A DNA stretch of 64,000 nucleotides. It comes from Dichotomicrobium thermohalophilum. Lineage in GTDB: Bacteria; Pseudomonadota; Alphaproteobacteria; Rhizobiales; Rhodomicrobiaceae. A program made the position numbers and the translations under genes. The DNA is taken from contig NZ_QXDF01000005.1 of assembly GCF_003550175.1 (NCBI RefSeq), positions 1 through 64,000 on the forward strand. The letters are read 5' to 3'. The stretch's first letter is position 1. The number at the start of each line of letters is the position of its first letter. Shown piece by piece: positions 1 to 64,000 of this stretch. The notes under the pieces are model-generated. The model searched no databases. It worked only from the letters and a program-made list of their open reading frames with translations, and was not told the origin of the DNA.

Positions 1-58
1 CGGGTTTGTGTTCATACACGATGACCTGCTCGCCCTGCTCCAACTTTCGCCTTGCCAT
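1..58 (-). CDS. 5' end of an unidentified element gene, cut by the left window edge
   Basis: An ATG at 58 is preceded by a near-perfect Shine-Dalgarno sequence, AGGAGGG, four bases upstream. The 19 visible residues begin MARRKLEQGEQ and stay open to the window edge. It lies downstream of the replication-protein gene on the same strand, so it is probably the next gene of the mobile element. The fragment is too short to assign a function. The strong ribosome site is the main evidence that it is real. Confidence 0.5.
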   Translation of the reverse strand, partial: MARRKLEQGEQVIVYEHKP

Positions 59-206
59 GCTTCCCTCCTATGTTCGGGCCCGTCAGGGCCGGTTTCCGCT
101 GAGAAGCCCAGAGACGGCCACTCAGCGGCATTCTTTCGATTTTCGCTGCCACCCCAGCGCGGACGCGCGGTTTGGCGGCTGTGGCGGCGCTCAGGGCGTC
201 AGACAT
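12..206 (-). CDS. possible small overlapping ORF, 64 aa
   Basis: The ATG lies within the last codons of the upstream replication gene, an 8-nt overlap of the kind seen in coupled phage genes. The product is small, basic and Ala/Arg-rich, with no recognisable domain. Its 3' end overlaps the better-supported gene starting at 58 by about 47 nt, which counts against it. It may be a chance open frame in GC-rich DNA. Confidence 0.2.
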   Translation of the reverse strand: MSDALSAATAAKPRVRAGVAAKIERMPLSGRLWASQRKPALTGPNIGGKHGKAKVGAGRAGHRV

Positions 207-1362
207 TCACCAAAGGCCGCTCCCAAGCGCGGTTCGTGAGATATCGCCACGCGTCCATTACCGGCAGGCCAGCGGCCTCGCAGTCGCGCTGATAGGCCGG
301 GATCGCGTCAGTGGCCGCGCGGCGATCGTCCGCGCCCAGCTTCCGCCAAGTCAGGCGAGCTTTCTCTTTGCCTTTGCGCTTCAGTGGGTACGCTGACCAG
401 AACCGATCGAACGACTTGTCGCTCGCGATGCGATCGGCCTCGCGGCGGACAACGCTGAACAGGTCGCGCGGACTCATCCCGCGAAGCGTGGCGATGTCGC
501 ATAGGGACTCAATCCGGCGAAGCAGATTTCCGGGCTTCATCTCGGGCAAAGCCGCCTCAAGGGCCCGCCTCGCCTCTGGATTCGCTCTGAGCCGGTTTTC
601 ATCATTGACCCAGATTCCGGCGTCGTTGTGCTGAGGCGCGTGCGGCGTCCCCAAAGACGCCGCCGCGCCGTCCTCTCGCGCGCGCGCAAAGGTCGGGGGA
701 AGATCTGGGGCAGATCGTGGGTACGCCATGTACCCCCTTTTGGGAACGTCATGTACCCCCTTCTGACACGCAGCGTACCCCCTTCCATCATCCGCATCCC
801 GCGAAGGGGCTACGCCATGTATCCCCTTTTCCGAACGGGGTACGTCATGTACCCCCTTTTCCGCCGTATCGCCCGGCGCAATGGCATCATCGCCGATGCT
901 CGTGTCGGGGTCGCCTTCAGCGTCCTGCGCAGACTTGGGTTCGTTTTGACCCCAAGTGGATTGCGTGGCCTCGTGAGTGTCGCCATCCTTTGCCATCGCG
1001 CGCTGGAGCTCCTCGATCGTCTGGTCAGGGATGAAATCGTAGGTGATCTTGCGGCCGCGCCCGTCGCCTTCTCGCCTGGCAGAAAAAACCTTGGCCTTTT
1101 CAAGATTGCGCAGCTCGGCCTTGACGCGGTTGCGGCCGGTCCGGCGGATCGCGGCGATGGTCTGCTGTGATGGTCGCGCGCCGGCGGCTGTGCCGCTATC
1201 TGCATGGCCGAGAACGATCATCGCGGTGACCTTCTCGGCATTCGTCAGATCGCTTAGCAGGATCGACCAGAAGGCCCGGAACCAGGGCGATTTCTTACTG
1301 CCTCGTTTGCGCAGGACGCGCGCCCGGATCTCCGCAGGTGATTTTTCAGGTGAGAAATCCAT
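199..1362 (-). CDS. phage-like replication protein with N-terminal helix-turn-helix domain
   Basis: This 387-aa protein resembles the phage/plasmid replication-initiator type. Residues ~35-110 form a helix-turn-helix module in the style of HTH_36 (AEKVTAMIVLGHAD..., then a recognition-helix-like QQTIAAIRR). Residues ~315-385 (FDRFWSAYPLKRKGKEKAR...) resemble the C-terminal segment common to phage replication proteins of the O/DnaT style. The middle, residues ~167-215, is a linker holding KGVHDVP and RGYMAYP peptide repeats. These are encoded by one near-identical DNA repeat read in two frames, pointing to iterons inside the gene, as in lambda O. Start ATG at 1362 follows an AGGCGG stretch. 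It lies downstream of the AlpA-type regulator, as expected for an integrative element. The function is inferred from domain style; no homology search was run. Confidence 0.65.
   Translation of the reverse strand: MDFSPEKSPAEIRARVLRKRGSKKSPWFRAFWSILLSDLTNAEKVTAMIVLGHADSGTAAGARPSQQTIAAIRRTGRNRVKAELRNLEKAKVFSARREGDGRGRKITYDFIPDQTIEELQRAMAKDGDTHEATQSTWGQNEPKSAQDAEGDPDTSIGDDAIAPGDTAEKGVHDVPRSEKGIHGVAPSRDADDGRGYAACQKGVHDVPKRGYMAYPRSAPDLPPTFARAREDGAAASLGTPHAPQHNDAGIWVNDENRLRANPEARRALEAALPEMKPGNLLRRIESLCDIATLRGMSPRDLFSVVRREADRIASDKSFDRFWSAYPLKRKGKEKARLTWRKLGADDRRAATDAIPAYQRDCEAAGLPVMDAWRYLTNRAWERPLVNV
719..860. repeat. five copies of a ~20-bp partly palindromic repeat (candidate iterons)
   Basis: Copies are visible at 719-741, 742-762, 767-785 (degenerate), 806-830 and 837-860. 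The plus-strand consensus is GGGTACGYCATGTACCCCC followed by TTTT or TTC. The core GGGTAC...GTACCC is an inverted repeat. All copies lie inside the replication-protein gene. Copies at 719 and 767 are read in one frame (RGYxAxx peptides); those at 742, 806 and 837 in another (KGVHDVP-like). Nucleotide identity is kept while the peptide changes, which argues that the DNA itself is the binding site or origin. Confidence 0.7.
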
Positions 1363-1488
1363 GATCGCCGCCTTTCGCGCTTGCTTTTCGCGCGCCGACG
1401 CGGCAACCTACAGGCGCGTTTGATGATTCGTGAATGTGCCGCGGGGTCCAGTGTCGGCTGGGCGCCGCGGCTTTTTTCGTTCCGGGCA

Positions 1489-1716
1489 TCACGCGACTTC
1501 CTCCTTATTGATCTGCTCGATCAGCGCCCGAATATCCTCGGCGCGCCAGACGGTCGCGCGGCCGATCTTCACCGGCTGCGGGAAGCGCCCCGATTTCACG
1601 CCGGCCCACCATCCAGAACGCGAAACCGGAATAATCGGCGGGATCGGCGGGTTCGCCGTGTCGTCGCCGATGATGTGCTTGATCCGCAGGAAGCCCGTGG
1701 AAGGCAAATGCTGCAT
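1489..1716 (-). CDS. AlpA-family helix-turn-helix regulator
   Basis: A 75-aa DNA-binding protein of the AlpA / phage excisionase-like type. The hallmarks are the N-terminal FLRIKHIIGD..., the central S-x-S-G-W-W region and the C-terminal GRATVWRAEDIRALIEQI, which read as a MerR-like winged HTH. I chose ATG 1716 over the in-frame GTG at 1734 because AAGGAGG sits five bases before the ATG. AlpA proteins typically control integrase and excision genes of cryptic elements. Here the gene sits between the tape-measure and replication genes on the integrase strand. A plausible promoter lies just upstream. Confidence 0.8.
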   Translation of the reverse strand: MQHLPSTGFLRIKHIIGDDTANPPIPPIIPVSRSGWWAGVKSGRFPQPVKIGRATVWRAEDIRALIEQINKEEVA

Positions 1717-1753
1717 TTTTTCCTCCTTCGTCACTCTTCATCGTCTAACGAAG

Positions 1754-1781
1754 ACCATAAAGGTGCAACTTGCGGAGTCAA
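1754..1781 (-). promoter_or_regulatory. candidate sigma-70 promoter for the AlpA-type gene
   Basis: On the minus strand, TTGACT (1781-1776) and TATGGT (1759-1754) are separated by 16 bp, about 40 bp before the start codon. The surrounding DNA (1735-1850) is clearly more AT-rich than its neighbours, as is usual for phage control regions. Confidence 0.4.
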
Positions 1782-1972
1782 GAAAGTATATCTCAACCTA
1801 AAATAGATTTTTCTTGGTTTTCATCATTTATTCAAGGCGCGCGTTCGACGAAAGTCGGTGTCAATTGATGATAGACACTTGCGAATGACCGGGATGGCCG
1901 CGCGCGATGACTGCCCGAAGCGAGCGGCCGGCGGGGAAGGTTTGGAGTGTGCGGAAGGCGTGCGAGGGGCGT

Positions 1973-4180
1973 TCAGTTGACGCCGTCGGCCAACTGTTTG
2001 TTGCCCTTCTTCTTCATCTCAGAGGCGACAGCACTGGCCGTGGCGTTGCCGATGGCCTGCGGTGAGGCGTTCGTCTGGTTCACGCTCACGCTGACGGAAA
2101 CGCCGCCCACGTTGGTCACGTGGTTGTTGGTTTCCTTCACCGGCTTGACGATCGGCAGATCGGCCGCGGGGCCGCGCGGCGCGCGCGTGCCCGTGTTCGC
2201 GCCGCGGCCAGGCACGACCCCGCTCGGCAAGGTGCGCTGGCGCGCGTCCCCAGCCCTCTTCGCCTGTTCCTTCAGCTTTTCGACCGCGCCCAAAGCTTTC
2301 GCGGGGTTCTCCAGCCCGAAGATGTTGCGCCCGATCCAAGTGCCGCGCAGCGACTCCACGACGTCGATGTTTTCGCGCAGCCAGCCCAGCGCATCCGCGA
2401 GGCCGCTGATGGCGTCCGCGACGGTCTTGATCGGCGTGCCGACGAGCCAGCCGACGAACTTGCCGATCGCTTTGCCGACGCTGTTGAAGCTGCCAAGCCA
2501 GCCTTCCGGCCATTCGATCCCGAGAAGCTCGCCAAGGCCGTCAGAGAGCCGCCCGAACAGCCGCCCGACGCCGGTGTCGGCAAGACCCTTGAGCGAGTCG
2601 ATGGCCGGCTGCAGGCCTTCGACGAAGCCCGACCACAGCCCGCCGCCGAACGCCGCGAGCGGCTTGCGCAGAACGACGATTGCCGCCGCGATGGCGGTGA
2701 TCGCCCAAGCCATGGGCGACAAGGCGAGGCCGGCGAGCTTGCTCAGTCCACGCGTGAACAGGCTCAGCCCGCCGGCCGGCCCCGCCAGCTTCGAGAACGC
2801 CCCGCCCACGATGCGCGCCGCCGATTTCAGCATGAACAGCTTTGCCGCGGCGCGCGCAAGGCCCATGACGATCCCGAGCCCCGCCATCGCCGTCAGGGCC
2901 GTTCCGATCTTCACGAGCCCGCCTGTGATTTCGGGATGCGCCTTGGCGAAATCCGTGATCGCGCCGAAGGCGTCGCGCGTGGCGCGGGCGATCGCGCGCA
3001 GGGGCGAGAGAAGGTTCTGATTGAGAACCACCAGCGTTTCCTTGATCGCGTTCCAGGCGCCGGTGAGATCGCTGGACGTCTTGTCGAGCTGGATCAGATA
3101 TTCACGAGTGAGCGCGCCCGGGCCGCGAAGATGAACGCCGCGTTCAAGCTCGTCGTGCTTTTCGAGCAGCACGTCGAAGCCGCCGATGATCTTGTTGATG
3201 CGGCTGGTCTGCGATAGCCCGAGAATATCGACGAGGATTTCCTTGCGGGCGATCGGATCGGTGACGCCGCGCAGGCGTTTGATGAAGCTCAGGAAGCCCG
3301 CGAACTTGTTCTCGTGAAGGCTTTCGGCCAGCTCGCGGGCATCATAGCCCAGAGACGTGATCGCGTTCGCGCCCTTCTTCGTGGTGTGCGCGGTCTGCAG
3401 GCGGGTGAGGATCATGCGCAGGCTCAGACCAGCCCGGCGGGCCTGCTCGCCCATCGTCAGCATGGCCGCGCCGACGGTGGCCGTCTGCTGCGCGGTAAAG
3501 CCGAGCTCTTTCGCGTCCGCGCCGACACGATTGAAGAACTTCAGAATATCCTTCGCCGAAGCGATGGTCGTGTTATCCAGGTGGTTGATCCAGTCGGCGA
3601 CGGTGCGCACTTCGGTCCAGTCGCGCAGCTTGAAGATGCTCTTCAGGCGGATCATCGCCTTGGCGGACTCGCCGGCGTTCAGATCCAGCGCGACGACCAT
3701 CTTCGAGATCAGGCGAACGACGTCCTTGATATCCTCGCGCCCGCGCACGCCCAGCCGTCCGGCCTCGAAGGCCATTTCGGCGGCCTGCTTGTGCGACACG
3801 CCCAAGGTGCGCGTCATCTTCATCAGCTCGCGGCCGAAGGAGCGCGTGTCAGCGGCCGACATGTCCGTGACTTTGCGGACCTGCGCCATCTGGTCCTCGA
3901 AATCGACCGCGAATTTTGTCGGGATGCCGATGGCCGCGCCGGCCCCGATGGCCCACTTCGTCAGCGATTGCTGGTAGTGCTGGAGCTGCTGCTGCTGCTT
4001 GCGGATCTGCTGGCCGGCCTGCTCGACTGAGCCGAGCATGTTACGAAAGCCGCCGCGAAAGGACTGATTGAAGTCGCGCCCGACGCGCTTGATGCGCTCA
4101 AGCTGTGACCGAATCCGCCGCGCGGCTTGCGTGAACTGATCGCGCAGACGAACGAGAACGGAAACGTCGAGATCGGCCAT
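1973..4180 (-). CDS. phage tail tape measure protein (TP901 core type)
   Basis: This 735-aa protein has a basic, Gln-rich N-terminal coiled coil (~residues 10-75). A TP901-type tape-measure core follows (~75-345), recognisable by FEDQMAQVRKVTDMSA, the repeated GVSHKQAAEMAFEAGRLG segment and AMLTMGEQARRAGLSLR. Hydrophobic Ala/Gly-rich helices follow (~425-515), then a low-complexity C-terminus with Asn/Val-rich NVGGVSVSVSVNQ. In siphophages this protein sets tail length and is ejected with DNA. What is odd is the setting: no tail, capsid or terminase gene accompanies it here. It stands between the integrase and the AlpA-type regulator, on the same strand as both. Other structural genes could lie left of the window, beyond the replication gene. 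Confidence 0.85.
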   Translation of the reverse strand: MADLDVSVLVRLRDQFTQAARRIRSQLERIKRVGRDFNQSFRGGFRNMLGSVEQAGQQIRKQQQQLQHYQQSLTKWAIGAGAAIGIPTKFAVDFEDQMAQVRKVTDMSAADTRSFGRELMKMTRTLGVSHKQAAEMAFEAGRLGVRGREDIKDVVRLISKMVVALDLNAGESAKAMIRLKSIFKLRDWTEVRTVADWINHLDNTTIASAKDILKFFNRVGADAKELGFTAQQTATVGAAMLTMGEQARRAGLSLRMILTRLQTAHTTKKGANAITSLGYDARELAESLHENKFAGFLSFIKRLRGVTDPIARKEILVDILGLSQTSRINKIIGGFDVLLEKHDELERGVHLRGPGALTREYLIQLDKTSSDLTGAWNAIKETLVVLNQNLLSPLRAIARATRDAFGAITDFAKAHPEITGGLVKIGTALTAMAGLGIVMGLARAAAKLFMLKSAARIVGGAFSKLAGPAGGLSLFTRGLSKLAGLALSPMAWAITAIAAAIVVLRKPLAAFGGGLWSGFVEGLQPAIDSLKGLADTGVGRLFGRLSDGLGELLGIEWPEGWLGSFNSVGKAIGKFVGWLVGTPIKTVADAISGLADALGWLRENIDVVESLRGTWIGRNIFGLENPAKALGAVEKLKEQAKRAGDARQRTLPSGVVPGRGANTGTRAPRGPAADLPIVKPVKETNNHVTNVGGVSVSVSVNQTNASPQAIGNATASAVASEMKKKGNKQLADGVN

Positions 4181-4250
4181 GCGGCGCGCCCTTTCTGCAC
4201 GTCGCCCATGCCGTCACTCGATCCGCAGCGCGATCTACATCATCGGAACC

Positions 4251-4270
4251 GATTTAATCCGATTTAATCC
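4251..4270. repeat. tandem duplication of GATTTAATCC
   Basis: Two perfect, directly adjacent 10-bp copies lie in the 283-bp gap between integrase and tape-measure genes. The gap (4181-4463) is more AT-rich than its surroundings and holds no gene I can support; a 60-codon open frame at 4235-4417 (minus) has no ribosome site and a TTG start. Confidence 0.6.
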
Positions 4271-4463
4271 ACGCTTGACCAGTATTGTACAACTCTTGGG
4301 CGCCATCAGATCGAGAACCAGCCGGCTGTGTGCTTCGTGATGACGGGCCAAATCAAGATCAGCCCGGCTGACGGCTCGATTTCCTCGGATGATAGTCAGT
4401 CCTGAACGGAAAAACAACCATCCGGGGGCGATTCAGGCGCGAATTTATGCTTGCGGGCCACAG

Positions 4464-5696
4464 TCAGGCGCTTGCCCGCGCCAGGGGCGTGACGTTCGCG
4501 CCGGCGGGGACCGCGCAATGCGCCGCCCAGGCTTCCATCAGCTTGCGGCGCTTCTCGAAGAGATCGCCGCGCCGGTAGGCCGCTTCGACCTTGTTGTCGA
4601 TGGTGTGGGCCAGGGCCATTTCGCAGACATCGCGCGGGAAGCTCGACACCTCACCCGCCCAGTCGCGGAACGCCGAGCGGAAGCCGTGCGGGACGTAGTG
4701 CCCGCGGGGGCCGTCCTTGCCGTAGCCCATGCGGCGCATCGCCTGCAAAAGCGCCATGTTTGACAGCGGCCGGCCTGGGCGCGCGCCGGGGAACACGAAC
4801 GGGCTGTTGCCCACGCGCGGCAGGCTTTCCAGAAGCGCGAGAGCAGGGGCGCTGAGCGGGACGCGATGCTCGCGGCGCGCCCCGGCGACGGCCTTCATGC
4901 GTTCGGCCGGCACGGTCCACACGCCCGACTCGAGATCGACTTCATCCCAACGCGCGCCGAGCACTTCGCTTGTGCGGCACGCGGTGAGGATCAGGAAGCG
5001 CAGCGCGGCGTAAGCGAGGCCGGGCGTCGCCTCCAGCTCACGATAGAAAGCGGGCAGGTCGCTGTAGGGCATCGCGGGGTGATGCGCGGTCTGCTTCACG
5101 CGGCTAGGGTTCGGCAAGAGCTTGTCGAGATGGCCGCGCCAGCGCGCCGGGTTCATGGCGTCGCGGTAGCCGTGCGCAGCGCCGTAGTCGAGCACGTTTT
5201 CGATGCGCCCCTGAAGGCGCTTGGCGGTTTCGGTCTTGGAGAGCCAGATCGGGCGCAAGACCGCCAGAATGTCGTCGGTTCCGAGCGCATCGACGCTGCG
5301 CGCCCCGATCTTGTGGCGCGCGTAGGTTTTCAGGGTCGCAACCCACTGCCTTGCGTGCTTCGGGTTGCGCCAGCTCCGCCGGTGCGCGCGAATGTACTCC
5401 GCCGCGAGCGACGTGAAGGTCGGCACGGCGCGCTTTTCGGCGTCGCGCGCGACGATCGGGTCAATGCCGGCCTTCACCTGCCGACGGGCCCGCGTGGCGA
5501 CCTGGCGGGCCTCAGCAAGCTCGACATCGGGAAAGCGGCCAAGCCCCATGTCGCGGCGCCTGCCGTTGATGGTGTAGCGGAATACCCATTTGCGCGCCCC
5601 GCTCGTCGCCACGACGAGGCGCAGCCCGCCGCCATCGTGATAGATGCCCGGCTTCGCGGCGGCCGCCTTGCGCGCGGTCAGTTTATGTACGGCCAT
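4464..5696 (-). CDS. P4-type tyrosine integrase
   Basis: This 410-aa site-specific recombinase of the tyrosine family has the layout of P4/CTnDOT-like island integrases. An N-terminal DUF4102 arm-binding domain (residues ~1-85, KPGIYHDGGGLRLVV and GLGRFPDVELAEAR) precedes a core SAM-like domain (~95-180) and the catalytic domain (~205-380). Catalytic residues are visible as R241 (TACRTSEVLGARW), H337-x-x-R340 (PHGFRSAFRDW), H364 (ALAHT) and Y374. The set is complete, so the enzyme should be active. The gene is the outermost of the element and is transcribed into it, so the attachment junction should lie just to its right, between ~5700 and ~6000. Confidence 0.93.
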   Translation of the reverse strand: MAVHKLTARKAAAAKPGIYHDGGGLRLVVATSGARKWVFRYTINGRRRDMGLGRFPDVELAEARQVATRARRQVKAGIDPIVARDAEKRAVPTFTSLAAEYIRAHRRSWRNPKHARQWVATLKTYARHKIGARSVDALGTDDILAVLRPIWLSKTETAKRLQGRIENVLDYGAAHGYRDAMNPARWRGHLDKLLPNPSRVKQTAHHPAMPYSDLPAFYRELEATPGLAYAALRFLILTACRTSEVLGARWDEVDLESGVWTVPAERMKAVAGARREHRVPLSAPALALLESLPRVGNSPFVFPGARPGRPLSNMALLQAMRRMGYGKDGPRGHYVPHGFRSAFRDWAGEVSSFPRDVCEMALAHTIDNKVEAAYRRGDLFEKRRKLMEAWAAHCAVPAGANVTPLARASA

Positions 5697-6102
5697 GATC
5701 CTGGTCCCACATTGCGTCCCACAGTTTGCATAGATTACAGCGGACGCGCGCGGACAGTCAAGGACAATAAATCGCTGATATACAGCGGCTTTTCGGATCG
5801 TATCGGACGGCCAAAAACCCCATGTTGGCGGACACCCCCTCCGCCACGCTGCATCCGTCCACGTTCACGCAGCTTCGCCCACAGGTCTTGAGCCGGATTG
5901 CATAAGTGCACTAAAAATACACAGGTTCCTGCCGTCGGCCGCACTGTCCTTTCGAGCCAGCACCGTGACTGCGTCCCGTGTCCGGCTCTTTTCGGCGATC
6001 ATGGCGGAACAACTCTGACGCAGGCGAGGAGCGTCGTGAGCGGATTGACGCCTCACCACGCTGTCCGAGCGCGCAAGACGCGTGCCAGTTAGGGAGCAGC
6101 TC
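5697..6102. other. gene-free junction between integrase and ABC importer; likely attachment region
   Basis: The 406 bp between the integrase start and the importer start must hold the right element junction and the promoter of the importer operon. No complete tRNA or tmRNA could be recognised. The clearest structure is a perfect 7-bp inverted repeat with a 7-nt loop at 5826-5846 (TGGCGGA...TCCGCCA). The sequence TCCGCCA also resembles the 3' end of serine tRNAs, but the adjoining T-arm is missing. Confidence 0.4.
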
Positions 6103-7329
6103 ATGCATAAACATCTGACGAAATTTGCCAGTGCCATAGCCGTGGCGGCTTCGCTTGCTGCTGGTTCCTCAGTCCACGCACAGGAGGAGCCCATCAAGAT
6201 CGGCGCGATTTACATCTTCTCGGGCGTCGCGGCGACCTATGGTGAATTCGCGCAGCGCGGCGCGGATCTGGCCGTCGAAGAGATCAACGCGAGCGGCGGC
6301 GTGCTCGGCCGGCCGCTGGAGATCACCTATGAGGACAGCCAGATCAAGGCGCAGACCGCCATTCAGGCCATGCGCAAGCTGGTCTATCAGGAAGAGGTCG
6401 ATGTGCTGATGGGCCTCGACTCGAGCGGCGTGGCCACCGGCGTTGTCCCGATCGTCCCGGAAGTCCAGACGCCGTTCATCATCACCCATGCGGCCACACC
6501 CGATGTCACTGGCAAGCTGTGCAACGAGTGGACCTACCGGGTCAGCGTGAACATCAACCAGAACGTCAAGGGCGCGGCGACCATGGCCGCTGAAACCGAC
6601 GCTCAGACCTGGACGACGGTCGGCCCGGACTATGCTTTCGGCCGGCAGTCCTGGGACTTCTTCCAGCAGTATCTCGGGGAGCTGAACCCCGATGCAGAGT
6701 TTTCCGATTCGCCGTCCTTCCCGGCCTTCGGCACGGAAGATTTCACGCCCTTCATCAATGCCGTGATCGACGCGCAGCCTGACGGCGTGTTCGTCTCGCT
6801 GTGGGGCGGCGACCTGGTCAACTTCATTCGCCAGGCCAGCGATCTCGGCTTCTTCGAGCAGGACTTCGAGGTCATCATGTCGCTGGGCGCGGCAACCGAG
6901 GTTCTCTCGGCCCTGGGCGATCAGATGCCGGAGGGCGTGACCGTGGGCACGCGCTACTGGTACGCCGGCCCCGACAACCCGACCAACGACGCGTTCGTGA
7001 AAGCCTATCGCGAGCGTCACGGCACGCCGCCGAGCTATAACGCGCAGAATGCCTACGCAGCGGTCTATGCCTACAAGAACGCGATCGAGACGGCCGGCGA
7101 GGTCGACAAGGCCGCGATCCGCGATGCGCTTTCAGGCATGACCTTCCAGGCGCCAATCGGCGAGGTAACCTTCCGTGAAGGCGACCACCAGGCGGTCGTG
7201 GGGCCGGCTTACGGCGTCACCAGGGACGATCCCGACAGCGAAATCGCGATGCTTGAGCCGCTGCGGCTGTTAGCCGGTGAAGACGTCACGCCAGCAGTCG
7301 AAGACACGGGCTGCAATCTGGCCCAGTAA
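6103..7329 (+). CDS. branched-chain amino acid-type ABC importer, periplasmic binding protein
   Basis: A 408-aa exported solute-binding protein of the LivJ/LivK (Peripla_BP_6) type. A signal peptide is clear: basic MHKHLTK, a hydrophobic Ala-rich core and a VHAQ cleavage site near residue 28. The mature part opens with IKIGAIYIFSGVAATYGEFA and AVEEINASGGVLGRPLEI, the classic family signature. Start ATG 6103 is preferred over 6082 because AGGGAG lies six bases upstream. It heads a five-gene importer operon. The ligand cannot be read from sequence; homologues bind branched-chain amino acids, amides, urea or aromatic acids. Confidence 0.9.
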   Translation: MHKHLTKFASAIAVAASLAAGSSVHAQEEPIKIGAIYIFSGVAATYGEFAQRGADLAVEEINASGGVLGRPLEITYEDSQIKAQTAIQAMRKLVYQEEVDVLMGLDSSGVATGVVPIVPEVQTPFIITHAATPDVTGKLCNEWTYRVSVNINQNVKGAATMAAETDAQTWTTVGPDYAFGRQSWDFFQQYLGELNPDAEFSDSPSFPAFGTEDFTPFINAVIDAQPDGVFVSLWGGDLVNFIRQASDLGFFEQDFEVIMSLGAATEVLSALGDQMPEGVTVGTRYWYAGPDNPTNDAFVKAYRERHGTPPSYNAQNAYAAVYAYKNAIETAGEVDKAAIRDALSGMTFQAPIGEVTFREGDHQAVVGPAYGVTRDDPDSEIAMLEPLRLLAGEDVTPAVEDTGCNLAQ

Positions 7330-7344
7330 CATGCGCAACGCCGA

Positions 7345-7375
7345 CCGCGGCCGGCTGTAAACCGGCAGGCCGCGG
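7345..7375. terminator. intercistronic stem-loop after the binding-protein gene
   Basis: CCGCGGCC (7345-7352) pairs with GGCCGCGG (7368-7375). There is no T-run, so it is more likely an mRNA-stabilising or attenuating hairpin. It would allow more binding protein than permease to be made, a common arrangement in ABC operons. Confidence 0.5.
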
Positions 7376-7414
7376 CGGCCACTCGCCCCTCATTCACATC
7401 CCCCCGGAGTGATC

Positions 7415-8281
7415 ATGGAAAGCGTCGTCGCGGCACTGTGGAACAGCCTGGAACTGGGCGTTCTGCTCTTCCTGATTGCCGTTGGACTGAACATCATCTT
7501 CGGCGTGCTGAACATCATCAACTTCGCGCACGGCGCGCTGTACATGCTCGGCGCTTATGCCGCCTTCACACTGACAGGCCTGCTCGGGCTGCCGTTCTGG
7601 ATCGCGCTGATTGCCGGGCCGCTGCTGGTGGCCGTGCTGGCCGCGGTCGTCGAGCGCGTGATGCTGCACAACATCTATGACCGGCCGATCACCGACACGC
7701 TTCTGCTCACCTTCGCCCTCCTGCTCATTATCGACGAGGCGGTGAAGTGGGTCTGGGGCACGGGGATTCATATCGTCGAGCCTCCGGAAATCCTGGCCGG
7801 CACCTTCTCGCTGCTGGGCACGCAGCAGTCGGTTTACAGCCTGTTCGTGCTTGCCGTCGGCATCGTCGTGGGCGGGGGCCTGTGGCTGTTCTTTACCCGC
7901 ACACTGGCCGGCAAGGTCATGCGCGCGGCGGCCAGCGATCGGAAGATGTCGCGGCTGGTGGGCATAAACGTGCCCCTCGTCTTCACAGCCGTGTTCGCGC
8001 TGGGCGCGGGCATCGCCGCACTCGGCGGGGTGATCGCCGCGCCGATCCGCGCGATCTCGCCTGGCATGGGCAGCAACATCATCGTCGAGTCGTTCATCGT
8101 CGTGGTCATCGGCGGGCTCGGCAGCTTTCCCGGCGCCTTCCTCGGCGCAATCGTGCTGGGTGCCATCCACGGCTTCGGCTCGCGGTTCCTGCCCGAACTG
8201 AACATTGTGCTGCCATTCATCGGGATGGCGGTTGTGCTTCTTCTCAAACCGCAGGGTCTGATGGGGCGCTCCGCGATATGA
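7415..8281 (+). CDS. livH: LivH-type ABC importer permease
   Basis: A 288-aa inner-membrane permease of the LivH family with about eight hydrophobic helices. The family loop GLNIIFGVLNIINFAHGALYMLG occupies residues ~22-45, and the EAA-like cytoplasmic loop is RAAASDRKMSRLVGINV. ATG 7415 follows GGAG with a five-base gap, better than the GTG at 7409. Its stop overlaps the next start (ATGA), so LivH and LivM are translationally coupled. It forms the heterodimeric channel with LivM. Confidence 0.9.
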   Translation: MESVVAALWNSLELGVLLFLIAVGLNIIFGVLNIINFAHGALYMLGAYAAFTLTGLLGLPFWIALIAGPLLVAVLAAVVERVMLHNIYDRPITDTLLLTFALLLIIDEAVKWVWGTGIHIVEPPEILAGTFSLLGTQQSVYSLFVLAVGIVVGGGLWLFFTRTLAGKVMRAAASDRKMSRLVGINVPLVFTAVFALGAGIAALGGVIAAPIRAISPGMGSNIIVESFIVVVIGGLGSFPGAFLGAIVLGAIHGFGSRFLPELNIVLPFIGMAVVLLLKPQGLMGRSAI

Positions 8282-9249
8282 ACTCCTGGAAACTCTTGGC
8301 TGGCGCGGTCCTCGCAGCGTTGCTTGTCGCGCTGTGGTTCCTGCCGTCTTGGTCGCCCTACTTCTATATCTTCGTGGCGACCGAGATCCTGATCCTCGGT
8401 CTGTTTGCTGCGGGCTTCAATCTCGTCTTCGGCTACACCGGCATGCTGAGCCTCGGGCACGCGGCGTTCTTCGGCTTCGGCGCCTATGTCGTCGCGATGC
8501 TGGCGCTGCACCTGGAGGCGCCGCTGTTGCCGGCGCTCGCCGCGGCGGTCATCGGCAGCGGCCTGCTGGCGCTGGTGATCGGCTTTTTCTGCGTGCGCCT
8601 GACCGAGGTGTATTTCACCATGCTCACGCTTGCCTTCGGCATGATGGTGTTCTCAATCGCTCAGCAGTGGCGCAGCGTGACCAATGGCTCGGATGGCATC
8701 ACCGGCTTTCCGGTCAGCGAACTCGGTCTCGGCCTGGGACTGACGCTGGGCAATCCCGCCGTGTTCTATCAGGTGACCCTCAGCGTGGTGGTGCTGGCTG
8801 CGGCGGTGCTCTATATCATTACGCTCTCACCGTTCGGCCTGGTGCTGAAGGCCATGGCGGAGAACCCCGAGCGCGTGGCATTTACGGGCATTCCGGTGCG
8901 CCGCTACAGGCTTTACAGCTTCGTGCTCTCGGGCATGTTCTGCGGGCTGGCCGGCGGGCTGTTCGCGCCTTTTACGCGCGTCGCCTCGCCGGAGATGCTG
9001 CACTGGTCGCAGTCGGCCGAGCCGGTGCTGATGGCCATTCTCGGCGGATCAGCCACCTTTCTCGGCCCGTTTATCGGCTCGGCGATCTTCGTGCTGCTGG
9101 AAACCTGGATCACGAGCTTCACCGAGCGCTGGATGCTGTTCCTCGGCATCGTGCTTGCGCTGATGGTGATATTCCTGCGTCGCGGGTTGTTCGGCACGGC
9201 AGTGGATTTCGTGCTGGCAAGGGCAAGGAGGCGCGATCATGCAGCGTGA
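8278..9249 (+). CDS. livM: LivM-type ABC importer permease
   Basis: This 323-aa permease carries the LivM signature AAGFNLVFGYTGMLSLGHAAFFGFGAY in shortened form (GYTGMLSLGHAAF near residue 50) and about ten hydrophobic segments. The cytoplasmic coupling loop reads AMAENPERVAFTGIPVRRYRL. It starts inside the livH stop codon, and the ATPase gene begins 11 nt before its own stop. It pairs with LivH to make the transport channel. Confidence 0.9.
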   Translation: MNSWKLLAGAVLAALLVALWFLPSWSPYFYIFVATEILILGLFAAGFNLVFGYTGMLSLGHAAFFGFGAYVVAMLALHLEAPLLPALAAAVIGSGLLALVIGFFCVRLTEVYFTMLTLAFGMMVFSIAQQWRSVTNGSDGITGFPVSELGLGLGLTLGNPAVFYQVTLSVVVLAAAVLYIITLSPFGLVLKAMAENPERVAFTGIPVRRYRLYSFVLSGMFCGLAGGLFAPFTRVASPEMLHWSQSAEPVLMAILGGSATFLGPFIGSAIFVLLETWITSFTERWMLFLGIVLALMVIFLRRGLFGTAVDFVLARARRRDHAA

Positions 9250-10009
9250 TCCAATCCTGCAGGCGGAGAACGTGACCAAGCGGTTCGGCGGCGTGACTGC
9301 GGTCGACGGCGTCTCGGTCAACCTCGCAGTGGGCGAGACCGTCGCGCTGATCGGGCCGAACGGCGCTGGCAAGACGACCTTCTACAATGTCGTTTCCGGC
9401 CGCATGGCCCCCACATCCGGGCGCATCCTGTTCGAGGGCACCGATATCTCCGGCAAGCCCGCCCACGAGATCGCGCGGCTCGGCATCTCGCGCTCGTTCC
9501 AGGTGACCAACGTCTTCAACGAACTGAGTTTGCGGGAGAATGTGCAGGTCGCGCTGGTCAGCCACCGCGGCAAGAGCCTGCGCCTGTTCAGTGTGCTGAG
9601 CTACGACCGCGCGTTGCGCGAGGAGGCGGACGCCGTCCTCGCCAGGCTGGGACTGGCCGAGATGTCCGAGCAGCGGACCGGCACGTTGTCCTACGGCGAC
9701 AAGCGCCTGCTGGAACTGGCGATCGTGCTGGCCACCGAGCCGCGGCTGATTCTGCTCGATGAGCCAACTGCCGGCCTTACGCCGGAGGAAACGCGCAAGG
9801 TCATCCGGCTGATTGACGGCCTGCGCGCGGACCAGCCCTACACCTTCTTCATAACGGAGCACGACATGGAGGTAGTGTTCAATCTGGCCGATCGCGTTCT
9901 CGTCATGCATCGCGGCCGACTGCTCGCACAAGGCACGCCTGACGAGGTTCGCACGGACCCGCATGTGAAAGCGGCTTATCTCGGCGAGGATGACGAAGCG
10001 GCGGCGTAA
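9239..10009 (+). CDS. livG: LivG-type ABC importer ATPase
   Basis: This 256-aa cytoplasmic ATPase has Walker A GPNGAGKTTF (near residue 40), a Walker B LILLDEPTAGL and the switch His in ITEHDMEV. The ABC signature reads LSYGDKRLLELA, the divergent form usual in LivG-like subunits rather than LSGGQ. Its start overlaps livM, and its stop shares one base with the livF start (TAATG). Confidence 0.9.
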   Translation: MQRDPILQAENVTKRFGGVTAVDGVSVNLAVGETVALIGPNGAGKTTFYNVVSGRMAPTSGRILFEGTDISGKPAHEIARLGISRSFQVTNVFNELSLRENVQVALVSHRGKSLRLFSVLSYDRALREEADAVLARLGLAEMSEQRTGTLSYGDKRLLELAIVLATEPRLILLDEPTAGLTPEETRKVIRLIDGLRADQPYTFFITEHDMEVVFNLADRVLVMHRGRLLAQGTPDEVRTDPHVKAAYLGEDDEAAA

Positions 10010-10707
10010 TGCTGGAAGTCAAGGACATCCACACGTACTACGGCGAAAGTCACGCGCTGCACGGTGTCAGCCTGGCTGTCGGAGAAGGCGAAACGGTCTG
10101 CCTGCTGGGGCGCAATGGCGCGGGCAAGACGACAACCCTCTCCTCGATCGTCGGCATCCAGCCGGCGCACTCGGGCAAGATCACGTTTCTGGGCCAAGAG
10201 ATCACCCGCAAATACGCATATGCCATCACGCGGATGGGCCTGTGCCTCGTTCCCGAGGACCGGCGCATCTTCCCGGACCTGACGGTCGAGGAAAATCTTG
10301 AGGTCTCCGCGTATCACGGCGACCGAGAGATCACCTGGACGACGGAGCGGGTGTTCGACGAGTTCCCGATGCTCGCCGAACTGCGGCACCAGCCGGGCGG
10401 CACGCTCTCCGGCGGGCAACAGCAGATGCTCGCGATCGCCCGGGCGCTCGTGGGCCAGCCGCTGCTGCTTCTGCTCGACGAACCAAGCGAAGGACTGGCG
10501 CCGGTGATTGTGCAGCAGATCGGCCGGCTGATCGACCAGCTATCGGAGACCACCACGATCCTGTTCACGGACCAGAACCTCCGATTTGCGCTCAAGCACG
10601 CCCAACGCTGCTACATCCTGGAAAAGGGGCAGGTGGTCTATCAGGGGACGACGCAGGAGCTGCGCGATGATCCCGAGCTGCAGCACAAGTACCTGTCGGT
10701 TGCCTAG
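10009..10707 (+). CDS. livF: LivF-type ABC importer ATPase
   Basis: This 232-aa second ATPase carries Walker A GRNGAGKTTT, signature LSGGQQQMLAIARAL, Walker B LLLLDEPSEGL and a Q-loop region LCLVPEDRRIFPDLTVEENL typical of LivF. It is the last gene of the importer operon and is coupled to livG by a one-base overlap. The D-loop-adjacent DQNLRF replaces the usual switch His region seen in LivG. Confidence 0.9.
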   Translation: MLEVKDIHTYYGESHALHGVSLAVGEGETVCLLGRNGAGKTTTLSSIVGIQPAHSGKITFLGQEITRKYAYAITRMGLCLVPEDRRIFPDLTVEENLEVSAYHGDREITWTTERVFDEFPMLAELRHQPGGTLSGGQQQMLAIARALVGQPLLLLLDEPSEGLAPVIVQQIGRLIDQLSETTTILFTDQNLRFALKHAQRCYILEKGQVVYQGTTQELRDDPELQHKYLSVA

Positions 10708-11047
10708 AGACCACCGAAGATCCGGCAGAGCGATCAGCGCCAGCGATAACAGCATCGGCTAACTGGGGGCATTTGGCGGCGTAGCGGGTTTGCCAGCGCG
10801 TTCCTTTTGCCCCCCGACCGGCGGGGAACGATCGGTTTTCAGGGTCAAAGAGGAACGGCGGGTTGCCCTCTCGACCGGGGCTCCCACTACCTCGAAGCTC
10901 CTGATCCTGATTCAGAGATGCGGTGAAAGCGCCCCCTTTCTCCAAAAAAGCTGGCACCGCCGGGCGCAGTAAACTGCCCGTCGGCACTCTGTTCGGCAAC
11001 GCGCTCCTGTTGTCTCAAACGAAACAGCATTCATACGGGCTGTGGCG
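10708..11047. other. gene-free stretch after the importer operon
   Basis: The 340 bp contain no credible coding region. Open frames here lack ribosome sites and known motifs. A short GC hairpin (CCCCG/CGGGG near 10810-10828) is the only structure seen. No terminator with a T-run was found after livF. Confidence 0.4.
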
Positions 11048-11568
11048 TTATGCGCCCCAGCGCAACGCCGCGGTGTGAACAGGGGCGTCCCACATCGCCT
11101 TCATCTCATCGTCGAGCTTGATGAGCGTGATCGAACAGCCGGCCGTCTCCGGCGAGGTGCAGTAATTGCCCACCAGGCTTCGCGCGACGTTGAGACCACG
11201 CGTCTCGCAACGGCGCAACGCCGCGTCGAGCCTGGCTGTGCAGCGAGCTTTCGACGGCAACGTCATCATTGGTCAGGACGGTCGCGGTCGGGCCTTCGCC
11301 CATCTCGGCCACCATCTCGAAGTTCATGACGATGTCGCCGCACAGGCTCACCTTGACACTGCGCGCCTCGGCCGTCAGCCCGGCGGCGGGCACCTCGATC
11401 ATGATGACCATGCGTGGCAGCGCGCAGGCGATCCCAGCGCGGCGCAAGTCCGCGACCCTCGGTCATCATTTCGCGCGCCTGTGCGAGTTTGTTTGGGATC
11501 GTGACCATCGGGAACATGACGTTCACCGGCCCGAGCGCCGCAGCACCCCCCTTATAGAAACGATGCAT
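11048..11568 (-). pseudogene. decayed dihydroxyacetone kinase locus (EI-like piece fused to dhaK pieces)
   Basis: Three frames, read in order on the minus strand, carry pieces of recognisable enzymes. At ~11568-11452, LGPVNVMFPMVTIPNK and AREMMTE match a PEP-utilising enzyme I TIM barrel. At ~11447-11360, IMIEVPAAGLTAE continues it in another frame. That piece runs directly into GDIVMNFEMVAEM and VLTNDDVAVESSL...RRGVA, conserved in the middle of DhaK. A frame change near 11220 leads to RGLNVARSLVGNY, AGCSITLIKLDDEM and WDAPVHTAALRW, the DhaK C-terminus, ending in TAA at 11048. At least two frameshifts and a large internal deletion mean no functional product. Some dha operons encode a DhaM with an enzyme I domain beside DhaK, which explains the order. 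Confidence 0.8.
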
Positions 11569-11581
11569 ATTTCGAAGAAAT

Positions 11582-12562
11582 CTATGGGCTCACCGGCCAG
11601 ACCCGCCCCCAGTCCTCGGCCATGTCGACGATCAGCCAGCCGCGATCCGGGCCTTCGTCCAGCCCGCGAACCAGCTTGCCGACGGGGCTCTCGCGGTCAT
11701 AGGCGAATTCGCGTGCGCCATCGGTGTGGTGCACGATCATGCCGAAGCGCGGGCCATCGCCTGCCGTCGTCCATTCCAGCATCTGGAAATCGCCGTCGGA
11801 GTTGCCGGCAGCGAAGATCGGGCGCTTGCCGATCCGGCTGTCGATGGCCAGCGGCTTGCCGGCCTTGTCGTTGATGAAAAAGATGCCCGGCTCTTTCAGG
11901 ATCGCCGGCGCGCCGTTGGCCTCATAATCTGCTGGCCCGACGCTGCCGACCACCTGATGCGGCGGGATGCCATAGGCCTCGGCGGCGAAGGCGCGGATGA
12001 AGTGCACGCCGCCGCCCGAGACGATCCAGGTCGAGAAGTCCTCATCGCGGAGATAAGCGAGGAGTTCCAGCATCGGCTGGTAGAGCATTTCGTTATAGGC
12101 CATGCCGGTGGTGGGGTGACGAGTGCTCTCTAGCCAATCCCGCACGTCTGCCTGAAACGCGTCGACGCTGACGCCTGAATGCGAAACCGCCAGCACCTCC
12201 AGCAGGCCCTCCTTGCCGTGTGCCAGCAACCCCTCGACATCGCCGTTCGCGGCGGCCTTGAGCGCATCCGAGTTCAGGATCGACGGGTCGGCTTCCGCCT
12301 TCTCGCGCACGCGGTCGATGGCGTAGAGAAGCTGGAAATAGAACGGCTTCTCGGCCCACAGCGTGCCGTCATTGTCGAAGACGGCGATGCGATCTGGCGG
12401 AGTCACGTACTGATCGGAGGCGGGGTCCGTGACGCTCTCGACAAACGCGACGATCCGCGCCTTGGCCTCGGTATCCCGCCACGACGGAAGCGGATCGGCC
12501 AGCAGCGGCATCACGCTCAGGCAGAGCGCGGCCCCAGCGGCCAGAGCATATCGGGCAAGCAT
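11582..12562 (-). CDS. exported HAD-family phosphatase
   Basis: A 326-aa periplasmic haloacid-dehalogenase-fold hydrolase. The signal peptide ends near ...MPLLADP (residue ~22). Motif I is VFDNDGTLW with D63 nucleophile and D65 acid/base; motif II is IVSGGG; motif IV is GNSDGDFQML. A substrate-cap segment lies between motifs I and II. ATG 12562 follows AGGAG with a six-base gap. It is 60 bp downstream of the sulfatase gene on the same strand and is probably co-transcribed with it. Joint removal of phosphate and sulfate groups from an exported or environmental substrate is a reasonable inference; the true substrate is unknown. Confidence 0.85.
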   Translation of the reverse strand: MLARYALAAGAALCLSVMPLLADPLPSWRDTEAKARIVAFVESVTDPASDQYVTPPDRIAVFDNDGTLWAEKPFYFQLLYAIDRVREKAEADPSILNSDALKAAANGDVEGLLAHGKEGLLEVLAVSHSGVSVDAFQADVRDWLESTRHPTTGMAYNEMLYQPMLELLAYLRDEDFSTWIVSGGGVHFIRAFAAEAYGIPPHQVVGSVGPADYEANGAPAILKEPGIFFINDKAGKPLAIDSRIGKRPIFAAGNSDGDFQMLEWTTAGDGPRFGMIVHHTDGAREFAYDRESPVGKLVRGLDEGPDRGWLIVDMAEDWGRVWPVSP

Positions 12563-12622
12563 GGTTCGCTCCTGCCTAGAGTGCGCAACACGTCATGGAG
12601 GCGCCTTGGCATCAGGCGCGGG

Positions 12623-14266
12623 TCAGCGCGCGCCCACCGCCCCCGCCTCCAGGGCTTCCATCACCTGGTCGATGCTGAAGCTGGCCGGCTTCTGGCGCGG
12701 CGGAAACTCCTTGAACGTCTCCAGGAACCGCTGCACGTAAGCCTGCGCCGGCACCAGCACGAAGGCGCGGTCAAGCAACCAGTCGTAATAGGTGTTCGAG
12801 GTGATCTGCGCCCGCTCGTAAGGGTCCCGCCGCAGATTGAAGAGCAAGGGAATGCGAAGCGGCGTGAACGGGTTTGACCAGGCTTCCAGAGTGTTCGGCC
12901 GGCGCTGCTCCAAGAATACCACCTTCCAGTCCTGGTAACGCAGCGCGGACAGGTCGCCGTCGTCCGTGAAGTAGAAGATTTCCTTGCGCGGGCTTTCGTC
13001 CGCCTCGCCCTTCAGCAGCGGGAGGATGTTGTAGCCGTCGAGATGAACACGGTAATCGCGGCCGATCGCTTCCATGCCGTCGGTGCGCAGCTTCTCCTGC
13101 ACGTTCGGATCGCCCGCGATGGCCAGCAAGGTCGGCAGCCAGTCCATGTGGTGAACGATCTCGTTCGTGACCGCGCCCGCCTCGATCTGGCCCGGCCACC
13201 GCACGAAGGCCGGGACACGCCAGCCGCCCTCGAAGTTGGTATTCTTCTCGCCGCGGAAGGGCGTCATCGCCGCGTCCGGCCAGGTGTTCATGTGAGGGCC
13301 GTTGTCGGTCGAGTAGAAAACGAGCGTGTCGTCGGCGATGCCGAGTTCGTCGAGCAGATCGAGAAACTTGCCGACATGCATGTCGTGCTCGACCATTGCG
13401 TCCGCGTACTCGTTCTGGCCGGAGATGCCGCGGATTTCGTCCTTGATATGCGTGCGGAAATGCATCCGCGTGCCGTTCCACCAGACGAACCACGGATTGC
13501 CGGCCTCGGTCTGCTCGCGGATGAATTCGATGGCCGCGTCCGAAGTCTCGTCGTCGATGACCTTCATGCGCTCTCGGGTCAGCGGCCCGGTGTCCTCGAT
13601 CTCTTGGGTGATTTGGTCGCCGTCATAGTTCGCACTGGAGCGTATGACGCCGCGCGGCCCGAACTTTTCGAGGAAGGTCTGCCCATCCGGCATGACCGCA
13701 TCGCGCGGATAGTCCGGGTGTTCCGGCTCTTCCTCGGCATTGAGGTGGTAGAGGTTGCCGAAGAACTGGTCGAAGCCATGATTGGTCGGCAGGTGCTCGT
13801 TCTTGTCGCCCAGATGGTTCTTGCCGAACTGGCCGGTGGCGTAACCCTGTTCCTTGAGGAGCCCGGCGATGGTCGGGTCTTCCTCGCGCATCCCGAGATC
13901 GGCGCCCGGCAATCCAACCTTCGACAGCCCGGTGCGGAACACGCTCTGGCCGGTGATGAACGAGGAGCGCCCAGCAGTGCAGGACTGCTCGCCGTAGTAA
14001 TCGGTGAAGCTCATGCCCTCGTTGGCGATCCGGTCGATGTTGGGCGTGCGATAGCCCATCATCCCGCGGTTGTTGAACGAGATATTGGTGATGCCGACGT
14101 CGTCACCCCACAGGACGAGGATGTTCGGCTTGTCCGTCTGCGCCTGCGCCGAGGCGGCTGACAGCAGAACTTGCGCGGCGGCAATGAACAGATAGAGGCC
14201 GATAACGTGGCAGATAATGGCGCGCGCCCAGTGAAAGGCGTGTCGGCCTGGGGCGTGATGAGGCAT
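12623..14266 (-). CDS. exported type I sulfatase (arylsulfatase family)
   Basis: A 547-aa periplasmic sulfatase. An N-terminal hydrophobic segment (residues ~15-40) ends in ASAQAQ. Metal-binding Asp residues are in NILVLWGDDVG (near residue 53). The formylglycine motif is C96-T-A-G-R100, fitting C/S-x-P/A-x-R. Further motifs are FGKNHLGD, FYSTDNGPH and a C-terminal DG..NILPLLKGE. ATG 14266 is preferred over TTG 14281 because GGGAG lies six bases before it. Activation needs a formylglycine-generating enzyme, not encoded in this window. It is divergent from the octaheme cytochrome gene. Confidence 0.88.
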   Translation of the reverse strand: MPHHAPGRHAFHWARAIICHVIGLYLFIAAAQVLLSAASAQAQTDKPNILVLWGDDVGITNISFNNRGMMGYRTPNIDRIANEGMSFTDYYGEQSCTAGRSSFITGQSVFRTGLSKVGLPGADLGMREEDPTIAGLLKEQGYATGQFGKNHLGDKNEHLPTNHGFDQFFGNLYHLNAEEEPEHPDYPRDAVMPDGQTFLEKFGPRGVIRSSANYDGDQITQEIEDTGPLTRERMKVIDDETSDAAIEFIREQTEAGNPWFVWWNGTRMHFRTHIKDEIRGISGQNEYADAMVEHDMHVGKFLDLLDELGIADDTLVFYSTDNGPHMNTWPDAAMTPFRGEKNTNFEGGWRVPAFVRWPGQIEAGAVTNEIVHHMDWLPTLLAIAGDPNVQEKLRTDGMEAIGRDYRVHLDGYNILPLLKGEADESPRKEIFYFTDDGDLSALRYQDWKVVFLEQRRPNTLEAWSNPFTPLRIPLLFNLRRDPYERAQITSNTYYDWLLDRAFVLVPAQAYVQRFLETFKEFPPRQKPASFSIDQVMEALEAGAVGAR

Positions 14267-14416
14267 GACTGGCTCCCGCAATGAGGCATCGGGTCAAAGA
14301 GCGCGGTGTCGGTCGAGCGGCGACTTGGCCGCTGGTCGCGCTCAGTGCATCGCTTCAGACTAGCGCAGATTCTTCACGCAAGGCACTCGGATATTTGGCA
14401 GAAGATAAAGCAAAAA

Positions 14417-14484
14417 ATTTCCTCAGTAGAGGAATTATTCACAAAGCCGATTAAAATTGCGCGTTTCGATCGGACAAATCCGAT
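14417..14484. promoter_or_regulatory. AT-rich divergent control region with two inverted repeats
   Basis: Between the sulfatase and cytochrome starts (14267-14559) the DNA is sharply AT-rich. It holds two short perfect inverted repeats: TTCCTC-AGTA-GAGGAA (14420-14435) and ATCGGA-CAAA-TCCGAT (14469-14484). Neither is followed by a T-run, so operator sites for a regulator shared by both divergent units are more likely than terminators. Confidence 0.45.
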
Positions 14485-14559
14485 TATCAAATATTTCATC
14501 CATTTATCAAAAACTTGCCTTTCGCGCATTCGCTCCCGCGCTAGTTGCGTTCGAGACCG

Positions 14560-16716
14560 ATGATCCGCTCCTGCATTTTCCCGGCTGTTCTGTCGGCGCT
14601 GGCCGTTCTGGCGACCGGCCTGTCGCTATCGGGTGCGCCGCCCGCGCCGCACTACGTGGGCTCGCAGGCTTGCGTCGGTTGTCACGCCGATGCGGCAAAG
14701 GCTTGGGAGAAATCGCACCATGCATTGGCGTGGACCAAGGCGAACCAGACGACCGTGCTGGGTGACTTCGACGGCGCGCGCTTCGCCCAAGACGGCGTGT
14801 GGACGCAGTTCAATATCGAGGACGGCCAGCATGTCATCGCGACCGAAGGCCCCGAGGGAAAAGAGCGCGCCTATCCGGTCAAGGGCGTTGCCGGCATCGA
14901 GCCGCTACAGCAATACCTGCTGGAAACCGCGCCGGGCCGGCTGCAAGCCTTCGACATCGCATGGGATACTGAGAAAAAGCACTGGTACCACCTCTATCCC
15001 GGTCAGGACCTGAAGCCCGGCGACGGGCTGCACTGGACCGGCCCTTACAAGACCTGGAACGCGCGGTGCGCCGATTGCCACGCGACCGGGTACGAAAAGA
15101 ATTACGATCCGAAGGCGCGGCGGTACACGAGCACGCAGGCCGAGATTGGCGTGGGGTGCGAGGCGTGCCACGGACCGGGCGCGGCGCATTTGGCGTGGGC
15201 GGAAGCCCCTTCGCGCCAACCCGTCGGACCGGGCTTGACCGACAAGGGCTTCACCATCGGATTCGACCCCGACAGCGCCGAGACCGAAATCCAGCAATGC
15301 GCCGCCTGCCATTCCCGCCGCGAGCCGCTGGGCGATGCCAGCCCTGTGCCCGGCACACCGTTTCACGATGCCTACAATCTGGCGCTGCTGCGCGAGGGGC
15401 TTTATCACGCCGACGGGGCAATCCTCGACGAAGTCTTCGTCTACGGCTCCTTCCTGCAATCGAAGATGTACGAGAAAGGCGTGCGCTGCAGCGACTGTCA
15501 TGAACCACATTCGGCGGAGTTGAAGCTTGAGGGCAACGCCATCTGCACGCAGTGTCATTCACCGGCCGGCAACCCGCGTTTCCCGAGCCTGCGCAAAGCG
15601 GAATACAGCGATCCCGCGCATCACTTCCACGAGCCGGGCGCGCCGGGTGCGCAGTGCAGGAGCTGCCACATGATCGAGCGCGTCTACATGGGCATCGATG
15701 GCCGGCGCGATCACAGCTTCCGCGTGCCGCGCCCGGACCTGTCGGTGAAGATCGGCACGCCGAACGCCTGCACCGACTGCCATGCGGACAAGGGCGCCGA
15801 ATGGGCGGCCGCGAAGGTCGCGCAGTGGTTCCCCGACGGGCGGTCGGGCACGCCGCATTACGGCGAGACGCTGCACGCCGGGCGCACGAATACTTCGCCC
15901 GAGACGCGCGACAAGCTGCTGGCGCTGGCGCGCGACACCTCAGAGCCCGCGATTGTGCGCGCAACGGCACTGGACCTGCTGCGCCGGATGGTGGACGCGA
16001 GCGTACTGGATGAGACCGTGCCGCTGCTGCGGGACGACAGCCCGCTTCTGCGTGCGGCGGCCCTCCGGCTGTTTCAGGCGGCTCCGGCGGAGCGCCGCCT
16101 TCAGGCCGCCGCCGGGCTGCTTGATGACCCCGTGCGCTCCGTCCGGCTGGAGGCCGCGAAGCTGTTGATCGGTCAGCCCCTTGGAGCACTTTCCGCAGCG
16201 CAACGGCAGGCCGCCCAGGCCGTGCTGGCGGACTATCAACGCACGCTGTTCGCCCGCGCCGACTATCCCGAGACGCAAATGCAGATCGCCGGCGTGGCGA
16301 TGACCCTTAGAAATTTCGGCGCGGCCCAGGGCGCACTGAAAGAGGCCTTGCGGATGGACCCGCAGCTCGCGGATGCGTGGCTTACGCTGTCACGGATCCA
16401 GGCGGCGCTGGGCCAGCGCGACGAGGCCCTCAAGACGCTGGAGCGCGCGTCCCGGAACGTGCCGGACAATGGCGACATCTTTCACCTGCTCGGCGCGCTC
16501 TACGCGCAGCAGCAGGCGCACCAGAAGGCAATCGAAGCGCTTGAGAGAAGCTTGGCGCTCGCGGGGTCGTCGCCCGAACGGCTGGAAATGCTCGCGCTTG
16601 AGAACTTGTTCGCAGGGAACCGCGGTAAAGCGCGCGAATATGCCGGCCGATTGCGGGACTCCTATCCGGGCCATCAGCCAAGCGCGCCGATCCGGCGACT
16701 GCTTAAGCCGAACTGA
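14560..16716 (+). CDS. octaheme c-type cytochrome with HEAT-like and TPR C-terminal domain
   Basis: A 718-aa exported protein. A short signal peptide (SCIFPAVLSALAVLATGLSL) precedes eight CxxCH haem-binding motifs with Cys at residues 38, 170, 200, 247, 310, 329, 366 and 404. The spacing and CHMIERVYMG-type context resemble cytochrome c554/NrfA-like multihaem folds. Residues ~440-560 form Leu/Ala-rich HEAT-like helices. Residues ~590-715 are tetratricopeptide repeats (AWLTLSRIQAALGQRDEALKTL, DIFHLLGALYAQQ). ATG 14560 was chosen; a TTG at 14545 is the alternative. The protein is likely periplasmic, passing electrons in a complex assembled through the TPR part. The partner and substrate are unknown. 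Confidence 0.85.
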   Translation: MIRSCIFPAVLSALAVLATGLSLSGAPPAPHYVGSQACVGCHADAAKAWEKSHHALAWTKANQTTVLGDFDGARFAQDGVWTQFNIEDGQHVIATEGPEGKERAYPVKGVAGIEPLQQYLLETAPGRLQAFDIAWDTEKKHWYHLYPGQDLKPGDGLHWTGPYKTWNARCADCHATGYEKNYDPKARRYTSTQAEIGVGCEACHGPGAAHLAWAEAPSRQPVGPGLTDKGFTIGFDPDSAETEIQQCAACHSRREPLGDASPVPGTPFHDAYNLALLREGLYHADGAILDEVFVYGSFLQSKMYEKGVRCSDCHEPHSAELKLEGNAICTQCHSPAGNPRFPSLRKAEYSDPAHHFHEPGAPGAQCRSCHMIERVYMGIDGRRDHSFRVPRPDLSVKIGTPNACTDCHADKGAEWAAAKVAQWFPDGRSGTPHYGETLHAGRTNTSPETRDKLLALARDTSEPAIVRATALDLLRRMVDASVLDETVPLLRDDSPLLRAAALRLFQAAPAERRLQAAAGLLDDPVRSVRLEAAKLLIGQPLGALSAAQRQAAQAVLADYQRTLFARADYPETQMQIAGVAMTLRNFGAAQGALKEALRMDPQLADAWLTLSRIQAALGQRDEALKTLERASRNVPDNGDIFHLLGALYAQQQAHQKAIEALERSLALAGSSPERLEMLALENLFAGNRGKAREYAGRLRDSYPGHQPSAPIRRLLKPN

Positions 16717-16722
16717 GCCGCC

Positions 16723-17685
16723 TCACTGCACGGGCACGAAGACCGTGAAGAAGGCGGCGTCGCCCTCAAGCCGGTTTTTCGCGTCGAACTCGTGATACCA
16801 GCGCAGCCGCCTCGACACCGGCGTCTCGCCAATCTGGAAGTTGTAGCCGACGAACGGCCCGACCGCCGCCACGCGCCCCTTGAAGTCGCCAAGGGCAGGC
16901 GGCCCCCCGCTGTCGGCACTGATCTGCTCGTAGTAGTAGCCGACCACGCCCGCGCTGAACTGCTGAGTGAAGCTCTTGATCGCCGCGAATTCCAGATGGA
17001 ACTCGTTGCCGGTCTGGTAGCCTGTATCCGGGTTCTCCGCGTGGGTCGTGAAACCGGCGGCAGCGGACAAATCCAGCCCGATATTCGGGTCGAGCCATGT
17101 AACCGCCGCGGTCACGTCCAGCCCCCATCGGTTGAAGCCGATGTCTGCAGCGGAATTTTCGTCCCATTCGCCAATCGGAATGTTGAGCAAGGCGCCGACA
17201 TTCCAGTGCCAGTTGCCGCGGTTCCAGCCCACGAAGGCGGAGGCAACCGGATCGCCAAAAGCGAGTTCATCATCACGGATTGTTCGCCGCAATGCGGCGT
17301 CCTCCGAGGAGAGATTGCCGGCCGCGAAAATGTCCTTCCACCCGATGGGAACGATCATGCCGAAACCGAAATTCCCGCCCAGCACGGTCAGCGGGGTGAC
17401 GACCAGCGGCGTCAGCAGCTTGTAATAGGCATCGGCCTCGACCTCGAAGCCCGCCTGAACCGTCACATCGCCGATCTCGAAGGCGCCTGAGCCGGATGCG
17501 TCTCCCGTGTAGTAGTAGTCGTCGCTTTGCAGATAGACGCCGGGCGGCGGGATGATGCCGGCTTGCGCGTTCTTGGAGCCCAGCAGGTAAAAGCTTGACG
17601 CGCCTTCCGCGGCTTGCGCGTTGTCCGTGTGTAGCGTGCACAGCACGACGCCCGCGCAGATCAGTCCCGCCAATCGACGAAGCAT
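16723..17685 (-). CDS. outer-membrane protein of the phenol-degradation MetA/SphA-like transporter family
   Basis: A 320-aa exported beta-barrel-like protein. The signal peptide ends at NAQAAEGAS (near residue 26). The mature part opens with SFYLLGSKNAQAGIIPPPGVYLQSDDYYY, a pattern typical of the Phenol_MetA_deg / COG4313 family (shown only in part: AQAGIIPPPGVYL). Alternating hydrophobic strands and an aromatic C-terminal end (AAFFTVFVPVQ) fit an outer-membrane barrel. ATG 17685 follows GGAGGG by six bases. It ends only 6 bp from the cytochrome gene's end, tail to tail. It may carry the hydrophobic or sulfated substrate of this group across the outer membrane. Confidence 0.75.
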   Translation of the reverse strand: MLRRLAGLICAGVVLCTLHTDNAQAAEGASSFYLLGSKNAQAGIIPPPGVYLQSDDYYYTGDASGSGAFEIGDVTVQAGFEVEADAYYKLLTPLVVTPLTVLGGNFGFGMIVPIGWKDIFAAGNLSSEDAALRRTIRDDELAFGDPVASAFVGWNRGNWHWNVGALLNIPIGEWDENSAADIGFNRWGLDVTAAVTWLDPNIGLDLSAAAGFTTHAENPDTGYQTGNEFHLEFAAIKSFTQQFSAGVVGYYYEQISADSGGPPALGDFKGRVAAVGPFVGYNFQIGETPVSRRLRWYHEFDAKNRLEGDAAFFTVFVPVQ

Positions 17686-18323
17686 CGTTGTCCCTCCAGT
17701 GCCCGGCGTGTGTGGCATAGGAACACACGCTCAGATTGCATACCGGGACTTTCCGCAACGAATCAGGGCACGTCAACGTGGAGCGGGTGCGCTTCACGCC
17801 ATTCACGCGCAAGCACGCGCGCTTTACCCGCTGATGGTGTAGCGGGGACACAGAATTGGGGTCGCCGCATCAGCCCGAAGCGCGGTGCTTGAGGCTTTTG
17901 CCGGTGCACGCATCACCACGCCGCGCAAGCGCGGGCCGCCCGCGGGGACCGGGGGACAAGCCTCCAATCTGCTTGGCGTTTCGTCTCCAAGTCATCGCGG
18001 ATAAGCTTACAAGAGGTGAGCCTGCTCGTGGCAACTGAGGACGTACCTTGCCGAGCGACGCCGCCTCGGGGTGAACTGGTGCGCTCCTCGGCTTGGTGCT
18101 TGCCGTCAGCCACTGCCACCCTGCCGATGTCTGCCGTGTCCATGGCCGGATATGTGCCGCTCTCGAACCTCCGGCGCGTTTTTCCAATGATTTGCGACAG
18201 TAGCGACACAGCCGCCACCCTGGTCGCTGGCCTGGGTTAGCGTCGTGGACCCCGGGCTTCTCCGGGTCACCGCTCGCTCGGGCCGACCGCTGACGCGTTG
18301 GCGCATCGCGCGGTCGCCGGGCA
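17686..18323. other. gene-poor stretch upstream of the barrel gene and downstream of the ebo genes
   Basis: The 638 bp hold no coding region I can support. The longest open frames (minus 17913-18218 and 17870-18784) lack known motifs and run antisense to or through real genes. A short imperfect hairpin (GACCCCGG...CCGGGTC, ~18248-18267) lies 60 bp past the TatD-like gene and could end its transcript. Confidence 0.4.
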
Positions 18324-19262
18324 CTACCTGATGATGAGCTTGTCTTCCGCCTGCGCGGGCGACACTGGCTCCTCGATGCGCGGGGCGGCGCCGCCGCGCA
18401 GGATCGAGTTTCCGGCATACAGCGTGCGCTGATCAATTGGCGACGGGTTGAGCCAGTCCTCTTCGGACATCTGGCCGCTCTGGCCATACGCCGCGAGCGC
18501 GTTCGCGTAGCAGGCCTTGTGGATTTGCTCCTGCGGAATGCCGCGCTCGGCTGCGAGCTTCGCCGTCTTGGGAACGGCAAGGCTATCCGAGACGCCCCAG
18601 TCGCAGGCCGAATCCACGATGATCCGCTCCGCCCCGTACTGCTTGAGCAGTTCGACCATCCGCTCGTTGCCCATCTTCGAGCCGGGATAGATCGAGAAGG
18701 CGGCCCAGAAGCCGCGCTGCAGCGTCTCGGCGATGGTCTCCTCGTTGTTGTGGTCGACGACGACCTTGTCCGGCGGCAAGCCATGTTCCTCCACCACGTC
18801 CATCGAGCGCGATGTGCCGCGCTTCTTGTCGCGATGCGGCGTGTGGATCATCACGGGCAGGTCGAGTTCCTTGGCCAGTTCGAGCTGGGCGCGGAAATAC
18901 TTGTCCTCCAGCGGGGTCTGCTCGTCATAGCCGATCTCGCCGATCGCCACGACGCCGTCCTTCAGCGCGAAGCGCGGCAGGATCTCCATCACCTGCTCGG
19001 CCAGTTCCTCGTTATTGGCTTCCTTGGAGTTCAGCCCGATCGTGCAGTAGTGGCGGATGCCGAACTGCCCGGCGCGAAAGCGCTCCCAGCCGACGATGGT
19101 GGACAGATAGTCGATATAGGTGCCGACATATGTGCGCGGCTGGCCGATCCAGAAGGCCGGCTCGATCACGGCGACGACTCCGGCGGCGGCCATGGCCTCG
19201 TAGTCGTTCGTGGTGCGCGAGATCATGTGCGCGTGCGGGTCGATGTACATCGGCGTGGTCAT
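18324..19262 (-). CDS. eboB: TatD-family metal-dependent hydrolase, EboB-like
   Basis: A 312-aa amidohydrolase-fold enzyme. Metal ligands appear as D8-P-H10-A-H12, E in VAIGEIGYDEQ, H in LPVMIHTPHRD, H in VVVDHNNEE and D in IVDSACDWG. It is longer than housekeeping TatD and has the layout of the EboB/'TatD-like' protein of ebo clusters. ATG 19262 is chosen because AAGGAG lies seven bases upstream. The GTG at 19283 would overlap the EboA gene. It directly follows the EboA-domain gene, which supports the assignment. The substrate is unknown. Confidence 0.8.
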   Translation of the reverse strand: MTTPMYIDPHAHMISRTTNDYEAMAAAGVVAVIEPAFWIGQPRTYVGTYIDYLSTIVGWERFRAGQFGIRHYCTIGLNSKEANNEELAEQVMEILPRFALKDGVVAIGEIGYDEQTPLEDKYFRAQLELAKELDLPVMIHTPHRDKKRGTSRSMDVVEEHGLPPDKVVVDHNNEETIAETLQRGFWAAFSIYPGSKMGNERMVELLKQYGAERIIVDSACDWGVSDSLAVPKTAKLAAERGIPQEQIHKACYANALAAYGQSGQMSEEDWLNPSPIDQRTLYAGNSILRGGAAPRIEEPVSPAQAEDKLIIR

Positions 19263-19279
19263 GGCGCGGCTCCTTGTCT

Positions 19280-20149
19280 TCACGCGGCGTCGAGACGCGC
19301 GCTCAAGACGTCCCAGGTCAGGGTACCGTCCGCAATTTGCGCGGCGAGCTCATGCATTGCGGCAAGGCGCTCGGCGGCCAGCGGCGACGGGCTTACGCTC
19401 AGCGCCAGCGCGGCGGCCGCTTGTTCATTCGGGTCGCTGCTACGCGCGGCCTGGTCCAGATCGGCGAGCGCCGCCTCGTCTTGCGCAAACGGCCCCACGC
19501 ACCGCCAAAGCTCGGGCGAGACCGGCCGCCCGGCCGCCCAGCGCTCATGGGCATAGTCGCGCAGCATCTGCGCCAGTTCCGCATTGGCCCGCTCATCCAG
19601 CCCCTGGATCGGGTGCAGCCGGCTGTCCACGAACAGCGCCTTGAGCACCATGTGGTTCCAGCGCGACTCGTCAAAATACAGGCGCGGATAGGGGTTATTG
19701 TGCGCGACCGCCTCGAAGATCGCGCGCATGTTCGATCGCACGCCCTCGGCGGCCTGGGGCTCCAGCGCCTCGGGCGACGGGTAGAGGATCAGCCCGCGAT
19801 AGAACGCAATCGCCTCCGCCACGTCGGCTGTTCGGCAGAGCTGGCGGAAGCGCTCGGGAAAGTCGTTGCGGCCCGCGACGGTCTGCAAGAGGGTCAGGAC
19901 GCGAGCGGTGCCGTCGACGCTCCACCCTTGCGGGGACCACCCCGGCTGCACGCGTTCAGCAGCAGCAAGGTCGTCGGCGGTGAGATCGAGATCGGCCTTC
20001 CCGAGCTTGCGCGGGATCAGCCCCAGCGTGATGAAGAGGTCTTTCTCCGGCGTCGCTGCGCCTGCGGCATTGCGCTCCTCAAGCCATTGCCAGTGCTCGG
20101 GCGGAAGCTGGCGCTGAAGCCAGCCTTGCATCAGATCGCGTGCTGTCAT
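19280..20149 (-). CDS. eboA: EboA-domain protein
   Basis: A 289-aa helical protein of the EboA domain family, for which no activity is established. Characteristic stretches are LFITLGLIPRKLGKADL near residue 40, AIAFYRGLILYPSPEAL, MRAIFEAVAHNNPYPRLYFDE (in part) and WNHMVLKALFVDSRLHPI. It has no signal peptide or membrane segment. It starts the minus-strand eboA-eboB unit and is divergent from the eboF-like gene 149 bp away. All six ebo components lie within 7 kb, so the assignment is firm even though the function is not. Confidence 0.82.
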   Translation of the reverse strand: MTARDLMQGWLQRQLPPEHWQWLEERNAAGAATPEKDLFITLGLIPRKLGKADLDLTADDLAAAERVQPGWSPQGWSVDGTARVLTLLQTVAGRNDFPERFRQLCRTADVAEAIAFYRGLILYPSPEALEPQAAEGVRSNMRAIFEAVAHNNPYPRLYFDESRWNHMVLKALFVDSRLHPIQGLDERANAELAQMLRDYAHERWAAGRPVSPELWRCVGPFAQDEAALADLDQAARSSDPNEQAAAALALSVSPSPLAAERLAAMHELAAQIADGTLTWDVLSARLDAA

Positions 20150-20298
20150 GACCGGGCCTCTATCGTTTTCTGAAAGCGTTGTTCGGCCCGTTGCTTCATC
20201 GGCTTGTTATCTTTAAGCATCTCACCGAGCACGGTAGCCAACAGCCGCCAGCTTGTGAAGGGCAGATCACCGCCAGGTATCACCGGCATCGCGGGGAG

Positions 20299-21690
20299 AT
20301 GATGACACCGACACTGGTCATCCTGGTCGTCGGGCTTTCGCCCGATCTTGTGGGAGAGCACACGCCGAACCTGTCGCGTCTCGCCAAACAGGGCGGCATG
20401 CGCCCGATGAAGCCCGTGTTGCCCGCCGTCACCTGTAGCGTTCAGTCCACGCTGATGACCGGCCGGCCGCCTTCGGGCCATGGCGCTGTCGCCAACGGCT
20501 GGTACTTCCGCGATCTCGCCGAGGTGCTGCTCTGGCGGCAGCCGGACATGCTGATCGACGGCGAGATGATCTGGGAAGCGGGCCGCAACCGCGATCCCGA
20601 CTTCACCTGCGCCAAGATGTTCTGGTGGTACAACATGTACTCCAGCGCGGACTGGAGCGCGACGCCCCGCCCGATGTACCCCGCCGATGGCCGGAAGATC
20701 CCCGATCACTACGCGCAGCCGCAATCGCTGCGCGACGAGCTGAACGACAAGCTGGGCATGTTCCCGCTGTTCAAGTTCTGGGGGCCGGCGACCGACATCT
20801 CGTCCAGCGAGTGGATCGCCGATTCGACCATCCACGTGTTGGAGACGCGCCAGCCGACGCTCGCCCTGACCTACTTGCCGCATCTGGATTACAACCTCCA
20901 GCGGCTGGGACCGGACCTGTCGCATCCGCGGCTGCAAGAAGATCTCCGGGAAGTCGACGCGGTTTGCGGGAGATTGATGGAGGCAGCGGAACGTGAGGGC
21001 CGGCATGTCATCGTGGTTTCGGAATACGGCATCACGCCCGCAACCGACGCGGTGCACATCAACCGCGCCCTGCGCGAAGCCGGCCTGATCGCCTGGCGCG
21101 AGGAAATGGGGCGCGAGGCATTCGACCCCGGCGCCTCCGAAGCCTTCGCAATGGCGGACCACCAGATCGCGCATGTCTACGTGCGCGATCCAGAGCGCAT
21201 CGCGGAAGTGCAGGCGTTGATCGCTGGGCTGGACGGTGTGGAACAGGTGCTCGACGAGGAGGGCAAGCGCGCCTACGGGCTGGACCACCCGCGCTCGGGC
21301 GAACTCGTGGCGATCGCCGCGCCGGACCGCTGGTTCAGCTATTACTACTGGCTGGACGACGACCGCGCGCCGGACTACGCCCGCACCGTCGATATTCACC
21401 GCAAACCCGGCTATGACCCGGTCGAGTTGTTCATCGACCCGGACATCAGGTGGCCCAAGCTCGCGGTGGGCTGGCGGCTGGGTTTGCGCAAGCTGGGCTT
21501 CCGGCGGCTTCTGGACGTCATCTCGCTGAAGGATACGCAGCTCGTGAAGGGTTCACACGGCCGGCTGCCCCACAGGCCGGAAGAAGGGCCGCTTGTGATG
21601 AGTTCGCAGCCCGACCTGCTACCCGAGGGTACGGTAGAGGCGACGGGCTTCAAGCAACTCGTGCTCGATCATGTCTTCGGTCTGTCCTGA
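20299..21690 (+). CDS. eboF: alkaline-phosphatase-fold nucleotide pyrophosphatase/phosphodiesterase, EboF-like
   Basis: A 463-aa type I phosphodiesterase/nucleotide pyrophosphatase. The N-terminus TPTLVILVVGLSPDLVGEHTPNL has a metal-binding Asp in SPDL. The nucleophile is T45 in PAVTCSVQSTLMTGRPPSGHG. Further metal ligands are in YLPHLDYNLQ, VVSEYGITPA and ADHQIAHVYV. GGGGAG abuts ATG 20299; the next ATG at 20302 is equally possible. The TTG-initiated frame from 20179 lacks a ribosome site. It is transcribed divergently from eboA and converges on eboC. Confidence 0.82.
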   Translation: MMTPTLVILVVGLSPDLVGEHTPNLSRLAKQGGMRPMKPVLPAVTCSVQSTLMTGRPPSGHGAVANGWYFRDLAEVLLWRQPDMLIDGEMIWEAGRNRDPDFTCAKMFWWYNMYSSADWSATPRPMYPADGRKIPDHYAQPQSLRDELNDKLGMFPLFKFWGPATDISSSEWIADSTIHVLETRQPTLALTYLPHLDYNLQRLGPDLSHPRLQEDLREVDAVCGRLMEAAEREGRHVIVVSEYGITPATDAVHINRALREAGLIAWREEMGREAFDPGASEAFAMADHQIAHVYVRDPERIAEVQALIAGLDGVEQVLDEEGKRAYGLDHPRSGELVAIAAPDRWFSYYYWLDDDRAPDYARTVDIHRKPGYDPVELFIDPDIRWPKLAVGWRLGLRKLGFRRLLDVISLKDTQLVKGSHGRLPHRPEEGPLVMSSQPDLLPEGTVEATGFKQLVLDHVFGLS

Positions 21691-21777
21691 TAGACATGCG
21701 CCGCCAGTGTCATGCTCCCCAGCGCGCCCGAAGGACGTGCCGAGCCGCCGACTGGCGGCCGGCCCGTTGGGCCGAAA

Positions 21778-21799
21778 CCGGCGGACGGATGTCCGCCGG
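21778..21799. terminator. perfect hairpin between convergent eboF and eboC genes
   Basis: CCGGCGGAC-GGAT-GTCCGCCGG forms a 9-bp perfect stem with a 4-nt loop. It sits in the 164-bp gap between two genes ending toward each other, so it may serve both transcripts. There is no T-run. Confidence 0.5.
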
Positions 21800-21813
21800 A
21801 AAGCCAAGAAACC

Positions 21814-21841
21814 GGATTGCTTCGCTATGCTCGCAATGACG
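21814..21841. repeat. copy of the dispersed GTCATTGCGAGCG-type palindromic repeat
   Basis: The stretch reads ATTGCTTCGC...GCTCGCAATGAC on the plus strand, with ATTGC and GCAAT as inverted arms. It matches a short intergenic repeat I know from many bacterial genomes (GTCATTGCGAGC...GAAGCAATCC). Only one copy was noticed in this window. Confidence 0.6.
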
Positions 21842-21854
21842 TGATTCTGGCGGC

Positions 21855-22724
21855 TCAAGTGCCGGGAATGACGCGCTGAAAGGCGATCGTCAGCAGGAAC
21901 CCGGCCAGCGCCACCGCCGCCAACTCTGCGGAGAAAATGCTGATCAGCGCCGCATCATAAAGTGCCATGCCCGCGATCAGGCTCACGACCCCGCGCGGCA
22001 CGTCTCCCGGCGCGCGCCGCAGGAAGCGGCGCACGGCGAGCGCGGCCCAAGTTGCGAACACGGCAAGGATCAAAATCGGGAGAATCGCCCCCTGCGAAAG
22101 CACCGCGACGATGATCAGGGGCAGCGTCAGCAACAGCAGCGGCCACAAGCTGCCCATCTGGTTCAGCGACTCCTGCTTCGCCGCATAGGTCAGCCCCGCC
22201 GTGTAGCTCCATAGGCCGAGGGCGGCCAGCAGCACGGGCGTTTCTGCGGGCCCGGCGACCGCCGCCGCCGCGATCAGGTACACCAGAAACCGGCAGGCGC
22301 CCATAATGACAGGCGCGAGCGTGGTGCGCTTGTGCAACCAGTCATAGAGCAGGATAGCGCCGGCGAGTGCGACACCCAGCCAGCCCGCGGCCGCGCTCAC
22401 GGCGAACAACAGGAGCACACCCGCCAAGAGTTGCCCCGCGCCCAGCAGGAACACGGTACTGCGGCTGATCTTGCCGGTCGGTATGGGCCGGTTCGAGCGC
22501 TGCGCCGCGTCGATCTCCGCGTCGAACGCATCGTTGAGGAACATGCCGCCCGTGTAGTGAAGCGACACCGCCAGGATCAGCAGCAGCATCGTCGCGAGGT
22601 CGGGCGCCATGAACCGCACCGGCTCCGCCGCGAAGGCCGCGCCCAGCACGGCCCCGGCCAGCAGGTTCGTCCAGACCGTCGGCAGGTTCGACACCCGACC
22701 CAGGATCAACAGCGTGCGCAGCAT
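21855..22724 (-). CDS. eboC: UbiA-family prenyltransferase-like membrane protein, EboC-like
   Basis: A 289-aa inner-membrane protein with about eight or nine helices. The first Asp-rich motif is N64-D-A-F-D68-A-E-I-D72, followed by RSNRPIPTGKIS, as in UbiA enzymes. The second Asp-rich motif normally seen near residue 190 is not evident; the equivalent loop reads LTYAAKQESLN. ATG 22724 shares one base with the stop of the preceding eboE gene, so the two are coupled. EboC is thought to attach or handle a prenyl or polyprenyl-like group; the acceptor here is unknown. Confidence 0.82.
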   Translation of the reverse strand: MLRTLLILGRVSNLPTVWTNLLAGAVLGAAFAAEPVRFMAPDLATMLLLILAVSLHYTGGMFLNDAFDAEIDAAQRSNRPIPTGKISRSTVFLLGAGQLLAGVLLLFAVSAAAGWLGVALAGAILLYDWLHKRTTLAPVIMGACRFLVYLIAAAAVAGPAETPVLLAALGLWSYTAGLTYAAKQESLNQMGSLWPLLLLTLPLIIVAVLSQGAILPILILAVFATWAALAVRRFLRRAPGDVPRGVVSLIAGMALYDAALISIFSAELAAVALAGFLLTIAFQRVIPGT

Positions 22725-23911
22725 CAGGCATTCAGGCGGGTCGTCACCCAGGACAGCTCGCGCGCGATGGCGTCCTCGACCGGCACATTCCGCAAGTCTG
22801 GCGGCAGGACATCCCAGGTATAGGTTTCCACTTCGAGGTGATCGGAGATCGGCGCTTGCCGGTGCAACTCCAGAACCTCGGCGAGCACGTGCTGGGTCGT
22901 GCTGAAGTGCTCCAGCTCGGCAAGGAACAGCGGCACGTGGAAATGCACGCGCCACTCGTCGTAGCTCTGCGCCTCGGCGGCCGCAAAGGCATCGGGCAGA
23001 TCGAGAAACCGCTCCAGTGTCTCGCCGCGCCGCGCCACGACCTGATGCAGATAGGTTTCCTCATCGAAGGCGCGCAGGCGTTCGAGCGTCTCGGGCGTCA
23101 CGCGCCGCAGATGCAGCGCCGCGCTAAGCTGGAGCTTGGGCACGGCGATGCCCGCTCCCCGCAGCGCGGCGACCGATTCCCCGGGGTCTTCGTACTCCAC
23201 GGCGGCGTGGCAGACATCGAAGCATACGCCGAGATGCCGGCGCAGCGCCTGTTCCGCCTGCGCCGAAGACAGGCCGGTCAGTTCACCCATGCGCCGAACA
23301 GAGTTGACGTTTAACAGCCAATCCTGAAAAAAGGTGAGAGCTTCGCCGGTCGTCTCAAGGTAGCAGTGCGGCTCAGGCTCCAGCGCCAGCGCGATCTGCT
23401 TTCCGGTCTCCTCGGAAATCCGATGCAGATGCACCGCATGGCGCAGAAGATGCTCGCGCATCGCCTCTTCCTGTCCGCGCCCGACCGGGCGAAAGGCGCA
23501 GGGTACCGTGCTGATGCTGCCGGTCATGCCCTCCGGCAGCAGCCGGGCCAGCAGATCCGCCAGCCGGTTCGTATAATCGAGCCGCGCACCCTCGGCCCAG
23601 CTCGGCTCATACACCTTCGCCTTCACGGTGGTGTCGTGAAACGGGCCGTAGGGAAAGCCGTTGATCGTGAAGACGTAAAGATCGTTTTCCGAAAGGAGGG
23701 CCGCGAAATCCTCTAGATTGTTTGGTGCGGCCAGCGCCTCCGCCGCCCGCGCCGACAGCCGCAGGCCCACGCCGAAAGGCTGCTCGGGGCAAACCCGCTG
23801 CTTCACCCGCGTGACGCGCTCCGCCACCGTGCGGCGCGTTTCCGCCCAGGTCTCACCCGGATGAATGTTCGTGCAGTAGGTCAGGCAGCCCAGCTCCCCC
23901 CGCAAGTGCAT
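22724..23911 (-). CDS. eboE: xylose isomerase-like TIM-barrel protein, EboE-like
   Basis: A 395-aa protein with a sugar-phosphate isomerase/epimerase-type TIM barrel. It begins MHLRGELGCLTYCTNIHPGETW, which is characteristic of EboE-type members (the CTNIHPGETW part). Putative metal ligands lie in LALEPEPHCYLE, GVCFDVCHAAVEYEDP and VHFHVPLF. ATG 23911 overlaps the eboD stop by one base, so the longer frame up to 24112 is not needed. It sits between eboD and eboC in one transcription unit. Confidence 0.82.
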   Translation of the reverse strand: MHLRGELGCLTYCTNIHPGETWAETRRTVAERVTRVKQRVCPEQPFGVGLRLSARAAEALAAPNNLEDFAALLSENDLYVFTINGFPYGPFHDTTVKAKVYEPSWAEGARLDYTNRLADLLARLLPEGMTGSISTVPCAFRPVGRGQEEAMREHLLRHAVHLHRISEETGKQIALALEPEPHCYLETTGEALTFFQDWLLNVNSVRRMGELTGLSSAQAEQALRRHLGVCFDVCHAAVEYEDPGESVAALRGAGIAVPKLQLSAALHLRRVTPETLERLRAFDEETYLHQVVARRGETLERFLDLPDAFAAAEAQSYDEWRVHFHVPLFLAELEHFSTTQHVLAEVLELHRQAPISDHLEVETYTWDVLPPDLRNVPVEDAIARELSWVTTRLNA

Positions 23912-25107
23912 CAGACTTCTCTTCGCTTTTCCAGCCAGTCTATGGCTTCGAGCACCTTGTCTTCGGCGATCTCGTGAACGTCCACGCCGGTGCCGATGTC
24001 GCTGAGCATGGTCACGGTCAACTCGCCGCCGAGATGCTCGCGGAACTCCCGCAGGCCGCGCAGGACAGCCAGGTTGCCACTCGCGTCGATCTTGCGCAGC
24101 GCCGGATGCCACAGCTTGAAACCCAGATGCTCCAGGAGGAAGCAGACGCGATCATCCTCTCCTTGCGGCAGCAGCCCGGAAAGCACAGAGTAACGCGTGT
24201 CGAGCGCGATGCCGATGGCGACTGCCTCGCCGTGGCGCAAGTGGTGATGCGTGATCGATTCCAGCTTGTGCGCGGCCCAGTGGCCGAAATCCAGCGGCCG
24301 CGCGCTGCCCGTCTCGAACGGGTCGCCGCCATGCGCGATCTGGTTCATGTGAAGTTCGGCGCAGCGCCGGATCATGTAGGCCATCGCATCCGGCGCGAAG
24401 ATCGACAGCGCGTCGGCGTTGCGCTCCAGCCAGCCGAAAAAGTCTGCGTCGCGGATCAGCGCGACCTTCACCGCCTCGGCCATCCCGGCGATCATTTCGC
24501 GCACGGGCAGCGTGTTCAGCAGCTCGGAATCGTTGATGACCGCAAAGGGCGGGGCGAAGGTCCCGACGAAGTTCTTGACGCCATTCAGGTTCACGCCGTT
24601 TTTCACGCCGACGCCAGAGTCGTTCTGGGACAGCACGGTGGTGGGGATGCGAACGTGGCGAACGCCGCGATGCGACGTTGCCGCGACCAGCCCGACCATG
24701 TCCAGCACCGCACCGCCGCCGACCGCGATCACATAGGAGTGGCGGTCGATGCCGTGCTCGTAAACCTGATCCTGGGCCTGCTCGACGAAGGCCAATTCGT
24801 TCTTGACCTTTTCGCCGCCCGGGACGGGGCGCGGCGGCGCCACCAGCGTCATGCGGTTGCCGTGGGCCGTGGCGTATTCGGCGATCCGGGACGGGAGGTC
24901 GGGCGCGCAGGCCAGCAGGCCGTCATCGACAAAGACGAGACAGCGGTGCTGCTTGTCCGGTTCAAAACGTGTCAGCGTGTCGATCAGCGCCGGGTTGTCC
25001 GGACGAAACACGCCCGAGGTAAACACAACCGGGTACTCGTATGGCACCGAAAACCGCTGCCAGTGGATATTCGTTGCCGATGCCTCTCCCGTCTCAACTC
25101 TGCTCAT
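23911..25107 (-). CDS. eboD: 3-dehydroquinate synthase-like cyclase, EboD-like
   Basis: A 398-aa member of the sugar-phosphate cyclase family. The NAD-binding GGGAVLDMVGL is at ~130-140. The IPTTVLSQNDSGVGVKNGVN loop and MAEAVKVALIRD (metal ligand E211) are present, and further metal-binding His residues occur in PLDFGHWAAHKLE and LRHGEAVAIGI. Housekeeping AroB proteins are shorter and have IPTTLLAQVDSSVGGKTGV at this site, so this is a divergent cyclase. It is the first gene of the eboD-eboE-eboC unit. The product may be a cyclitol or dehydroquinate-like ring; this is inference. Confidence 0.83.
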   Translation of the reverse strand: MSRVETGEASATNIHWQRFSVPYEYPVVFTSGVFRPDNPALIDTLTRFEPDKQHRCLVFVDDGLLACAPDLPSRIAEYATAHGNRMTLVAPPRPVPGGEKVKNELAFVEQAQDQVYEHGIDRHSYVIAVGGGAVLDMVGLVAATSHRGVRHVRIPTTVLSQNDSGVGVKNGVNLNGVKNFVGTFAPPFAVINDSELLNTLPVREMIAGMAEAVKVALIRDADFFGWLERNADALSIFAPDAMAYMIRRCAELHMNQIAHGGDPFETGSARPLDFGHWAAHKLESITHHHLRHGEAVAIGIALDTRYSVLSGLLPQGEDDRVCFLLEHLGFKLWHPALRKIDASGNLAVLRGLREFREHLGGELTVTMLSDIGTGVDVHEIAEDKVLEAIDWLEKRREV

Positions 25108-25219
25108 GCCAAACTCCCGGCTGTGTCTTCCGCACTCTCTCAGGCCTTGCCACTATGGCGCAATATCCCGTAGGGAACGAATTCGAAAACAATGATCATT
25201 CTGCGCATGGGAGGGCCGC

Positions 25220-25576
25220 ATGCGTTACATCTCTGGCGCGCTCGCGCTGTTTCTGCTCCTTTTCGCCGTGGCTCAGTACAACGATCCGGACGGGCTGTTC
25301 TGGGCGGTGGCGTATGGGGTTCCCGCTCTGTGGGCGATTGGTTTCGCTTTCGCTCCGTCGGCGCTACGCGGCACTGTGCCGGCGGCGCTGTTCACCGCCT
25401 GCGCGATCATCGCTTTCGTCGGCGTATACTACTTCTGGCCGCAGGCCAACGAATGGTGGCGTCAGGACGTCTGGTGGAACGATGAGGCTGCGCGCGAAGG
25501 GATGGGGCTGATGATTGTCGCTGCATCATTTCTCTTTCTCGCTGTGGCGATATTTCGCACCCGCCGACATGCGTGA
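25220..25576 (+). CDS. TMEM220-family small membrane protein
   Basis: A 118-aa protein with four hydrophobic helices and the conserved motif AVAQYNDPDGLFWAV followed by PALWAI. The C-terminal EAAREGMGLMIVAA is also typical of transmembrane family 220. ATG 25220 follows GGAGGG by four bases. It is divergent from the eboD unit, 112 bp away. No function is known for the family. The location beside the ebo genes may be chance. Confidence 0.7.
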   Translation: MRYISGALALFLLLFAVAQYNDPDGLFWAVAYGVPALWAIGFAFAPSALRGTVPAALFTACAIIAFVGVYYFWPQANEWWRQDVWWNDEAAREGMGLMIVAASFLFLAVAIFRTRRHA

Positions 25577-25756
25577 TAGGGTCGCACCTGTTTCTCCGCT
25601 GTCAACCTAATCAACTGAGGCGGCGGAGCAATGACGGGCTTGCGGGTATCACCCCTCGTGATGCTCGCAGGCGCGTCCAACTAATTGGCTTTGCCCAAAA
25701 CAGGGAACGGTTGCTGACGCCCTGCGTTGGGGCAAGGCCGCAAAAAGGAGGAAGAA

Positions 25757-27187
25757 ATGAACCGCGTATTATCGACGCTTGCAGCTACAGCCATCGCCCT
25801 CGGGCTCGGCACCGCGGCGCACGCGCAGTCGGTCCCGCAGACCGTGGACGAGGTGGCGGAGCCTGGCGGCACGCTGCCGGGCAACCCCGAGATCGCGCTC
25901 GTCAAGGTGGCTGAAGGCTTCGCTGACCCGACGAACGTCACCAGTGCCAACGATGGCTCTGGTCGCATTTTCGTCGTAGAACGCGTCGGCCGCGTGAAGA
26001 TCGTCAATCCGGACGGCACGGTTCAGGAAGAGCCGTTTCTGGACCTGACGAACATCAACCCGCTTGGGTCTGACGTGCAGACCGGCTTCGTGGAGCAGGG
26101 CCTCTATTCCTTGGCTTTCCATCCGAATTTCGAGGAAAATGGCTATTTCTTTGTCCATTACGCCTCGCTGCCGTTCAACGGCGACGGCGTGATCGTGCGT
26201 TTCCAGGTCGATCCGGAAAGCCCGAATGTCATGACGCCCGAGCGGACCAACGAGACCGCGAAGGTCATCATGCGGATCGAGCAGCCCTACTATAACCACA
26301 ACGGCGGACAGATCGCGTTCGGTCCCGACGGCTATCTCTACATCGGCAGTGGCGACGGCGGCTGGGAAGGCGACCCGCTCCAGGCGGGCAAGGACCTGTC
26401 CACGCCACTCGGCAAGATGCTCCGCGTTGACGTGGATGTCCCGGAGGACGACCTGCGGCCTTACCGCATCCCGGCGGACAACCCCTTCGCCACGGCAGCA
26501 AAAGAGCGGCTGATGGTCCTCTTCGGCATCACCGAGGAAGAGTTCGCCGAAATCCGCACCAAGGCCGAGCCGGAAATCTGGGCTTACGGTGTCCGCAACC
26601 CGTATGAATTCTCGTTCGACCCGGAGACGGGCGATCTCTACATCGCCGATGTCGGCCAGAACCATTGGGAAGAGATCATTTATCAGCCAGCGGACAGCAA
26701 GGGCGGCGAGTATTACGGCTGGCCGGACATGCAGGGCACGTTCTGCCATCCGATGACCGGTGATCCCGCAGAGCAGGAGTGCTCGGTCGTGGGCGTTCTG
26801 CCGGCCGCCCAGTATCCGCACCAGACACCCTACCCGGGCGCTGAGGACCTTGAAGAAGGTTTCGGCTGCTCCGTGCAGGGGCTCGGCGTGGCCAACTACG
26901 GCGGCATGGACGGCGTTTACCTCGCCGGCGACTGGTGCTCCGGCCGCGTCTTCGGCCTGGGCTGGGACGAAGACGCCGGAAAATGGCAGCTGCAGGAGCT
27001 TCTGCAGACCGGGCTGCAGTTCACCGCCGGCGGCTACGACGAAGACGGCAACGTCCTGGCCGTGACCGCCAACAACTTCTACCTCGCCGATCAGGGCCCG
27101 CTGCAGAACCCTCCGGGCGCGCTTTGGCGCGTTGTGCCTGCGGATGAGGTTCCCGAAGGCGCCGAGGTCGCTCGGGTCAAGGAGTAA
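25757..27187 (+). CDS. periplasmic PQQ-dependent sugar dehydrogenase (soluble GDH / sorbosone dehydrogenase fold)
   Basis: A 476-aa six-bladed propeller quinoprotein. The signal peptide cleaves at AHAQ (residue ~23). The conserved NHNGG block contains the putative catalytic H181, followed by FGPDGYLYIGSGDGGWEGD. Later family blocks are PEIWAYGVRNPYEFSFDPETG and DLYIADVGQNHWEEI. Two Cys (FCHPMTGDPAEQECS) may form a disulfide. ATG 25757 has AAGGAGG five bases upstream. It is paired with a cytochrome c gene downstream across a perfect hairpin. The substrate is unknown; PQQ synthesis genes are not in this window. Confidence 0.88.
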   Translation: MNRVLSTLAATAIALGLGTAAHAQSVPQTVDEVAEPGGTLPGNPEIALVKVAEGFADPTNVTSANDGSGRIFVVERVGRVKIVNPDGTVQEEPFLDLTNINPLGSDVQTGFVEQGLYSLAFHPNFEENGYFFVHYASLPFNGDGVIVRFQVDPESPNVMTPERTNETAKVIMRIEQPYYNHNGGQIAFGPDGYLYIGSGDGGWEGDPLQAGKDLSTPLGKMLRVDVDVPEDDLRPYRIPADNPFATAAKERLMVLFGITEEEFAEIRTKAEPEIWAYGVRNPYEFSFDPETGDLYIADVGQNHWEEIIYQPADSKGGEYYGWPDMQGTFCHPMTGDPAEQECSVVGVLPAAQYPHQTPYPGAEDLEEGFGCSVQGLGVANYGGMDGVYLAGDWCSGRVFGLGWDEDAGKWQLQELLQTGLQFTAGGYDEDGNVLAVTANNFYLADQGPLQNPPGALWRVVPADEVPEGAEVARVKE

Positions 27188-27218
27188 GTCCCTTCCTGGA
27201 CTTCGGTAAATCGGAGTG

Positions 27219-27247
27219 CGCCGAGCCTTCGGGCTCGGCGTTTCTTT
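27219..27247 (+). terminator. intercistronic terminator/attenuator between dehydrogenase 1 and cytochrome 1
   Basis: CGCCGAGCC-TTCG-GGCTCGGCG is a perfect 9-bp stem with a TTCG tetraloop, followed by TTTCTTT. It sits 31 bp after the dehydrogenase stop and ends ~50 bp before the cytochrome start, so it should lower cytochrome expression relative to the dehydrogenase. Confidence 0.8.
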
Positions 27248-27293
27248 GGAAGAAACCTCTCACCCAACGAACAAGAGCAAAAGAGAGTGGAGA

Positions 27294-27788
27294 ATGCGTT
27301 CCGCACTTATCGGCATCAGCCTTTTGGCCCTCGTGGCCGCAAGTTTCTCATTGCTGCCTTCCAGCCTGTCGGCGCAGGACAGCGCGCCTGAAAAGAAGGA
27401 CGGCAAGGTGGTTTTCCGGCACGTTCTGGACGATGCACCGATCGAATTCGAGTTCAAGCCGGAACAGGAAATCACGGAGGCCGTCGAGATTTTCCATCAG
27501 ACCGCCGAAAACCCGTACTCGGGCAACGAGGAAGCCATCGCGGATGGCAAGAAGCTGTACAACGGGCTGTGCTCCGCCTGCCACCTGCCGGATGGCACCG
27601 GCCGGATCGGACCGAACCTCGTTGACGACAAGTACGGCTATGACGACATCGCAACCGACAAGGGCAAGTTCGAGATCATCTATGCCGGCGGCGCAGGCGC
27701 GATGCAAGCCTTCGGTCGGCGCCTCACCCAGGACGAGATTTTGCGCGTCATGGCCTACCTTGAGAAGCTGAAGGCCGAGGCGTCCTGA
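27294..27788 (+). CDS. exported cytochrome c of the methanol-dehydrogenase cL (MxaG/XoxG)-like type
   Basis: A 164-aa monohaem cytochrome. The signal peptide ends at SLSAQD (residue ~25). The haem motif is C93-S-A-C-H97. The flanking pattern TEAVEIFHQTAENPYSGNEE...GKKLYNGLCSACH, RIGPNLVDDKYGYDDIATDKG and FEIIYAGGAGAM closely follows cytochrome cL, quoted here in pieces. ATG 27294 follows GTGGAG closely. The neighbour is a six-bladed sugar-dehydrogenase-type quinoprotein, not a methanol dehydrogenase, so it probably takes electrons from that enzyme. Confidence 0.82.
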   Translation: MRSALIGISLLALVAASFSLLPSSLSAQDSAPEKKDGKVVFRHVLDDAPIEFEFKPEQEITEAVEIFHQTAENPYSGNEEAIADGKKLYNGLCSACHLPDGTGRIGPNLVDDKYGYDDIATDKGKFEIIYAGGAGAMQAFGRRLTQDEILRVMAYLEKLKAEAS

Positions 27789-27804
27789 TTCCTGACGGAT
27801 GTTC

Positions 27805-27833
27805 GCGGGAGGGGCAGATCCGCCCCTTTCCCG
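27805..27833 (+). terminator. hairpin after cytochrome 1
   Basis: GCGGGAGGGGC pairs with GCCCCTTTCCCGC across a six-base loop with one bulge, 17 bp past the stop. It probably ends the first dehydrogenase-cytochrome transcript. The 234 bp to the next start (28068) should hold the promoter of the second pair. Confidence 0.55.
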
Positions 27834-28067
27834 CCACATCTCATTCGCCCGCAACTCCCTTGCGGCGGGCTCCAGGCGACCGACTGCGAAAGGAAATTTT
27901 CGAGCTTTCTCAAGACCGTCACGCAGTCGAAACGGGGCACCGGCTTTCCCGGACGGGGTTAACCGTTGCCTACCCCCGCCCTGCAGCCGTAATCTTTCTC
28001 CCAGCGGCGCAAAACAAACCAGCTCCCACCAGGAGCCCAAACGCCGCGGCACCAAGGGAGGAAAGAC

Positions 28068-29357
28068 GTGAATCTCAAATCAATAATCTCATCCTGCCTC
28101 AGCTTCATCGTGGCCGCCGTACTCGCGGCAGGAACGGCCACCGCTCAGGAAAAAATCAAGCTCGAACCCTTCGTCGAGGGCCTGAACCAGCCAGTGGCAA
28201 TGGTCCAGACGCCTGACGGCCGCATGTTCGTCGCCGAGCAGTGGGGTCGCGTCCGCGTGGTCACCGCCGATGGCCAACTCCTCGGCGAGCCGCTCCTGGA
28301 CATTCGCCACCTCATAGTCGACCAGATACCGGACTTCGACGAGCGTGGTCTCATCGGCCTGGCGCTCCATCCGGATTTCGAGAACAACGGCAAGTTCTAT
28401 GTCGCCTACTCCGGCCACAAGGACTGGCAGGGGCGCCTCAACGAACTGCTCTGGTACGACCACAACAACGTCGTCGCCGAGTACACGATTTCCGATGAGA
28501 ACGAGAATCTGGCGGACCGGTTCTCCGGGCGTGTGCTCTCGTCGATCGCATGGCCGCAATTCAACCATAACGGCCACTGGATGGATTTCGGCCCGGATGG
28601 AATGCTTTACGTCTCTGTGGGTGACGGTGGCTACGCGAATGACTGGGGCATCGGCCACAATGTGCGTACCGGCAATGGTCAGGATGTCACGACCGTCCTC
28701 GGATCGATCATGCGTCTCGATCCGGAAACCGGTGAAGCGGCTGAAGGCAACCCGGACCTGGGGCCGGACGCCGACCCGCGCATCTGGGCCTACGGCCTGC
28801 GCAACGCATGGCGCTGCTCCTTCGACATGGGCGGCGACAATGAACTGTTCTGCGCCGATGTCGGACAGAACAGCTATGAGGAAGTGAACATCGTCGAAGC
28901 CGGCGACAACCTCGGCTGGCGCCGGATGGAGGCGAGCCATTGCTTCAACTATCTGGAGCCGGACAACCACCCCGAGGAGTGCGACACGTCAGGGCTGAAG
29001 ATGCCGATCATCGAATACGAGAACTGCACGGCCCGGCCGCAGAACTGCAAGGGCATCTCCATCACGGGCGGCTACGTCTATCGCGGCAGCCACGAGCCCT
29101 GGCAGGGCAAATACATCTTCGGTGACTGGTCCAAACAGTTCGGCGCCTATGACGGCCAGATCTTCTTCGGCACCGAGGGCGAGGACGGCAACTGGACCAT
29201 GGAGACTGCCGAGGTCACCAACATGGACGGCAATATCCCCTACGTCCTGTCCTTCGCGCAGGACAATGACGGGGAGGTCTACGCCCTGACCTCGGTCACC
29301 ACCGGTCCGGCTGGCGGTGCTCAGGACACGATCTACAAGATTGTGCCCAGCGAGTAA
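28068..29357 (+). CDS. periplasmic PQQ-dependent sugar dehydrogenase, second copy
   Basis: A 429-aa six-bladed propeller quinoprotein, paralogous in fold to the enzyme 2 kb upstream but clearly different in sequence. The signal peptide cleaves at ATAQE. The conserved block FNHNGHWMDFGPDGMLYVS holds the putative catalytic H167 and continues into VGDGG. PRIWAYGLRNAWRCSFD and FCADVGQNSYEEVN follow. Several extra Cys (CFNYLEP, EECDTSG, ENCTARPQNC) suggest disulfides. The start is GTG 28068 behind GGAGG. It is followed by its own cytochrome across a perfect hairpin. Confidence 0.88.
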   Translation: MNLKSIISSCLSFIVAAVLAAGTATAQEKIKLEPFVEGLNQPVAMVQTPDGRMFVAEQWGRVRVVTADGQLLGEPLLDIRHLIVDQIPDFDERGLIGLALHPDFENNGKFYVAYSGHKDWQGRLNELLWYDHNNVVAEYTISDENENLADRFSGRVLSSIAWPQFNHNGHWMDFGPDGMLYVSVGDGGYANDWGIGHNVRTGNGQDVTTVLGSIMRLDPETGEAAEGNPDLGPDADPRIWAYGLRNAWRCSFDMGGDNELFCADVGQNSYEEVNIVEAGDNLGWRRMEASHCFNYLEPDNHPEECDTSGLKMPIIEYENCTARPQNCKGISITGGYVYRGSHEPWQGKYIFGDWSKQFGAYDGQIFFGTEGEDGNWTMETAEVTNMDGNIPYVLSFAQDNDGEVYALTSVTTGPAGGAQDTIYKIVPSE

Positions 29358-29402
29358 GCCCTCAGCGGCAGCGTTGGACGACCCGCCTTCAAGACGTGCC
29401 TG

Positions 29403-29430
29403 GACGCCCCGCAGCCGCGGGGCGTCTTGC
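29403..29430 (+). terminator. intercistronic hairpin between dehydrogenase 2 and cytochrome 2
   Basis: GACGCCCCGC-AGCC-GCGGGGCGTC is a perfect 10-bp stem with a 4-nt loop followed by TTGC. Its position mirrors the hairpin in the first pair, 45 bp after the dehydrogenase stop and 28 bp before the cytochrome start. Confidence 0.7.
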
Positions 29431-29453
29431 CGAGACAAGAAGAGAGAAGACCA

Positions 29454-29801
29454 ATGAAGTCCGCTTTCACAGCTGCGCTCTTGGCCGCGGTCATTGCGCT
29501 ACCGGCATACGCGCAGGAGGCGAGCAAGCCGCCCGAGCCATTCACCGAGGATTTCCTGAGCGACGCCGAAAACATCAACGCCGGCCAAGAGATGTGGGCC
29601 GAACAGTGCCGCCACTGCCATGGCCGTACCGCCTATCCGGGGAAGGCGCCGAAACTGAAGCCATACAAGTATAAGCCGGAGTTCGTGTATCGCCGCGTTA
29701 CCGACGGCTTCCGCAAGATGCCTTCCTGGGAAGAGGTCTACACGGACCTCGAGCGCATGCAGATCACGGCCTACGTGCTCAGCGACGATTTCTCGCCGTG
29801 A
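29454..29801 (+). CDS. exported small monohaem cytochrome c
   Basis: A 115-aa protein. The signal peptide ends at PAYAQEAS (residue ~21). The haem motif is C52-R-H-C-H56 in AEQCRHCHGRTAYPG. A likely axial Met lies in GFRKMPSWEEVYTDLER. ATG 29454 has AGAGAAG upstream. It differs from the first pair's cytochrome in lacking the long N-terminal extension of the cL type. It is the likely electron acceptor of the preceding dehydrogenase. Confidence 0.82.
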   Translation: MKSAFTAALLAAVIALPAYAQEASKPPEPFTEDFLSDAENINAGQEMWAEQCRHCHGRTAYPGKAPKLKPYKYKPEFVYRRVTDGFRKMPSWEEVYTDLERMQITAYVLSDDFSP

Positions 29802-29813
29802 GTGGAGAACGGT

Positions 29814-29847
29814 GCCGGCTGGCGGCGGTGATCGCCGCCGAGCCGGC
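29814..29847 (+). terminator. strong GC hairpin after cytochrome 2
   Basis: GCCGGCTGGCGGCG pairs with CGCCGCC-G-AGCCGGC, a 14-bp stem with one bulged G and a GTGAT loop, 13 bp past the stop. It probably ends the transcript although no T-run follows. Confidence 0.55.
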
Positions 29848-30023
29848 CCTGCCGGCCCTGACCGCCTGCTGCGCGCTGTTCTTTTCATGCAGTCCTGCTG
29901 AGCGCGCGCTTCGCGTAACAAGCAAGGCCCGGCGGGCAGCCGCGAGCGCGTGTCCGCTCTGGCGGTTCGCGGGTATAAGATGGCTGGACCGGGCACCAAT
30001 TTTCAGCATTGGAGGCGCAGGCA

Positions 30024-31322
30024 ATGAACTTGGCGAGAATGGCGGCGAGCCGGATGGAAGCCGGTCGGCCTGTGCGGGCCGGCCTCATCGGAGCCGGCAA
30101 GTTCGGCTCGATGTTTCTCGCGCAGGTGCCGACCATCGCCGGGCTTGAAGTAACCGCCATCGCCGATCTGGCACCGGACCACGCCCGGGCAGCCTGCCGG
30201 ACCGTCGGATGGGACGATGCGCGGACCGAGAAAATCGCGTTTACCGAAGACGGCACTGCGCTCGCAGCGCGCGATGATGTCGAGGTCGTCATCGAGGCCA
30301 CCGGACAGCCCCGCGCCGGGATTTCGCATGCGCAGGCCGCGATCGCGGCCGGCAAGCATGTCGTGATGGTCAATGTCGAAGCCGATGTTCTCGCCGGTCC
30401 GGCGCTGGCGCAGCGCGCGGCGAGCGCAGAGGTCGTCTACTCGATGGCATATGGGGATCAGCCGGCGCTGGTGGCCGAATTGGTCGACTGGGCACGTGCT
30501 TCCGGCTTCTCGGTCGCGGCCGCCGGCAAGGGGACGAAGTATCTTCCTGAGTATCACCACGTCACGCCTGATAACGTCTGGGAGCACTATGGGCTGAGCC
30601 TGGACGAGGCGCGGCGGGCCGGCATGAACCCGCAGATGTTCAACTCGTTTCTGGACGGGACGAAAAGCGCAATCGAAATGGCTGCAATCGCAAACGCGAC
30701 CGGCCTTGCTGTTCCCCGTGCCGGCCTGAGCTTTCCGCCCTGCGGAGTCGACGATCTTCCACATGTCCTGCGGCCCCGTAGCGCCGGCGGTCAGCTTGAG
30801 CATTCCGGCATGGTCGAGGTCGTCTCCAGCCTGGAGCGCGACGGGCGCCCGGTCTACCGGGACCTTCGCTGGGGCGTTTACGTGCTTCTTGAAGCGCCGA
30901 ACGACTATGCCGCCGCGTGCTTTCGCCAATATGGCCTGCCGACCGACAGCACGGGCCGCTATGCGGCCATGTACAAGCCGTTTCACCTGATCGGTCTCGA
31001 ACTGTCGATCTCGGTGCTGAGTGCGGCGCTGCGTCGTGAGCCCACCGGGTGCGCCCACAGCTTCCGGGGAAATGTAGCCGCGGTCGCCAAGCGCGATCTT
31101 GCGGCGGGCGAGATGCTGGACGGCGAGGGCGGATACACTGTCTGGGGCAAACTGGTGCCCGCGGATGCGGGCGCGTCCGCCGACGTCCTGCCCATCGGGC
31201 TGGCCCACGGCATTCCGCTGGTGCGCAACGTCAGCGAGGGCGAAATTCTGACATTCTCCGATGTCAAAATCCCCGACGATGAGGTCATTGGCATCTACCG
31301 GGAGGCGACGCTGACGGCATGA
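30024..31322 (+). CDS. NAD(P)-binding dehydrogenase with C-terminal SAF domain
   Basis: A 432-aa cytoplasmic protein. The Rossmann motif is VRAGLIGAGKFGSMFLAQV (near residue 20). A homoserine-dehydrogenase-like middle contains VVIEATGQP, HVVMVNVEADVLAGP and AAGKGTKYLPEY. An SAF-type C-terminal domain follows (AKRDLAAGEMLDGEGGYTVWGKL, in part, then IPLVRNVSEGEILTFSDV). Such proteins are often mislabelled FlgA because of the SAF domain. ATG 30024 has GGAGG eight bases upstream. It is the first of three sugar-type enzymes here but is 267 bp from the next gene, so co-transcription is uncertain. The substrate is unknown. Confidence 0.75.
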   Translation: MNLARMAASRMEAGRPVRAGLIGAGKFGSMFLAQVPTIAGLEVTAIADLAPDHARAACRTVGWDDARTEKIAFTEDGTALAARDDVEVVIEATGQPRAGISHAQAAIAAGKHVVMVNVEADVLAGPALAQRAASAEVVYSMAYGDQPALVAELVDWARASGFSVAAAGKGTKYLPEYHHVTPDNVWEHYGLSLDEARRAGMNPQMFNSFLDGTKSAIEMAAIANATGLAVPRAGLSFPPCGVDDLPHVLRPRSAGGQLEHSGMVEVVSSLERDGRPVYRDLRWGVYVLLEAPNDYAAACFRQYGLPTDSTGRYAAMYKPFHLIGLELSISVLSAALRREPTGCAHSFRGNVAAVAKRDLAAGEMLDGEGGYTVWGKLVPADAGASADVLPIGLAHGIPLVRNVSEGEILTFSDVKIPDDEVIGIYREATLTA

Positions 31323-31589
31323 CGGCCTCTGGCCCGGCACGGGGGCGCATCCACAGGCCCTGCTGCGGGATAAAGCGCGGCGATCTTCCTCGGCGGCTGC
31401 GCAACCCCGTCAGGACTGAACAGGTCGCGGCCGAGCGGGACACACGGGCAAAACGAATTTCCTCGTGTATAAGTTGTTAAACGCTGCGCATGGCCACGTT
31501 GACTCTGCAGGCGCGCTGGGGGGAAGCTGGATCAAGCGCAAACGGGGTGTGCTTTCACTTGCTTGCGCGCAACGGGACGGGAGGGATTC

Positions 31590-32777
31590 GTGGGAAGCAG
31601 TCAGACGGATGGGGGCTACGGGCTGAATGTCACACCGACGGGCTTGGCCGAGCAGCGCCTTCTCTTGGGCGATCAGATCGACCAGGCGATCGCGCGCGTT
31701 CTGGCGCATGGGCAGTTTATCCTTGGCCCGGAGGTGACCCAGCTTGAGCAGCGGTTGGCCGATTTCTGTGGCGCGCGCCATTGCGTCACTTGCGCCAGCG
31801 GCACGGACGCGCTCCAGCTCCTGCTGATGGCAGAAGGCGTCGGTCCGGGCGATGCCGTATTCGTGCCCGCCTTTTCCTTCGTGGCGACCGCCGAGATCGT
31901 GCCGCTCGTCGGCGCCGTACCGATTTTCGTGGATGTCAGCGCGGACAGCTTCAACATGGACCCGTCGAGCCTCGAGGCGGCGATTGGTCTGGCGACGCGC
32001 CTCGGACTACGGCCGCGCTGCGTGATCGCTGTCGATCTGTTCGGACAGCCCGCAGACTATGACGCCATAGACGCCGTGGCCGCACCCCACGGCCTGACCG
32101 TGATCGCCGACGCCGCTCAGAGCTTCGGCGCCAGCCGCCACGGCCGCGCGGTCGGCACACTCGGCCATCACACGGCCACAAGTTTCTACCCGACCAAACC
32201 GCTGAGCTGCTACGGCGACGGCGGCGCGATCTTCACGGACGATGATCACGTCGCTGATCTGCTGCGTTCGTTGCGGGTCCACGGGCAGGGACGATCCAAG
32301 AACGACAATATCCGGGTCGGGTTGAACAGTCGGCTCGATACCATCCAGGCGGCAATCCTGCTGGCGAAACTCGACCTGTTCCCCCAGGAAATCCTGGAAC
32401 GGCAGGCCAGGGCCCGCCGCTATAGCGAAGGACTTGGCGATATCCTGCGGGTGCCCGAGGTGCAAGAGGGCGCGAGCTCCGTTTGGGCACAATATACACT
32501 GGTGCTGCAGGACCGGGACGAGCTGGCGGCGCTGTGCCGGCAGGCGGGCATACCCGCAGCCGTTTACTACCCCGTGCCGCTCCATGCCCAGCCAGGCTAT
32601 CGGCGCTTCCCCGCCACGCCCACCGGCCTCACGAATGCGGAGTGGCTTGCCAAACACGTCATCAGCCTGCCGATCCATCCCTATCTCGATGCTGAGACGC
32701 AGGACGCGATCATGCAGACTGTTCGCAGGGGGCTCCAAGCCGTCGGGAAACTCTCTCTGGATGCACAGTATGCCTGA
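31590..32777 (+). CDS. DegT/DnrJ/EryC1/StrS-family PLP aminotransferase
   Basis: A 395-aa sugar aminotransferase. The conserved blocks are GQFILGPEVTQLEQRLADFCG, then CASGTDALQLLL, DEVFVPAFSFVAT-like VFVPAFSFVATAE and VIADAAQSFGA. The PLP lysine is K203 in SFYPTKPLSCYGDGG. The C-terminal RVHGQG and YYPVPLHAQPGYR are typical of WbpE/WlbC-like enzymes making 3-amino sugars. GTG 31590 is chosen because GGGAGGG lies four bases before it. The oxidoreductase that could make its keto substrate starts about at its stop. It probably makes an amino sugar nucleotide for a surface polysaccharide. Confidence 0.85.
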   Translation: MGSSQTDGGYGLNVTPTGLAEQRLLLGDQIDQAIARVLAHGQFILGPEVTQLEQRLADFCGARHCVTCASGTDALQLLLMAEGVGPGDAVFVPAFSFVATAEIVPLVGAVPIFVDVSADSFNMDPSSLEAAIGLATRLGLRPRCVIAVDLFGQPADYDAIDAVAAPHGLTVIADAAQSFGASRHGRAVGTLGHHTATSFYPTKPLSCYGDGGAIFTDDDHVADLLRSLRVHGQGRSKNDNIRVGLNSRLDTIQAAILLAKLDLFPQEILERQARARRYSEGLGDILRVPEVQEGASSVWAQYTLVLQDRDELAALCRQAGIPAAVYYPVPLHAQPGYRRFPATPTGLTNAEWLAKHVISLPIHPYLDAETQDAIMQTVRRGLQAVGKLSLDAQYA

Positions 32778-32802
32778 CACCCGGTCTCAGGGACCATCGC
32801 CA

Positions 32803-33774
32803 ATGGCAGATCCTATCCGCGTTGCCGTCGTGGGGGCCGGCTATTTCGGGCGCTTCCATGCGAAGCATTACGCCGCCGCGCCGCGAGCGAAACTCGTAGC
32901 CGTCGTCGATACCGACGAAGCGCGCGCCCGAACGGTGGCGGCAGAAGCGGGCTGCGAGTATTTCTGCGACTATCACAGTCTCGTCGGGCGCGTGGACGCG
33001 GTCAGTGTCGCGGCGCCCACGCCGGCGCACTTCCAGATCGCGAGGGACCTGATGGCGGCCGGCCTCCACGTTTTCGTCGAAAAGCCGCTGACCGATAGCG
33101 TGGAGAGCGCCAGTACGCTGGCTGAACTCGCCGAGTCGCAGGGTCGGGTGCTGCAGGTCGGTCACGTTGAGCGCTACTCAGCGGCTTTCCGCGCCCTGGC
33201 GAAACGCGTCACGCGCCCGCTGTACATAGAAAGTTACCGTATCGCGCCCTGGCGGGAGCGCGGGGTCGAGGTGGACGTGATCCTCGACCTCATGATCCAC
33301 GACATCGACATCGTCATGGGGCTTGTCGGCTCGCCCGTCACGCAGGTGGAAGCTGTCGGGACGCCCGTTCTGAGCGGGACGACCGATCTGGCGAACGCGC
33401 GGCTCGTTTTCGAGTCCGGGTGCGTCGCCAACATCACAGCGAGCCGGGTGAGCTACAAGACGGAGCGGCGCGTCCGTGTGTTTCAGCCCAACCAGTACGT
33501 GATCTGCGACATGGCCGAGGGGCGCATATTTCAATATCAGCTTCGCGGCAACCCGGCCGTCGAGGGGCCGGCGGCGATCGCGAGCGACTCCGTCGAGATC
33601 CCGAAAGAAGACAGCCTGGCCAACGAGATCAGCGAATTCCTCGACTGCGTCGCCACGGGGCGCCGGCCGACGGTGGATGGCCGCGCCGGATGCGAGGCGG
33701 TGCGCGTGGCGGGCATGATCAACGCGAGCATCGGTGCGCATCACGAGGCCGCGCTGGCGCTATCAGAGGTTTGA
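32803..33774 (+). CDS. Gfo/Idh/MocA-family oxidoreductase
   Basis: A 323-aa NAD(P)-dependent dehydrogenase. Rossmann motif VAVVGAGYFGRFHAKHY is near residue 8, followed by the family EKP motif in LHVFVEKPLTDS. The catalytic-type VDVILDLMIHDIDIVMGL contains the conserved D/H pair. ATG 32803 has AGGGA nine bases before it. An in-frame ATG at 32770 overlapping the aminotransferase stop is the alternative and would couple the two. Together they resemble a WlbA/WlbC-like pair for 3-amino uronate sugars, but no acetyltransferase or epimerase partner is present. Confidence 0.82.
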   Translation: MADPIRVAVVGAGYFGRFHAKHYAAAPRAKLVAVVDTDEARARTVAAEAGCEYFCDYHSLVGRVDAVSVAAPTPAHFQIARDLMAAGLHVFVEKPLTDSVESASTLAELAESQGRVLQVGHVERYSAAFRALAKRVTRPLYIESYRIAPWRERGVEVDVILDLMIHDIDIVMGLVGSPVTQVEAVGTPVLSGTTDLANARLVFESGCVANITASRVSYKTERRVRVFQPNQYVICDMAEGRIFQYQLRGNPAVEGPAAIASDSVEIPKEDSLANEISEFLDCVATGRRPTVDGRAGCEAVRVAGMINASIGAHHEAALALSEV

Positions 33775-33872
33775 TCGGCCGGCGTCCGGGTTTGGGACTG
33801 ATCCTGCGTCTGCGCCCCGAGAAATCGAAGGCCAGCAGATGAAGCGCACAATCTTGGAAGGGCGTTGGTGGC

Positions 33873-33913
33873 AAAAACAAACCCGGGGACCATCCGCCTG
33901 ATGAACCCCGGGT
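33873..33913 (-). terminator. rho-independent terminator of the small membrane-peptide gene
   Basis: On the minus strand ACCCGGGG (33913-33906) pairs with CCCCGGGT (33888-33881) and is followed by TTGTTTTT. It is the most canonical intrinsic terminator in the window. It lies 35 bp past the stop codon of the small gene and could also stop convergent transcripts. Confidence 0.85.
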
Positions 33914-33948
33914 CCGGACTTGGTAACGGCGGCATTTGCGGGGTCAAT

Positions 33949-34047
33949 CTAGAGACCCAGAACGACCAGAAAAGTAAGGGCCACGACGAAAGCCATACCC
34001 ACCTGATTGAAAGCCGGCTGTTCGGCCCACCATCCAACGAACTTCAT
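33949..34047 (-). CDS. 32-residue single-helix membrane peptide
   Basis: A short ORF below usual annotation limits. It begins MKFVGWWAEQPAFNQVG and ends in a 15-residue hydrophobic helix, AFVVALTFLVVLGL, then TAG. GAGGAG stands eight bases before ATG 34047, and a canonical intrinsic terminator follows the stop. The predicted layout is an amphipathic Trp-rich N-terminus, then one membrane helix. An in-frame ATG at 34065 has no ribosome site. I do not recognise a family; subunits of respiratory or light-harvesting complexes and efflux-pump regulators have similar size, but none matches by motif. It is monocistronic and convergent with the oxidoreductase gene. Confidence 0.6.
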   Translation of the reverse strand: MKFVGWWAEQPAFNQVGMAFVVALTFLVVLGL

Positions 34048-34628
34048 TTCCCAGCTCCTCTTCATGGAAATTGACAGGACCATCCTGTCCCGACCTTCGT
34101 GGATATGGTTCGACCGACAAGCAAGCGGAATGGCTGCATATCTCTTATGCGGTAACAGCGACGATCACGCTGGAGCTGGACGCAGGTGGAAAAGAGACGC
34201 ACCTCGCAGCGGCCTTTATAGCCGGAGGCTTTGATCCCACGCGCTTTTTCTGTTGGGCGAACGGACTTTGCCCGAACCGCTGCGGTCAGCCGTTCGGAGC
34301 GCAGCGCGGGGCGCCTTCATGCCACACCACGGTGCAACGCGTTAAAGCGCGCTGAGCGGCCGGCAAGCTGACGGCGCAACCCCACGGACCGCTCTATTCA
34401 GGGCACCCCGTCCGCCCTCGCCAAGGGACAGAACTGGACATGGCGATCCGCAGGCATCGGCCGCCCGCCAAAGCGTTGCCGAACGCGCCCTGCCCGATCG
34501 GCCGATCCGTATCGCCGGATCGGCCCCCGGTACAGTTCATGGACTGGAGATTGCCCCCAACCACTGCGAAGCTGGCAATTCCGTCCCGAGAGACGGCCGC
34601 CAAAAAAGCAAATAAGGGAGGACGGACT
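34048..34628. other. gene-free region upstream of the small peptide and secreted-protein genes
   Basis: The 581 bp separate the two divergent genes. It should hold both promoters. Open frames crossing it (for example plus 34440 onward) lack ribosome sites. No repeat or RNA gene was recognised. Confidence 0.4.
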
Positions 34629-35177
34629 ATGAGAAGAATCGCGACCGCCAGCATCGCCCTGGCGCTGACCGCGACGGCAGCCAGCGCGCAATCCGACGAG
34701 GCGAAGATCAAGGAAGCACTGAGCGCTGCCCCGCCCCAACTCCGCGACGAGGTCACGGTGCGCGATCTTGACGGAACGCTCCTGCGTCAAGGCGAGAGCA
34801 ACTATGTCTGTATGCCCGGCCCGCAGGGCTTCGCCGGGCCGATGTGCCTGGATGAACCGTGGAGACAATGGTTCGAGGCCTACCAGAACCAGAAGGACTT
34901 CACCCCGGAGCGGATCGGCATTTCATACATGCTCGCCGGGGACGCACCCGGCGGCGGCGCGAGCAACAGTGCACCCTATGACAAGAAACCGACGCCGAAT
35001 AACGACTGGGTCGTTGAGGGGCCACACGTGATGATCATCGTGCCTGACGACTCGATCCTTGAGGGCCTGCCCGTCACGCCGGACACGAACGGTCCCTATG
35101 TCATGTGGCCGGGCACGCCCTATGCTCACATAATGCTGCCCGTGGACCAGCGCCCCGAGCAGCGTCCGGTCAAGTAA
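34629..35177 (+). CDS. secreted protein of unknown function
   Basis: A 182-aa exported protein. The signal peptide is clear: MRRIATASIALALTATAASAQ. The mature region contains VRDLDGTLLRQGESNYVCMPG, a PMCLDEPW segment, so two Cys that could pair, then ISYMLAGDAPGGGASN and VEGPHVMIIVPDDSILEGLP. The C-terminus has YVMWPGTPYAHIMLPV. ATG 34629 follows GGAGG by seven bases; upstream in-frame ATGs do not. No known domain was recognised. It is monocistronic. Confidence 0.75.
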   Translation: MRRIATASIALALTATAASAQSDEAKIKEALSAAPPQLRDEVTVRDLDGTLLRQGESNYVCMPGPQGFAGPMCLDEPWRQWFEAYQNQKDFTPERIGISYMLAGDAPGGGASNSAPYDKKPTPNNDWVVEGPHVMIIVPDDSILEGLPVTPDTNGPYVMWPGTPYAHIMLPVDQRPEQRPVK

Positions 35178-35485
35178 ATCGACCGAGCAGAGAGCCGCGA
35201 GCCGGGTGTTTCATGGAAATTCCCGGCTCCGGCTTTGCGGGGATCGTGCGTGCCGCGCCAGGGAACCGCATCGCTCCCTGCTGCGCGCGGCGCCCGCGAC
35301 CCCTCTTCAAGAACGGATCTGCGCGGCACCCGGAATTTTGGACGGAGGTGATGGACCGGCAGGCTCGCAATACCCGCATCGTTGCACGACCTCCGTCATT
35401 CGCTGACATCCCGCGCAGTCTTGCGCTCAGGTGAACGCCCGCAGAAGCAGCCCGTACAACCCAAGGTGGCCAGACGCCGGCCAGC
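35178..35485. other. gene-free gap between convergent secreted-protein and RND genes, with a hairpin
   Basis: GAGCCGGG (35199-35206) and CCCGGCTC (35222-35229) form a perfect 8-bp stem over a 15-nt loop, 22 bp past the upstream stop. It is a possible terminator. The remaining ~250 bp show no gene or repeat. Confidence 0.45.
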
Positions 35486-38400
35486 CTAAGCCGGCTGCCG
35501 CGCGTCCGCGCCGACACGCCCGCGGCGAAGCCGAACGCTCACACGCTCGCCCGCGACCAGAAGCGTCGGCGTCAGGATCAGCGTCAGGATGGTCGCGAAG
35601 ACGAGCCCCCCGGCAATGGCGGCTGAGAGTTGCGTCCACCACTGTGTCGACGGCGCACCAAAGGCGATCTCGCGGCCGATCATGTCAACGTTCATCGCCA
35701 GCACCATCGGCATCAGCCCCAGCACCGTCGTGATGACCGTGAGCACCACCGGCCGCAGACGCTGAGCGCCAGTACGCAGCGCAGCTTCCAGCGGGTCGAG
35801 CCGGGCCCGGCGCCGCAGATCGTTGTAGGTGTCGATCAGCACGATATTGTTGTTCACGACGATGCCGGCCAGCGCGATCACGCCGATCCCCGCCATCACG
35901 ACGCCGAAGGGCTCGCCCCGGATCAGCAGCCCGAGCAACACGCCGGCCGTGGACAGCACGATCGCGCTCATGACGAGAAGCGCCTGGAAGATGCTGTTGA
36001 ACTGGGTGACGAGCAGGATCAGCATCAGACCGACCGCGGCGATAAACGCCTTGACCAGAAAGTCCATCGTCTCGGCGATGTCCTCGTTCTCGCCTTTGAA
36101 GGTCGCCTCGGTGCCGCGCGGCAGGGAAACCTCCGCCAGCGCCGCCTGCAGCTTCTGCACCTGGGTGTCAACGAGCAGTCCTTCCGCCACATCGGCTTCG
36201 ACGGTCATCACGCGCTCGGCATCGACCCGGTCGATCGTTCCGGTTTTCGGCGCGGGCTCGAAGCGCACGAAATTGCCGATCGGGACCTGCCCGTTTGCCG
36301 TCGGGACCGTGAGCTGGTCGAGCTGTTCGAGGCTGCGCGCGCCGAAGGGGAAGCGCACGCGGATGTCAACCTCTTCATCAGTGTCGTCCGGCTGGTACTC
36401 GGCGACCTTCACGCCGTTGGTCACCATTTGCACGGCATAGCCCAGCAGCGAGATGTCCGCGCCGTAGCGCGCGGCCTCGGCCCGGTCGACCTCCAGCCGC
36501 CATTCCACCCCCGGCAACGGCCGGGAGTCGGTCACGTCCACGAAACCGCCGACCTCGCGCATGGCCTCACGCACGTGCGCCACCGCCTCCGGTAACTGCT
36601 CCGGCGCTTGCGTCGTCAACTCGATCTGCACCGGCTTGCCCTGCGATGGACCGCCCTGCTCCTCGCGGACCTGGATCTTCACGCCAGCGATGTCAGAAAG
36701 CTGCTCGCGCACCGCGGCAAGCACCTCCGCCGCTGGCGGCCGCGTGTCCCATTCGGTCAGTTCGAGCTGAATGACCCCAATCACGTCCTCGGCCATGTTG
36801 CGCCGGGACTGGCCACCGCCGATCGTCCGCGCATAGACGTTTTCAAAGACCGGGTTTCCGAGCAACCGCTCCTCGACCCGGCGCACGATATCGTCGCGCT
36901 CATGAATCGACAGGTTGCCGCGCGCCTGGATCTGAACCTGCGCGAAGTCAGGTTCCACATCGGGAAAGAACTCGATGCCCTTGCCCAGCGCGCCATAAAG
37001 CGCGTAGGCCCCGATCACCACCCCGATGACGGCAGCGATTGTGGAGGCGGGCCGCTTCGCCGAGGCACGCAGCACCCCGACATACCAGCCGGTGACGCCG
37101 CCGATCTTGCTCAGATCGCCCCCTTCCGCGGCCGCCATCACCGACGTACTGCTGGAGCGGCCGCCGCCGCGCAGAACCTTACCGATGACGGGGATGAACA
37201 CGAGCGCCATCGCCAGCGAGGCAACCAGCGTCACGATCACCGTGATCGGCAGGTATTGCATGAACTCGCCGACGACGCCGGGCCAGAACAGCAGCGGAAA
37301 GAACACCGCCACCGTGGTCGCGATGCCAGCGGTGATGGGCCAGAACATCCGCTTGGCCGCCCCGGCGAATGCGGCGGCCCGAGGCTCGCCCTCGTCCATC
37401 TTCCGGTCCGCCAGCTCGACAACGACGATCGCGCCGTCAACGAGCATCCCGACAACCATGATGAGGCTGAAAAGCACCACGATGTTGAGCGTGAAGCCCA
37501 TCGCGTCGAGGACAAGGATGCCGGCCAGGAACGCGCCGGGGATGGCGAGGCCGACGAGCAGGGCGGAGCGCAGCCCCAGCGCGGCGATCACGACGATCAT
37601 GACGAGGACGATCGCGCTCATGACGTTGTTCTGCAGGTCACCGAGCAGGGTGCGCACATTCTCGGACTTGTCCTGGAGGTAGGCAACCTCGACGCCAGCG
37701 GGCCAGGTCTGGCGCATCTGCTCGATCGCCGCGCGGGATTGCGCGATGGTCTCGATGATGTTCGCGCCGACGCGCTTCTTGATCTCCAGCGCCAGCGCGG
37801 GCTGTCCCCCGACCCGGGCGAAGCCCTCCGGATCCTTGTAGGTGCGGCGCACGACCCCGACATCGCCGACGGTGACAACACGGTCGCCATCGACCTTGAT
37901 CGGCATCTCGCGCACTTCTTCGAAGTTCTCGACGACGCCCGGAACCTTAAGTGCGATGCGGCCCGCACCCGTGTCGATGTTTCCGGCTGCGACGAGCTGG
38001 TTGTTGTTGGAAATGCGCTGCAGCACCTCTTCGTAGGAGAGGCCGTAGGTCTGCATGGTCGTGGGATCGAGCAGGACTTCGACGACGTCCTCACGGCTGC
38101 CGCCGATGTCCACCTCCAGCACGCCCGGCAAAGCCTCCAGCCGATCCTTCACCTCGCGCGACAACTCAACAAGCGTGCGCTCGGGGACGCTGCCGGAAAG
38201 CACCGCTGTCAGCACCGGGAATAGCGCGACGTTGACCTCCTGGACGCGCGGCTCTTCGGCGTCGGCGGGCAGTTCGGATTTCGCGATATCAACTTTCTCG
38301 CGCACGTCCTGGAGGGCGCGGTCGCTGTCGAAGCCGGCCTCGAATTCCAGCGTGATCGTCGCATAGTTCTCCGTCGCGGAAGCCCGCATCTCGTCCAGCC

Positions 38401-38629
38401 CCTCGATGGACTGGAGTTCCTTCTCCAGCGGGCGGACGAGCAGCCGCTCGGAATCCTCCGGCGAAATACCGTCCTGGTAGACCGAGATGTACATCGTCGG
38501 GATGGTGACGTCCGGCTCGGCCTCCTTCGGGATCGAGACATAAGCCATCGCGCCGGTCACCATCAGGGCCAGAAAGATGAGAATGACAGTGCGGGAGCGG
38601 TCGAATGCCGCGTCGAGAAATCTGCTCAT
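35486..38629 (-). CDS. RND efflux pump inner-membrane permease
   Basis: A 1047-aa AcrB-type transporter. It opens MSRFLDAAFDRSRTVILIFL and has the expected two periplasmic porter regions (~35-330 and ~565-870) and twelve helices. Two proton-relay sites deviate from AcrB. TM4 reads MLVDGAIVVVELADR, so the second Asp of the AcrB DD pair is Gly. TM10 reads GIVVNNNIVLID, with Asn where AcrB has Lys940. Such changes occur in some alphaproteobacterial HAE-type pumps. It is the last gene of a unit with the fusion protein (10-bp gap). The substrate range is unknown. Confidence 0.88.
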   Translation of the reverse strand: MSRFLDAAFDRSRTVILIFLALMVTGAMAYVSIPKEAEPDVTIPTMYISVYQDGISPEDSERLLVRPLEKELQSIEGLDEMRASATENYATITLEFEAGFDSDRALQDVREKVDIAKSELPADAEEPRVQEVNVALFPVLTAVLSGSVPERTLVELSREVKDRLEALPGVLEVDIGGSREDVVEVLLDPTTMQTYGLSYEEVLQRISNNNQLVAAGNIDTGAGRIALKVPGVVENFEEVREMPIKVDGDRVVTVGDVGVVRRTYKDPEGFARVGGQPALALEIKKRVGANIIETIAQSRAAIEQMRQTWPAGVEVAYLQDKSENVRTLLGDLQNNVMSAIVLVMIVVIAALGLRSALLVGLAIPGAFLAGILVLDAMGFTLNIVVLFSLIMVVGMLVDGAIVVVELADRKMDEGEPRAAAFAGAAKRMFWPITAGIATTVAVFFPLLFWPGVVGEFMQYLPITVIVTLVASLAMALVFIPVIGKVLRGGGRSSSTSVMAAAEGGDLSKIGGVTGWYVGVLRASAKRPASTIAAVIGVVIGAYALYGALGKGIEFFPDVEPDFAQVQIQARGNLSIHERDDIVRRVEERLLGNPVFENVYARTIGGGQSRRNMAEDVIGVIQLELTEWDTRPPAAEVLAAVREQLSDIAGVKIQVREEQGGPSQGKPVQIELTTQAPEQLPEAVAHVREAMREVGGFVDVTDSRPLPGVEWRLEVDRAEAARYGADISLLGYAVQMVTNGVKVAEYQPDDTDEEVDIRVRFPFGARSLEQLDQLTVPTANGQVPIGNFVRFEPAPKTGTIDRVDAERVMTVEADVAEGLLVDTQVQKLQAALAEVSLPRGTEATFKGENEDIAETMDFLVKAFIAAVGLMLILLVTQFNSIFQALLVMSAIVLSTAGVLLGLLIRGEPFGVVMAGIGVIALAGIVVNNNIVLIDTYNDLRRRARLDPLEAALRTGAQRLRPVVLTVITTVLGLMPMVLAMNVDMIGREIAFGAPSTQWWTQLSAAIAGGLVFATILTLILTPTLLVAGERVSVRLRRGRVGADARQPA

Positions 38630-38639
38630 GGCCGCGTCC

Positions 38640-39794
38640 TCAGCCCGCGCTGCCGGTGCTGACCACGTCGCCTGCCGCAGGGGCGTCGTCGAGAGGTGGT
38701 GAGTCCGGAGACGCCCCGTCTTCGAAGACAGGCTTGACTGTCTCTCCGGCGCGCACGAACCCCTGCCCCACGGTGATCACGCGGGCGGTTTCCGGCAGTC
38801 CGGCGACCCAGACGCCCTCTGGCGCGGCCTGAATGGGATCGACAGGGTGAAAGACCACCTTGTTCTCGGCGTTCACGGTCTTGACGCCCAGGCGTCCTTC
38901 CGTGTCGAGGCTGAAAATGGCGGGCGAGACGAAATGCGCCTGCACCACCTCGGTCGGGATGCGCAGCGTCGCGCTCATCCCGGCGCGGAAGGCGCGCGCG
39001 CCGTTCTCGACCTCCACCTCCACCCGGTAGGTCCGGGTTGACTCCGCCGCCACGGACGAAACGAGCGTGACGGTACCCGTCGCCTTCTGGCCGGTGATGA
39101 ATTCGATGTCCGCGGAAGATCCTTCGCTGATCCGATTGACCTTCTGCTGCGGCACATGGGCGGTGATTTTCAGCGGATCGTCGTCGACCACGGTGGCGAC
39201 CTGGTCGCCGACAGAAACGTAATCGCCCATCTCAACCGGTCGTGTTTCCAGCACGCCGGAGAACGGCGCCATGATACGCACATCCGAGATCTCGTCGCGG
39301 ATTGCCGCAAGCCGGGCTTCGGCAGTGGCGAGCGCGGCTCTGGCTTCCTTCACACGGTTCTGCGCCTGAAAGCCCTTTTCGCCGAGACGCTGCGCGGCGG
39401 CGTATTCGCTCTTCCGCTGCGCCACCAGCGCCTTGGCTTCCTCCAGCCGCGCCTGGCGATCATCCATTGAGAGGGCGGCGATCTCTTCGCCTTGCGCGAC
39501 GCGGATGCCACGCTCGCCCGCCAGTTCGACAATGCGCCCCGCGGTCTCGGCCCGCACGGTGGCGACGCGATCGGCTTCGGCCTGTCCCTGAAGCTCGACG
39601 AAGCGCGTGACGTCCTCGGCCGTCATTTCGCGGACCTGCACCTGCGTCAGCGCACGTTCTGCCGGCGCCTGCTCCGGCCCTGCCGTCTCAGCCTGATCGC
39701 GTGCGCCAATGATGCCGCTCGCCATCCAGGCGACAAGCGCACAGACGATCAGGATCGTGATCCACTGGGATTTCAGAATACGCAAAAGGTCCAT
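38640..39794 (-). CDS. RND efflux membrane-fusion protein (HlyD family)
   Basis: A 384-aa periplasmic adaptor anchored by one N-terminal helix (WITILIVCALVAWMASGII). A lipoyl-like region carries VATVRAETAGRIVELAGERG and IMAPFSGVLETRPVEMGDYV, quoted here to the family core. A coiled-coil hairpin (EAKALVAQRKSEYAAAQRLG) lies between them. It bridges the RND permease to an outer-membrane channel, which is not encoded nearby. It is in one unit with the regulator upstream and the permease downstream. Confidence 0.88.
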   Translation of the reverse strand: MDLLRILKSQWITILIVCALVAWMASGIIGARDQAETAGPEQAPAERALTQVQVREMTAEDVTRFVELQGQAEADRVATVRAETAGRIVELAGERGIRVAQGEEIAALSMDDRQARLEEAKALVAQRKSEYAAAQRLGEKGFQAQNRVKEARAALATAEARLAAIRDEISDVRIMAPFSGVLETRPVEMGDYVSVGDQVATVVDDDPLKITAHVPQQKVNRISEGSSADIEFITGQKATGTVTLVSSVAAESTRTYRVEVEVENGARAFRAGMSATLRIPTEVVQAHFVSPAIFSLDTEGRLGVKTVNAENKVVFHPVDPIQAAPEGVWVAGLPETARVITVGQGFVRAGETVKPVFEDGASPDSPPLDDAPAAGDVVSTGSAG

Positions 39795-39896
39795 TCCTAC
39801 TGCTCCGGGCCGGTGCTGTGGCCGCCGATACTGTGATCGCCCTCGCGTGAAGGGCTATTGAACGAAATTGATCGACTCCTGCACGCGTCATGTCGT

Positions 39897-40355
39897 TCAT
39901 CGTTGATCGTCAAAGCGCGCTACCAATTCCTCGAAAGTTTCGGCCAACGTCGCGTAAAACGCGCCGAGTTCGTCCAGCCGCTGCCGCCGCTCGTTGTCCT
40001 CGGGCGAGACCTCGGCCTTCGCATCGGCGACGACGCCCTGGGCCTTCTTGATACGTGCGACCGAACCTTCAAGCAGCCGCGCATAAGGCGCCTTTGCGAG
40101 CTGAAAATGATCCTGCCGACTTCCCTTGACCGTCACCCGTTCGATCACGCCGATCCGCTCCAGAAAACGCGTATTTGTGCTCACGCTCGCACGACTGATA
40201 TCCAGGCGCTCGGCGATTTCGGAGAAGCTGAGCGGCCCGCCTTCGAGAACCATCAGGCCCATGATCCGTCCGGCAATGCGGGACAGACCGTCAGCTTCCG
40301 CGACGAGGCCCATACGGTCGACGAACCTATCCAGTTTGTCCTTCGCCAGTGTCAT
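39897..40355 (-). CDS. GbsR/MarR-family transcriptional regulator
   Basis: A 152-aa winged-helix regulator. The N-terminal helix FVDRMGLVAEADGLSRIAGRI is typical of GbsR-type proteins. The HTH is LSFSEIAERLDISRASVSTNTRFLE, and the wing region is GVIERVTVKGSRQDHFQL. It lies 102 bp upstream of the fusion-protein gene on the same strand and likely represses the pump. It is divergent from the ALDH gene, so the 201-bp gap at 40356-40556 could hold operators for both. Confidence 0.82.
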   Translation of the reverse strand: MTLAKDKLDRFVDRMGLVAEADGLSRIAGRIMGLMVLEGGPLSFSEIAERLDISRASVSTNTRFLERIGVIERVTVKGSRQDHFQLAKAPYARLLEGSVARIKKAQGVVADAKAEVSPEDNERRQRLDELGAFYATLAETFEELVARFDDQR

Positions 40356-40556
40356 AACGGTACGGATTTGGGGCCGTTCTTATGTTCAGTCAAGATTGAA
40401 CAGAACGAACGTTTTTGGCGCGTGGACATCGGCGTGCGGCGAAAGGCCCTGCGCAGCGCACTCCGCCAAGCGCAGCATTTCGTCTCACCGCCATCCCGGA
40501 TAAGCTGGAAACATGGCGATCAATGGATTCGCGCGGTCAGCTCCGGGAGATTTGAC

Positions 40557-42059
40557 ATGACTTACGATTCCATCCTGCGCGCTTGCGGTTTTTCCGAAAC
40601 CGAGCTCACCCGCGGCACTTTGTCCGTGACCACGCCCATCGACGGCTCCGAAATCGCCCGGCTGCACCAGCACAGCCCGGCCGAAGCCGAGACGATGATC
40701 GCCCGCGCCCATGACGCCTTTCTCAGATGGCGCGAGGTGCCGCCGCCGCGCCGGGGCGAGCTTGTGCGGCTGCTGGGCGAAGAGCTGCGCGCAGCGAAGG
40801 ACGATCTCGGCGCGCTGGTCACGCTTGAATGCGGGAAGATTCTGCAGGAAGGCCTCGGCGAAGTGCAGGAGATGATCGACATCTGCGACTTCGCCCTGGG
40901 CCAGAGCCGGCAACTCCACGGGCTGACCATCGCCTCCGAGCGGCCCGGCCATTCGATGCGCGAGACTTGGCACCCGATGGGCGTGACCGGGGTGATTACC
41001 GCCTTCAACTTCCCGGTCGCGCCGTGGTCGTGGAATGCCGCGCTGGCGCTCGTCTGTGGCAACCCTGTCCTGTGGAAGCCATCGGAAAAGGCCCCACTGA
41101 CCGCGCTGGCGGTCCAGAAGATCTGCGAGCGGGCGATGGCGCGGTTCGGCGCTGACGCCCCCGAGGGGCTCACCCAGGTGATGGTCGGCGGACGCGAGCT
41201 TGGCGAGACATTGGCGAGCAGCCGCAACGTCCCGATCGTGTCGGCGACTGGTTCGGTGCCGATGGGCCGCGCGGTGTCGTCGACGGTCGCGCAGCGGCTC
41301 GGACGCTGCATCCTGGAGCTGGGCGGGAACAACGGCGCCATCGTCGCGCCTTCGGCCGATCTGGAACTGGCGCTGCGCGCGATCGTGTTCGCGGCTGTGG
41401 GTACGGCGGGCCAGCGCTGCACGACCCTGCGCCGACTGGTTGTGCACGAAAGCATCTACGACCAGTTGCTGCCGCGCCTGGTCAAAGCCTACGAGAGCCT
41501 GCCGATCGGTGATCCGCTTGAGGACGGGGTGCTGGTCGGACCGCTGATCGAACAGTCGGCTGTCGCAGCGATGGATCGCGCGCTCGAGCAGGCGCGCGCC
41601 GATGGCGGCATCATCCACGGCGGCGGCCGAGTCCACACCAACGCGTACCCGAACGCCGCTTATGTGCAGCCTGCCATCGTGGAGATGCCCGACCAGACCG
41701 AGATCGTCCGCGAGGAGACTTTCGCGCCAATCCTTTACACGATGAAATATCAGCGTTTCGAGGACGCGATCGCGCTTCACAATGGCGTACCGCAGGGGCT
41801 TTCGTCCTCGATTTTCTCCACGGATGTGCGCGAGACCGAAGCGTTCCTGTCTGCAACCGGCTCCGACTGCGGCATCGCCAATGTCAATATCGGCCCGTCA
41901 GGCGCGGAGATCGGCGGGGCGTTCGGCGGCGAGAAAGACACGGGCGGCGGTCGCGAAAGCGGCTCCGACGCATGGAAGGGCTACATGCGGCGGCAGACGG
42001 GCACGGTGAACTATTCGCAAGAGTTGCCGCTGGCGCAGGGAATCAAGTTCGAGATCTGA
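40557..42059 (+). CDS. aldehyde dehydrogenase, ALDH7 family (aminoadipate-semialdehyde type)
   Basis: A 500-aa NAD-dependent dehydrogenase. General base E254 is in LELGGNNGAIV and catalytic C288 in GTAGQRCTTLRRLVVHESIYDQ, shown here in part. The GQRCTTLRRL context and the C-terminal GGAFGGEKDTGGGRESGSDAWK are hallmarks of ALDH7A/AmaB enzymes, which oxidise alpha-aminoadipic semialdehyde in lysine breakdown. ATG 40557 has GGGAGA six bases upstream. It converges with the flavoprotein gene. No lysine-pathway genes adjoin it, so a role in aldehyde detoxification is also possible. Confidence 0.87.
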   Translation: MTYDSILRACGFSETELTRGTLSVTTPIDGSEIARLHQHSPAEAETMIARAHDAFLRWREVPPPRRGELVRLLGEELRAAKDDLGALVTLECGKILQEGLGEVQEMIDICDFALGQSRQLHGLTIASERPGHSMRETWHPMGVTGVITAFNFPVAPWSWNAALALVCGNPVLWKPSEKAPLTALAVQKICERAMARFGADAPEGLTQVMVGGRELGETLASSRNVPIVSATGSVPMGRAVSSTVAQRLGRCILELGGNNGAIVAPSADLELALRAIVFAAVGTAGQRCTTLRRLVVHESIYDQLLPRLVKAYESLPIGDPLEDGVLVGPLIEQSAVAAMDRALEQARADGGIIHGGGRVHTNAYPNAAYVQPAIVEMPDQTEIVREETFAPILYTMKYQRFEDAIALHNGVPQGLSSSIFSTDVRETEAFLSATGSDCGIANVNIGPSGAEIGGAFGGEKDTGGGRESGSDAWKGYMRRQTGTVNYSQELPLAQGIKFEI

Positions 42060-42109
42060 TCGCTAGGCTCCGTCACGGCCGCCACGGGGTTCGGGTGCGA
42101 GCGCAGCTT

Positions 42110-44557
42110 TTACAGGTGCATGCGCTCGGCCTTCGGATCATACATCGGCTTCAAGGACGCCTCGGCGGGCACGCGCGCGCCGGCAATCTCGATCTCGTAG
42201 GTCGAGGAGAGCAGGTCGGCTTCGCTCTCCCCCGCGCAGGGCACATAGCCAAGGCCGATCGCGCCGCCGAGAGAGTGGCCATAGTTGCCCGAGGTGATCG
42301 TCGAGACGATCTGCCCGTCCCGGACAACGGCCTCGTTGTGGAACAGCAGCGGTTCCGGGTCCTTCAGCCGAAACTGCATCATGCGCCGCGTCAGTCCCGC
42401 CTCGCGCTTGCGCAGCACAGCATCACGCCCGATAAACTCGCCCTTGCGCGTCTTCACGGCGAAGCCCAGCCCGGCTTCCAGCACATGGTCCTCGTCGGTG
42501 ATGTCATGGCCGAAATGGCGGAAGCCCTTCTCGATCCGGCAGGAATCGAGCGCATGAAGCCCGCAGAGCTTGAGGCCGAACGGCTCCCCCGCTTCTTCCA
42601 GAGCCTCAAACACATGGGCGGCCTGATCCGCCGAGACGTAAATCTCCCAGCCGAGTTCGCCGACATAACTTACCCGGTGCGCGCGGGCGAGACCCATGCC
42701 GATCTCCATTTCCCGCGCCGTGCCGAAGGGGAAGGAGTCGTTGGAAAAATCGTTGGGGCTGACCTGCTGGATCAGATCGCGGGACTTCGGCCCCATGAGC
42801 GCCAGAACGGCCTCGGATGCCGTCATATCGGTGATGACAACGAATTCCTCCGGGTCCAGGTGCTTGCGCATCCATGCAAGGTCACGCTGGAGCGTCGCCG
42901 CCGGCACGACCGCAAGAAACGCCGTGTCCGACAGCCGCGTCACGGTCAGATCGCTTGCGATGCCGCCCCGCGAGTTGAGCATCTGCGTGTAGACGATCCG
43001 GCCCGGCGCGACGTCGATCTGGTTGGCGCAAACCCGCTGCAGGAAAGCGAGCGCATCCCCTCCCTCGATCCTGATCTTGCCGAACGAGGTGAGATCGAGC
43101 AGGCCGACGCCGTGCCGGACGGCCAGGTGCTCGTCGCGCTGGTTCTCGAACCAGTTCTGCCGCCCCCAGGAATAACGGTACTCGCGCTCCTGCCCCGGCC
43201 TGGCGAACCAGTTGGCTCGCTCCCAGCCGGCGACCTCCCCGAAGACCGCGCCCCTGGCCTTGAGATGCTCATGCAAGGGCGAGCGCCGCACGCCGCGCGC
43301 GGTCGTCATCTGCCGATAGGGGAAATGATCCGCGTAGAGCAGGCCGAGCGTTTCAGTGACACGCTCTCGAAGATACCGCCGGTTCTTCTGGAATGGCTGT
43401 GCACGGCGGATGTCGACCTCCCAAAGATCGAAGGGCGGCTGGCCGTCATTCATCCACTGAGCCAGCGCCCAGCCGGCTCCACCCGAGGAGGCGATGCCGA
43501 TCGAGTTGAATCCCGCGGCAACCCAGTAGCCGCGAAGCTCCGGCGCTTCGCCGAGGTAATAGCGGTCATCCGGCGTGAAGCTCTCCGGGCCGTTGAAGAA
43601 GGTGTGGATGCCCGCAGTTTCGAGCATGGGCATGCGCCCAACAGCCATCTCAAGGATCGGCTCGAAATGCGCGAAATCCTCCGGCAATTCATCGAAGCAG
43701 AAATCCTCGGGAATGCCGTCCATGCCCCACGGCTTGGCCTTCGGCTCGAACGCGCCGAGCAGCATTTTGCCGGCATCCTCCTTGTAGTAGGCGCATTCAT
43801 CCGGCACGCGCAGGACCGGCAGCGCCGGCAGACCCTCGATCGCTTCGGTGACGATGTAGAAATGCTCGCAGGCGTGGAGCGGCAGGGTGACGCCGGACTG
43901 CGCGGCGAGATCGCGGCCCCACATGCCGCCGCAGTTGACAACGAGGTCCGTCTCGATGGTCCCCAGTGCATCGCCCTCTGCCCATGAGACGCCGCTCACC
44001 CGGCCATGACGGCTGTGCACGGCCGTGACTTTGACGTTCTCGAAGATTTTGGCGCCACCATTGCGGGCCCCCTTGGCCAGCGCCATCGCGAGGCTGGCGG
44101 GGTCGCACTGACCATCGCCGGGGAGGTGCACCGCACCCTTGACGTCCGAAATGTTCAGGTAGGGGTACATGTCCTTGACCGCCGACGGCGACAGTTCATC
44201 GACCTCGACATCAAAGGCGCGCGCCATCGTCGCCTGGCGGTAGATTTCCTCCTTGCGTTCGTCGGTGAGAGCAACGGTGATCGAGCCGTTCTGCCGCATC
44301 CCGGTCGCCAGGCCGGTCTCGGCTTCGAGTTGCGTGTACAGGTCAGCGGAATACTTGGCCAGCCGGGTCATGTTTTCAGACGCGCGTAACTGCCCGACGA
44401 GGCCGGCGGCATGCCAGGTCGTGCCGGATGTGAGCTGTTTGCGCTCCAGGAGCACGACGTCGGTCCAGCCCAGCTTGGTCAGGTGATAAGCGACCGAGCA
44501 GCCGGAAACGCCGCCACCAATGATGACGACACGGGCTTTGGACGGAAGTTCATGCAT
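42110..44557 (-). CDS. FAD-dependent dimethylglycine/sarcosine dehydrogenase-like protein with GcvT domain
   Basis: An 815-aa two-part enzyme. Residues ~1-380 are a DAO-type FAD domain, with VVIIGGGVSGCSVAYHL at the N-terminus and TSGTTWHAAGLVGQLR, where the His is the usual covalent-flavin site. A linker domain spans ~380-440. Residues ~440-800 are GcvT-like tetrahydrofolate-binding (DLTSFGKIRIEGGDAL, VSYVGELGWEIYVSADQA, GLHALDSCRIEKGFRH). The family demethylates N-methylated glycines and passes one-carbon units to folate. It is monocistronic with a candidate promoter upstream. The exact amine is not readable from sequence. Confidence 0.85.
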   Translation of the reverse strand: MHELPSKARVVIIGGGVSGCSVAYHLTKLGWTDVVLLERKQLTSGTTWHAAGLVGQLRASENMTRLAKYSADLYTQLEAETGLATGMRQNGSITVALTDERKEEIYRQATMARAFDVEVDELSPSAVKDMYPYLNISDVKGAVHLPGDGQCDPASLAMALAKGARNGGAKIFENVKVTAVHSRHGRVSGVSWAEGDALGTIETDLVVNCGGMWGRDLAAQSGVTLPLHACEHFYIVTEAIEGLPALPVLRVPDECAYYKEDAGKMLLGAFEPKAKPWGMDGIPEDFCFDELPEDFAHFEPILEMAVGRMPMLETAGIHTFFNGPESFTPDDRYYLGEAPELRGYWVAAGFNSIGIASSGGAGWALAQWMNDGQPPFDLWEVDIRRAQPFQKNRRYLRERVTETLGLLYADHFPYRQMTTARGVRRSPLHEHLKARGAVFGEVAGWERANWFARPGQEREYRYSWGRQNWFENQRDEHLAVRHGVGLLDLTSFGKIRIEGGDALAFLQRVCANQIDVAPGRIVYTQMLNSRGGIASDLTVTRLSDTAFLAVVPAATLQRDLAWMRKHLDPEEFVVITDMTASEAVLALMGPKSRDLIQQVSPNDFSNDSFPFGTAREMEIGMGLARAHRVSYVGELGWEIYVSADQAAHVFEALEEAGEPFGLKLCGLHALDSCRIEKGFRHFGHDITDEDHVLEAGLGFAVKTRKGEFIGRDAVLRKREAGLTRRMMQFRLKDPEPLLFHNEAVVRDGQIVSTITSGNYGHSLGGAIGLGYVPCAGESEADLLSSTYEIEIAGARVPAEASLKPMYDPKAERMHL

Positions 44558-44626
44558 GACACAGCCTTTCGGTTTGCCGCCGTGAGGCGGCGCGGCACGA
44601 CAATCGGCTCAGAGCTTCTTTCACTT

Positions 44627-44653
44627 ATTCTACAGGATGGGCCCTGTTCTCAA
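44627..44653 (-). promoter_or_regulatory. candidate promoter of the dimethylglycine dehydrogenase-like gene
   Basis: Minus-strand TTGAGA (44653-44648) and TAGAAT (44632-44627) are spaced by 15 bp, about 70 bp before the ATG. The spacing is short, so this is tentative. The rest of 44558-44845 holds no gene. Confidence 0.3.
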
Positions 44654-44845
44654 ACCCGAAGGGTACACGACTGTTGTTCAGCGCCCGAAGGGCCGATCAG
44701 GCCGGGCCCTGGACATTGGGCGGCGGGGATCGCGGGCCGTCACATCCCGAGGGCAACGGCATCCGGTCCGGCCTGGGTGTACGCTACCGGCGTGGACGGA
44801 GTGCTGGCTTTTCAGGGAAGGGCGGGCCGCGGCAGGGGCTGGCGG

Positions 44846-46423
44846 CTAGTCATCCACCGCCAGCAGCGGCGCCCAGTCCGCCGGGTCGAGCCGATAAAGC
44901 CAGGTCTCGCTCAGCGCTTGGCCCGCCAGCGAGAGGAAACCGCGCAGGTCGATCGTTTCCTGCGCCGGAACGATCATGTCGAACTCCATGCGCCAATGGC
45001 CCGTCTCCTGGACATGAACCACTTCGATAATGTTCACGGTCCCGCGTGATGCGGTGATTTCGGCGCGTGGCCTGCTCTTCTCACCAAGGGACGCGAGCGC
45101 GCCGCCGGCGAAATCGACGACGAACTTGAGGCCGGGTCCGTGGGCGCCGGGCCGGCCGGCGCGTCCGATCCGCGTCGCGACGACCGCGCCTGGCCACGGC
45201 AAATGCGACGGCGCGCCATCGCCCCACCACATCCGATAGGAAAGCTTGTGTCCTGTTCCCGCCTCGGCGGGCCGATCGGGCCGCCAAGCCGCGACAATGT
45301 TGTCATAAATATCGTCGTCCGTTGGCAGCTCCAGCAGCTCGATACGCCCCCGGCCCCAATCGCCCATCGGCTCGATCCACAGGCTGGGCCGGTCTTCGTA
45401 ATCGGCGCCGATATCGTTGTAGCTGTCGAAGCTGCGGTCGCGCTGCAGCAGCCCGAACCCTTTGGGATTGTCATCGGTAAAGGTGCTCACCCGCGGCACC
45501 CGCGGGTTGGCGAGAGGGCGCCAGATCCACTCGCCGTTGCCGCGCCGCATGGCCAAGCCGTCGGAATCATGGGCTTCGGCCCGAAACGTGCGCCGGTCCA
45601 GCCAGTCATTTTCCCCGGCGTAAAACATTGACGTCGTCGCCGCATAGCCCAGCGTGTCGAGCCGGCGGCGCGGGAAAACAACGGCAACGACGTCGACCTC
45701 GGTCCCGCCGTGCCAGCGAACGCCGAAGCTGTACGCGCCCGTCACGCTCGGACTGTCGAGGAGAGCGTGCAGCGTGAGCGTGCGGCTACCCGGCTTCGGC
45801 CGCTCGATCCAGAAATCCGTGAAATCTGGAAACTCTTCATTCCCGAGATCCAGCGTGTTCACGGCCAGCCCCCGCGCCGAAAGCCCATACTGCATCGACC
45901 GGCCGACGGCCCGGAAATAACTTGCCCCCAGGAACGAGATGATGTCACGCGCCGGGTCGGATTCGTGAAAGACGCGGAACCCCACGTAGCCCAGCTCGGC
46001 GCGGCCGCTGTCGGCCACGCGTGCCAAGAGGCCGGTTTCGGGATAGGAGAAGTTCGACGGGTCGAATGCGATACGCTGTATCCCGCTCCCTTCCACAATG
46101 TTCATGCCAACGGGCCGGCGGTAATAGAGGCCAGGGTGAAACAGCTCGACGGAGAACGGTGTCTCACCGTCATCCCAGACGCGCCGGCTGCGCTTGAACG
46201 CGATCCGCTGATACTGGCTGTAGGTCATCTCCGGCAGCGCGGATGCCGGGATTGTGGGGCGCGGGCGATAAGGTTCGCGGGCAAGCCTGCGCGCACGCTC
46301 AACGAGGCGAGTTCGGTCAAATGTCGTCTCATCCGCCAAGGCCTGATCTGACCGAACGCTTCCCAGACCGCAAAGCGCGAATCCGGCCAGCCCGCCGCAA
46401 AGAAACTCTCGACGCTTCATCAT
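44846..46423 (-). CDS. opgG: periplasmic glucan biosynthesis protein OpgG/OpgD
   Basis: A 525-aa periplasmic protein required for branching or transfer of osmoregulated periplasmic glucans. It begins MMKRREFLCGGLAGFALCG, with RR at residues 4-5 before a hydrophobic stretch, a twin-arginine signal as in OpgD. The family blocks are FHPGLYYRRPVGMNIVE, FLGASYFRAVG, and WIWRPLANPR (each partial). ATG 46423 overlaps the opgH stop by four bases, so translation is coupled to opgH. The upstream start at 46492 would lie inside opgH and skip the Tat motif, so it is rejected. Confidence 0.88.
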   Translation of the reverse strand: MMKRREFLCGGLAGFALCGLGSVRSDQALADETTFDRTRLVERARRLAREPYRPRPTIPASALPEMTYSQYQRIAFKRSRRVWDDGETPFSVELFHPGLYYRRPVGMNIVEGSGIQRIAFDPSNFSYPETGLLARVADSGRAELGYVGFRVFHESDPARDIISFLGASYFRAVGRSMQYGLSARGLAVNTLDLGNEEFPDFTDFWIERPKPGSRTLTLHALLDSPSVTGAYSFGVRWHGGTEVDVVAVVFPRRRLDTLGYAATTSMFYAGENDWLDRRTFRAEAHDSDGLAMRRGNGEWIWRPLANPRVPRVSTFTDDNPKGFGLLQRDRSFDSYNDIGADYEDRPSLWIEPMGDWGRGRIELLELPTDDDIYDNIVAAWRPDRPAEAGTGHKLSYRMWWGDGAPSHLPWPGAVVATRIGRAGRPGAHGPGLKFVVDFAGGALASLGEKSRPRAEITASRGTVNIIEVVHVQETGHWRMEFDMIVPAQETIDLRGFLSLAGQALSETWLYRLDPADWAPLLAVDD

Positions 46424-48570
46424 GGCTCTCGTGCCTGCGTTTTCGGGGCAAGCTCGTCCAGCGCCTCTGACCACGCCAGCAGAACGCGACAATCCTCAAG
46501 AGTCAGATCCTGAAGGCCGTGAGCCATGGCAAAGCGGCGTGCCTCGTCGCTCTGTTCTGCGTCTAGGGTGATGGGGGATAATGGCGTCAAGCCCATGTGC
46601 AGTTGCAGCCATGCGAGGCTGCGCAGGACGCTGATCGGATCGCGCGTCTCACGGTTCTCCGCTTCAGGGGTGCGCAGCCGCTTGGCATAGTCGCGTTGCA
46701 CCTGCGCAGGGTGTTTCTCCTCGGGTATGCTCAACAGTCCAAGACGACGCAGAGCAAGATCCACATCCCGCCGACCAGTCAGCACCGCGAACGGAATCGC
46801 AAGCACCGCGCTCAACAGGATCGGCGTCAGCCACAGGGAGGCCGCAGTTGCCAGGAGTGTTCCGAGCGCGGCAACGATGATGGCAGCCAGCAGCACCCAT
46901 CTCAGGGGCCGTGTCGCCTCCGCCCAGGTCACGTGCGCCGCGTCGCGCTCTGGGGCCGTCCACGCGACACTCCGGCCGAGCAGAACTTCGACGACGAACC
47001 GGCTGTGCGCGAGCATCACGGCCGGGGCAATCAACGCGAACAGCGCTGTCTCCAGCAGGCAGCCGCCCGTCGTTCGAAGCGTCCCGCCCTGCGCGCGCTT
47101 CGTTGCCTTGGCAAACAGCGCCGCGAACAAGCCCATCAGCTTTGGCCCGAGCAGCAGTATTGCCGTCAGCCCAATAAGCGTGAGCACATCAGCATCCAGC
47201 GTCAGGGGTGAGAATTGCCCCGCGCCGGTGGAGTCCGGGCCGACGCGCGTTTGCGCGGAGACGTCGGCAACGCGCTCGGACACGCCGCCGCCCAGCGCCA
47301 CCGCGATGCCGACAGCCACGAAAACGAGCCAGACCGGCGCAACCAGAAAGCTCAGGATGCCAACCAGAAGGTTGATGCGGCTGACCGGATGCAGACCGCG
47401 CGCCAGCAGAACGCGCAAATGCTGCAGATTGCCCTGACACCACCGCCGGTCGCGGCGCAAGCTCTCGACAAGGTTGGGTGGCGCCTGCTCGTAGCTGCCG
47501 GCGATATCCGGGTCGAGGCGAACCGCCCAGCCGTTGCGCACCAGGAGGGCGGCCTCGACGAAATCGTGGCTGAGGATCTCCCCGCCCAATGGCGGGCGGC
47601 CCGGCAACCGGGGCAAGCCACAACTCTCGATGAATGCGTGGCAACGGATGATGGCGTTGTGGCCCCAGTAGTTGCTCGCGCGCCCGCCGAGCGCGGCCAT
47701 GCCGTGCACCATCAGCGGGCCAGCCACCGCGGCCGCGAATTGCTGCGCGCGGGCAAACACCGTCGTGCCGCCAATCGGCCTTGGCCAGGTTTGCAGCAAC
47801 CCGAGCGAGGGATTGGCGTTCATGCGCCCCACACATTCGAGCAGCGCATCGCCGCTCATCAGGCTGTCAGCGTCCAGGACGACCATGTAGTCGTATCCAT
47901 TACCCCAGCGGCGGCAGAATTCGGCGATGTTTCCGGCCTTCCGGCCCGCGTTCGTGTCGCGGCGGCGATAGAACAGGCTGTCGTGCACCCCCAACTGCCG
48001 GCAGGTGTCGAACCAGCGCCATTCTTCTTCCAGGTAACGGCGCGGATCGGTCGAGTCGCTGAGCACGAAAAAGTCGAAAACCCCGGCGCCGCCCGCTTCG
48101 TCGACGGAGCGGATCATCGCGGAAATGCGTGCGAAGACGTCGCGCGGGTTTTCATTGTAGAGCGGTATCAGGACGGCCGTGCGGGCAGGCGCGCTTTGCA
48201 CCAAGGGGCCGCTGGAGGACTCTGGCCCGGCCAAGCGCCTCTTGGCCATTGCGAACGCGCCGGCCACGCAGAGCCAGAAATTTCCAGCCAACCACAGCAG
48301 AAGCACCGCATAGACGAGGACGAGGACGGCCTCGAACACAGTGATTCCGTTCCAGCTCAACCGATCCGCAAGCAGCCAGACGCCAAAACCCACCGTCCCA
48401 AAGACGCCCAGTGCGAAAAGGAACCGCGCCGCCTGCACACCCGCTGGCTCGGGCCTCATGCGGCGCAGGCGATCTTGGACGGCGTCCGGCGGGTCGAACA
48501 CGCGCAGCGATTGTTCTGGCATCTCCGCCACGCGCTCGGGCGGAAGGGCGATGAGATTGGATTCTGGCAT
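46420..48570 (-). CDS. opgH: glucans biosynthesis glucosyltransferase OpgH
   Basis: A 716-aa inner-membrane family 2 glycosyltransferase that builds the beta-1,2-glucan backbone. Two N-terminal helices (~50-110) are followed by a cytoplasmic catalytic domain with LIPLYNENP, FVLSDSTDP and VVLDADSLMSG, then SHDFVEAALLVRNGW and the QxxRW-type DRRWCQGNLQH. Five or six further helices lie in the C-terminal half. The length is shorter than the E. coli enzyme (847 aa), mainly at the N-terminus, as in other alphaproteobacteria. It is first in the opgH-opgG unit. Confidence 0.9.
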   Translation of the reverse strand: MPESNLIALPPERVAEMPEQSLRVFDPPDAVQDRLRRMRPEPAGVQAARFLFALGVFGTVGFGVWLLADRLSWNGITVFEAVLVLVYAVLLLWLAGNFWLCVAGAFAMAKRRLAGPESSSGPLVQSAPARTAVLIPLYNENPRDVFARISAMIRSVDEAGGAGVFDFFVLSDSTDPRRYLEEEWRWFDTCRQLGVHDSLFYRRRDTNAGRKAGNIAEFCRRWGNGYDYMVVLDADSLMSGDALLECVGRMNANPSLGLLQTWPRPIGGTTVFARAQQFAAAVAGPLMVHGMAALGGRASNYWGHNAIIRCHAFIESCGLPRLPGRPPLGGEILSHDFVEAALLVRNGWAVRLDPDIAGSYEQAPPNLVESLRRDRRWCQGNLQHLRVLLARGLHPVSRINLLVGILSFLVAPVWLVFVAVGIAVALGGGVSERVADVSAQTRVGPDSTGAGQFSPLTLDADVLTLIGLTAILLLGPKLMGLFAALFAKATKRAQGGTLRTTGGCLLETALFALIAPAVMLAHSRFVVEVLLGRSVAWTAPERDAAHVTWAEATRPLRWVLLAAIIVAALGTLLATAASLWLTPILLSAVLAIPFAVLTGRRDVDLALRRLGLLSIPEEKHPAQVQRDYAKRLRTPEAENRETRDPISVLRSLAWLQLHMGLTPLSPITLDAEQSDEARRFAMAHGLQDLTLEDCRVLLAWSEALDELAPKTQAREP

Positions 48571-49016
48571 CTTCGCTCAAGGACACTTGTCCAGCCACGT
48601 CCGATGACGTGAATGTCAGCGAAATCGAAGATGCGCACGAGACGTTCCCTAGCAGCCCATGAAACTGCGACGCAGGTTTAAATTGTGATTGTATTGTTTC
48701 AAAGACGCACGTGGACAGATATTTATTGATATTCCTCGAATTCTTGTTGTGCGTATTTTAACTTTTTCCTCATGGCTTTTGGCTCAAGGGAGCCGACTTA
48801 GGCGGCCTGGCAGCAGGTTTGTCAACTTACAACAGCTTCCGCTTCCCCTTGCCGGGCTGATCCTTGGGACGACGTTTCCCGGCAGCGCAGACCGCGGCAG
48901 AGGGAGGCAGCCGGCGACGATCTGTTTGACATTCCCGGGAGAATGATCGATGCCCGGAGGAGCGGGCGAAGACTGGGCAGGAACCCGGACGAAGCGCCGC
49001 AAACGGAGACTCCCGA
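48571..49016. other. gene-free divergent region between opgH and rpe
   Basis: The 446 bp include an AT-rich block at ~48660-48785, unlike the GC-rich surroundings, which is a likely site of the opgH promoter. No open frame with a ribosome site or known motif was seen. A TTGACA at 48924-48929 could be a -35 element for rpe but lacks a good -10 partner. Confidence 0.4.
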
Positions 49017-49715
49017 ATGAGCTTTGACCGCAGCATCAAGATCGCCCCGTCAATCCTGTCTGCCGACTTCGCCAATTTCGGCGGTGAAATCCGTGCGATC
49101 GAGGCGCAGGGCTGCGACTGGGTGCATGTCGACGTGATGGACGGGCATTTCGTGCCCAACCTGACCTTCGGCCCGCCGCTTTGCCAGGCCATCCGTCCGC
49201 ATGTCACGACCGTCATGGACGTGCACCTCATGATCGCGCCGGTCGATCCGTATATCGATGCCTTCGCCGAGGCCGGGGCGGACATCATCACGGCGCACCC
49301 TGAAGCTGGGCCGCACACGCATCGCACGCTGCAGGCGATCCGCGCCACGGGCGCCAAGGCGGGCATCGCGCTCAACCCCGGCACGCCGGTCGAGGCGGCG
49401 GAATATCTGCTGGACCTGTGCGATCTGGTGCTGGTGATGACCGTGAACCCCGGCTTCGGTGGGCAGAAGTTCATCGCCTCCCAGCTCGACAAGATCCGCA
49501 AGCTGCGCGCAATGATCGGCGACCGGCCGATTCATCTGCAGGTGGATGGTGGCATTACGCCGGAGACCGCGCCGCTGGTGGTCGAGGCCGGCGCAGACGT
49601 GCTGGTCGCCGGCTCAGGCGTTTTCAAGGGCGGCTCTGTCGATAACCCGGAAGTGTACGGGGAAAACATCCGCGCGATCCGCAACGCCGCCGAACGCGCC
49701 CGCGCGGCGGCATGA
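49017..49715 (+). CDS. rpe: ribulose-phosphate 3-epimerase
   Basis: A 232-aa cytosolic TIM-barrel enzyme that interconverts ribulose 5-phosphate and xylulose 5-phosphate. The metal-binding blocks are [61 protein letters not shown] and [13 protein letters not shown]. All catalytic His and Asp residues of the family are present. GGAG lies nine bases before ATG 49017. It is monocistronic as far as visible. Confidence 0.95.
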
Positions 49716-49812
49716 ATGCTTCCATATGCTGTCCCAAGAGATTAGCCGGAACCGCGGCGATCGCGCCGGGATCAGCAAAGGTTAGGCGTTGAGGCAAACA
49801 GTAGCGCGGGCG

Positions 49813-50181
49813 TTAACGCGCGCTTTCAGCATCCGCAGCTTCCTCAGCATCCTCGCGGCAAAACATATCGTAGACGACCTCCAGAAGCCGCCGCGGACGG
49901 TCGTCCGCCAGGCGGTAATAAATCGTCTTGCCGTCCCGACGCGTTGTCACCAGCCCCTCATAACGCAGCCGGGCGAGTTGTTGCGACACGGCAGCCTGCC
50001 GGGCTGAAACCATGTCCTCAAGCTCCTTCACCGACTTCTCACCGGAGACGAGGTGACAAAGGATCATGAGCCGGCCCTCATGACTGATGGCCTTCAGGAA
50101 ATTTGAAGCTCGTTGCGCATTTTGCATCATGCGCTCCAGATCCTCGGCACTCATGTCTCGTGTGATGACGGGCAGCGGCAT
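49813..50181 (-). CDS. ArsR-family repressor of the BigR/SqrR persulfide-sensing type
   Basis: A 122-aa winged-helix protein. The HTH is SVKELEDMVSARQAAVSQQLARLR and the wing GLVTTRRDGKTIYYRL, each typical of ArsR repressors. Cys42 (MILCHLVSG) and Cys108 (YDMFCRE) are at the spacing of the two redox cysteines of SqrR/BigR, which form a polysulfide bridge when sulfide is present. No metal-site Cys cluster (ELCVCDL) occurs. The N-terminal AQRASNFLKAISHEGRL also fits this group. Target genes such as sulfide dehydrogenase or persulfide dioxygenase are not nearby. Confidence 0.82.
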   Translation of the reverse strand: MPLPVITRDMSAEDLERMMQNAQRASNFLKAISHEGRLMILCHLVSGEKSVKELEDMVSARQAAVSQQLARLRYEGLVTTRRDGKTIYYRLADDRPRRLLEVVYDMFCREDAEEAADAESAR

Positions 50182-50240
50182 TCGATTTGACCTAAAATGT
50201 TATTCGAATTTGATGGCATTTAAGTTTATTCGTTGGCGAT
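50182..50240. promoter_or_regulatory. AT-rich candidate promoter/operator upstream of the ArsR-family gene
   Basis: This is a short, strongly AT-rich stretch with two direct repeats, ATTCGATTTGA (50180-50190) and ATTCGAATTTGA (50203-50214), the first touching the start codon. The location fits autoregulation by the repressor. The exact operator was not defined. Confidence 0.4.
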
Positions 50241-50450
50241 CGGCATCCAGATCAGGGAAAGGTCACCAGAAACGCCGATTTCGCCATCAGGCGAGCCCGC
50301 GCCGCCACACCGCAGGCTGTAGACCCCGGACGCATGGCAACCGCCCGATCTGTCCGCACAGCTCTGACTGAACGGGGCGATCGGCAAAAAGATCCCAATC
50401 AGGCCGACAAAAGAAGGGCGAGAAAGCGCGATGCGCTTGATCGTCGGCAT
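50226..50450 (-). CDS. doubtful small exported Cys-containing protein
   Basis: An open frame of 74 codons immediately upstream of the ArsR gene. It has a signal-like N-terminus (MPTIKRIALSRPSFVGLIG) and Cys residues in SQSCADRSGGCHASGVYSLRC, then GSPDGEIGVSGD. No ribosome site is evident and the frame overlaps the AT-rich control region. The rest of 50451-50738 shows no gene. It could be a remnant or chance. Confidence 0.2.
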   Translation of the reverse strand: MPTIKRIALSRPSFVGLIGIFLPIAPFSQSCADRSGGCHASGVYSLRCGGAGSPDGEIGVSGDLSLIWMPIANE

Positions 50451-50738
50451 CCGCTGAAAAACGGCACCCTGAAGATCGCGCTGCATGTCTGCAGCGTGTG
50501 ACGCCTCTACTTTGCCATATACGCGCCAGTTCTACGTCACAATTGTCCAGCAGCGGGACGCCAGAGTTTTCAAGCCCACTAAAAACTCACCAACGCGGAA
50601 GATGAACGTCGGCCAATCCGGTTTTCGCAAGTAACGTCTCCCTCTGAGCAGCGCTGGCGCGCCCCCTCACGTCAGTGAATTTGCTGCGCGGCACCGATCC
50701 GCGCGGCGTTGCAGAACCCGCAAAACTGGAGTCCCGTC

Positions 50739-51857
50739 ATGAGTACCAATCTCGTCTCGATCGCAATGCAGTACATCACACCCGAAATGATCGGCCGGTT
50801 CGCCTCGGCGCTCGGCATTGACCGTCGGCTGATCAGCCAGGCCGTATCAGCTGCCGTTCCCGCGCTCATCGGCAGCTTTGCCGGCATCGCGTCGAAGCCG
50901 GGCGGGGCGGCCACCATCGACGCTGCGGTACGCGATCAGGACCCCAGCATTCTCGACAGCATCTCCGGGATGCTCGAAGGCGGCAGCCAGCAGGACCTGA
51001 TCCAGAAGGGTAGTAACACGCTGGCGACCTTGCTGGGACCGTCATCCGTGCCGTCACTGGCAAGCGCGATCGGGAAGTTCGCCGGCATGAGCCAGGGCAC
51101 CAGTTCGTCGCTGCTCGGCATGCTTGCCCCCGCCGTGCTCGGCATCATCGGCAAGCAGAAGGAACAGAAAGGCCTCGACACTTCGGGCATGGCCCGGCTC
51201 CTCAGCGCGCAGAAGCAGCATGTCAATGAGGCATTGCCGGCAGGCTTCTCGAACTATCTCAAGGGCGTCGACATCCCCGGCCTGAGGGCGCCTGCCACGC
51301 CCACGCGCGAGAAAGTGGCGCATGCCGCCTTTTCCCAGGCAAAGCCCGCGGAGAAACGGTCATCGCCCCGCATCCTCACCTGGCTCCTGCCGATCGCGGC
51401 CGTCGCGGCCGTGGCGTGGTGGTTCCTGGGTGATCGCGGTACCACGGTCAGCGAGACGCCGGTCGACGAGACCGTCGTCGGCGAGCGCACGACAAGCACC
51501 CAGACTGTCGAAACCGGACCGGTCAGGCTGGTGGCCGGCGGGGTCGATCTCGCCACAGCTTGGGACAAGACCTTTTCCGAGCTTCGTACCACGCTGGAAG
51601 GCGTGAGCGACGTCGAAACAGCCCAGAGCGCGCTACCGAAGCTGCAGGCCGCCGCCAGCGAGCTTGAGCGACTGGCGCAGCTGTCGGAAGAACTGTCGCC
51701 GGCAGGGCGCACCGCGCTTGCACGGCTGGTGGATCAAGCCCAGCCGAGGCTCGCACAGCTTTATGAAAAGGTGCTAGCCATTCCGGGCGTCGCCGAGATC
51801 GCGCAGCCACGCATCGAGGTGGTACGCTCGCAGCTTAATACCCTGGCGCGGGCCTGA
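50739..51857 (+). CDS. DUF937-domain protein with C-terminal membrane helix
   Basis: A 372-aa protein. Residues ~1-170 form a helical DUF937 region (MQYITPEMIGRFASALGI, VPALIGSFAGIAS, GMLAPAVLGIIGKQK). A linker is followed by a single hydrophobic helix at ~210-230 (ILTWLLPIAAVAAVAWWFLG). A Thr/Val-rich segment and a Leu/Ala coiled-coil-like tail (~265-370) come after it. ATG 50739 has GGAG seven bases upstream. The family function is unknown; homologues are often linked to the envelope. It converges with the cob operon. Confidence 0.75.
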   Translation: MSTNLVSIAMQYITPEMIGRFASALGIDRRLISQAVSAAVPALIGSFAGIASKPGGAATIDAAVRDQDPSILDSISGMLEGGSQQDLIQKGSNTLATLLGPSSVPSLASAIGKFAGMSQGTSSSLLGMLAPAVLGIIGKQKEQKGLDTSGMARLLSAQKQHVNEALPAGFSNYLKGVDIPGLRAPATPTREKVAHAAFSQAKPAEKRSSPRILTWLLPIAAVAAVAWWFLGDRGTTVSETPVDETVVGERTTSTQTVETGPVRLVAGGVDLATAWDKTFSELRTTLEGVSDVETAQSALPKLQAAASELERLAQLSEELSPAGRTALARLVDQAQPRLAQLYEKVLAIPGVAEIAQPRIEVVRSQLNTLARA

Positions 51858-51918
51858 ACGCGGCACCGTGAATGCAAGAACGTGAGATGGGGAGGGTGCG
51901 CCGGCGGCGCGCCCTTCT

Positions 51919-52656
51919 TCATGCCCATCTGAGCAGATAGGTGTCCATGATCCAGCCATGCGCGGCGCGCGCCTGCTCGCGGGCCGCCACGATTTCCGCA
52001 CCGACTTTTGCCAGCGGCCCGGCGCGCAGGATTTGCCTCTCCATCCCGAGGTAAGCGCCCCACCAGATGGTCACGCCCTCCGGGTCGATCGCCTGAAACG
52101 CGCATCCCCCATCGAGCATCACCGCGACCGTGGTCGCGCCGTCCGGCCAGCCCTCTTCGCGCAAGCGCCGCCCGGTCGTGATGAGCACTGGCGCGCCGAT
52201 CTCGTTCAGGGGGATGCGATGCGCCGCCGTCAGCGCCTGCAGCGCCGTGATGCCGGGGACGATGCGGATGTCCGGCTGCGGGTCGAGCCGCGCGGCGATG
52301 CGCAGCGAGCTGTCGTAGAGCGATGGGTCGCCCCAGATCAGCAGGGCGGCGGAGGCCGCAGGCGGGGTCTGCGCGGCGAGCGCGGCCTGCCAGGCGGCGG
52401 CCACGGCATCATGCCAGTCGGCCACGCCGGCCATGTAGTCGCCGCTGTCGTTACGCGTCGGGAGGTCAAACTCGACGATCCGCGCGTCGTCGCCCAGCAG
52501 GCGCGCGCAAATCTCCCGGCGCAGATCGGCCAGATCGCGCTTCTCCGCGCCCTTGCGCGGGATCAGCACCAAATCGGCGGTTTGCACCGCGCGCACGCCC
52601 TCCAGCGTGATGTGGTCCGGGTTGCCCGTGCCAATGCCGATGAGCCGAAGTTCCAT
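51919..52656 (-). CDS. cobF: precorrin-6A synthase (deacetylating) CobF
   Basis: A 245-aa SAM-dependent methyltransferase of the tetrapyrrole methylase fold. It methylates C-1 of precorrin-5 and removes the acetyl group to give precorrin-6A, a step specific to the aerobic pathway. Visible motifs are the N-terminal LRLIGIGTGNPDHITLEGV, LLIWGDPSLYDSS (SAM-binding GDP) and RIVPGITALQALTAAHRIP. It is the last gene of the left cob unit, three bases after the cobA stop. Confidence 0.92.
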   Translation of the reverse strand: MELRLIGIGTGNPDHITLEGVRAVQTADLVLIPRKGAEKRDLADLRREICARLLGDDARIVEFDLPTRNDSGDYMAGVADWHDAVAAAWQAALAAQTPPAASAALLIWGDPSLYDSSLRIAARLDPQPDIRIVPGITALQALTAAHRIPLNEIGAPVLITTGRRLREEGWPDGATTVAVMLDGGCAFQAIDPEGVTIWWGAYLGMERQILRAGPLAKVGAEIVAAREQARAAHGWIMDTYLLRWA

Positions 52657-52659
52657 GCC

Positions 52660-53385
52660 CTACTCCGACGTGTCCGCGAGCGGGCCGAACAGGATGATCG
52701 CCGGCTTGTCGCCCGGCTCTTCGCGTAGCTGCGCGGCCAGTTCGGCAACCGTACTGCGCTGCAGGCGCTGATCCGCGCGGCTGATGGCCTCTGCCAGCAA
52801 CGCCGGCGTATCGGGCGGCAGCCCGCGTGCCAACAGCGTGTCGACCAGCGCGGGGAAGGTGCGCTTGCCCATGAACACGGCGGTGGTCGTGCCCGGATCG
52901 GACAGCGCGTCGAGGTCGATGTCCGAAGGCAGCCGGCCGCTGACGTCATGCCCGGTGATGAACTGCACGCGCCGCGCCGTGAGCCGGCGGGTGAGCGGCA
53001 TCTCCGCCGCCGCCGCCGCCGCGCAGACCGACGGCACCCCGGGAATGATCTCGCAGTCGATGCCCGCTTCGCGCAGCGCGTTCAACTCTTCCTCCAGCCG
53101 GCCGAACAGCCCCGGATCACCGGATTTGAGCCGCACGACCCGCGCGCCCGTGAGCGCATAATCCACCAGCAGGCGGCTGACATGCGGCTGGCGCGGCGAC
53201 GGCCGCCCCGCGCGCTTACCCACGCCGACAAGGTCCGCGCCCTTGCGCGCATATTCAAGGATCGGGCCGGATGACAGATCGTCGAACAGCACCGCATCCG
53301 CGCGCTTCAGCCGGTCGACGGCCTTGAGCGTCAACAGCTCGGGGTCGCCCGGCCCCGAACCGACAAAACTGACGAAGCCGGTCAT
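52660..53385 (-). CDS. cobA: uroporphyrinogen-III C-methyltransferase CobA
   Basis: A 241-aa enzyme that methylates uroporphyrinogen III at C-2 and C-7 to precorrin-2. The family signature is VSFVGSGPGDPELLTLKAVDRL, with VVRLKSGDPGLFGR and EIIPGVPSVCAAAAAAEMPLT following. Its length is that of a stand-alone SUMT rather than the CysG fusion. The ATG overlaps the cobB stop by four bases. Confidence 0.92.
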   Translation of the reverse strand: MTGFVSFVGSGPGDPELLTLKAVDRLKRADAVLFDDLSSGPILEYARKGADLVGVGKRAGRPSPRQPHVSRLLVDYALTGARVVRLKSGDPGLFGRLEEELNALREAGIDCEIIPGVPSVCAAAAAAEMPLTRRLTARRVQFITGHDVSGRLPSDIDLDALSDPGTTTAVFMGKRTFPALVDTLLARGLPPDTPALLAEAISRADQRLQRSTVAELAAQLREEPGDKPAIILFGPLADTSE

Positions 53386-54692
53386 GCGCCGGTCTCCGCG
53401 ATCAGGTGGAAGAAGGTGCCGGTGACTTGCCCGCGGCGCGAGCCGGTCTCGGGGACGGGGTTGCCGTCGGCATCCGCGACCTCGGCCAGCGGCGCGTCGG
53501 GCTCATCGAGGATGGTGGAATAGTGGAACTCGTGCCCGCGAAGAACCGCGCCCGCCGCCCGCCCCGGCATCGGGGCAACCAGCCGCGCGCCGCGATAGCC
53601 CAGATGCAGCTTGCGGGTCTCATAGCTCGTCACGAGGCCGAGCAGCCCGGCCATCTCGTGGCGCGCGCCGGCCTTGTCGATCAGCGCCGCGCCGAGCGCC
53701 ATGTAGCCGCCACACTCGCCATGCACCGGGCGCGTCTCGGCGTGGCGGCGCAGGCCCGCCTTGAACGTTTCCGCCGCCGCGAGCCGGCCGGCGTGCAACT
53801 CCGGGTAGCCGCCCGGTAGCCAGACCAGATCAGCCACCGCGTCGGGCGCTTCATCGGCAAGCGGCGAAAACGGCACGATCTCCGCGCCCGCTTCGCGCCA
53901 GCCCTTGAGAAGGTGCGGATAGGTGAAGGAAAACGCTTCGTCCCGCGCGAGCGCGATGCGTTGCGCTGGCGGTTGCGGGAGCTTGCCGGGCATGTTGGCC
54001 GCCCCCGCCAGCGCCGCCGCGCGGATCGCCGCCAGATCAACGTGTTCGCGCAGGAACGCCGCATATCCCGCAATCGCCGCCTCCAGATCGGGATGCTCCA
54101 CCGCCTGGATCAGCCCCAGATGCCGCTCCGGCAGGGTCAGATCGCCGCGGCGCGGCAGCACACCGAGCACGCGCAGGCCCGCCTCCTCCATGCCCAGCCG
54201 GATCAACCGCTCATGGCGCGGGCTCGCCACGCGGTTGAGGATCACGCCCGCCAGAGGCAGGTCCGGCCAGTAGCGCGCAAAGCCAAGCGCCGTCGCCGCT
54301 GCCGACTGCGCCTGCCCACCGACATCAAGCACCAGCACCACCGGCCAGCCCATGCGCGCCGCCGTCTCTGCGCTCGATCCGAAACCGGTCGCCCCGCGCG
54401 TCGCCACGCCGTCGTAAAGCCCCATCGAGCCTTCCGCGACGATAATATCCGCGCCTTCGGCCTGCGCCGCGATCGCCGCGAGCAGCCGCTCATCCATCGC
54501 CCATGTGTCGAGATTGAACGAATCGCGCCCGACGGCGGCGCGGTGAAACGCGGGGTCGATGTAATCCGGCCCGCTCTTGAACGGCTGGACGCTCAGCCCG
54601 TCCTCGGCCAGCGCGCGGAGCAGGCCGAGCATCACGGTCGTCTTGCCGGTGCCGGAGCTGGGCGCGGAGATCATCAGGCCGGGAATGCTCAT
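53382..54692 (-). CDS. cobB: hydrogenobyrinic acid / cobyrinate a,c-diamide synthase CobB
   Basis: A 436-aa glutamine-dependent amidotransferase. The N-terminal dethiobiotin-synthetase-like ATP site is [18 protein letters not shown]. The C-terminal class I glutaminase domain has nucleophile Cys in [13 protein letters not shown] and [14 protein letters not shown]. In the aerobic pathway it amidates hydrogenobyrinic acid at the a and c side chains before cobalt insertion by CobNST. The start overlaps the cobM stop. Confidence 0.93.
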
Positions 54693-55462
54693 GTCGCGCC
54701 TCCATTTGCGCTGCGGGGGCGGAAACGGCGGTCGTAATCGGCGGCGTAAAGCCGGCTGTCGTCGAAGCCTTCGCCCGCCAGCGCCGGGCCGACGAGGATC
54801 AGCGCGGTGCGCTCGATCCCCTCGCCCAGCGCGGCCTCGATTTCCGCAAGTGTCGCGCGAACGATGCGCTGCTCCGGCCAGCTTGCGCGGTAGACCACGG
54901 CGACCGGGCAGTCCGGCCCATAAGCGGGCAGGAGATCGGCCACGACCTCCGCGAGGTTATGGATCGACAGGTGGATCGCTAGCGTCGCGCCCGTTGCCGC
55001 GAAGTTGCGTAGAGTCTCGCCTTCCGGCATGGCCGAGGCGCGGCCCGGCGTGCGCGTCAGCACCACCGATTGCGCCAGCCCCGGCAGCGTCAGTTCCGCC
55101 TCCAACGCGGCGGCAGCGGCTGAGAAGGACGGCACGCCCGGCGTCACGCTCACCGGGATGCCTTCCGCGCGCAACCGGCGGATCTGCTCGCCCATCGCGG
55201 ACCAGATCGACACGTCCCCCGAATGCAGCCGCGCGACGTCATGGCCCGCCTCGTGCGCCGCGCGGCATTCGGCGATGATCGCATCAAGATCGAGCGGCGC
55301 GGTGTTAACGATGCGCGCACCCGGTGGGCAATGCGCCAGCACGCCTTCGGGAACCAGCGAACCCGCGTACAGGCACACCGGACAGGACGCGATCAGATCG
55401 CGCCCGCGCAAGGTCAAAAGGTCCGGCGCACCCGGCCCGGCGCCGATGAAGTGCACGGTCAT
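54689..55462 (-). CDS. cobM: precorrin-4 C11-methyltransferase CobM
   Basis: A 257-aa methyltransferase acting on C-11. The N-terminus [18 protein letters not shown] and [12 protein letters not shown] are typical, as are [16 protein letters not shown] and [18 protein letters not shown]. It is in the middle of the left cob unit with 4-nt overlaps on both sides. Confidence 0.93.
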
Positions 55463-55827
55463 GCGCCCTCCCCTATCGCGATGGCGCAGGTTGCCAAGCG
55501 GTCGGCGGAGATGTGGCGCGGAGCGAGCAGGCGAGCGCCCGGCCCGGCGGCGGCGAGCGCGGCGGCTTCGGCGACGCTGCCGGTGTGGCGCGCGGCGCGC
55601 ACGCGGGGCGCTTCGGTCGGAGTTTGCTGGCGGCTCAGGTCATTGGCCGAGATGGCGCGGACGCTCACGCCCATCTCCCTTGCCAATTCGCTCAGGCAGG
55701 CCGCCTGCGCTTTATCCTCAGGCGCGGCGAAGGCCGTGACTTTGCGCTCGCCCGCCGCGTGCGCCAGCGCATCGCGCAAACTGTCCGCCGTCGCCGCCGC
55801 GCGAAAGCCGAAACCCGCCACGATCAT
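55459..55827 (-). CDS. cobE: CobE/CbiG C-terminal-like cobalamin biosynthesis protein
   Basis: A 122-aa small protein. It begins [21 protein letters not shown] and has [20 protein letters not shown] and the C-terminal [18 protein letters not shown], as in CobE. In the aerobic pathway its exact role is unsettled; the related CbiG domain opens the lactone ring in the anaerobic route. ATG 55827 overlaps the cobL stop (ATGA). An in-frame ATG at 55842 is the alternative. Confidence 0.88.
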
Positions 55828-57023
55828 CGCATCACGCTCCATTGCACAATCGGATAGGCCGCGCGCCAGCCGCGCTTGCTGCCCAGCGGCGCGGCCTCGG
55901 AAATGTCGAAGCGCATCAGCCGGCCGCCCTGCGCCGCGTGCCAGCGCGCCAGCAGCGCCTCGGATTCCAGCGTCACCGCGTTCGCGACGATGCGCGCGCC
56001 CTCTGGCAGCCGCGCCCACAAATCCGCCAGCAGCGCCTCCGACAGCCCGCCGCCGATGAACACCGCTTGGGGCGCAGCCGAGCCCTCAAGCGCCTCCGGC
56101 GCGCGCCCCTCGACAACCTCCAGCCGGTCCACGCCCAGCCGCTCGGCATTCGCCCGCGCGCGCGCCGCCCGCTCCGGCACCGCCTCGATCGCCGTGGCGG
56201 TAGTCTGCGGATGCGCCAGCAGCCATTCGATGCTGATCGCGCCCGACCCCGCGCCGATATCCCACAGGTGCTCGCCCGCGCGGGGGGCCAGCGCCGCCAG
56301 CGTCAGCGCGCGCACAGGCGCCTTGGTGATCTGCCCGTCATGGTCGAACAGGTCGTCGGGCCGGCCCGGTGTGGCCGAGACCACCGCGCCCTCGCCCGCG
56401 ACTTCCAGCGCCACGCAGACCGGATGCGCGATGTCGGCAAACGCCATCTCATCCGCCCGCGCCTGCCGGATGCGCTCGCGAGGCCCGCCCAGCGCCTCCA
56501 TCACGCAGAGCGTGCTCGCGCCGAAGCCCTGCGCCGTCAGCCATTCCGCCAGCGCGCCCACCGCCTCGCCGTCGCGCAGCAGCACGATCAGCCGCGCCCC
56601 CGGCGCGAGATGCGGGCGCAGGCGCATCAACGGAGCGGCATGCAGCCCAAAGCACGTCACCCGCTCCAGCGGCCAGCCGAGCCGGGCAGCGGCCAAGGAC
56701 GCGCTCGACGGCGCGGGCAGCGCGCGCCACTCGCCCGCCTCAAAATGCCGCGCCAGCACCGATCCCGCCCCATGCCAGAAAGGATCGCCCGAGGCCAGCA
56801 CCGCCACGCGCTGACCCCGAAAGCGCATCAGCAGCGGCAGCCCTTCCGCAAACGGCACGGGCCATTCGATGACCTCCGCGCGCAGCGGCGGCAACAAGCC
56901 GAGATGCCGTTTCGGCCCCATGACGATCTCGGCGGCCTCCAACGCCGCCATGCTTGCCGGCGGCAGGCCATCCGGTCCATCCTCGCCGATCCCGATGATG
57001 GTGAGCCACGGAGCCTCAGCCAT
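55824..57023 (-). CDS. cobL: precorrin-6Y C5,15-methyltransferase (decarboxylating) CobL
   Basis: A 399-aa fusion of two methyltransferases. The N-terminal CbiE-like half (~1-200) has LTIIGIGEDGPDGLPPAS and VAVLASGDPFWHGAG. The C-terminal CbiT-like half (~215-390) has the SAM site LWDIGAGSGAISIEWLL. It methylates C-5 and C-15 and decarboxylates the ring-C acetate. The ATG at 57023 shares its AT with the start codon of the opposite-strand cobK in the tetramer CATG. A GTG at 57053 would lie inside cobK. Confidence 0.92.
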   Translation of the reverse strand: MAEAPWLTIIGIGEDGPDGLPPASMAALEAAEIVMGPKRHLGLLPPLRAEVIEWPVPFAEGLPLLMRFRGQRVAVLASGDPFWHGAGSVLARHFEAGEWRALPAPSSASLAAARLGWPLERVTCFGLHAAPLMRLRPHLAPGARLIVLLRDGEAVGALAEWLTAQGFGASTLCVMEALGGPRERIRQARADEMAFADIAHPVCVALEVAGEGAVVSATPGRPDDLFDHDGQITKAPVRALTLAALAPRAGEHLWDIGAGSGAISIEWLLAHPQTTATAIEAVPERAARARANAERLGVDRLEVVEGRAPEALEGSAAPQAVFIGGGLSEALLADLWARLPEGARIVANAVTLESEALLARWHAAQGGRLMRFDISEAAPLGSKRGWRAAYPIVQWSVMR

Positions 57024-57777
57024 GCGCGTCAAACTCCTGATCCTCGGCGGCACCAGCGAGGCCAGTGCGCTCGCCCGCGCCGTCGCCGCGCGCGGGATCG
57101 ACGCGGTGATCTCCTACGCCGGCCGGGTGGAGCGCCCGCGCGACCTGCCCATCCCGCGCAGGGTCGGCGGCTTTGGCGGCGCGGGCGGGCTGGCGGAATA
57201 CCTGCGCGCGAACGCCATCACGCATGTGGTCGACGCCACCCACCCCTTCGCCGCGCAGATGAGCCGCAACGCCATGGAGGCCTGTGCGCAGACCGGCGTG
57301 CCGCTCGTGGCGCTGACGCGCCCGGCCTGGACGCCCGGCCCCGGCGATGACTGGCGCGAAGTGCCCGACATCCCAGCCGCCGTTGCCGCGCTGGCCGGGC
57401 CCCCGCGCCGCGTTATGCTGCCGATCGGGCGCATGCACCTTGCCGAATTCGCCGCGCAGCCGCAGCACGCCTACTTGCTCCGCCTCGTCGACCCGCCCGA
57501 GACCCCGCCGCCCCTGCCGCGTCATTCCATCGTGGTTTCGCGCGGGCCGTTCACTGTGGAGGGCGATACGGCGCTGCTGCGCGAGCACGGCATCGAGTTG
57601 ATCGTCGCAAAGAACGCCGGCGGCAGCGGCGCGCGGGCCAAGCTGGACGCGGCGCGGGCGCTGGGCCTGCCCGTCATAATGATCGCGCGCCCGCCCTTGC
57701 CCGAGCGGCGGGAGGTGACAACGCCGGAGGCTGTGCTCGACTGGATCGATCATGCCGGCACCGATCTGGGCGTGTAG
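57022..57777 (+). CDS. cobK: precorrin-6A reductase CobK
   Basis: A 251-aa NADPH-dependent reductase turning precorrin-6A into dihydroprecorrin-6B. The nucleotide motif is KLLILGGTSEASALARA. YAGRVERPRDLPIPRRVGGFG, VDATHPFAAQMSRNA and VAKNAGGSGARAKLDAA follow, all family marks. GGAG lies eight bases before ATG 57022. It is the only cob gene here on the plus strand, filling the space between cobJ and cobL and overlapping the cobJ 3' end by 28 bp. Confidence 0.92.
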   Translation: MRVKLLILGGTSEASALARAVAARGIDAVISYAGRVERPRDLPIPRRVGGFGGAGGLAEYLRANAITHVVDATHPFAAQMSRNAMEACAQTGVPLVALTRPAWTPGPGDDWREVPDIPAAVAALAGPPRRVMLPIGRMHLAEFAAQPQHAYLLRLVDPPETPPPLPRHSIVVSRGPFTVEGDTALLREHGIELIVAKNAGGSGARAKLDAARALGLPVIMIARPPLPERREVTTPEAVLDWIDHAGTDLGV

Positions 57778-58499
57778 ACGAACGGGCGGCCCGCGCGCTT
57801 GATGATGCGCGAGCGGCTGGAGCCGACGATCACGACCGTGCGCATGTCGGCCATCTCCGGCGCGGCGTCGCGCAGGCGCACAATATCGATCTGCTCCTCC
57901 GACGTGCTGACCGCGCGGGCAAAGATGATGGGCCGCTCCGGCTCGCACGCCTCACCCAGCACGGCCAGAGCGCGCGCGAAGCCTTCCGGCCGCGCCTTGG
58001 AGCGTGGATTATAAAGCGCCATGGCGAAGTCGGCCTCCGCCGCCAGCCGGAGCCGCTTTTCGATCAGCGCCCACGGCTTCAGATTGTCCGACAGGTTGAT
58101 GGCGCAGAAGTCGTGCCCGAGCGGCGCGCCCGCCCGCGCCGCCGCCGCGAGCATCGCCGTGACGCCGGGCAATACGTGAATGTCCAAATCGCGCCACGCC
58201 GGCTCCGCCTCCAGCGCCTCGAACACCGCCGCGGCCATGCCGAACACGCCGGGATCGCCCGACGATACAACCACCACGCGCCGCCCCTCGGCGGCCATGC
58301 GCAACGCCTCGCGCGCGCGGTCCAGCTCGACGCGATTGTCGCTGGCGTGCCGCGCCTGCCCGGCCCGCTCCGGCACCCGCGCAACATAAGGCGCATACCC
58401 AACCACGTCGCTCGCCGCTTCCAGCGCCTGCGCGACCTCCGGCGTCATCAACGCATCCGCGCCCGGCCCGAGCCCCGCGATTGCCAACCATCCCCTCAT
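57750..58499 (-). CDS. cobJ: precorrin-3B C17-methyltransferase CobJ
   Basis: A 249-aa methyltransferase that adds a methyl at C-17 with ring contraction. Motifs are LAIAGLGPGADALMTPE, VVGYAPYVARVP, VVVVSSGDPGVFGMAA and VLPGVTAMLAAAARAGAPLGHD (in part). The C-terminal ALYNPRSKARPEGF and TVVIVGSSRS are typical. It is the last gene of the right cob unit. Its 4-nt overlap with cobI suggests coupling. Confidence 0.93.
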   Translation of the reverse strand: MRGWLAIAGLGPGADALMTPEVAQALEAASDVVGYAPYVARVPERAGQARHASDNRVELDRAREALRMAAEGRRVVVVSSGDPGVFGMAAAVFEALEAEPAWRDLDIHVLPGVTAMLAAAARAGAPLGHDFCAINLSDNLKPWALIEKRLRLAAEADFAMALYNPRSKARPEGFARALAVLGEACEPERPIIFARAVSTSEEQIDIVRLRDAAPEMADMRTVVIVGSSRSRIIKRAGRPFVYTPRSVPA

Positions 58500-59224
58500 G
58501 GCCGCCGCCCCTGCCCGTGCACGACGATCATGGAGAAGTAGGGCGCGGGTTTGCTCGGCGCCTCGGTCAGCCGGCGCACGGTCTGGTTCGGCATGGTCGC
58601 GTATTCGATCAGCCAGGCCGCCTCCAGCCGCCCAGTCGCGGCCAGCGCGCGGCGGACCTTGTCGAGGTTGCGCCCGAGTTTCATGACGACAAGCGCGTCT
58701 GCCTCAGCGATGCGCCGGGTCAGCTCATCTTCGGGCAGCGTGCCGGTCAGCACGACGAGCACATCATCTCCCCAGGTCACGGGGATGCCTGTCGCCGTCC
58801 AGGCACCCGACATGCCGGTGATGCCCGGAACGACCTCGACCGGCACGTCGTCCTTAAGCCGCTCATGGAGGTGCATGAACGAGCCGTAGAAGAACGGGTC
58901 GCCCTCGCACAGCACCACGACATCCTCGCCCGCCGCGGCGAGGCCACGCAGATGCGCCGTGCACTCGGCATAGAACGCGGACAGCATGTCTTTATAGGCC
59001 GGGTCGTGGAATGAAATCTCCGTCGTGACCGGGTATTCCATCGGGTGTTCCCGTGCATCAGCGTGCAGCATCCCCTCGACGATGCGCCGCGCGTGTCCGG
59101 CCCGGCCCGCCTTTCGGAAATAGGCGACATGCCGCGCCGCGCGGATCAGGCTGTCAGCTTTCCGGCTCATCAGGTCGGGATCGCCGGGTCCCAGGCCGAC
59201 GCCGTAGATCGTACCCATTGTCAT
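58496..59224 (-). CDS. cobI: precorrin-2 C20-methyltransferase CobI
   Basis: A 242-aa methyltransferase making precorrin-3A. It begins MTMGTIYGVGLGPGDPDLMS and contains VVLCEGDPFFYGSFMHLHERL (in part) and EVVPGITGMSGAWTATGIP. The ATG at 59224 overlaps the cobH stop (ATGA). The open frame extends upstream to 59485 inside cobH but is not needed. Confidence 0.93.
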   Translation of the reverse strand: MTMGTIYGVGLGPGDPDLMSRKADSLIRAARHVAYFRKAGRAGHARRIVEGMLHADAREHPMEYPVTTEISFHDPAYKDMLSAFYAECTAHLRGLAAAGEDVVVLCEGDPFFYGSFMHLHERLKDDVPVEVVPGITGMSGAWTATGIPVTWGDDVLVVLTGTLPEDELTRRIAEADALVVMKLGRNLDKVRRALAATGRLEAAWLIEYATMPNQTVRRLTEAPSKPAPYFSMIVVHGQGRRP

Positions 59225-59853
59225 TCGGCCGCACTCGCGATCGCGTTGACGGCCGCGACCGTTATCGCGCTTCCGCCCAGCCGCCCACGCACGATGCAGC
59301 ACGGTGCGGGCCGGTCGGTCCAGAGCGCGTCTTTCGACTCCACCGCGCCGACAAAGCCAACCGGACAGCCAATGATCGCCGCCGGGCGCGGGCAGGCCGG
59401 GTCTTCCAGCATGTTGAGCAGGTGGAACAGCGCGGTGGGCGCGTTGCCGATGGCCACCACCGCACCCTTCAGCCGCGGCCGCCACATCTCCAGCGCCGCC
59501 GCCGAACGTGTGGTGTTCAGTTCCTGCGCCAGCGCGGGGACGCGCTCATCGCCCAGCGTGCAGATCACCGCATTCTCCGCCGGCAACCGCTTCCGCGTGA
59601 CACCCTCGCTGACCATGCGCGTGTCGCACAGGATCGGCGCGCCATCCTCCAACGCCGCGCGCGCCGTCTCCACGAAACCGGGCGAAAAATGGATGTCGCG
59701 CGCGAGCTCAACCAGACCGGCGGCATGGATCATTCGCACAGCCACCGGCTCTTCCAGCGCGTCGAAGCGCGCGAGGTCGGCCTCCGCCCGGATGGTTGCG
59801 AAGGATTGGCGATAGATCGCCGCGCCGTCTGTCTCGTAGACGTGGGGCATCAC
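59221..59853 (-). CDS. cobH: precorrin-8X methylmutase CobH
   Basis: A 210-aa enzyme that moves the C-11 methyl to C-12, giving hydrogenobyrinic acid. The family blocks are VRMIHAAGLVELARDIHFSPG, with the catalytic-type His, ILCDTRMVSEGVTRKRL, AVVAIGNAPTALFHLL and IIGCPVGFVGAVESKDAL. It overlaps cobG and cobI by four bases each. Confidence 0.94.
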   Translation of the reverse strand: MMPHVYETDGAAIYRQSFATIRAEADLARFDALEEPVAVRMIHAAGLVELARDIHFSPGFVETARAALEDGAPILCDTRMVSEGVTRKRLPAENAVICTLGDERVPALAQELNTTRSAAALEMWRPRLKGAVVAIGNAPTALFHLLNMLEDPACPRPAAIIGCPVGFVGAVESKDALWTDRPAPCCIVRGRLGGSAITVAAVNAIASAAE

Positions 59854-60974
59854 GGCAGCTCCGCACCGCTGGCGAGGGCCTCGGGCGTCAGGCCGCGCCG
59901 CGTCGGCGCATCACCCGGCTTGCCGCCGTGCACGAGATCGAAGCCGCCATCGCGCCCGACCAGCGTGACATCCGCCGCGCGCGGGCGCGCACAGCCCTTT
60001 TCGCAGCCTGAGACGTGCAGGTCGCCGTCAACACGGCCAGCGAGCGCGCGGGCGAGCCTGCGGGTTTCCACTGTCGCGGCCGAGCAGGCCGGTGCGCCGG
60101 GGCAGGCATCCACGCGCAGAAGCGGATCATCCGGCGCGTCGATGAACGGATGCGCGGGCAGCGCGCGAACGCCTTCCAGCGCGAACAGCCGCCACGGCGT
60201 GACGCGCAGCGCCGCCGCGCGGCTTTCCACCGTCACGTCGGCTAGCGCCTCGGCAGGAAGCTGGCCGAACGGCGCACCCAGCACAGGCCCGCCAATGTCA
60301 TCGCCCGGTCTGGGCTTTGCGCGCGGCGAAGCGGGCGGCTCGCTCTGCCACGCCTGCGGCAACGGGACGGAGCGCAACAGCCGCGCCATTCGTCGCTCTT
60401 CGCCGCGCGCCGCGAACCAGTGCGCGAGCGCGACCACCGCGTCGATCGCCTCGCTTTCGGCGACGGGGCAGCCCTGCGCCGCGCCGTCCGCGCGGACGAT
60501 CAGCCCGCCCCCCGCGCCGCGCTCGATGCGGATGTCGGCGGGTGTATCGCGGAGGATCGAACCGTCCCCGGCATCGACCGCGAAACCGAACTTGCCCGGC
60601 AGCGCGGGCAACTCGCCCAGCCGTTGCGCCATCTTCTCCGCCAGCCGCGCCGTGGCATCGCCCGCGCGCCAGTCCGGCGCGACGATGATATTGCGCCGTG
60701 CCTCGCGCACCGGGTCGGCATCCAGCAGGCCGAACACCGAAAGCGCCTCTACAAGCGCCGCATGATCTTCCTGCGCCACGCCGCGAATTTGCAGATTCGC
60801 ACGATTGGTCAGGTCGATGATCCCGTTGCCGTATTGCGCCGCCGCCTCGCACAGGCCGATGACCTGCGCGCGGTCCAGCCGTCCGGCATGCGGCCGCACC
60901 CGCACGATCAGCCCGTCCCCGGACATCATCGGGCGGTAAGCGCTGGGGCACCATCCTTTCACCATCACCGTCAC
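59850..60974 (-). CDS. cobG: precorrin-3B synthase CobG (4Fe-4S)
   Basis: A 374-aa monooxygenase of the sulfite/nitrite reductase-like fold that hydroxylates C-20 with O2, so the pathway here is the aerobic one. The N-terminus has VMVKGWCPSAYRPMMSGDG. The C-terminal cluster ligands are in VDACPGAPACSAATVETRR and HVSGCEKGCARP. GTG 60974 overlaps the cobN stop (GTGA). ATG 60965 is the alternative start. It carries CobG rather than the CobZ alternative found in some purple bacteria. Confidence 0.9.
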   Translation of the reverse strand: MTVMVKGWCPSAYRPMMSGDGLIVRVRPHAGRLDRAQVIGLCEAAAQYGNGIIDLTNRANLQIRGVAQEDHAALVEALSVFGLLDADPVREARRNIIVAPDWRAGDATARLAEKMAQRLGELPALPGKFGFAVDAGDGSILRDTPADIRIERGAGGGLIVRADGAAQGCPVAESEAIDAVVALAHWFAARGEERRMARLLRSVPLPQAWQSEPPASPRAKPRPGDDIGGPVLGAPFGQLPAEALADVTVESRAAALRVTPWRLFALEGVRALPAHPFIDAPDDPLLRVDACPGAPACSAATVETRRLARALAGRVDGDLHVSGCEKGCARPRAADVTLVGRDGGFDLVHGGKPGDAPTRRGLTPEALASGAELP

Positions 60975-63900
60975 GCGCAGTCCTCCAGCGCCGCGAGGAT
61001 CGAATTGCGCCGCGTCTGCCACAGCCCCGCCTCGCGCAGCGCGGCAAAGCGCGCGCGCATCGCCTCCAGCGCCTGCGGGTTGGCTTCGTCCATGAAGGCT
61101 GTCACGTCGTCATCGCCCAGCGTGGCGTCGAAGAATGTGTCGAACAGGTGCGAGCCGACCTGCCCGGACAGATGCGCAAATGCGGCCATATGCTCCAGCG
61201 TCGCCGCGATTTCCGCCGCGCCGCGAAAGCCGTGGCGCTTCATGCCCGCGATCCACTCCGGATTGGATGCGCGGGCACGGACCACGCGAGCGATCTCCTC
61301 GGCTTGCGTGCGGGCGCGCGGGTTGCCCGGGTCGGCGTTATCGATGTGATAGAGCGCGGCGTTGCCGCCCGTGACCGCCTGCGCTGCGGCGAAGCCGGCT
61401 TCATGCGTGGCGTAGTCGGCGGCCATCAGCAGGTCGGTCTCGGGCAGGTCCTGCGTGTGGACGAAGCTGTCGGCATTGGCCACCTGGCGGGCGATGCCGT
61501 CATCGTCGCGCGTGGCGCTGTCGCCGTCGAGCGCCCAGGCGCTGGCCGCCAGCCACGCCTCGCCAGCGGCGCGGCGGCCTTCTGGCGTGTAGTCCTCGAT
61601 CGCCCTGCCCATGCCAAGGCCGTAGCTGCCCGGCTTCGGCCCATAGACGCGCGCGCCTGTGTCCTGCCCGGCATAGGGATTCCAGTCCGCCGGCTCGTCG
61701 CGGGCGGCGAGCGCACGGATCGCCTGCTGGTAGAGCGCCGAGAGCGTCGGGAACACGTCGCGGAAAAGGCCGGAGACGCGCAGCGTCACGTCGATGCGCG
61801 GACGCTCCAGCATGGCGATCGGCAGCACCTCGATGCCCGAGACGCGCTCCGAGCCGTCATCCCAGACCGGCTTGACGCCGAGCAGGTGCAGCGCCATCGC
61901 GAAGTCTTCGCCGGCCGTGCGCATGGTCGCCGACCCCCAGAGATCGACGACAAGGCCGCGGGGCCAGTCGCCGTGGTCCTGCAGGTGCCGGCGCACCAGC
62001 TCCTCGCCGAGCTTGACGCCCTGCGCATAGGCCGAGCGGGTCGGCACGGCGCGCGGATCGGTTGTGAACAGGTTGCGGCCCGTGGGCAGCACGTCGTTGC
62101 GCCCGCGATAGGGCGAACCGGACGGGCCAGCCGGGATACGCCGGCCGGAGAGCGCGTCGAGCAGCGCGCGGCGCTCGTCGCCCACCGACTGGCGCACATC
62201 GAACGGGCCGGGCCTTTCCGGCATCCGCCCCCAGACATGCAGGCCGTCGCTGAACTGGCTCTCCTTCACGTCGCAGACGAAGCGGTCGATCCGCGTAATA
62301 GCCTCCGCCGGGCAGGCTGCTTCGTCCAGCCCGAGATCGGCTTCAACGCCCTGCGCGCGCGCTTCCTCGCGGATGTCGGTCTGCAGTCGGTCGCGGCGCT
62401 TCGGGTCTAGCCCGTCGGCGTTGGAGAACTCGTCCAGCAGCGCTTCCAGCCTGGAAAACCGCTCCGGCGCGCCGCTCGTGCACAGCGGCGGCGGCACATG
62501 GCCCAGCGTGACCGCGCCGATCCGGCGCTTGGCCTGCGCCGCCTCGCCGGGGTCGTTGACGATGAACGGGTAGATCACCGGCATATCGCCGATCAGCGCC
62601 TCGGGCCAGCAATCGCCCGACAGCGCGACCGACTTGCCCGGCAGCCATTCGAGGGTGCCATGCGCGCCGATATGGATGAGCGCGTCGCAGCCGAGCGCGT
62701 GGCGCAGCCAGAGGTAGAAGGCGACATAGGCATGGCGCGGTACGCGGGAAATGTCGTGGTAGTCGTCGTAGCGGCGTTCAGGTGCGCCGCGCTCGGGCTG
62801 CAGCGCGACCAGCGCCGATCCCCGTCGCGTCGCGGAAAAACGAAATGTACCGTCGCGGCAAGCAGGGTCATCCTCCGGCGCGCCCCAGGCTGCGGCGAGA
62901 TCGGTCTGCAGCTTCGCCGGCAGCGTCTCCAGCGCCGCGCGGTAGGCCTCCAGCGGCCAGGCAATCGTCTCCCGGGACAGCGCGGCTTCGAGCGCCGGCC
63001 CATCCGCGACCGCGTAGCCCGCCGCGCCCAGATCGCTCAAGATCGCCTCGGCCGACGCGATCGCGTCCAGCCCAACCGCATGGGCCATGTTCCAGTCCTT
63101 GCCCGGATAGGTCGAGAGCACCAGCGCCGGGCGCTTCTCTGCTGCCGGCTTCTCGGCAAGCGCGACCCAGCGCGCGACCCGCTCCGCGATCGCGTCAACG
63201 CGCTCGGCCTGCGGCTTGTGGCAGTAGCGCGAGAATTGCAGCGCCTCATCAAACGCGCCCGGCTCCTTGAACGAGCCAACACCCGCAAAGACGCGCCCGT
63301 CCACCTCCGGCAGCACGACATGCATCGCCAGATCGGGCGGCGACAGCCCGCGCTCGGACTCCGCCCAGGCTTCCTCCGTCGAGGTCGCCAGCGCCATCTG
63401 GAAAACCGGCACGCCGGCAGCATCCAGAGGCGAGGTGCCGTCATCCCCCTTGCCGGAGAACGAGGTCACGTTGACGATTGCGGCGGGCTGCGCGAACGCC
63501 ACCTGCCGCGCCATCCAGCCGGCAGGCTCTGGCGCCTTTAACGAGGGCGCGAACAGCCCGGCGACATCGAAGCCGCGCGCGCGAAAGCTCTCGAACAGCG
63601 CCTTCACCGGCCCAAGGTCAGCCGCCGTCAGGTAGGCGCGGTAGAACGTCACGAGGATACGCGGGCGCGCGCTCCCCACCGGAAACGCCGCGAGCGGACA
63701 GCACGCCCCATGCTCCGGCGTCCACGCCCCGACCATCGGCACCGCCTTTGCCCCCGTCACCGGCCCGGCGTAAAGCCCGGCAGCCAGCGCGAGCTGCGCC
63801 AGCGCCGCCTGCGCCGCGACCTCGCCGCCCGTATCGCACAGTTCGGTCAGCCGCCGAAGCGTGGACTCCGGCACGGTCGAGACCTCGCCCAGGCGCGGAT

Positions 63901-64000
63901 CGGGCCGCCCATCAGCCGGCAGGACCGCGAGCGCGATGCCCTTCTCACGCGCCAGCGCCTTAACCTGCTGCAAGCCATACGACCAGTATGGCACCCCGCC
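60971..64000 (-). CDS. cobN: aerobic cobaltochelatase large subunit CobN (5' end outside window)
   Basis: At least 1009 residues are visible of a protein usually about 1250 aa. The frame stays open to the right edge, where GGVPYWSYGLQQ matches the GGxxYW(P/S)YG region near residue 110 of CobN, so roughly 100-250 residues are missing. The family blocks include SFSGKGDDGTSPLDAAGVP, IGAHGTLEWLPGKSVALS, GNDVLPTGRNLFTTDPRAVP (as RNDVLPTGRNLFTTDPRAVP) and VDLWGSATMRTAGED. CobN with CobS and CobT inserts Co2+ into hydrogenobyrinic acid a,c-diamide using ATP. CobS and CobT are not in this window. Confidence 0.93.
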   Translation of the reverse strand, partial: GGVPYWSYGLQQVKALAREKGIALAVLPADGRPDPRLGEVSTVPESTLRRLTELCDTGGEVAAQAALAQLALAAGLYAGPVTGAKAVPMVGAWTPEHGACCPLAAFPVGSARPRILVTFYRAYLTAADLGPVKALFESFRARGFDVAGLFAPSLKAPEPAGWMARQVAFAQPAAIVNVTSFSGKGDDGTSPLDAAGVPVFQMALATSTEEAWAESERGLSPPDLAMHVVLPEVDGRVFAGVGSFKEPGAFDEALQFSRYCHKPQAERVDAIAERVARWVALAEKPAAEKRPALVLSTYPGKDWNMAHAVGLDAIASAEAILSDLGAAGYAVADGPALEAALSRETIAWPLEAYRAALETLPAKLQTDLAAAWGAPEDDPACRDGTFRFSATRRGSALVALQPERGAPERRYDDYHDISRVPRHAYVAFYLWLRHALGCDALIHIGAHGTLEWLPGKSVALSGDCWPEALIGDMPVIYPFIVNDPGEAAQAKRRIGAVTLGHVPPPLCTSGAPERFSRLEALLDEFSNADGLDPKRRDRLQTDIREEARAQGVEADLGLDEAACPAEAITRIDRFVCDVKESQFSDGLHVWGRMPERPGPFDVRQSVGDERRALLDALSGRRIPAGPSGSPYRGRNDVLPTGRNLFTTDPRAVPTRSAYAQGVKLGEELVRRHLQDHGDWPRGLVVDLWGSATMRTAGEDFAMALHLLGVKPVWDDGSERVSGIEVLPIAMLERPRIDVTLRVSGLFRDVFPTLSALYQQAIRALAARDEPADWNPYAGQDTGARVYGPKPGSYGLGMGRAIEDYTPEGRRAAGEAWLAASAWALDGDSATRDDDGIARQVANADSFVHTQDLPETDLLMAADYATHEAGFAAAQAVTGGNAALYHIDNADPGNPRARTQAEEIARVVRARASNPEWIAGMKRHGFRGAAEIAATLEHMAAFAHLSGQVGSHLFDTFFDATLGDDDVTAFMDEANPQALEAMRARFAALREAGLWQTRRNSILAALEDCA

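Follow-up and report, generated by a model that had tools for sequence, protein, structure and literature searches.

Dichotomicrobium thermohalophilum encodes a small cytochrome c that resembles cytochrome cL (MxaG/MoxG), and its gene adjoins that of a propeller protein of the sugar dehydrogenase type. The question raised by this locus is what such a cytochrome does beside such a protein. Both genes lie in a window of 64,000 nucleotides, which is the whole stretch of DNA analysed. The initial annotation named the propeller a quinoprotein and suggested that a methylotrophy cytochrome had been re-used for it. This first reading of the pair is partly supported; it was too narrow and missed the setting, which is an ebo cluster.

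The open reading frame of the cytochrome (27294..27788, + strand) is intact, starts with ATG, and encodes 164 amino acids with a signal-like N terminus. It contains a single haem-binding motif, CSACH (27570..27584, +, read from the sequence), and Met137 (27702..27704, +), which is invariant in an alignment of 33 and is presumed, from the role of its equivalent in cL, to be the sixth haem ligand. The NCBIfam profile for cytochrome cL/MoxG, TIGR03872, covers the whole domain (profile positions 2-123 of 133; E 7.9e-31), and the score of 106.9 bits lies below the curated equivalog cut-off of 147.8. Two relatives score 109.4 (L062) and 126.1 bits (L107), and six true cL proteins reach 192-230 bits, where true cL denotes the MoxG type; XoxG of Methylobacterium extorquens (6onq) matches only weakly. 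In a PDB sequence search, the top five matches are all cL/MoxG chains, with 7c90 first (1.8e-23) and 2gc4 at 8.2e-21. The predicted structure (pLDDT 86.8) matches cL with Z-scores of 20.7 (7c90, rmsd 1.3 over 127 residues), 19.0 (2mta), 18.7 (2d0w), and 13.7 (2c8s), and the next fold classes, cbb3 and c6, reach at most 11.8. The cL pattern described in the initial annotation is confirmed by the profile, the PDB matches and the fold, at a score under the family cut-off. A chance match of a class I cytochrome is ruled out, because the profile and fold scores are far above random likeness.

The window cytochrome shares with cytochrome cL/MoxG (MxaG; 7c90, 2d0w, 2c8s, and 2gc4/2mta of Paracoccus) a profile match over the whole domain, the region ahead of the haem included, as well as one CxxCH, a methionine downstream of it, and the fold. 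In contrast, the surroundings of the haem are CSACHLPDGTGR here and CSGCHGHxxEGK in cL, the C-terminal end of the profile is without a match, and the neighbouring gene is GSDH1 instead of MxaF/XoxF or moxJ. Isoelectric points do not separate the cL-like from the true cL group. The cytochrome belongs to its own sublineage within a known kind, and that its partner differs is firmly supported.

GSDH1 (25757..27187, +; PF07995, E 6e-30) lies upstream of the cytochrome gene, has a signal-like N terminus, and belongs to the six-bladed propeller proteins, the fold being seen in the predicted structure of the fused protein of a relative (L066). Genome contigs were scanned with alignment A1 and selected by the cytochrome sequence alone, with L051-L054 and L056 left out as copies of loci already in the scan. 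The scan yielded 79 loci, sorted by best match into 59 cL-like and 20 true cL loci; MxaF and XoxF were pooled under a single MxaF/XoxF-type label. In 56 of the 59 cL-like loci, GSDH1 lies within 1 kb of the cytochrome and shares its strand; the exceptions are L068, L102, and L126. The true cL loci have an MxaF/XoxF-type gene or MoxJ in 19 of 20 cases (L138 has neither), and ebo genes in none of the 20. One of these 20, L116, contains a homologue of GSDH1 at a distance of 2.7 kb on the opposite strand, and in the cL-like locus L090 there is, in addition, a match of 35% to the dehydrogenase. The cL-like gene of L126 (10001-10174), in a Hyphomicrobium ebo locus, keeps in frame only what follows the haem motif, and GSDH1 was not found there; it is a broken or mis-assembled copy.

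A single open reading frame, mostly of about 610 amino acids, encodes both GSDH1 and the cytochrome in 23 of the 59 loci; 20 of these frames are complete, and those of L078, L095, and L113 end at a contig edge. The fused loci come from Acidobacteria, Bryobacterales or Bryobacteraceae, two Planctomycetota, and one Phragmitibacter, and represent three phyla (Acidobacteria, Planctomycetes, and Verrucomicrobia). They form one group of 23 in a quick tree (SH-aLRT 94). The model of the L066 fused protein (pLDDT 83.8, pTM 0.86) consists of the propeller followed by a cL domain that superimposes on 7c90 at 1.1-1.3 A with a TMt of about 0.75. Such fusion in a single reading frame is strong evidence that both proteins act together, and the propeller as the partner of the cytochrome, as initially annotated, is borne out by conserved adjacency and gene fusion.

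The two genes also travel together within the order. Among 297 genomes, 39 have a match to the cytochrome, nine of them (the window genome included) at 45% identity or more and the others at 40% or less. Exactly these nine genomes also contain GSDH1 at 65% or more, and the next best GSDH1 reaches 46%. EboE is present in 13 of the 297, all nine pair genomes among them. The hypergeometric probability of this overlap of GSDH1, cytochrome, and EboE is 1.6e-14 with kinship ignored, and related genomes are not independent. In the eight relatives, the cytochrome adjoins GSDH1 in all eight and ebo genes in seven, and the eighth (G098) has its ebo genes on another contig.

A tree of 102 cytochromes separates 39 true cL sequences from 63 others, nearly all of them GSDH1-linked, by a branch with support of 100/100. 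When seven anchors are included (moxG from two mxa operons and from Paracoccus, plus four PDB chains), the split is 46 true cL against 63, again at 100/100. Both trees leave out L138, for its long branch, and L126, an open reading frame without a haem motif. Over the columns compared, the 2gc4 chain does not differ from the Paracoccus gene that adjoins MoxJ in L209. The clade of 61 that remains without L114 and L116 is likewise supported at 100/100; L114, an ebo locus with GSDH1, and L116 fall between the two cytochrome groups. The phylogeny with MxaG/MoxG anchors thus places the cytochrome outside the MxaG/MoxG clade and inside the wider cL family. The adjacency, the position of true cL genes beside other enzymes, and the fully supported split together argue that the pairing is real, and the cL-like cytochrome and GSDH1 are very probably partners.

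Rooting with seven other cytochromes of the window genome gave very long branches and a support of 48 for the outgroup branch. The root is weakly supported, and thus neither re-use of a methylotrophy cytochrome nor its reverse is established: the different partner stands, through adjacency and fusion, and the direction of the exchange does not. The mixed locus L116 (1-20360) contains the intermediate cytochrome, three dehydrogenase-like stretches at 28-33%, and a GSDH1 homologue at 59%, and may show how partners were swapped.

The cytochrome could also be an ordinary cL that serves a methanol-dehydrogenase-type enzyme encoded elsewhere, as its fold and profile are both of the cL type. No MxaF/XoxF-type gene is present in the 64-kb window, and in the whole window genome (2.99 Mb in 7 contigs, 99.84% complete) the methanol/ethanol dehydrogenase profile TIGR03075 finds nothing at E 1e-20 and otherwise two short fragments, neither of them above 30.2 bits. 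The absence of xoxF and mxaF that was first reported for the window therefore extends to the entire genome, and an orphan xoxF elsewhere, named at the time as contrary evidence, is excluded by this search. An orphan cL serving a distant xoxF is ruled out in the same way, and no second cL-like match in the genome exceeds 27.4 bits. The genome counts for TIGR03075, and those for EboE, pqqE, and pqqC below, refer to 59 genomes, namely 53 with the pair and six controls, and omit the loci L068, L078, L092, L100, L103, L108, L111, L116, L121, L126, and L139. TIGR03075 is absent at E 1e-20 from 14 of the 53 genomes with the cL-like cytochrome, that is, from the window genome and 13 others. In G139, G232, and G288, a true cL elsewhere in the genome adjoins a dehydrogenase over the TIGR03075 cut-off, and G139, from the same family as the window genome, has MoxJ as well. 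These absences, the fully supported tree split, and a profile score under the cut-off that six true cL proteins clearly exceed make a role as ordinary cL extremely unlikely.

The pair in the window belongs to an ebo cluster in which eboA-F is complete, all six genes lying inside 18324-25107. EboE, a TIM-barrel protein (22724..23914, -), scores 480.7 bits with NF035939 (cut-off 250), and EboD, a sugar phosphate cyclase similar to 3-dehydroquinate synthase (23911..25107, -), scores 590.2 bits with NF004852/PRK06203 (cut-off 333). EboA (19280..20149, -) exceeds the cut-off of 50 for the EboA domain NF035938 with 171.3 bits, and has 256.9 bits with NF035937 (cut-off 320). The EboC-like UbiA prenyltransferase (21855..22730, -; PF01040) stays under the cut-off of 250 for NF035940 with 116.8 bits (E 1.1e-33). 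The EboB-like TatD-family hydrolase (18324..19283, -; PF01026, E 7.6e-18) and the EboF-like type I phosphodiesterase/pyrophosphatase (20179..21690, +; PF01663, E 1.9e-64), both conserved in ebo loci, are assigned by Pfam. Between the cluster and GSDH1 lies a gene for a TMEM220-family membrane protein (25220..25576, +; PF15071, E 1.6e-14), which recurs in other proteobacterial ebo loci (L062, L073, L074, L080, L084, and L102). On the other side, a PF13557 'phenol MetA-pathway' protein (16723-17718, -) adjoins the cluster. Near it is a large protein (14545-16716, +) with several doubled-CxxCH haem motifs of the c554/c7 kind and a TPR half, whose neighbours are a sulfatase (12623-14281) and a HAD-type hydrolase (11582-12562).

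Ebo genes are present, at least in part, in 29 of the 36 unfused loci, from alpha- and gammaproteobacteria. At the genome level, EboE occurs in 32 of the 53 pair genomes and in none of the six controls. The unfused genomes contain it in 29 of 33 cases (the four without are G303, G307, G335, and G338) and the fused ones in three of 20. With 17 of 20 fused genomes lacking EboE, the pair needs no ebo there, and the acidobacterial fused protein works without EboE. In the stretches examined, the fused acidobacterial gene has no convincing recurrent neighbour from which its substrate could be named.

A second propeller and cytochrome follow downstream of the first pair. GSDH2 (28068..29357, +; PF07995, E 1.5e-40) is another protein of the GSDH family, paired in other ebo loci with cyt2, a second small cytochrome c (29454..29801, +; PF13442, E 1e-12) that is also known from fusions. 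The window carries both pairs, and five ebo stretches without GSDH1 all have GSDH2 and cyt2, namely L194 (G013), L195 (G282), L196 (G098), L206 (G301), and L208 (G339). In L068 (1920-2813) and L102 (9914-10681), a cL-like domain is fused to cyt2 in a two-haem protein, with GSDH2 nearby. L197 (G181, at a contig end) and L207 (G299) have ebo genes and neither pair, L198 (G102) has EboE only, and in the more distant ebo stretches L201, L202, and L203, tblastn at E 1e-4 detects no GSDH or cL-like gene and neither of the pairs. From the second pair in stretches without GSDH1 and the two pairs in the window, it follows that a propeller with a cytochrome is frequent in alphaproteobacterial ebo loci, and not universal. 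Downstream of cyt2, the genes at 30009-33774 (+) encode a DRL/SAF oxidoreductase, a DegT-type aminotransferase, and a Gfo/Idh-type oxidoreductase, the latter two named by eye; this looks like a separate sugar pathway.

The distribution can also be read without a common pathway. GSDH1 and the cL-like cytochrome would then be a redox pair for a sugar, cyclitol, or alcohol in energy metabolism or scavenging, and ebo a mere favourable neighbourhood. This agrees with the fused form in genomes without EboE, where a recurring neighbour was not found, and with G098, in which the pair and the ebo cluster are on separate contigs. However, the frequency of ebo genes in the unfused loci of two proteobacterial classes speaks against it, as does the presence of GSDH2 and cyt2 in ebo clusters that do not have the GSDH1 pair, and a mere neighbourhood appears rather unlikely.

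Whether GSDH1 is a quinoprotein was judged from its residues and from PQQ synthesis. In soluble glucose dehydrogenase (sGDH), PMC6881789 describes His144 as catalytic, Arg408 near the C terminus, Lys377 as pairing with a carboxyl group of PQQ, and a conserved arginine located at the quinone. The residue counts for GSDH1 rest on 59 sequences, with pieces of 440 amino acids or less left out. His181 (26297..26299, +), the counterpart of the catalytic histidine, is invariant in all 59, as are Arg280 and Asn281 in the alignment with E. coli YliI. In sGDH, positions 228/229 hold the Arg-Asn that lies at the quinone, and Arg406 is the second member, beside Arg408, of the PQQ-binding C-terminal arginine pair. 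At this pair, none of the 59 GSDH1 sequences has an arginine or lysine in seven aligned columns. In the alignment with YliI and others, both GSDH1 and GSDH2 retain the histidine and the Arg-Asn and have no arginine at the RIRDV of YliI, and no equivalent of Lys377 is seen in the GSDH1 alignment. Cys371 and Cys394 are invariant in the 59 GSDH1 sequences and may form a disulfide; 58 of the 59 have His355.

Neither pqqE nor pqqC is over its cut-off in the window genome, in which a radical-SAM match at C6 has 54.5 bits against a cut-off of 381. In the 59 genomes, many of which are metagenome bins, pqqE is over the cut-off in 29 (all six methanol-dehydrogenase controls and 23 of the 53 pair genomes, leaving 30 of 53 without) and pqqC in 28 (all six controls and 22 of the 53). 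The term 'quinoprotein' of the initial annotation cannot be kept as worded, given the absent PQQ-clamping arginine pair in 59 of 59 sequences and a genome without pqqE and pqqC, and by its sequence GSDH1 is a doubtful quinoprotein. Apo-enzymes that take up PQQ from outside exist. PQQ is thus still a candidate cofactor of GSDH1, at somewhat less than an even chance.

Compared with the PQQ sugar dehydrogenases sGDH and Asd (PF07995), GSDH1 has in common the six-bladed fold (L066 model), the catalytic histidine, and the Arg-Asn. In contrast to them, it has neither the C-terminal arginine pair nor a visible Lys377 equivalent, and it has a putative electron acceptor of the cL type, encoded next door or fused. 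A natural union of a six-bladed propeller and a haem domain is also known from the quinohaemoprotein pyranose dehydrogenase CcPDH. CcPDH (PMC6881789) is a fungal protein with an AA12 propeller and a cytochrome b domain, its haem b being in an AA8 fold; PQQ is demonstrated for CcPDH and is a candidate for GSDH1.

The nearest solved relatives of GSDH1 by sequence in the PDB are HHIP proteins, which are not enzymes. GSDH1 might accordingly be a non-enzymatic binder or ligand-tethering propeller like HHIP, with the haem domain sensing or supplying electrons for something else. Besides HHIP being the best PDB sequence match, the structural comparison is a tie, as the L066 propeller gives Z 35.7 with HHIP, 36.1 (TMt 0.79) with the sugar dehydrogenase 2ism, and 34.9 (TMt 0.78) with the PQQ-bound 3das, and the missing arginine pair fits as well. 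However, the catalytic histidine and the Arg-Asn are invariant in GSDH1, the Arg-Asn has disappeared from HHIP (GLHDPGRC, where GSDH2 has GLRNAWRC), and the fused haem domain suggests that electrons flow. A binder of the HHIP type is improbable.

As far as sequence reaches, the pair is conserved, has signal-like N termini, is naturally fused in three phyla, and in its unfused form usually lies in an ebo cluster. The reading favoured here, with moderate confidence, is that the cytochrome serves GSDH1 as its dedicated electron acceptor in an ebo-coupled periplasmic oxidation module; given the partnership, the coupling to ebo is itself fairly probable. The Ebo proteins would synthesise a lipophilic or cyclitol-type product and bring it, or contribute to bringing it, to the periplasm. 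GSDH1, and in the window genome also GSDH2 with cyt2, would oxidise this ebo-dependent product there, with electrons passing from GSDH1 to the cL-like haem and on to a terminal oxidase. The cofactor of GSDH1 could be external PQQ in an altered site, or another cofactor.

The oxidation step is modelled on scytonemin synthesis and on the chemistry of an EboC homologue. In scytonemin synthesis, ebo exports the monomer, and Klicki et al. (PMC6282210) propose that the periplasmic propeller ScyE dimerises it oxidatively. The EboC homologue farnesylates quinoline-like aromatics (PMC9235831). Together, these suggest an oxidation of an ebo-dependent periplasmic compound by GSDH1. The loci considered here share with the ebo/ScyE system of Nostoc punctiforme the combination of ebo genes and an exported propeller, together with an oxidation proposed to occur in the periplasm. 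In contrast to ScyE, GSDH1 and GSDH2 belong to a different family by profile, and the main text of PMC6282210 mentions no cytochrome. Membership of the ScyD/ScyE family (NF033206, cut-off 80 bits) is rejected by the profile, GSDH2 having 18.6 bits and GSDH1 no match at E 0.01. The word 'cytochrome' is likewise absent from the main texts of the ebo papers PMC5133447 and PMC9235831; PMC5133447 leaves the extra genes of ebo operons unanalysed, and searches of the open-licence literature listed no report of the pairing.

Several lines of sequence evidence suggest the ebo-coupled module: the adjacency in 56 of 59 loci, the 23 fusions, the co-occurrence in the order, the presence of ebo genes at 29 of the 36 unfused loci, GSDH2-cyt2 in five ebo stretches without GSDH1, the fusions of cyt2 with the cL-like domain, and the invariant catalytic residues. 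Against it count the 17 of 20 fused and four unfused genomes without EboE, the ebo stretches without either pair, the arginine pair absent in 59 of 59, HHIP as the nearest solved relative, and PMC4870267, which argued against a direct role of ScyE in the last steps and predates the proposal of PMC6282210. A bolder version is that GSDH1 and its cL-like haem are a new haem-coupled propeller oxidoreductase without the usual PQQ use, in which an exported, prenylated, quinone-like molecule supplied by Ebo replaces PQQ in the altered site as redox partner or cofactor. One prenyltransferase of the Ebo pathway prenylates quinoline-type aromatics (PMC9235831). This version is distinctly improbable.

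For the widely conserved ebo cluster in bacteria outside the cyanobacteria, the conserved periplasmic pair of propeller and cytochrome suggests that an exported product is oxidised. The pair is worth a bench test because it is a possible clue to the product of non-cyanobacterial ebo clusters, and the cL-like haem, which can be read by a spectrophotometer, provides an assay that makes ebo chemistry easier to test. For genome annotation, cL-like matches alone do not prove methylotrophy, and annotations such as 'PQQ-dependent sugar dehydrogenase' need verification. The natural fusion is a ready single-chain form of what is engineered for electrodes, as in the aldose sugar dehydrogenase joined to cytochrome b562 of PMC12011955. 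In one of the fused loci, L083, a second GSDH1-like open reading frame (872-2602; 40%, 577 amino acids) lies immediately upstream of the fused gene.

What the first reader, a model, noticed from the sequence alone, without database searches (positions are those of the whole stretch)
33873..34047. Unlisted 32-residue membrane-peptide gene with its own SD and terminator
The ORF has a GAGGAG ribosome site eight bases before ATG, a Trp-rich amphipathic start, one membrane helix, and a canonical intrinsic terminator (ACCCGGGG/CCCCGGGT plus TTGTTTTT) 35 bp after the stop. Gene-calling usually misses this size. The combination of three independent signals makes a real small protein likely, with no family I recognise.
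Basis: seen in the sequence. Interest (0 to 1): 0.6.

Follow-up and report, generated by a model that had tools for sequence, protein, structure and literature searches.

The report
Unannotated 32-residue membrane microprotein family
A tiny, unannotated gene encoding a 32-residue membrane peptide appears to be real: distant bacteria carry recognisable relatives of the same size, each standing alone between other genes, so it is a new, sparsely distributed microprotein family whose job is still to be found.

Summary
The ORF is real. On the minus strand at 34047..33949 it encodes MKFVGWWAEQPAFNQVGMAFVVALTFLVVLGL, with GAGGAG 7 nt before ATG and a strong one-directional terminator 35 nt after the stop. 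Small ORFs with Shine-Dalgarno site, membrane helix and terminator are about tenfold above chance here (2 against 0.15). It is missing from the seven held family genomes. A class search found a 35-aa relative (G474: MNFWQWWSEQSAFNRMGLSVVGAVIVIAIIAVLAG), and a two-row profile a 34-aa one (G053: MNFMRFWSDLSMWNKFGLSMIAAVIIVFVLVSIF). Both begin at an ATG aligned with this one, are intergenic, and lie in the same gene> <peptide gene> arrangement with different neighbours. In-register scores (71, 42, 77) far exceed 234 membrane-like random ORFs (mean about -26, maximum 10). A fourth genome carries a similar module at the C-terminus of a 128-aa protein. No Pfam, NCBIfam or PDB entry matches the peptide; the one PHROG match is weak (E 0.079). 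Best reading: a free-standing N-in single-pass membrane microprotein that binds and modulates a larger membrane protein. The partner is unknown; toxin or YohP-like roles are not excluded. New family of a known kind.

The parts
33949..34047 (-). 32-aa ORF MKFVGWWAEQPAFNQVGMAFVVALTFLVVLGL (ATG to TAG): Trp-rich N-terminal segment (residues 1-17), then one membrane helix (about 17-32)
   Evidence: homologues; helix 4-31 in single-sequence AlphaFold2, mean pLDDT 84
34055..34060 (-). Shine-Dalgarno site GAGGAG, 7 nt before the ATG
   Evidence: Sequence
33881..33913 (-). Intrinsic terminator hairpin, 35 nt after the stop codon
   Evidence: -20.8 kcal/mol, z -3.7
33873..33880 (-). U-tract of the terminator, TTGTTTTT
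   Evidence: Sequence
34073..34089 (.). Perfect palindrome GACAGGA-N3-TCCTGTC upstream of the gene: possible operator or 5' leader hairpin (speculative)
   Evidence: Only copy at up to one mismatch in this genome; pairs in the predicted leader RNA

Best explanation
A monocistronic gene for a single-pass inner-membrane microprotein of a previously undescribed family, consensus about M-[NK]-F-x-x-[WF]-W-[SA]-[ED]-[QL]-[PS]-[AM]-[FW]-N-x-x-G-[ML] plus a 14-18 residue hydrophobic helix. Shown by sequence: ORF, SD, terminator, homologues, membrane-helix composition. Inferred: N-terminus in the cytoplasm and C-terminus outside (positive residues lie only before the helix: K2 here, R5, R15 or K15 in relatives). 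Inferred mechanism: the conserved Trp/acid/Asn/Gly segment sits at the membrane surface and binds a larger membrane protein or complex, as an accessory or regulatory subunit acting in trans, because no neighbour gene is shared between members.
For: SD + helix + terminator combination well above shuffles. Relatives: G474 (40% identity, E 4.7e-4 per genome) and G053 (E 8.5e-5 per genome with a two-row profile); both begin at an ATG with a purine-rich site upstream and end within a few codons of the match. In-register scores 71, 42 and 77 against 234 membrane-like ORFs of the same length, mean about -26, sd 12, maximum 10; segment-wise permutation p <1e-5, 1.5e-4, <1e-5. The conserved residues are not just hydrophobic: M1, F3, W7, N14, G17 and A23 invariant, position 9 E/D, position 15 Q/R/K. 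All three lie alone between other genes, facing the gene before and back to back with the gene after. A C-terminal copy of the module in a 128-aa protein of G460, RFWDDLPIWNQYG + helix, fits an N-in tail-anchor topology. No unusual RNA structure besides the terminator and leader hairpin (z -0.61).
Against: Only two free-standing relatives in about 780 sampled genomes, none in the seven same-family genomes, so vertical conservation is not shown. No shared neighbour points to a partner. No promoter recognised. Similarity hits chosen by protein score automatically show diverged third codon positions, so that pattern is not independent evidence of selection. No expression data. The partner-binding step is inference only.
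Confidence: 0.5

Rival explanations
1. A membrane-active stress peptide that acts on the lipid bilayer or proton-motive force rather than on one partner, in the way reported for the 27-aa YohP of E. coli.
For: Same size class and single helix; short isolated gene with possible dedicated control (palindrome at 34073-34089). YohP production lowers membrane potential and fluidity and induces the stringent response (PMC12719787).
Against: The conserved N-terminal positions (F3, W7, E/D9, N14, G17) suggest a specific contact rather than bulk lipid action.
Confidence: 0.2
2. Toxin of a type I toxin-antitoxin pair: a small hydrophobic peptide controlled by an antisense RNA.
For: Small hydrophobic peptide, sparse distribution, isolated gene with strong terminator, leader hairpin.
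Against: Single copy in the genome; no promoter-like site on either strand; no Rfam match in 33000-35500; no match in plasmids or phages for the 44-aa form.
Confidence: 0.12
3. Not a protein gene: a non-coding small RNA ending at the terminator, or a chance ORF.
For: Terminator is the strongest single signal; chance alone gives 0.15 such triple combinations in the sampled intergenic DNA.
Against: Homologous ORFs of the same length and start in two other genomes; body of the transcript no more structured than shuffles (z -0.61); positive codon score; no Rfam match.
Confidence: 0.05
4. Similarity among the short peptides is convergent: unrelated microproteins settled on the same Trp/acid juxtamembrane pattern plus helix.
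For: Sparse distribution, different neighbours in every genome.
Against: In-register scores about 8 sd above membrane-like ORFs for two of the three pairs; identical non-hydrophobic positions N14 and G17 in all three.
Confidence: 0.1

Closest known systems
Accessory microproteins of larger membrane proteins (CydX, AcrZ, KdpF, MgrB, CcoM; the 36-aa CcoM is mentioned in PMC10433244, the others from general knowledge)
   Same: About 30-50 aa, one membrane helix, no enzymatic domain
   Different: No sequence match: no PDB chain matched the peptide at E up to 10; the three-row profile gave only weak matches to NADH dehydrogenase subunit 3 (best E 0.047); no partner gene is adjacent here
YohP of E. 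coli (27 aa; PMC12719787)
   Same: Size class and membrane location
Membrane SEPs found by Ribo-seq in Sinorhizobium meliloti (SEP6, SEP16; PMC10117765)
   Same: Unannotated small membrane proteins, probably in the same order
   Different: Their sequences were not compared directly; no homologue of this peptide was recognised in 397 sampled genomes of the order with the single sequence and one (G053) with the profile in 337
Type I toxins (TisB, Hok, Ldr, Fst types; from general knowledge)
   Same: Small hydrophobic peptides
   Different: No antisense promoter recognised, single copy, no Rfam match

Membership tests
Any Pfam / NCBIfam / PHROG family | Profile match above the curated cut-off | tested here: not met
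   No Pfam or NCBIfam match for the peptide; PHROG best E 0.079; of the three members one matches PF04226 at E 0.0015 and none matches NCBIfam
Microprotein subunit of a solved complex (CydX, AcrZ, KdpF, CcoM) | Sequence similarity to a solved chain | tested here: not met
   No PDB chain at E up to 10 for the peptide; profile best E 0.047 to NDH subunit 3, helix part only
Microprotein subunit of a solved complex (CydX, AcrZ, KdpF, CcoM) | Encoded beside its partner (holds for CydX and KdpF, not for AcrZ) | tested here: not met
   No shared neighbour in G000, G474, G053; the RND pump gene of the window (35486-38629) lies 1.4 kb away with another gene between, and no such pump was recognised by eye among the genes called near the two relatives
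Type I toxin-antitoxin | Antisense RNA gene overlapping or near the toxin transcript | tested here: inconclusive
   No sigma-70-like promoter on either strand and no Rfam match; needs RNA data
Type I toxin-antitoxin | Toxicity on overexpression | not testable with these tools
   Wet experiment
New WW-[ED]-x-x-x-[FW]-N-x-x-G membrane microprotein family (defined here) | ATG-aligned motif, 32-35 aa, helix at the C-terminus, SD-like site upstream | tested here: met
   Three members

The most novel reading that the evidence does not exclude
A scattered, unannotated family in this class of bacteria uses a Trp/acid/Asn/Gly juxtamembrane module plus helix, both as a free 32-35 aa microprotein and as the C-terminal membrane anchor of a larger cytoplasmic protein (G460). 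The free form would act on the module's common membrane partner.
Probability: 0.25. Interest if true: 0.55.

Novelty: new member of a known kind. Interest (0 to 1): 0.4.

Why it matters
Genes this small are usually missed by gene callers. Here a single-genome guess from SD, helix and terminator was backed by distant relatives, giving a motif that can be searched for elsewhere and defined residues (W6, W7, E9, N14, G17) to mutate. The class of single-pass microproteins is well known, so the surprise is moderate.

Tried and rejected
AcrZ-like partner for the nearby RND pump gene (35486-38629): a gene on the other strand lies between, and no pump was recognised near the relatives. Leader peptide or attenuator: no gene follows on the minus strand; the next DNA is the antisense of the oxidoreductase gene. 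The 44-aa and 38-aa forms from upstream ATGs (34083, 34065): poor SD, so the 32-aa form is preferred. A 32-bp DNA match in G088 covers only the SD and leader, is followed by no similar peptide, and appears to lie inside another coding frame: coincidence. Weak hits in 300-800 aa frames, and a recurrent short frame reading ...GMSVVPA.QYIAIMA..., probably antisense to a conserved gene: rejected. L173 (G268; MRFKQWWTKHEAD...) and L179 (G411; MSVFNEVGLSVFGAVTLLAAISFVFG, own SD-like site and hairpin) are similar small membrane ORFs but below significance: left open. Synteny with Methyloceanibacter L018 (68% identical oxidoreductase): the intergenic space is absent there, the next gene (lpxB-like by eye) follows at once. 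Rfam: nothing. Plasmids, phages and viral contigs: nothing. One genome search was wasted on an irrelevant family. The first genome-contig scan with an exact DNA pattern found nothing, and the peptide was too short for the search for related loci.

Full report
Observation. The finding is on the minus strand. Searches show ATG at 34047, TAG ending at 33949, 32 codons, MKFVGWWAEQPAFNQVGMAFVVALTFLVVLGL. GAGGAG ends 8 bases upstream of the ATG (7 between). The hairpin ACCCGGGG...CCCCGGGT begins 35 nt after the stop and is followed by TTGTTTTT. The inner part of the hairpin pairs as well; the 40-nt element folds at -20.8 kcal/mol, z -3.7, none of 200 shuffles as stable. No U-tract exists on the plus side, so it ends minus-strand transcription, and the only good candidate gene there is this ORF. 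The generic scanner missed it, probably because it looks only for loops of 3-8 directly inside a perfect stem.

Chance. A simple codon model trained on 464 kb of the same genome (20 stretches plus the window) called genes and left 62 kb intergenic. There, ORFs of 20-70 aa with an SD word of at least 5 bases and a hydrophobic 17-mer number 5 against 0.45 in Markov shuffles; with a terminator-like hairpin 2 against 0.15. The peptide here has the best terminator score (-25.9 in that scan). The codon score of the frame is +9.6 bits; one antisense frame scores +7.1 and the other four are negative. So each signal is moderate but the combination is unusual.

Surroundings. Upstream on the plus strand are a DegT-type aminotransferase (31563-32777) and a Gfo/Idh/MocA oxidoreductase (32803-33774; best NCBIfam match UDP-N-acetylglucosamine 3-dehydrogenase, below its cut-off), which by family look like the GnnB/GnnA pair of 2,3-diamino lipid A synthesis (inference). 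Downstream on the plus strand is a 181-aa protein with a signal-like start (34632-35177), then an RND pump gene on the minus strand (35486-38629). The peptide gene thus lies alone: gene> <peptide gene>. The genome probably belongs to Alphaproteobacteria, Hyphomicrobiales, judging from the closest oxidoreductase (68%, Methyloceanibacter MAG L018; inference).

Relatives. With the single sequence, none of the seven same-family genomes and none of 397 sampled genomes of the order gave a credible match. A class sample of 385 gave one: G474, 40% identity, E 4.7e-4. It is a 35-aa ORF, MNFWQWWSEQSAFNRMGLSVVGAVIVIAIIAVLAG, starting at an ATG with a purine-rich site upstream, between an agmatinase-like gene facing it and a fatty-acid-desaturase-like gene pointing away (these two names are read from the translations, not tested). 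A two-row profile (A1) found a second one in the order, G053, E 8.5e-5: MNFMRFWSDLSMWNKFGLSMIAAVIIVFVLVSIF, 34 aa, with GGAG upstream, between an argC-like gene facing it and a pyridoxamine-oxidase-like gene pointing away (names again by eye). A three-row profile (A2) on 327 class genomes added G460, E 3.2e-5, where the module RFWDDLPIWNQYG plus helix ends a 128-aa protein that has its own SD-like site and no clear Pfam or NCBIfam family.

Are they homologous? Per-genome E-values multiplied by the genomes searched give about 0.2 (G474) and 0.03 (G053), so E-values alone would not suffice. But a chance hit need not start at an ATG, end in a stop at the same distance, or lie in a gap between genes. 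Fixing the register at ATG, I scored all ATG ORFs of 28-40 aa in 1.57 Mb of other held DNA: among 234 membrane-like ones the mean score to the window peptide is -26.5, sd 12.2, maximum 10, whereas G474 scores 71 and G053 42; G474 to G053 is 77. Segment-wise permutations agree. Third codon positions are the least conserved (29-34% against 50-75% for first and second), but hits picked by protein score would show this anyway, so I do not count it as independent. Only two free-standing relatives were found in roughly 780 sampled genomes; the held collection is itself a sample.

Mechanism. AlphaFold2 on the single sequence gives one helix, residues 4-31, mean pLDDT 84. Positive charges lie only at the N-terminal side (K2 here; R15 or R5/K15 in relatives), which by the positive-inside rule places the N-terminus in the cytoplasm (inference). 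The G460 protein has the module after a charged soluble part, which fits the same topology. F3, W7, E/D9, N14 and G17 lie at the membrane surface (inference) and look like a contact for a partner. Because the neighbours differ in each genome, the partner would be encoded elsewhere. A YohP-like effect on the membrane itself (PMC12719787) and a type I toxin are the main rivals. A non-coding RNA is unlikely: outside the terminator the transcript is no more structured than shuffles (z -0.61) and Rfam has no match.

Known or new. No Pfam, NCBIfam or PDB match for the peptide, and only E 0.079 in PHROGs; among the members only one matches PF04226 at 0.0015, and the profile gives weak NDH subunit 3 helix matches in PDB. 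Studies such as the S. meliloti small-proteome paper show that membrane SEPs missing from annotation are found regularly (PMC10117765). So it is a new family within a well-known kind.

Verdict. Observation confirmed, interpretation supported, function inferred. Confidence that it is a real protein gene about 0.9; that the three are homologous about 0.85; that it acts through a protein partner about 0.5.

Noticed in passing
window 34073-34089: Perfect 7+3+7 palindrome GACAGGA-TGG-TCCTGTC about 25 nt upstream of the start codon; the only copy with at most one mismatch in this genome.
   Followed up: partly
window 34399-34750 and G000:C2:326331-326665: Degenerate partial second copy of the region around the start of the 181-aa protein (88% over 110 bp, 75% over 59 bp).
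   Followed up: partly
window 34632-35177: 181-aa protein with a signal-like N-terminus, no Pfam or NCBIfam family and no homologue in 30 sampled relatives.
   Followed up: partly
window 31563-33774: Aminotransferase/oxidoreductase pair resembling GnnB/GnnA (2,3-diamino lipid A); the oxidoreductase has no strong match in the seven same-family genomes, so possibly acquired.
   Followed up: no
L113:15070-15159 (+), L121:8877-9002 (+), L127:14043-14195 (+), L131:19715-19891 (-): Four other SD-preceded small membrane ORFs in intergenic DNA of the same genome, e.g. MAYLIAQLWPFLLLALLVGIAVGWYSVET.
   Followed up: no
L179, + strand, ATG at 1498: 26-aa ORF MSVFNEVGLSVFGAVTLLAAISFVFG in G411 with SD-like site and hairpin just after the stop; possible shortened relative.
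   Followed up: partly
L177, minus-strand frame 835-1308 (minus-strand numbering): 128-aa protein of G460 with a basic, helical-looking N-terminal part and the same Trp/acid/Asn/Gly module as C-terminal anchor.
   Followed up: partly
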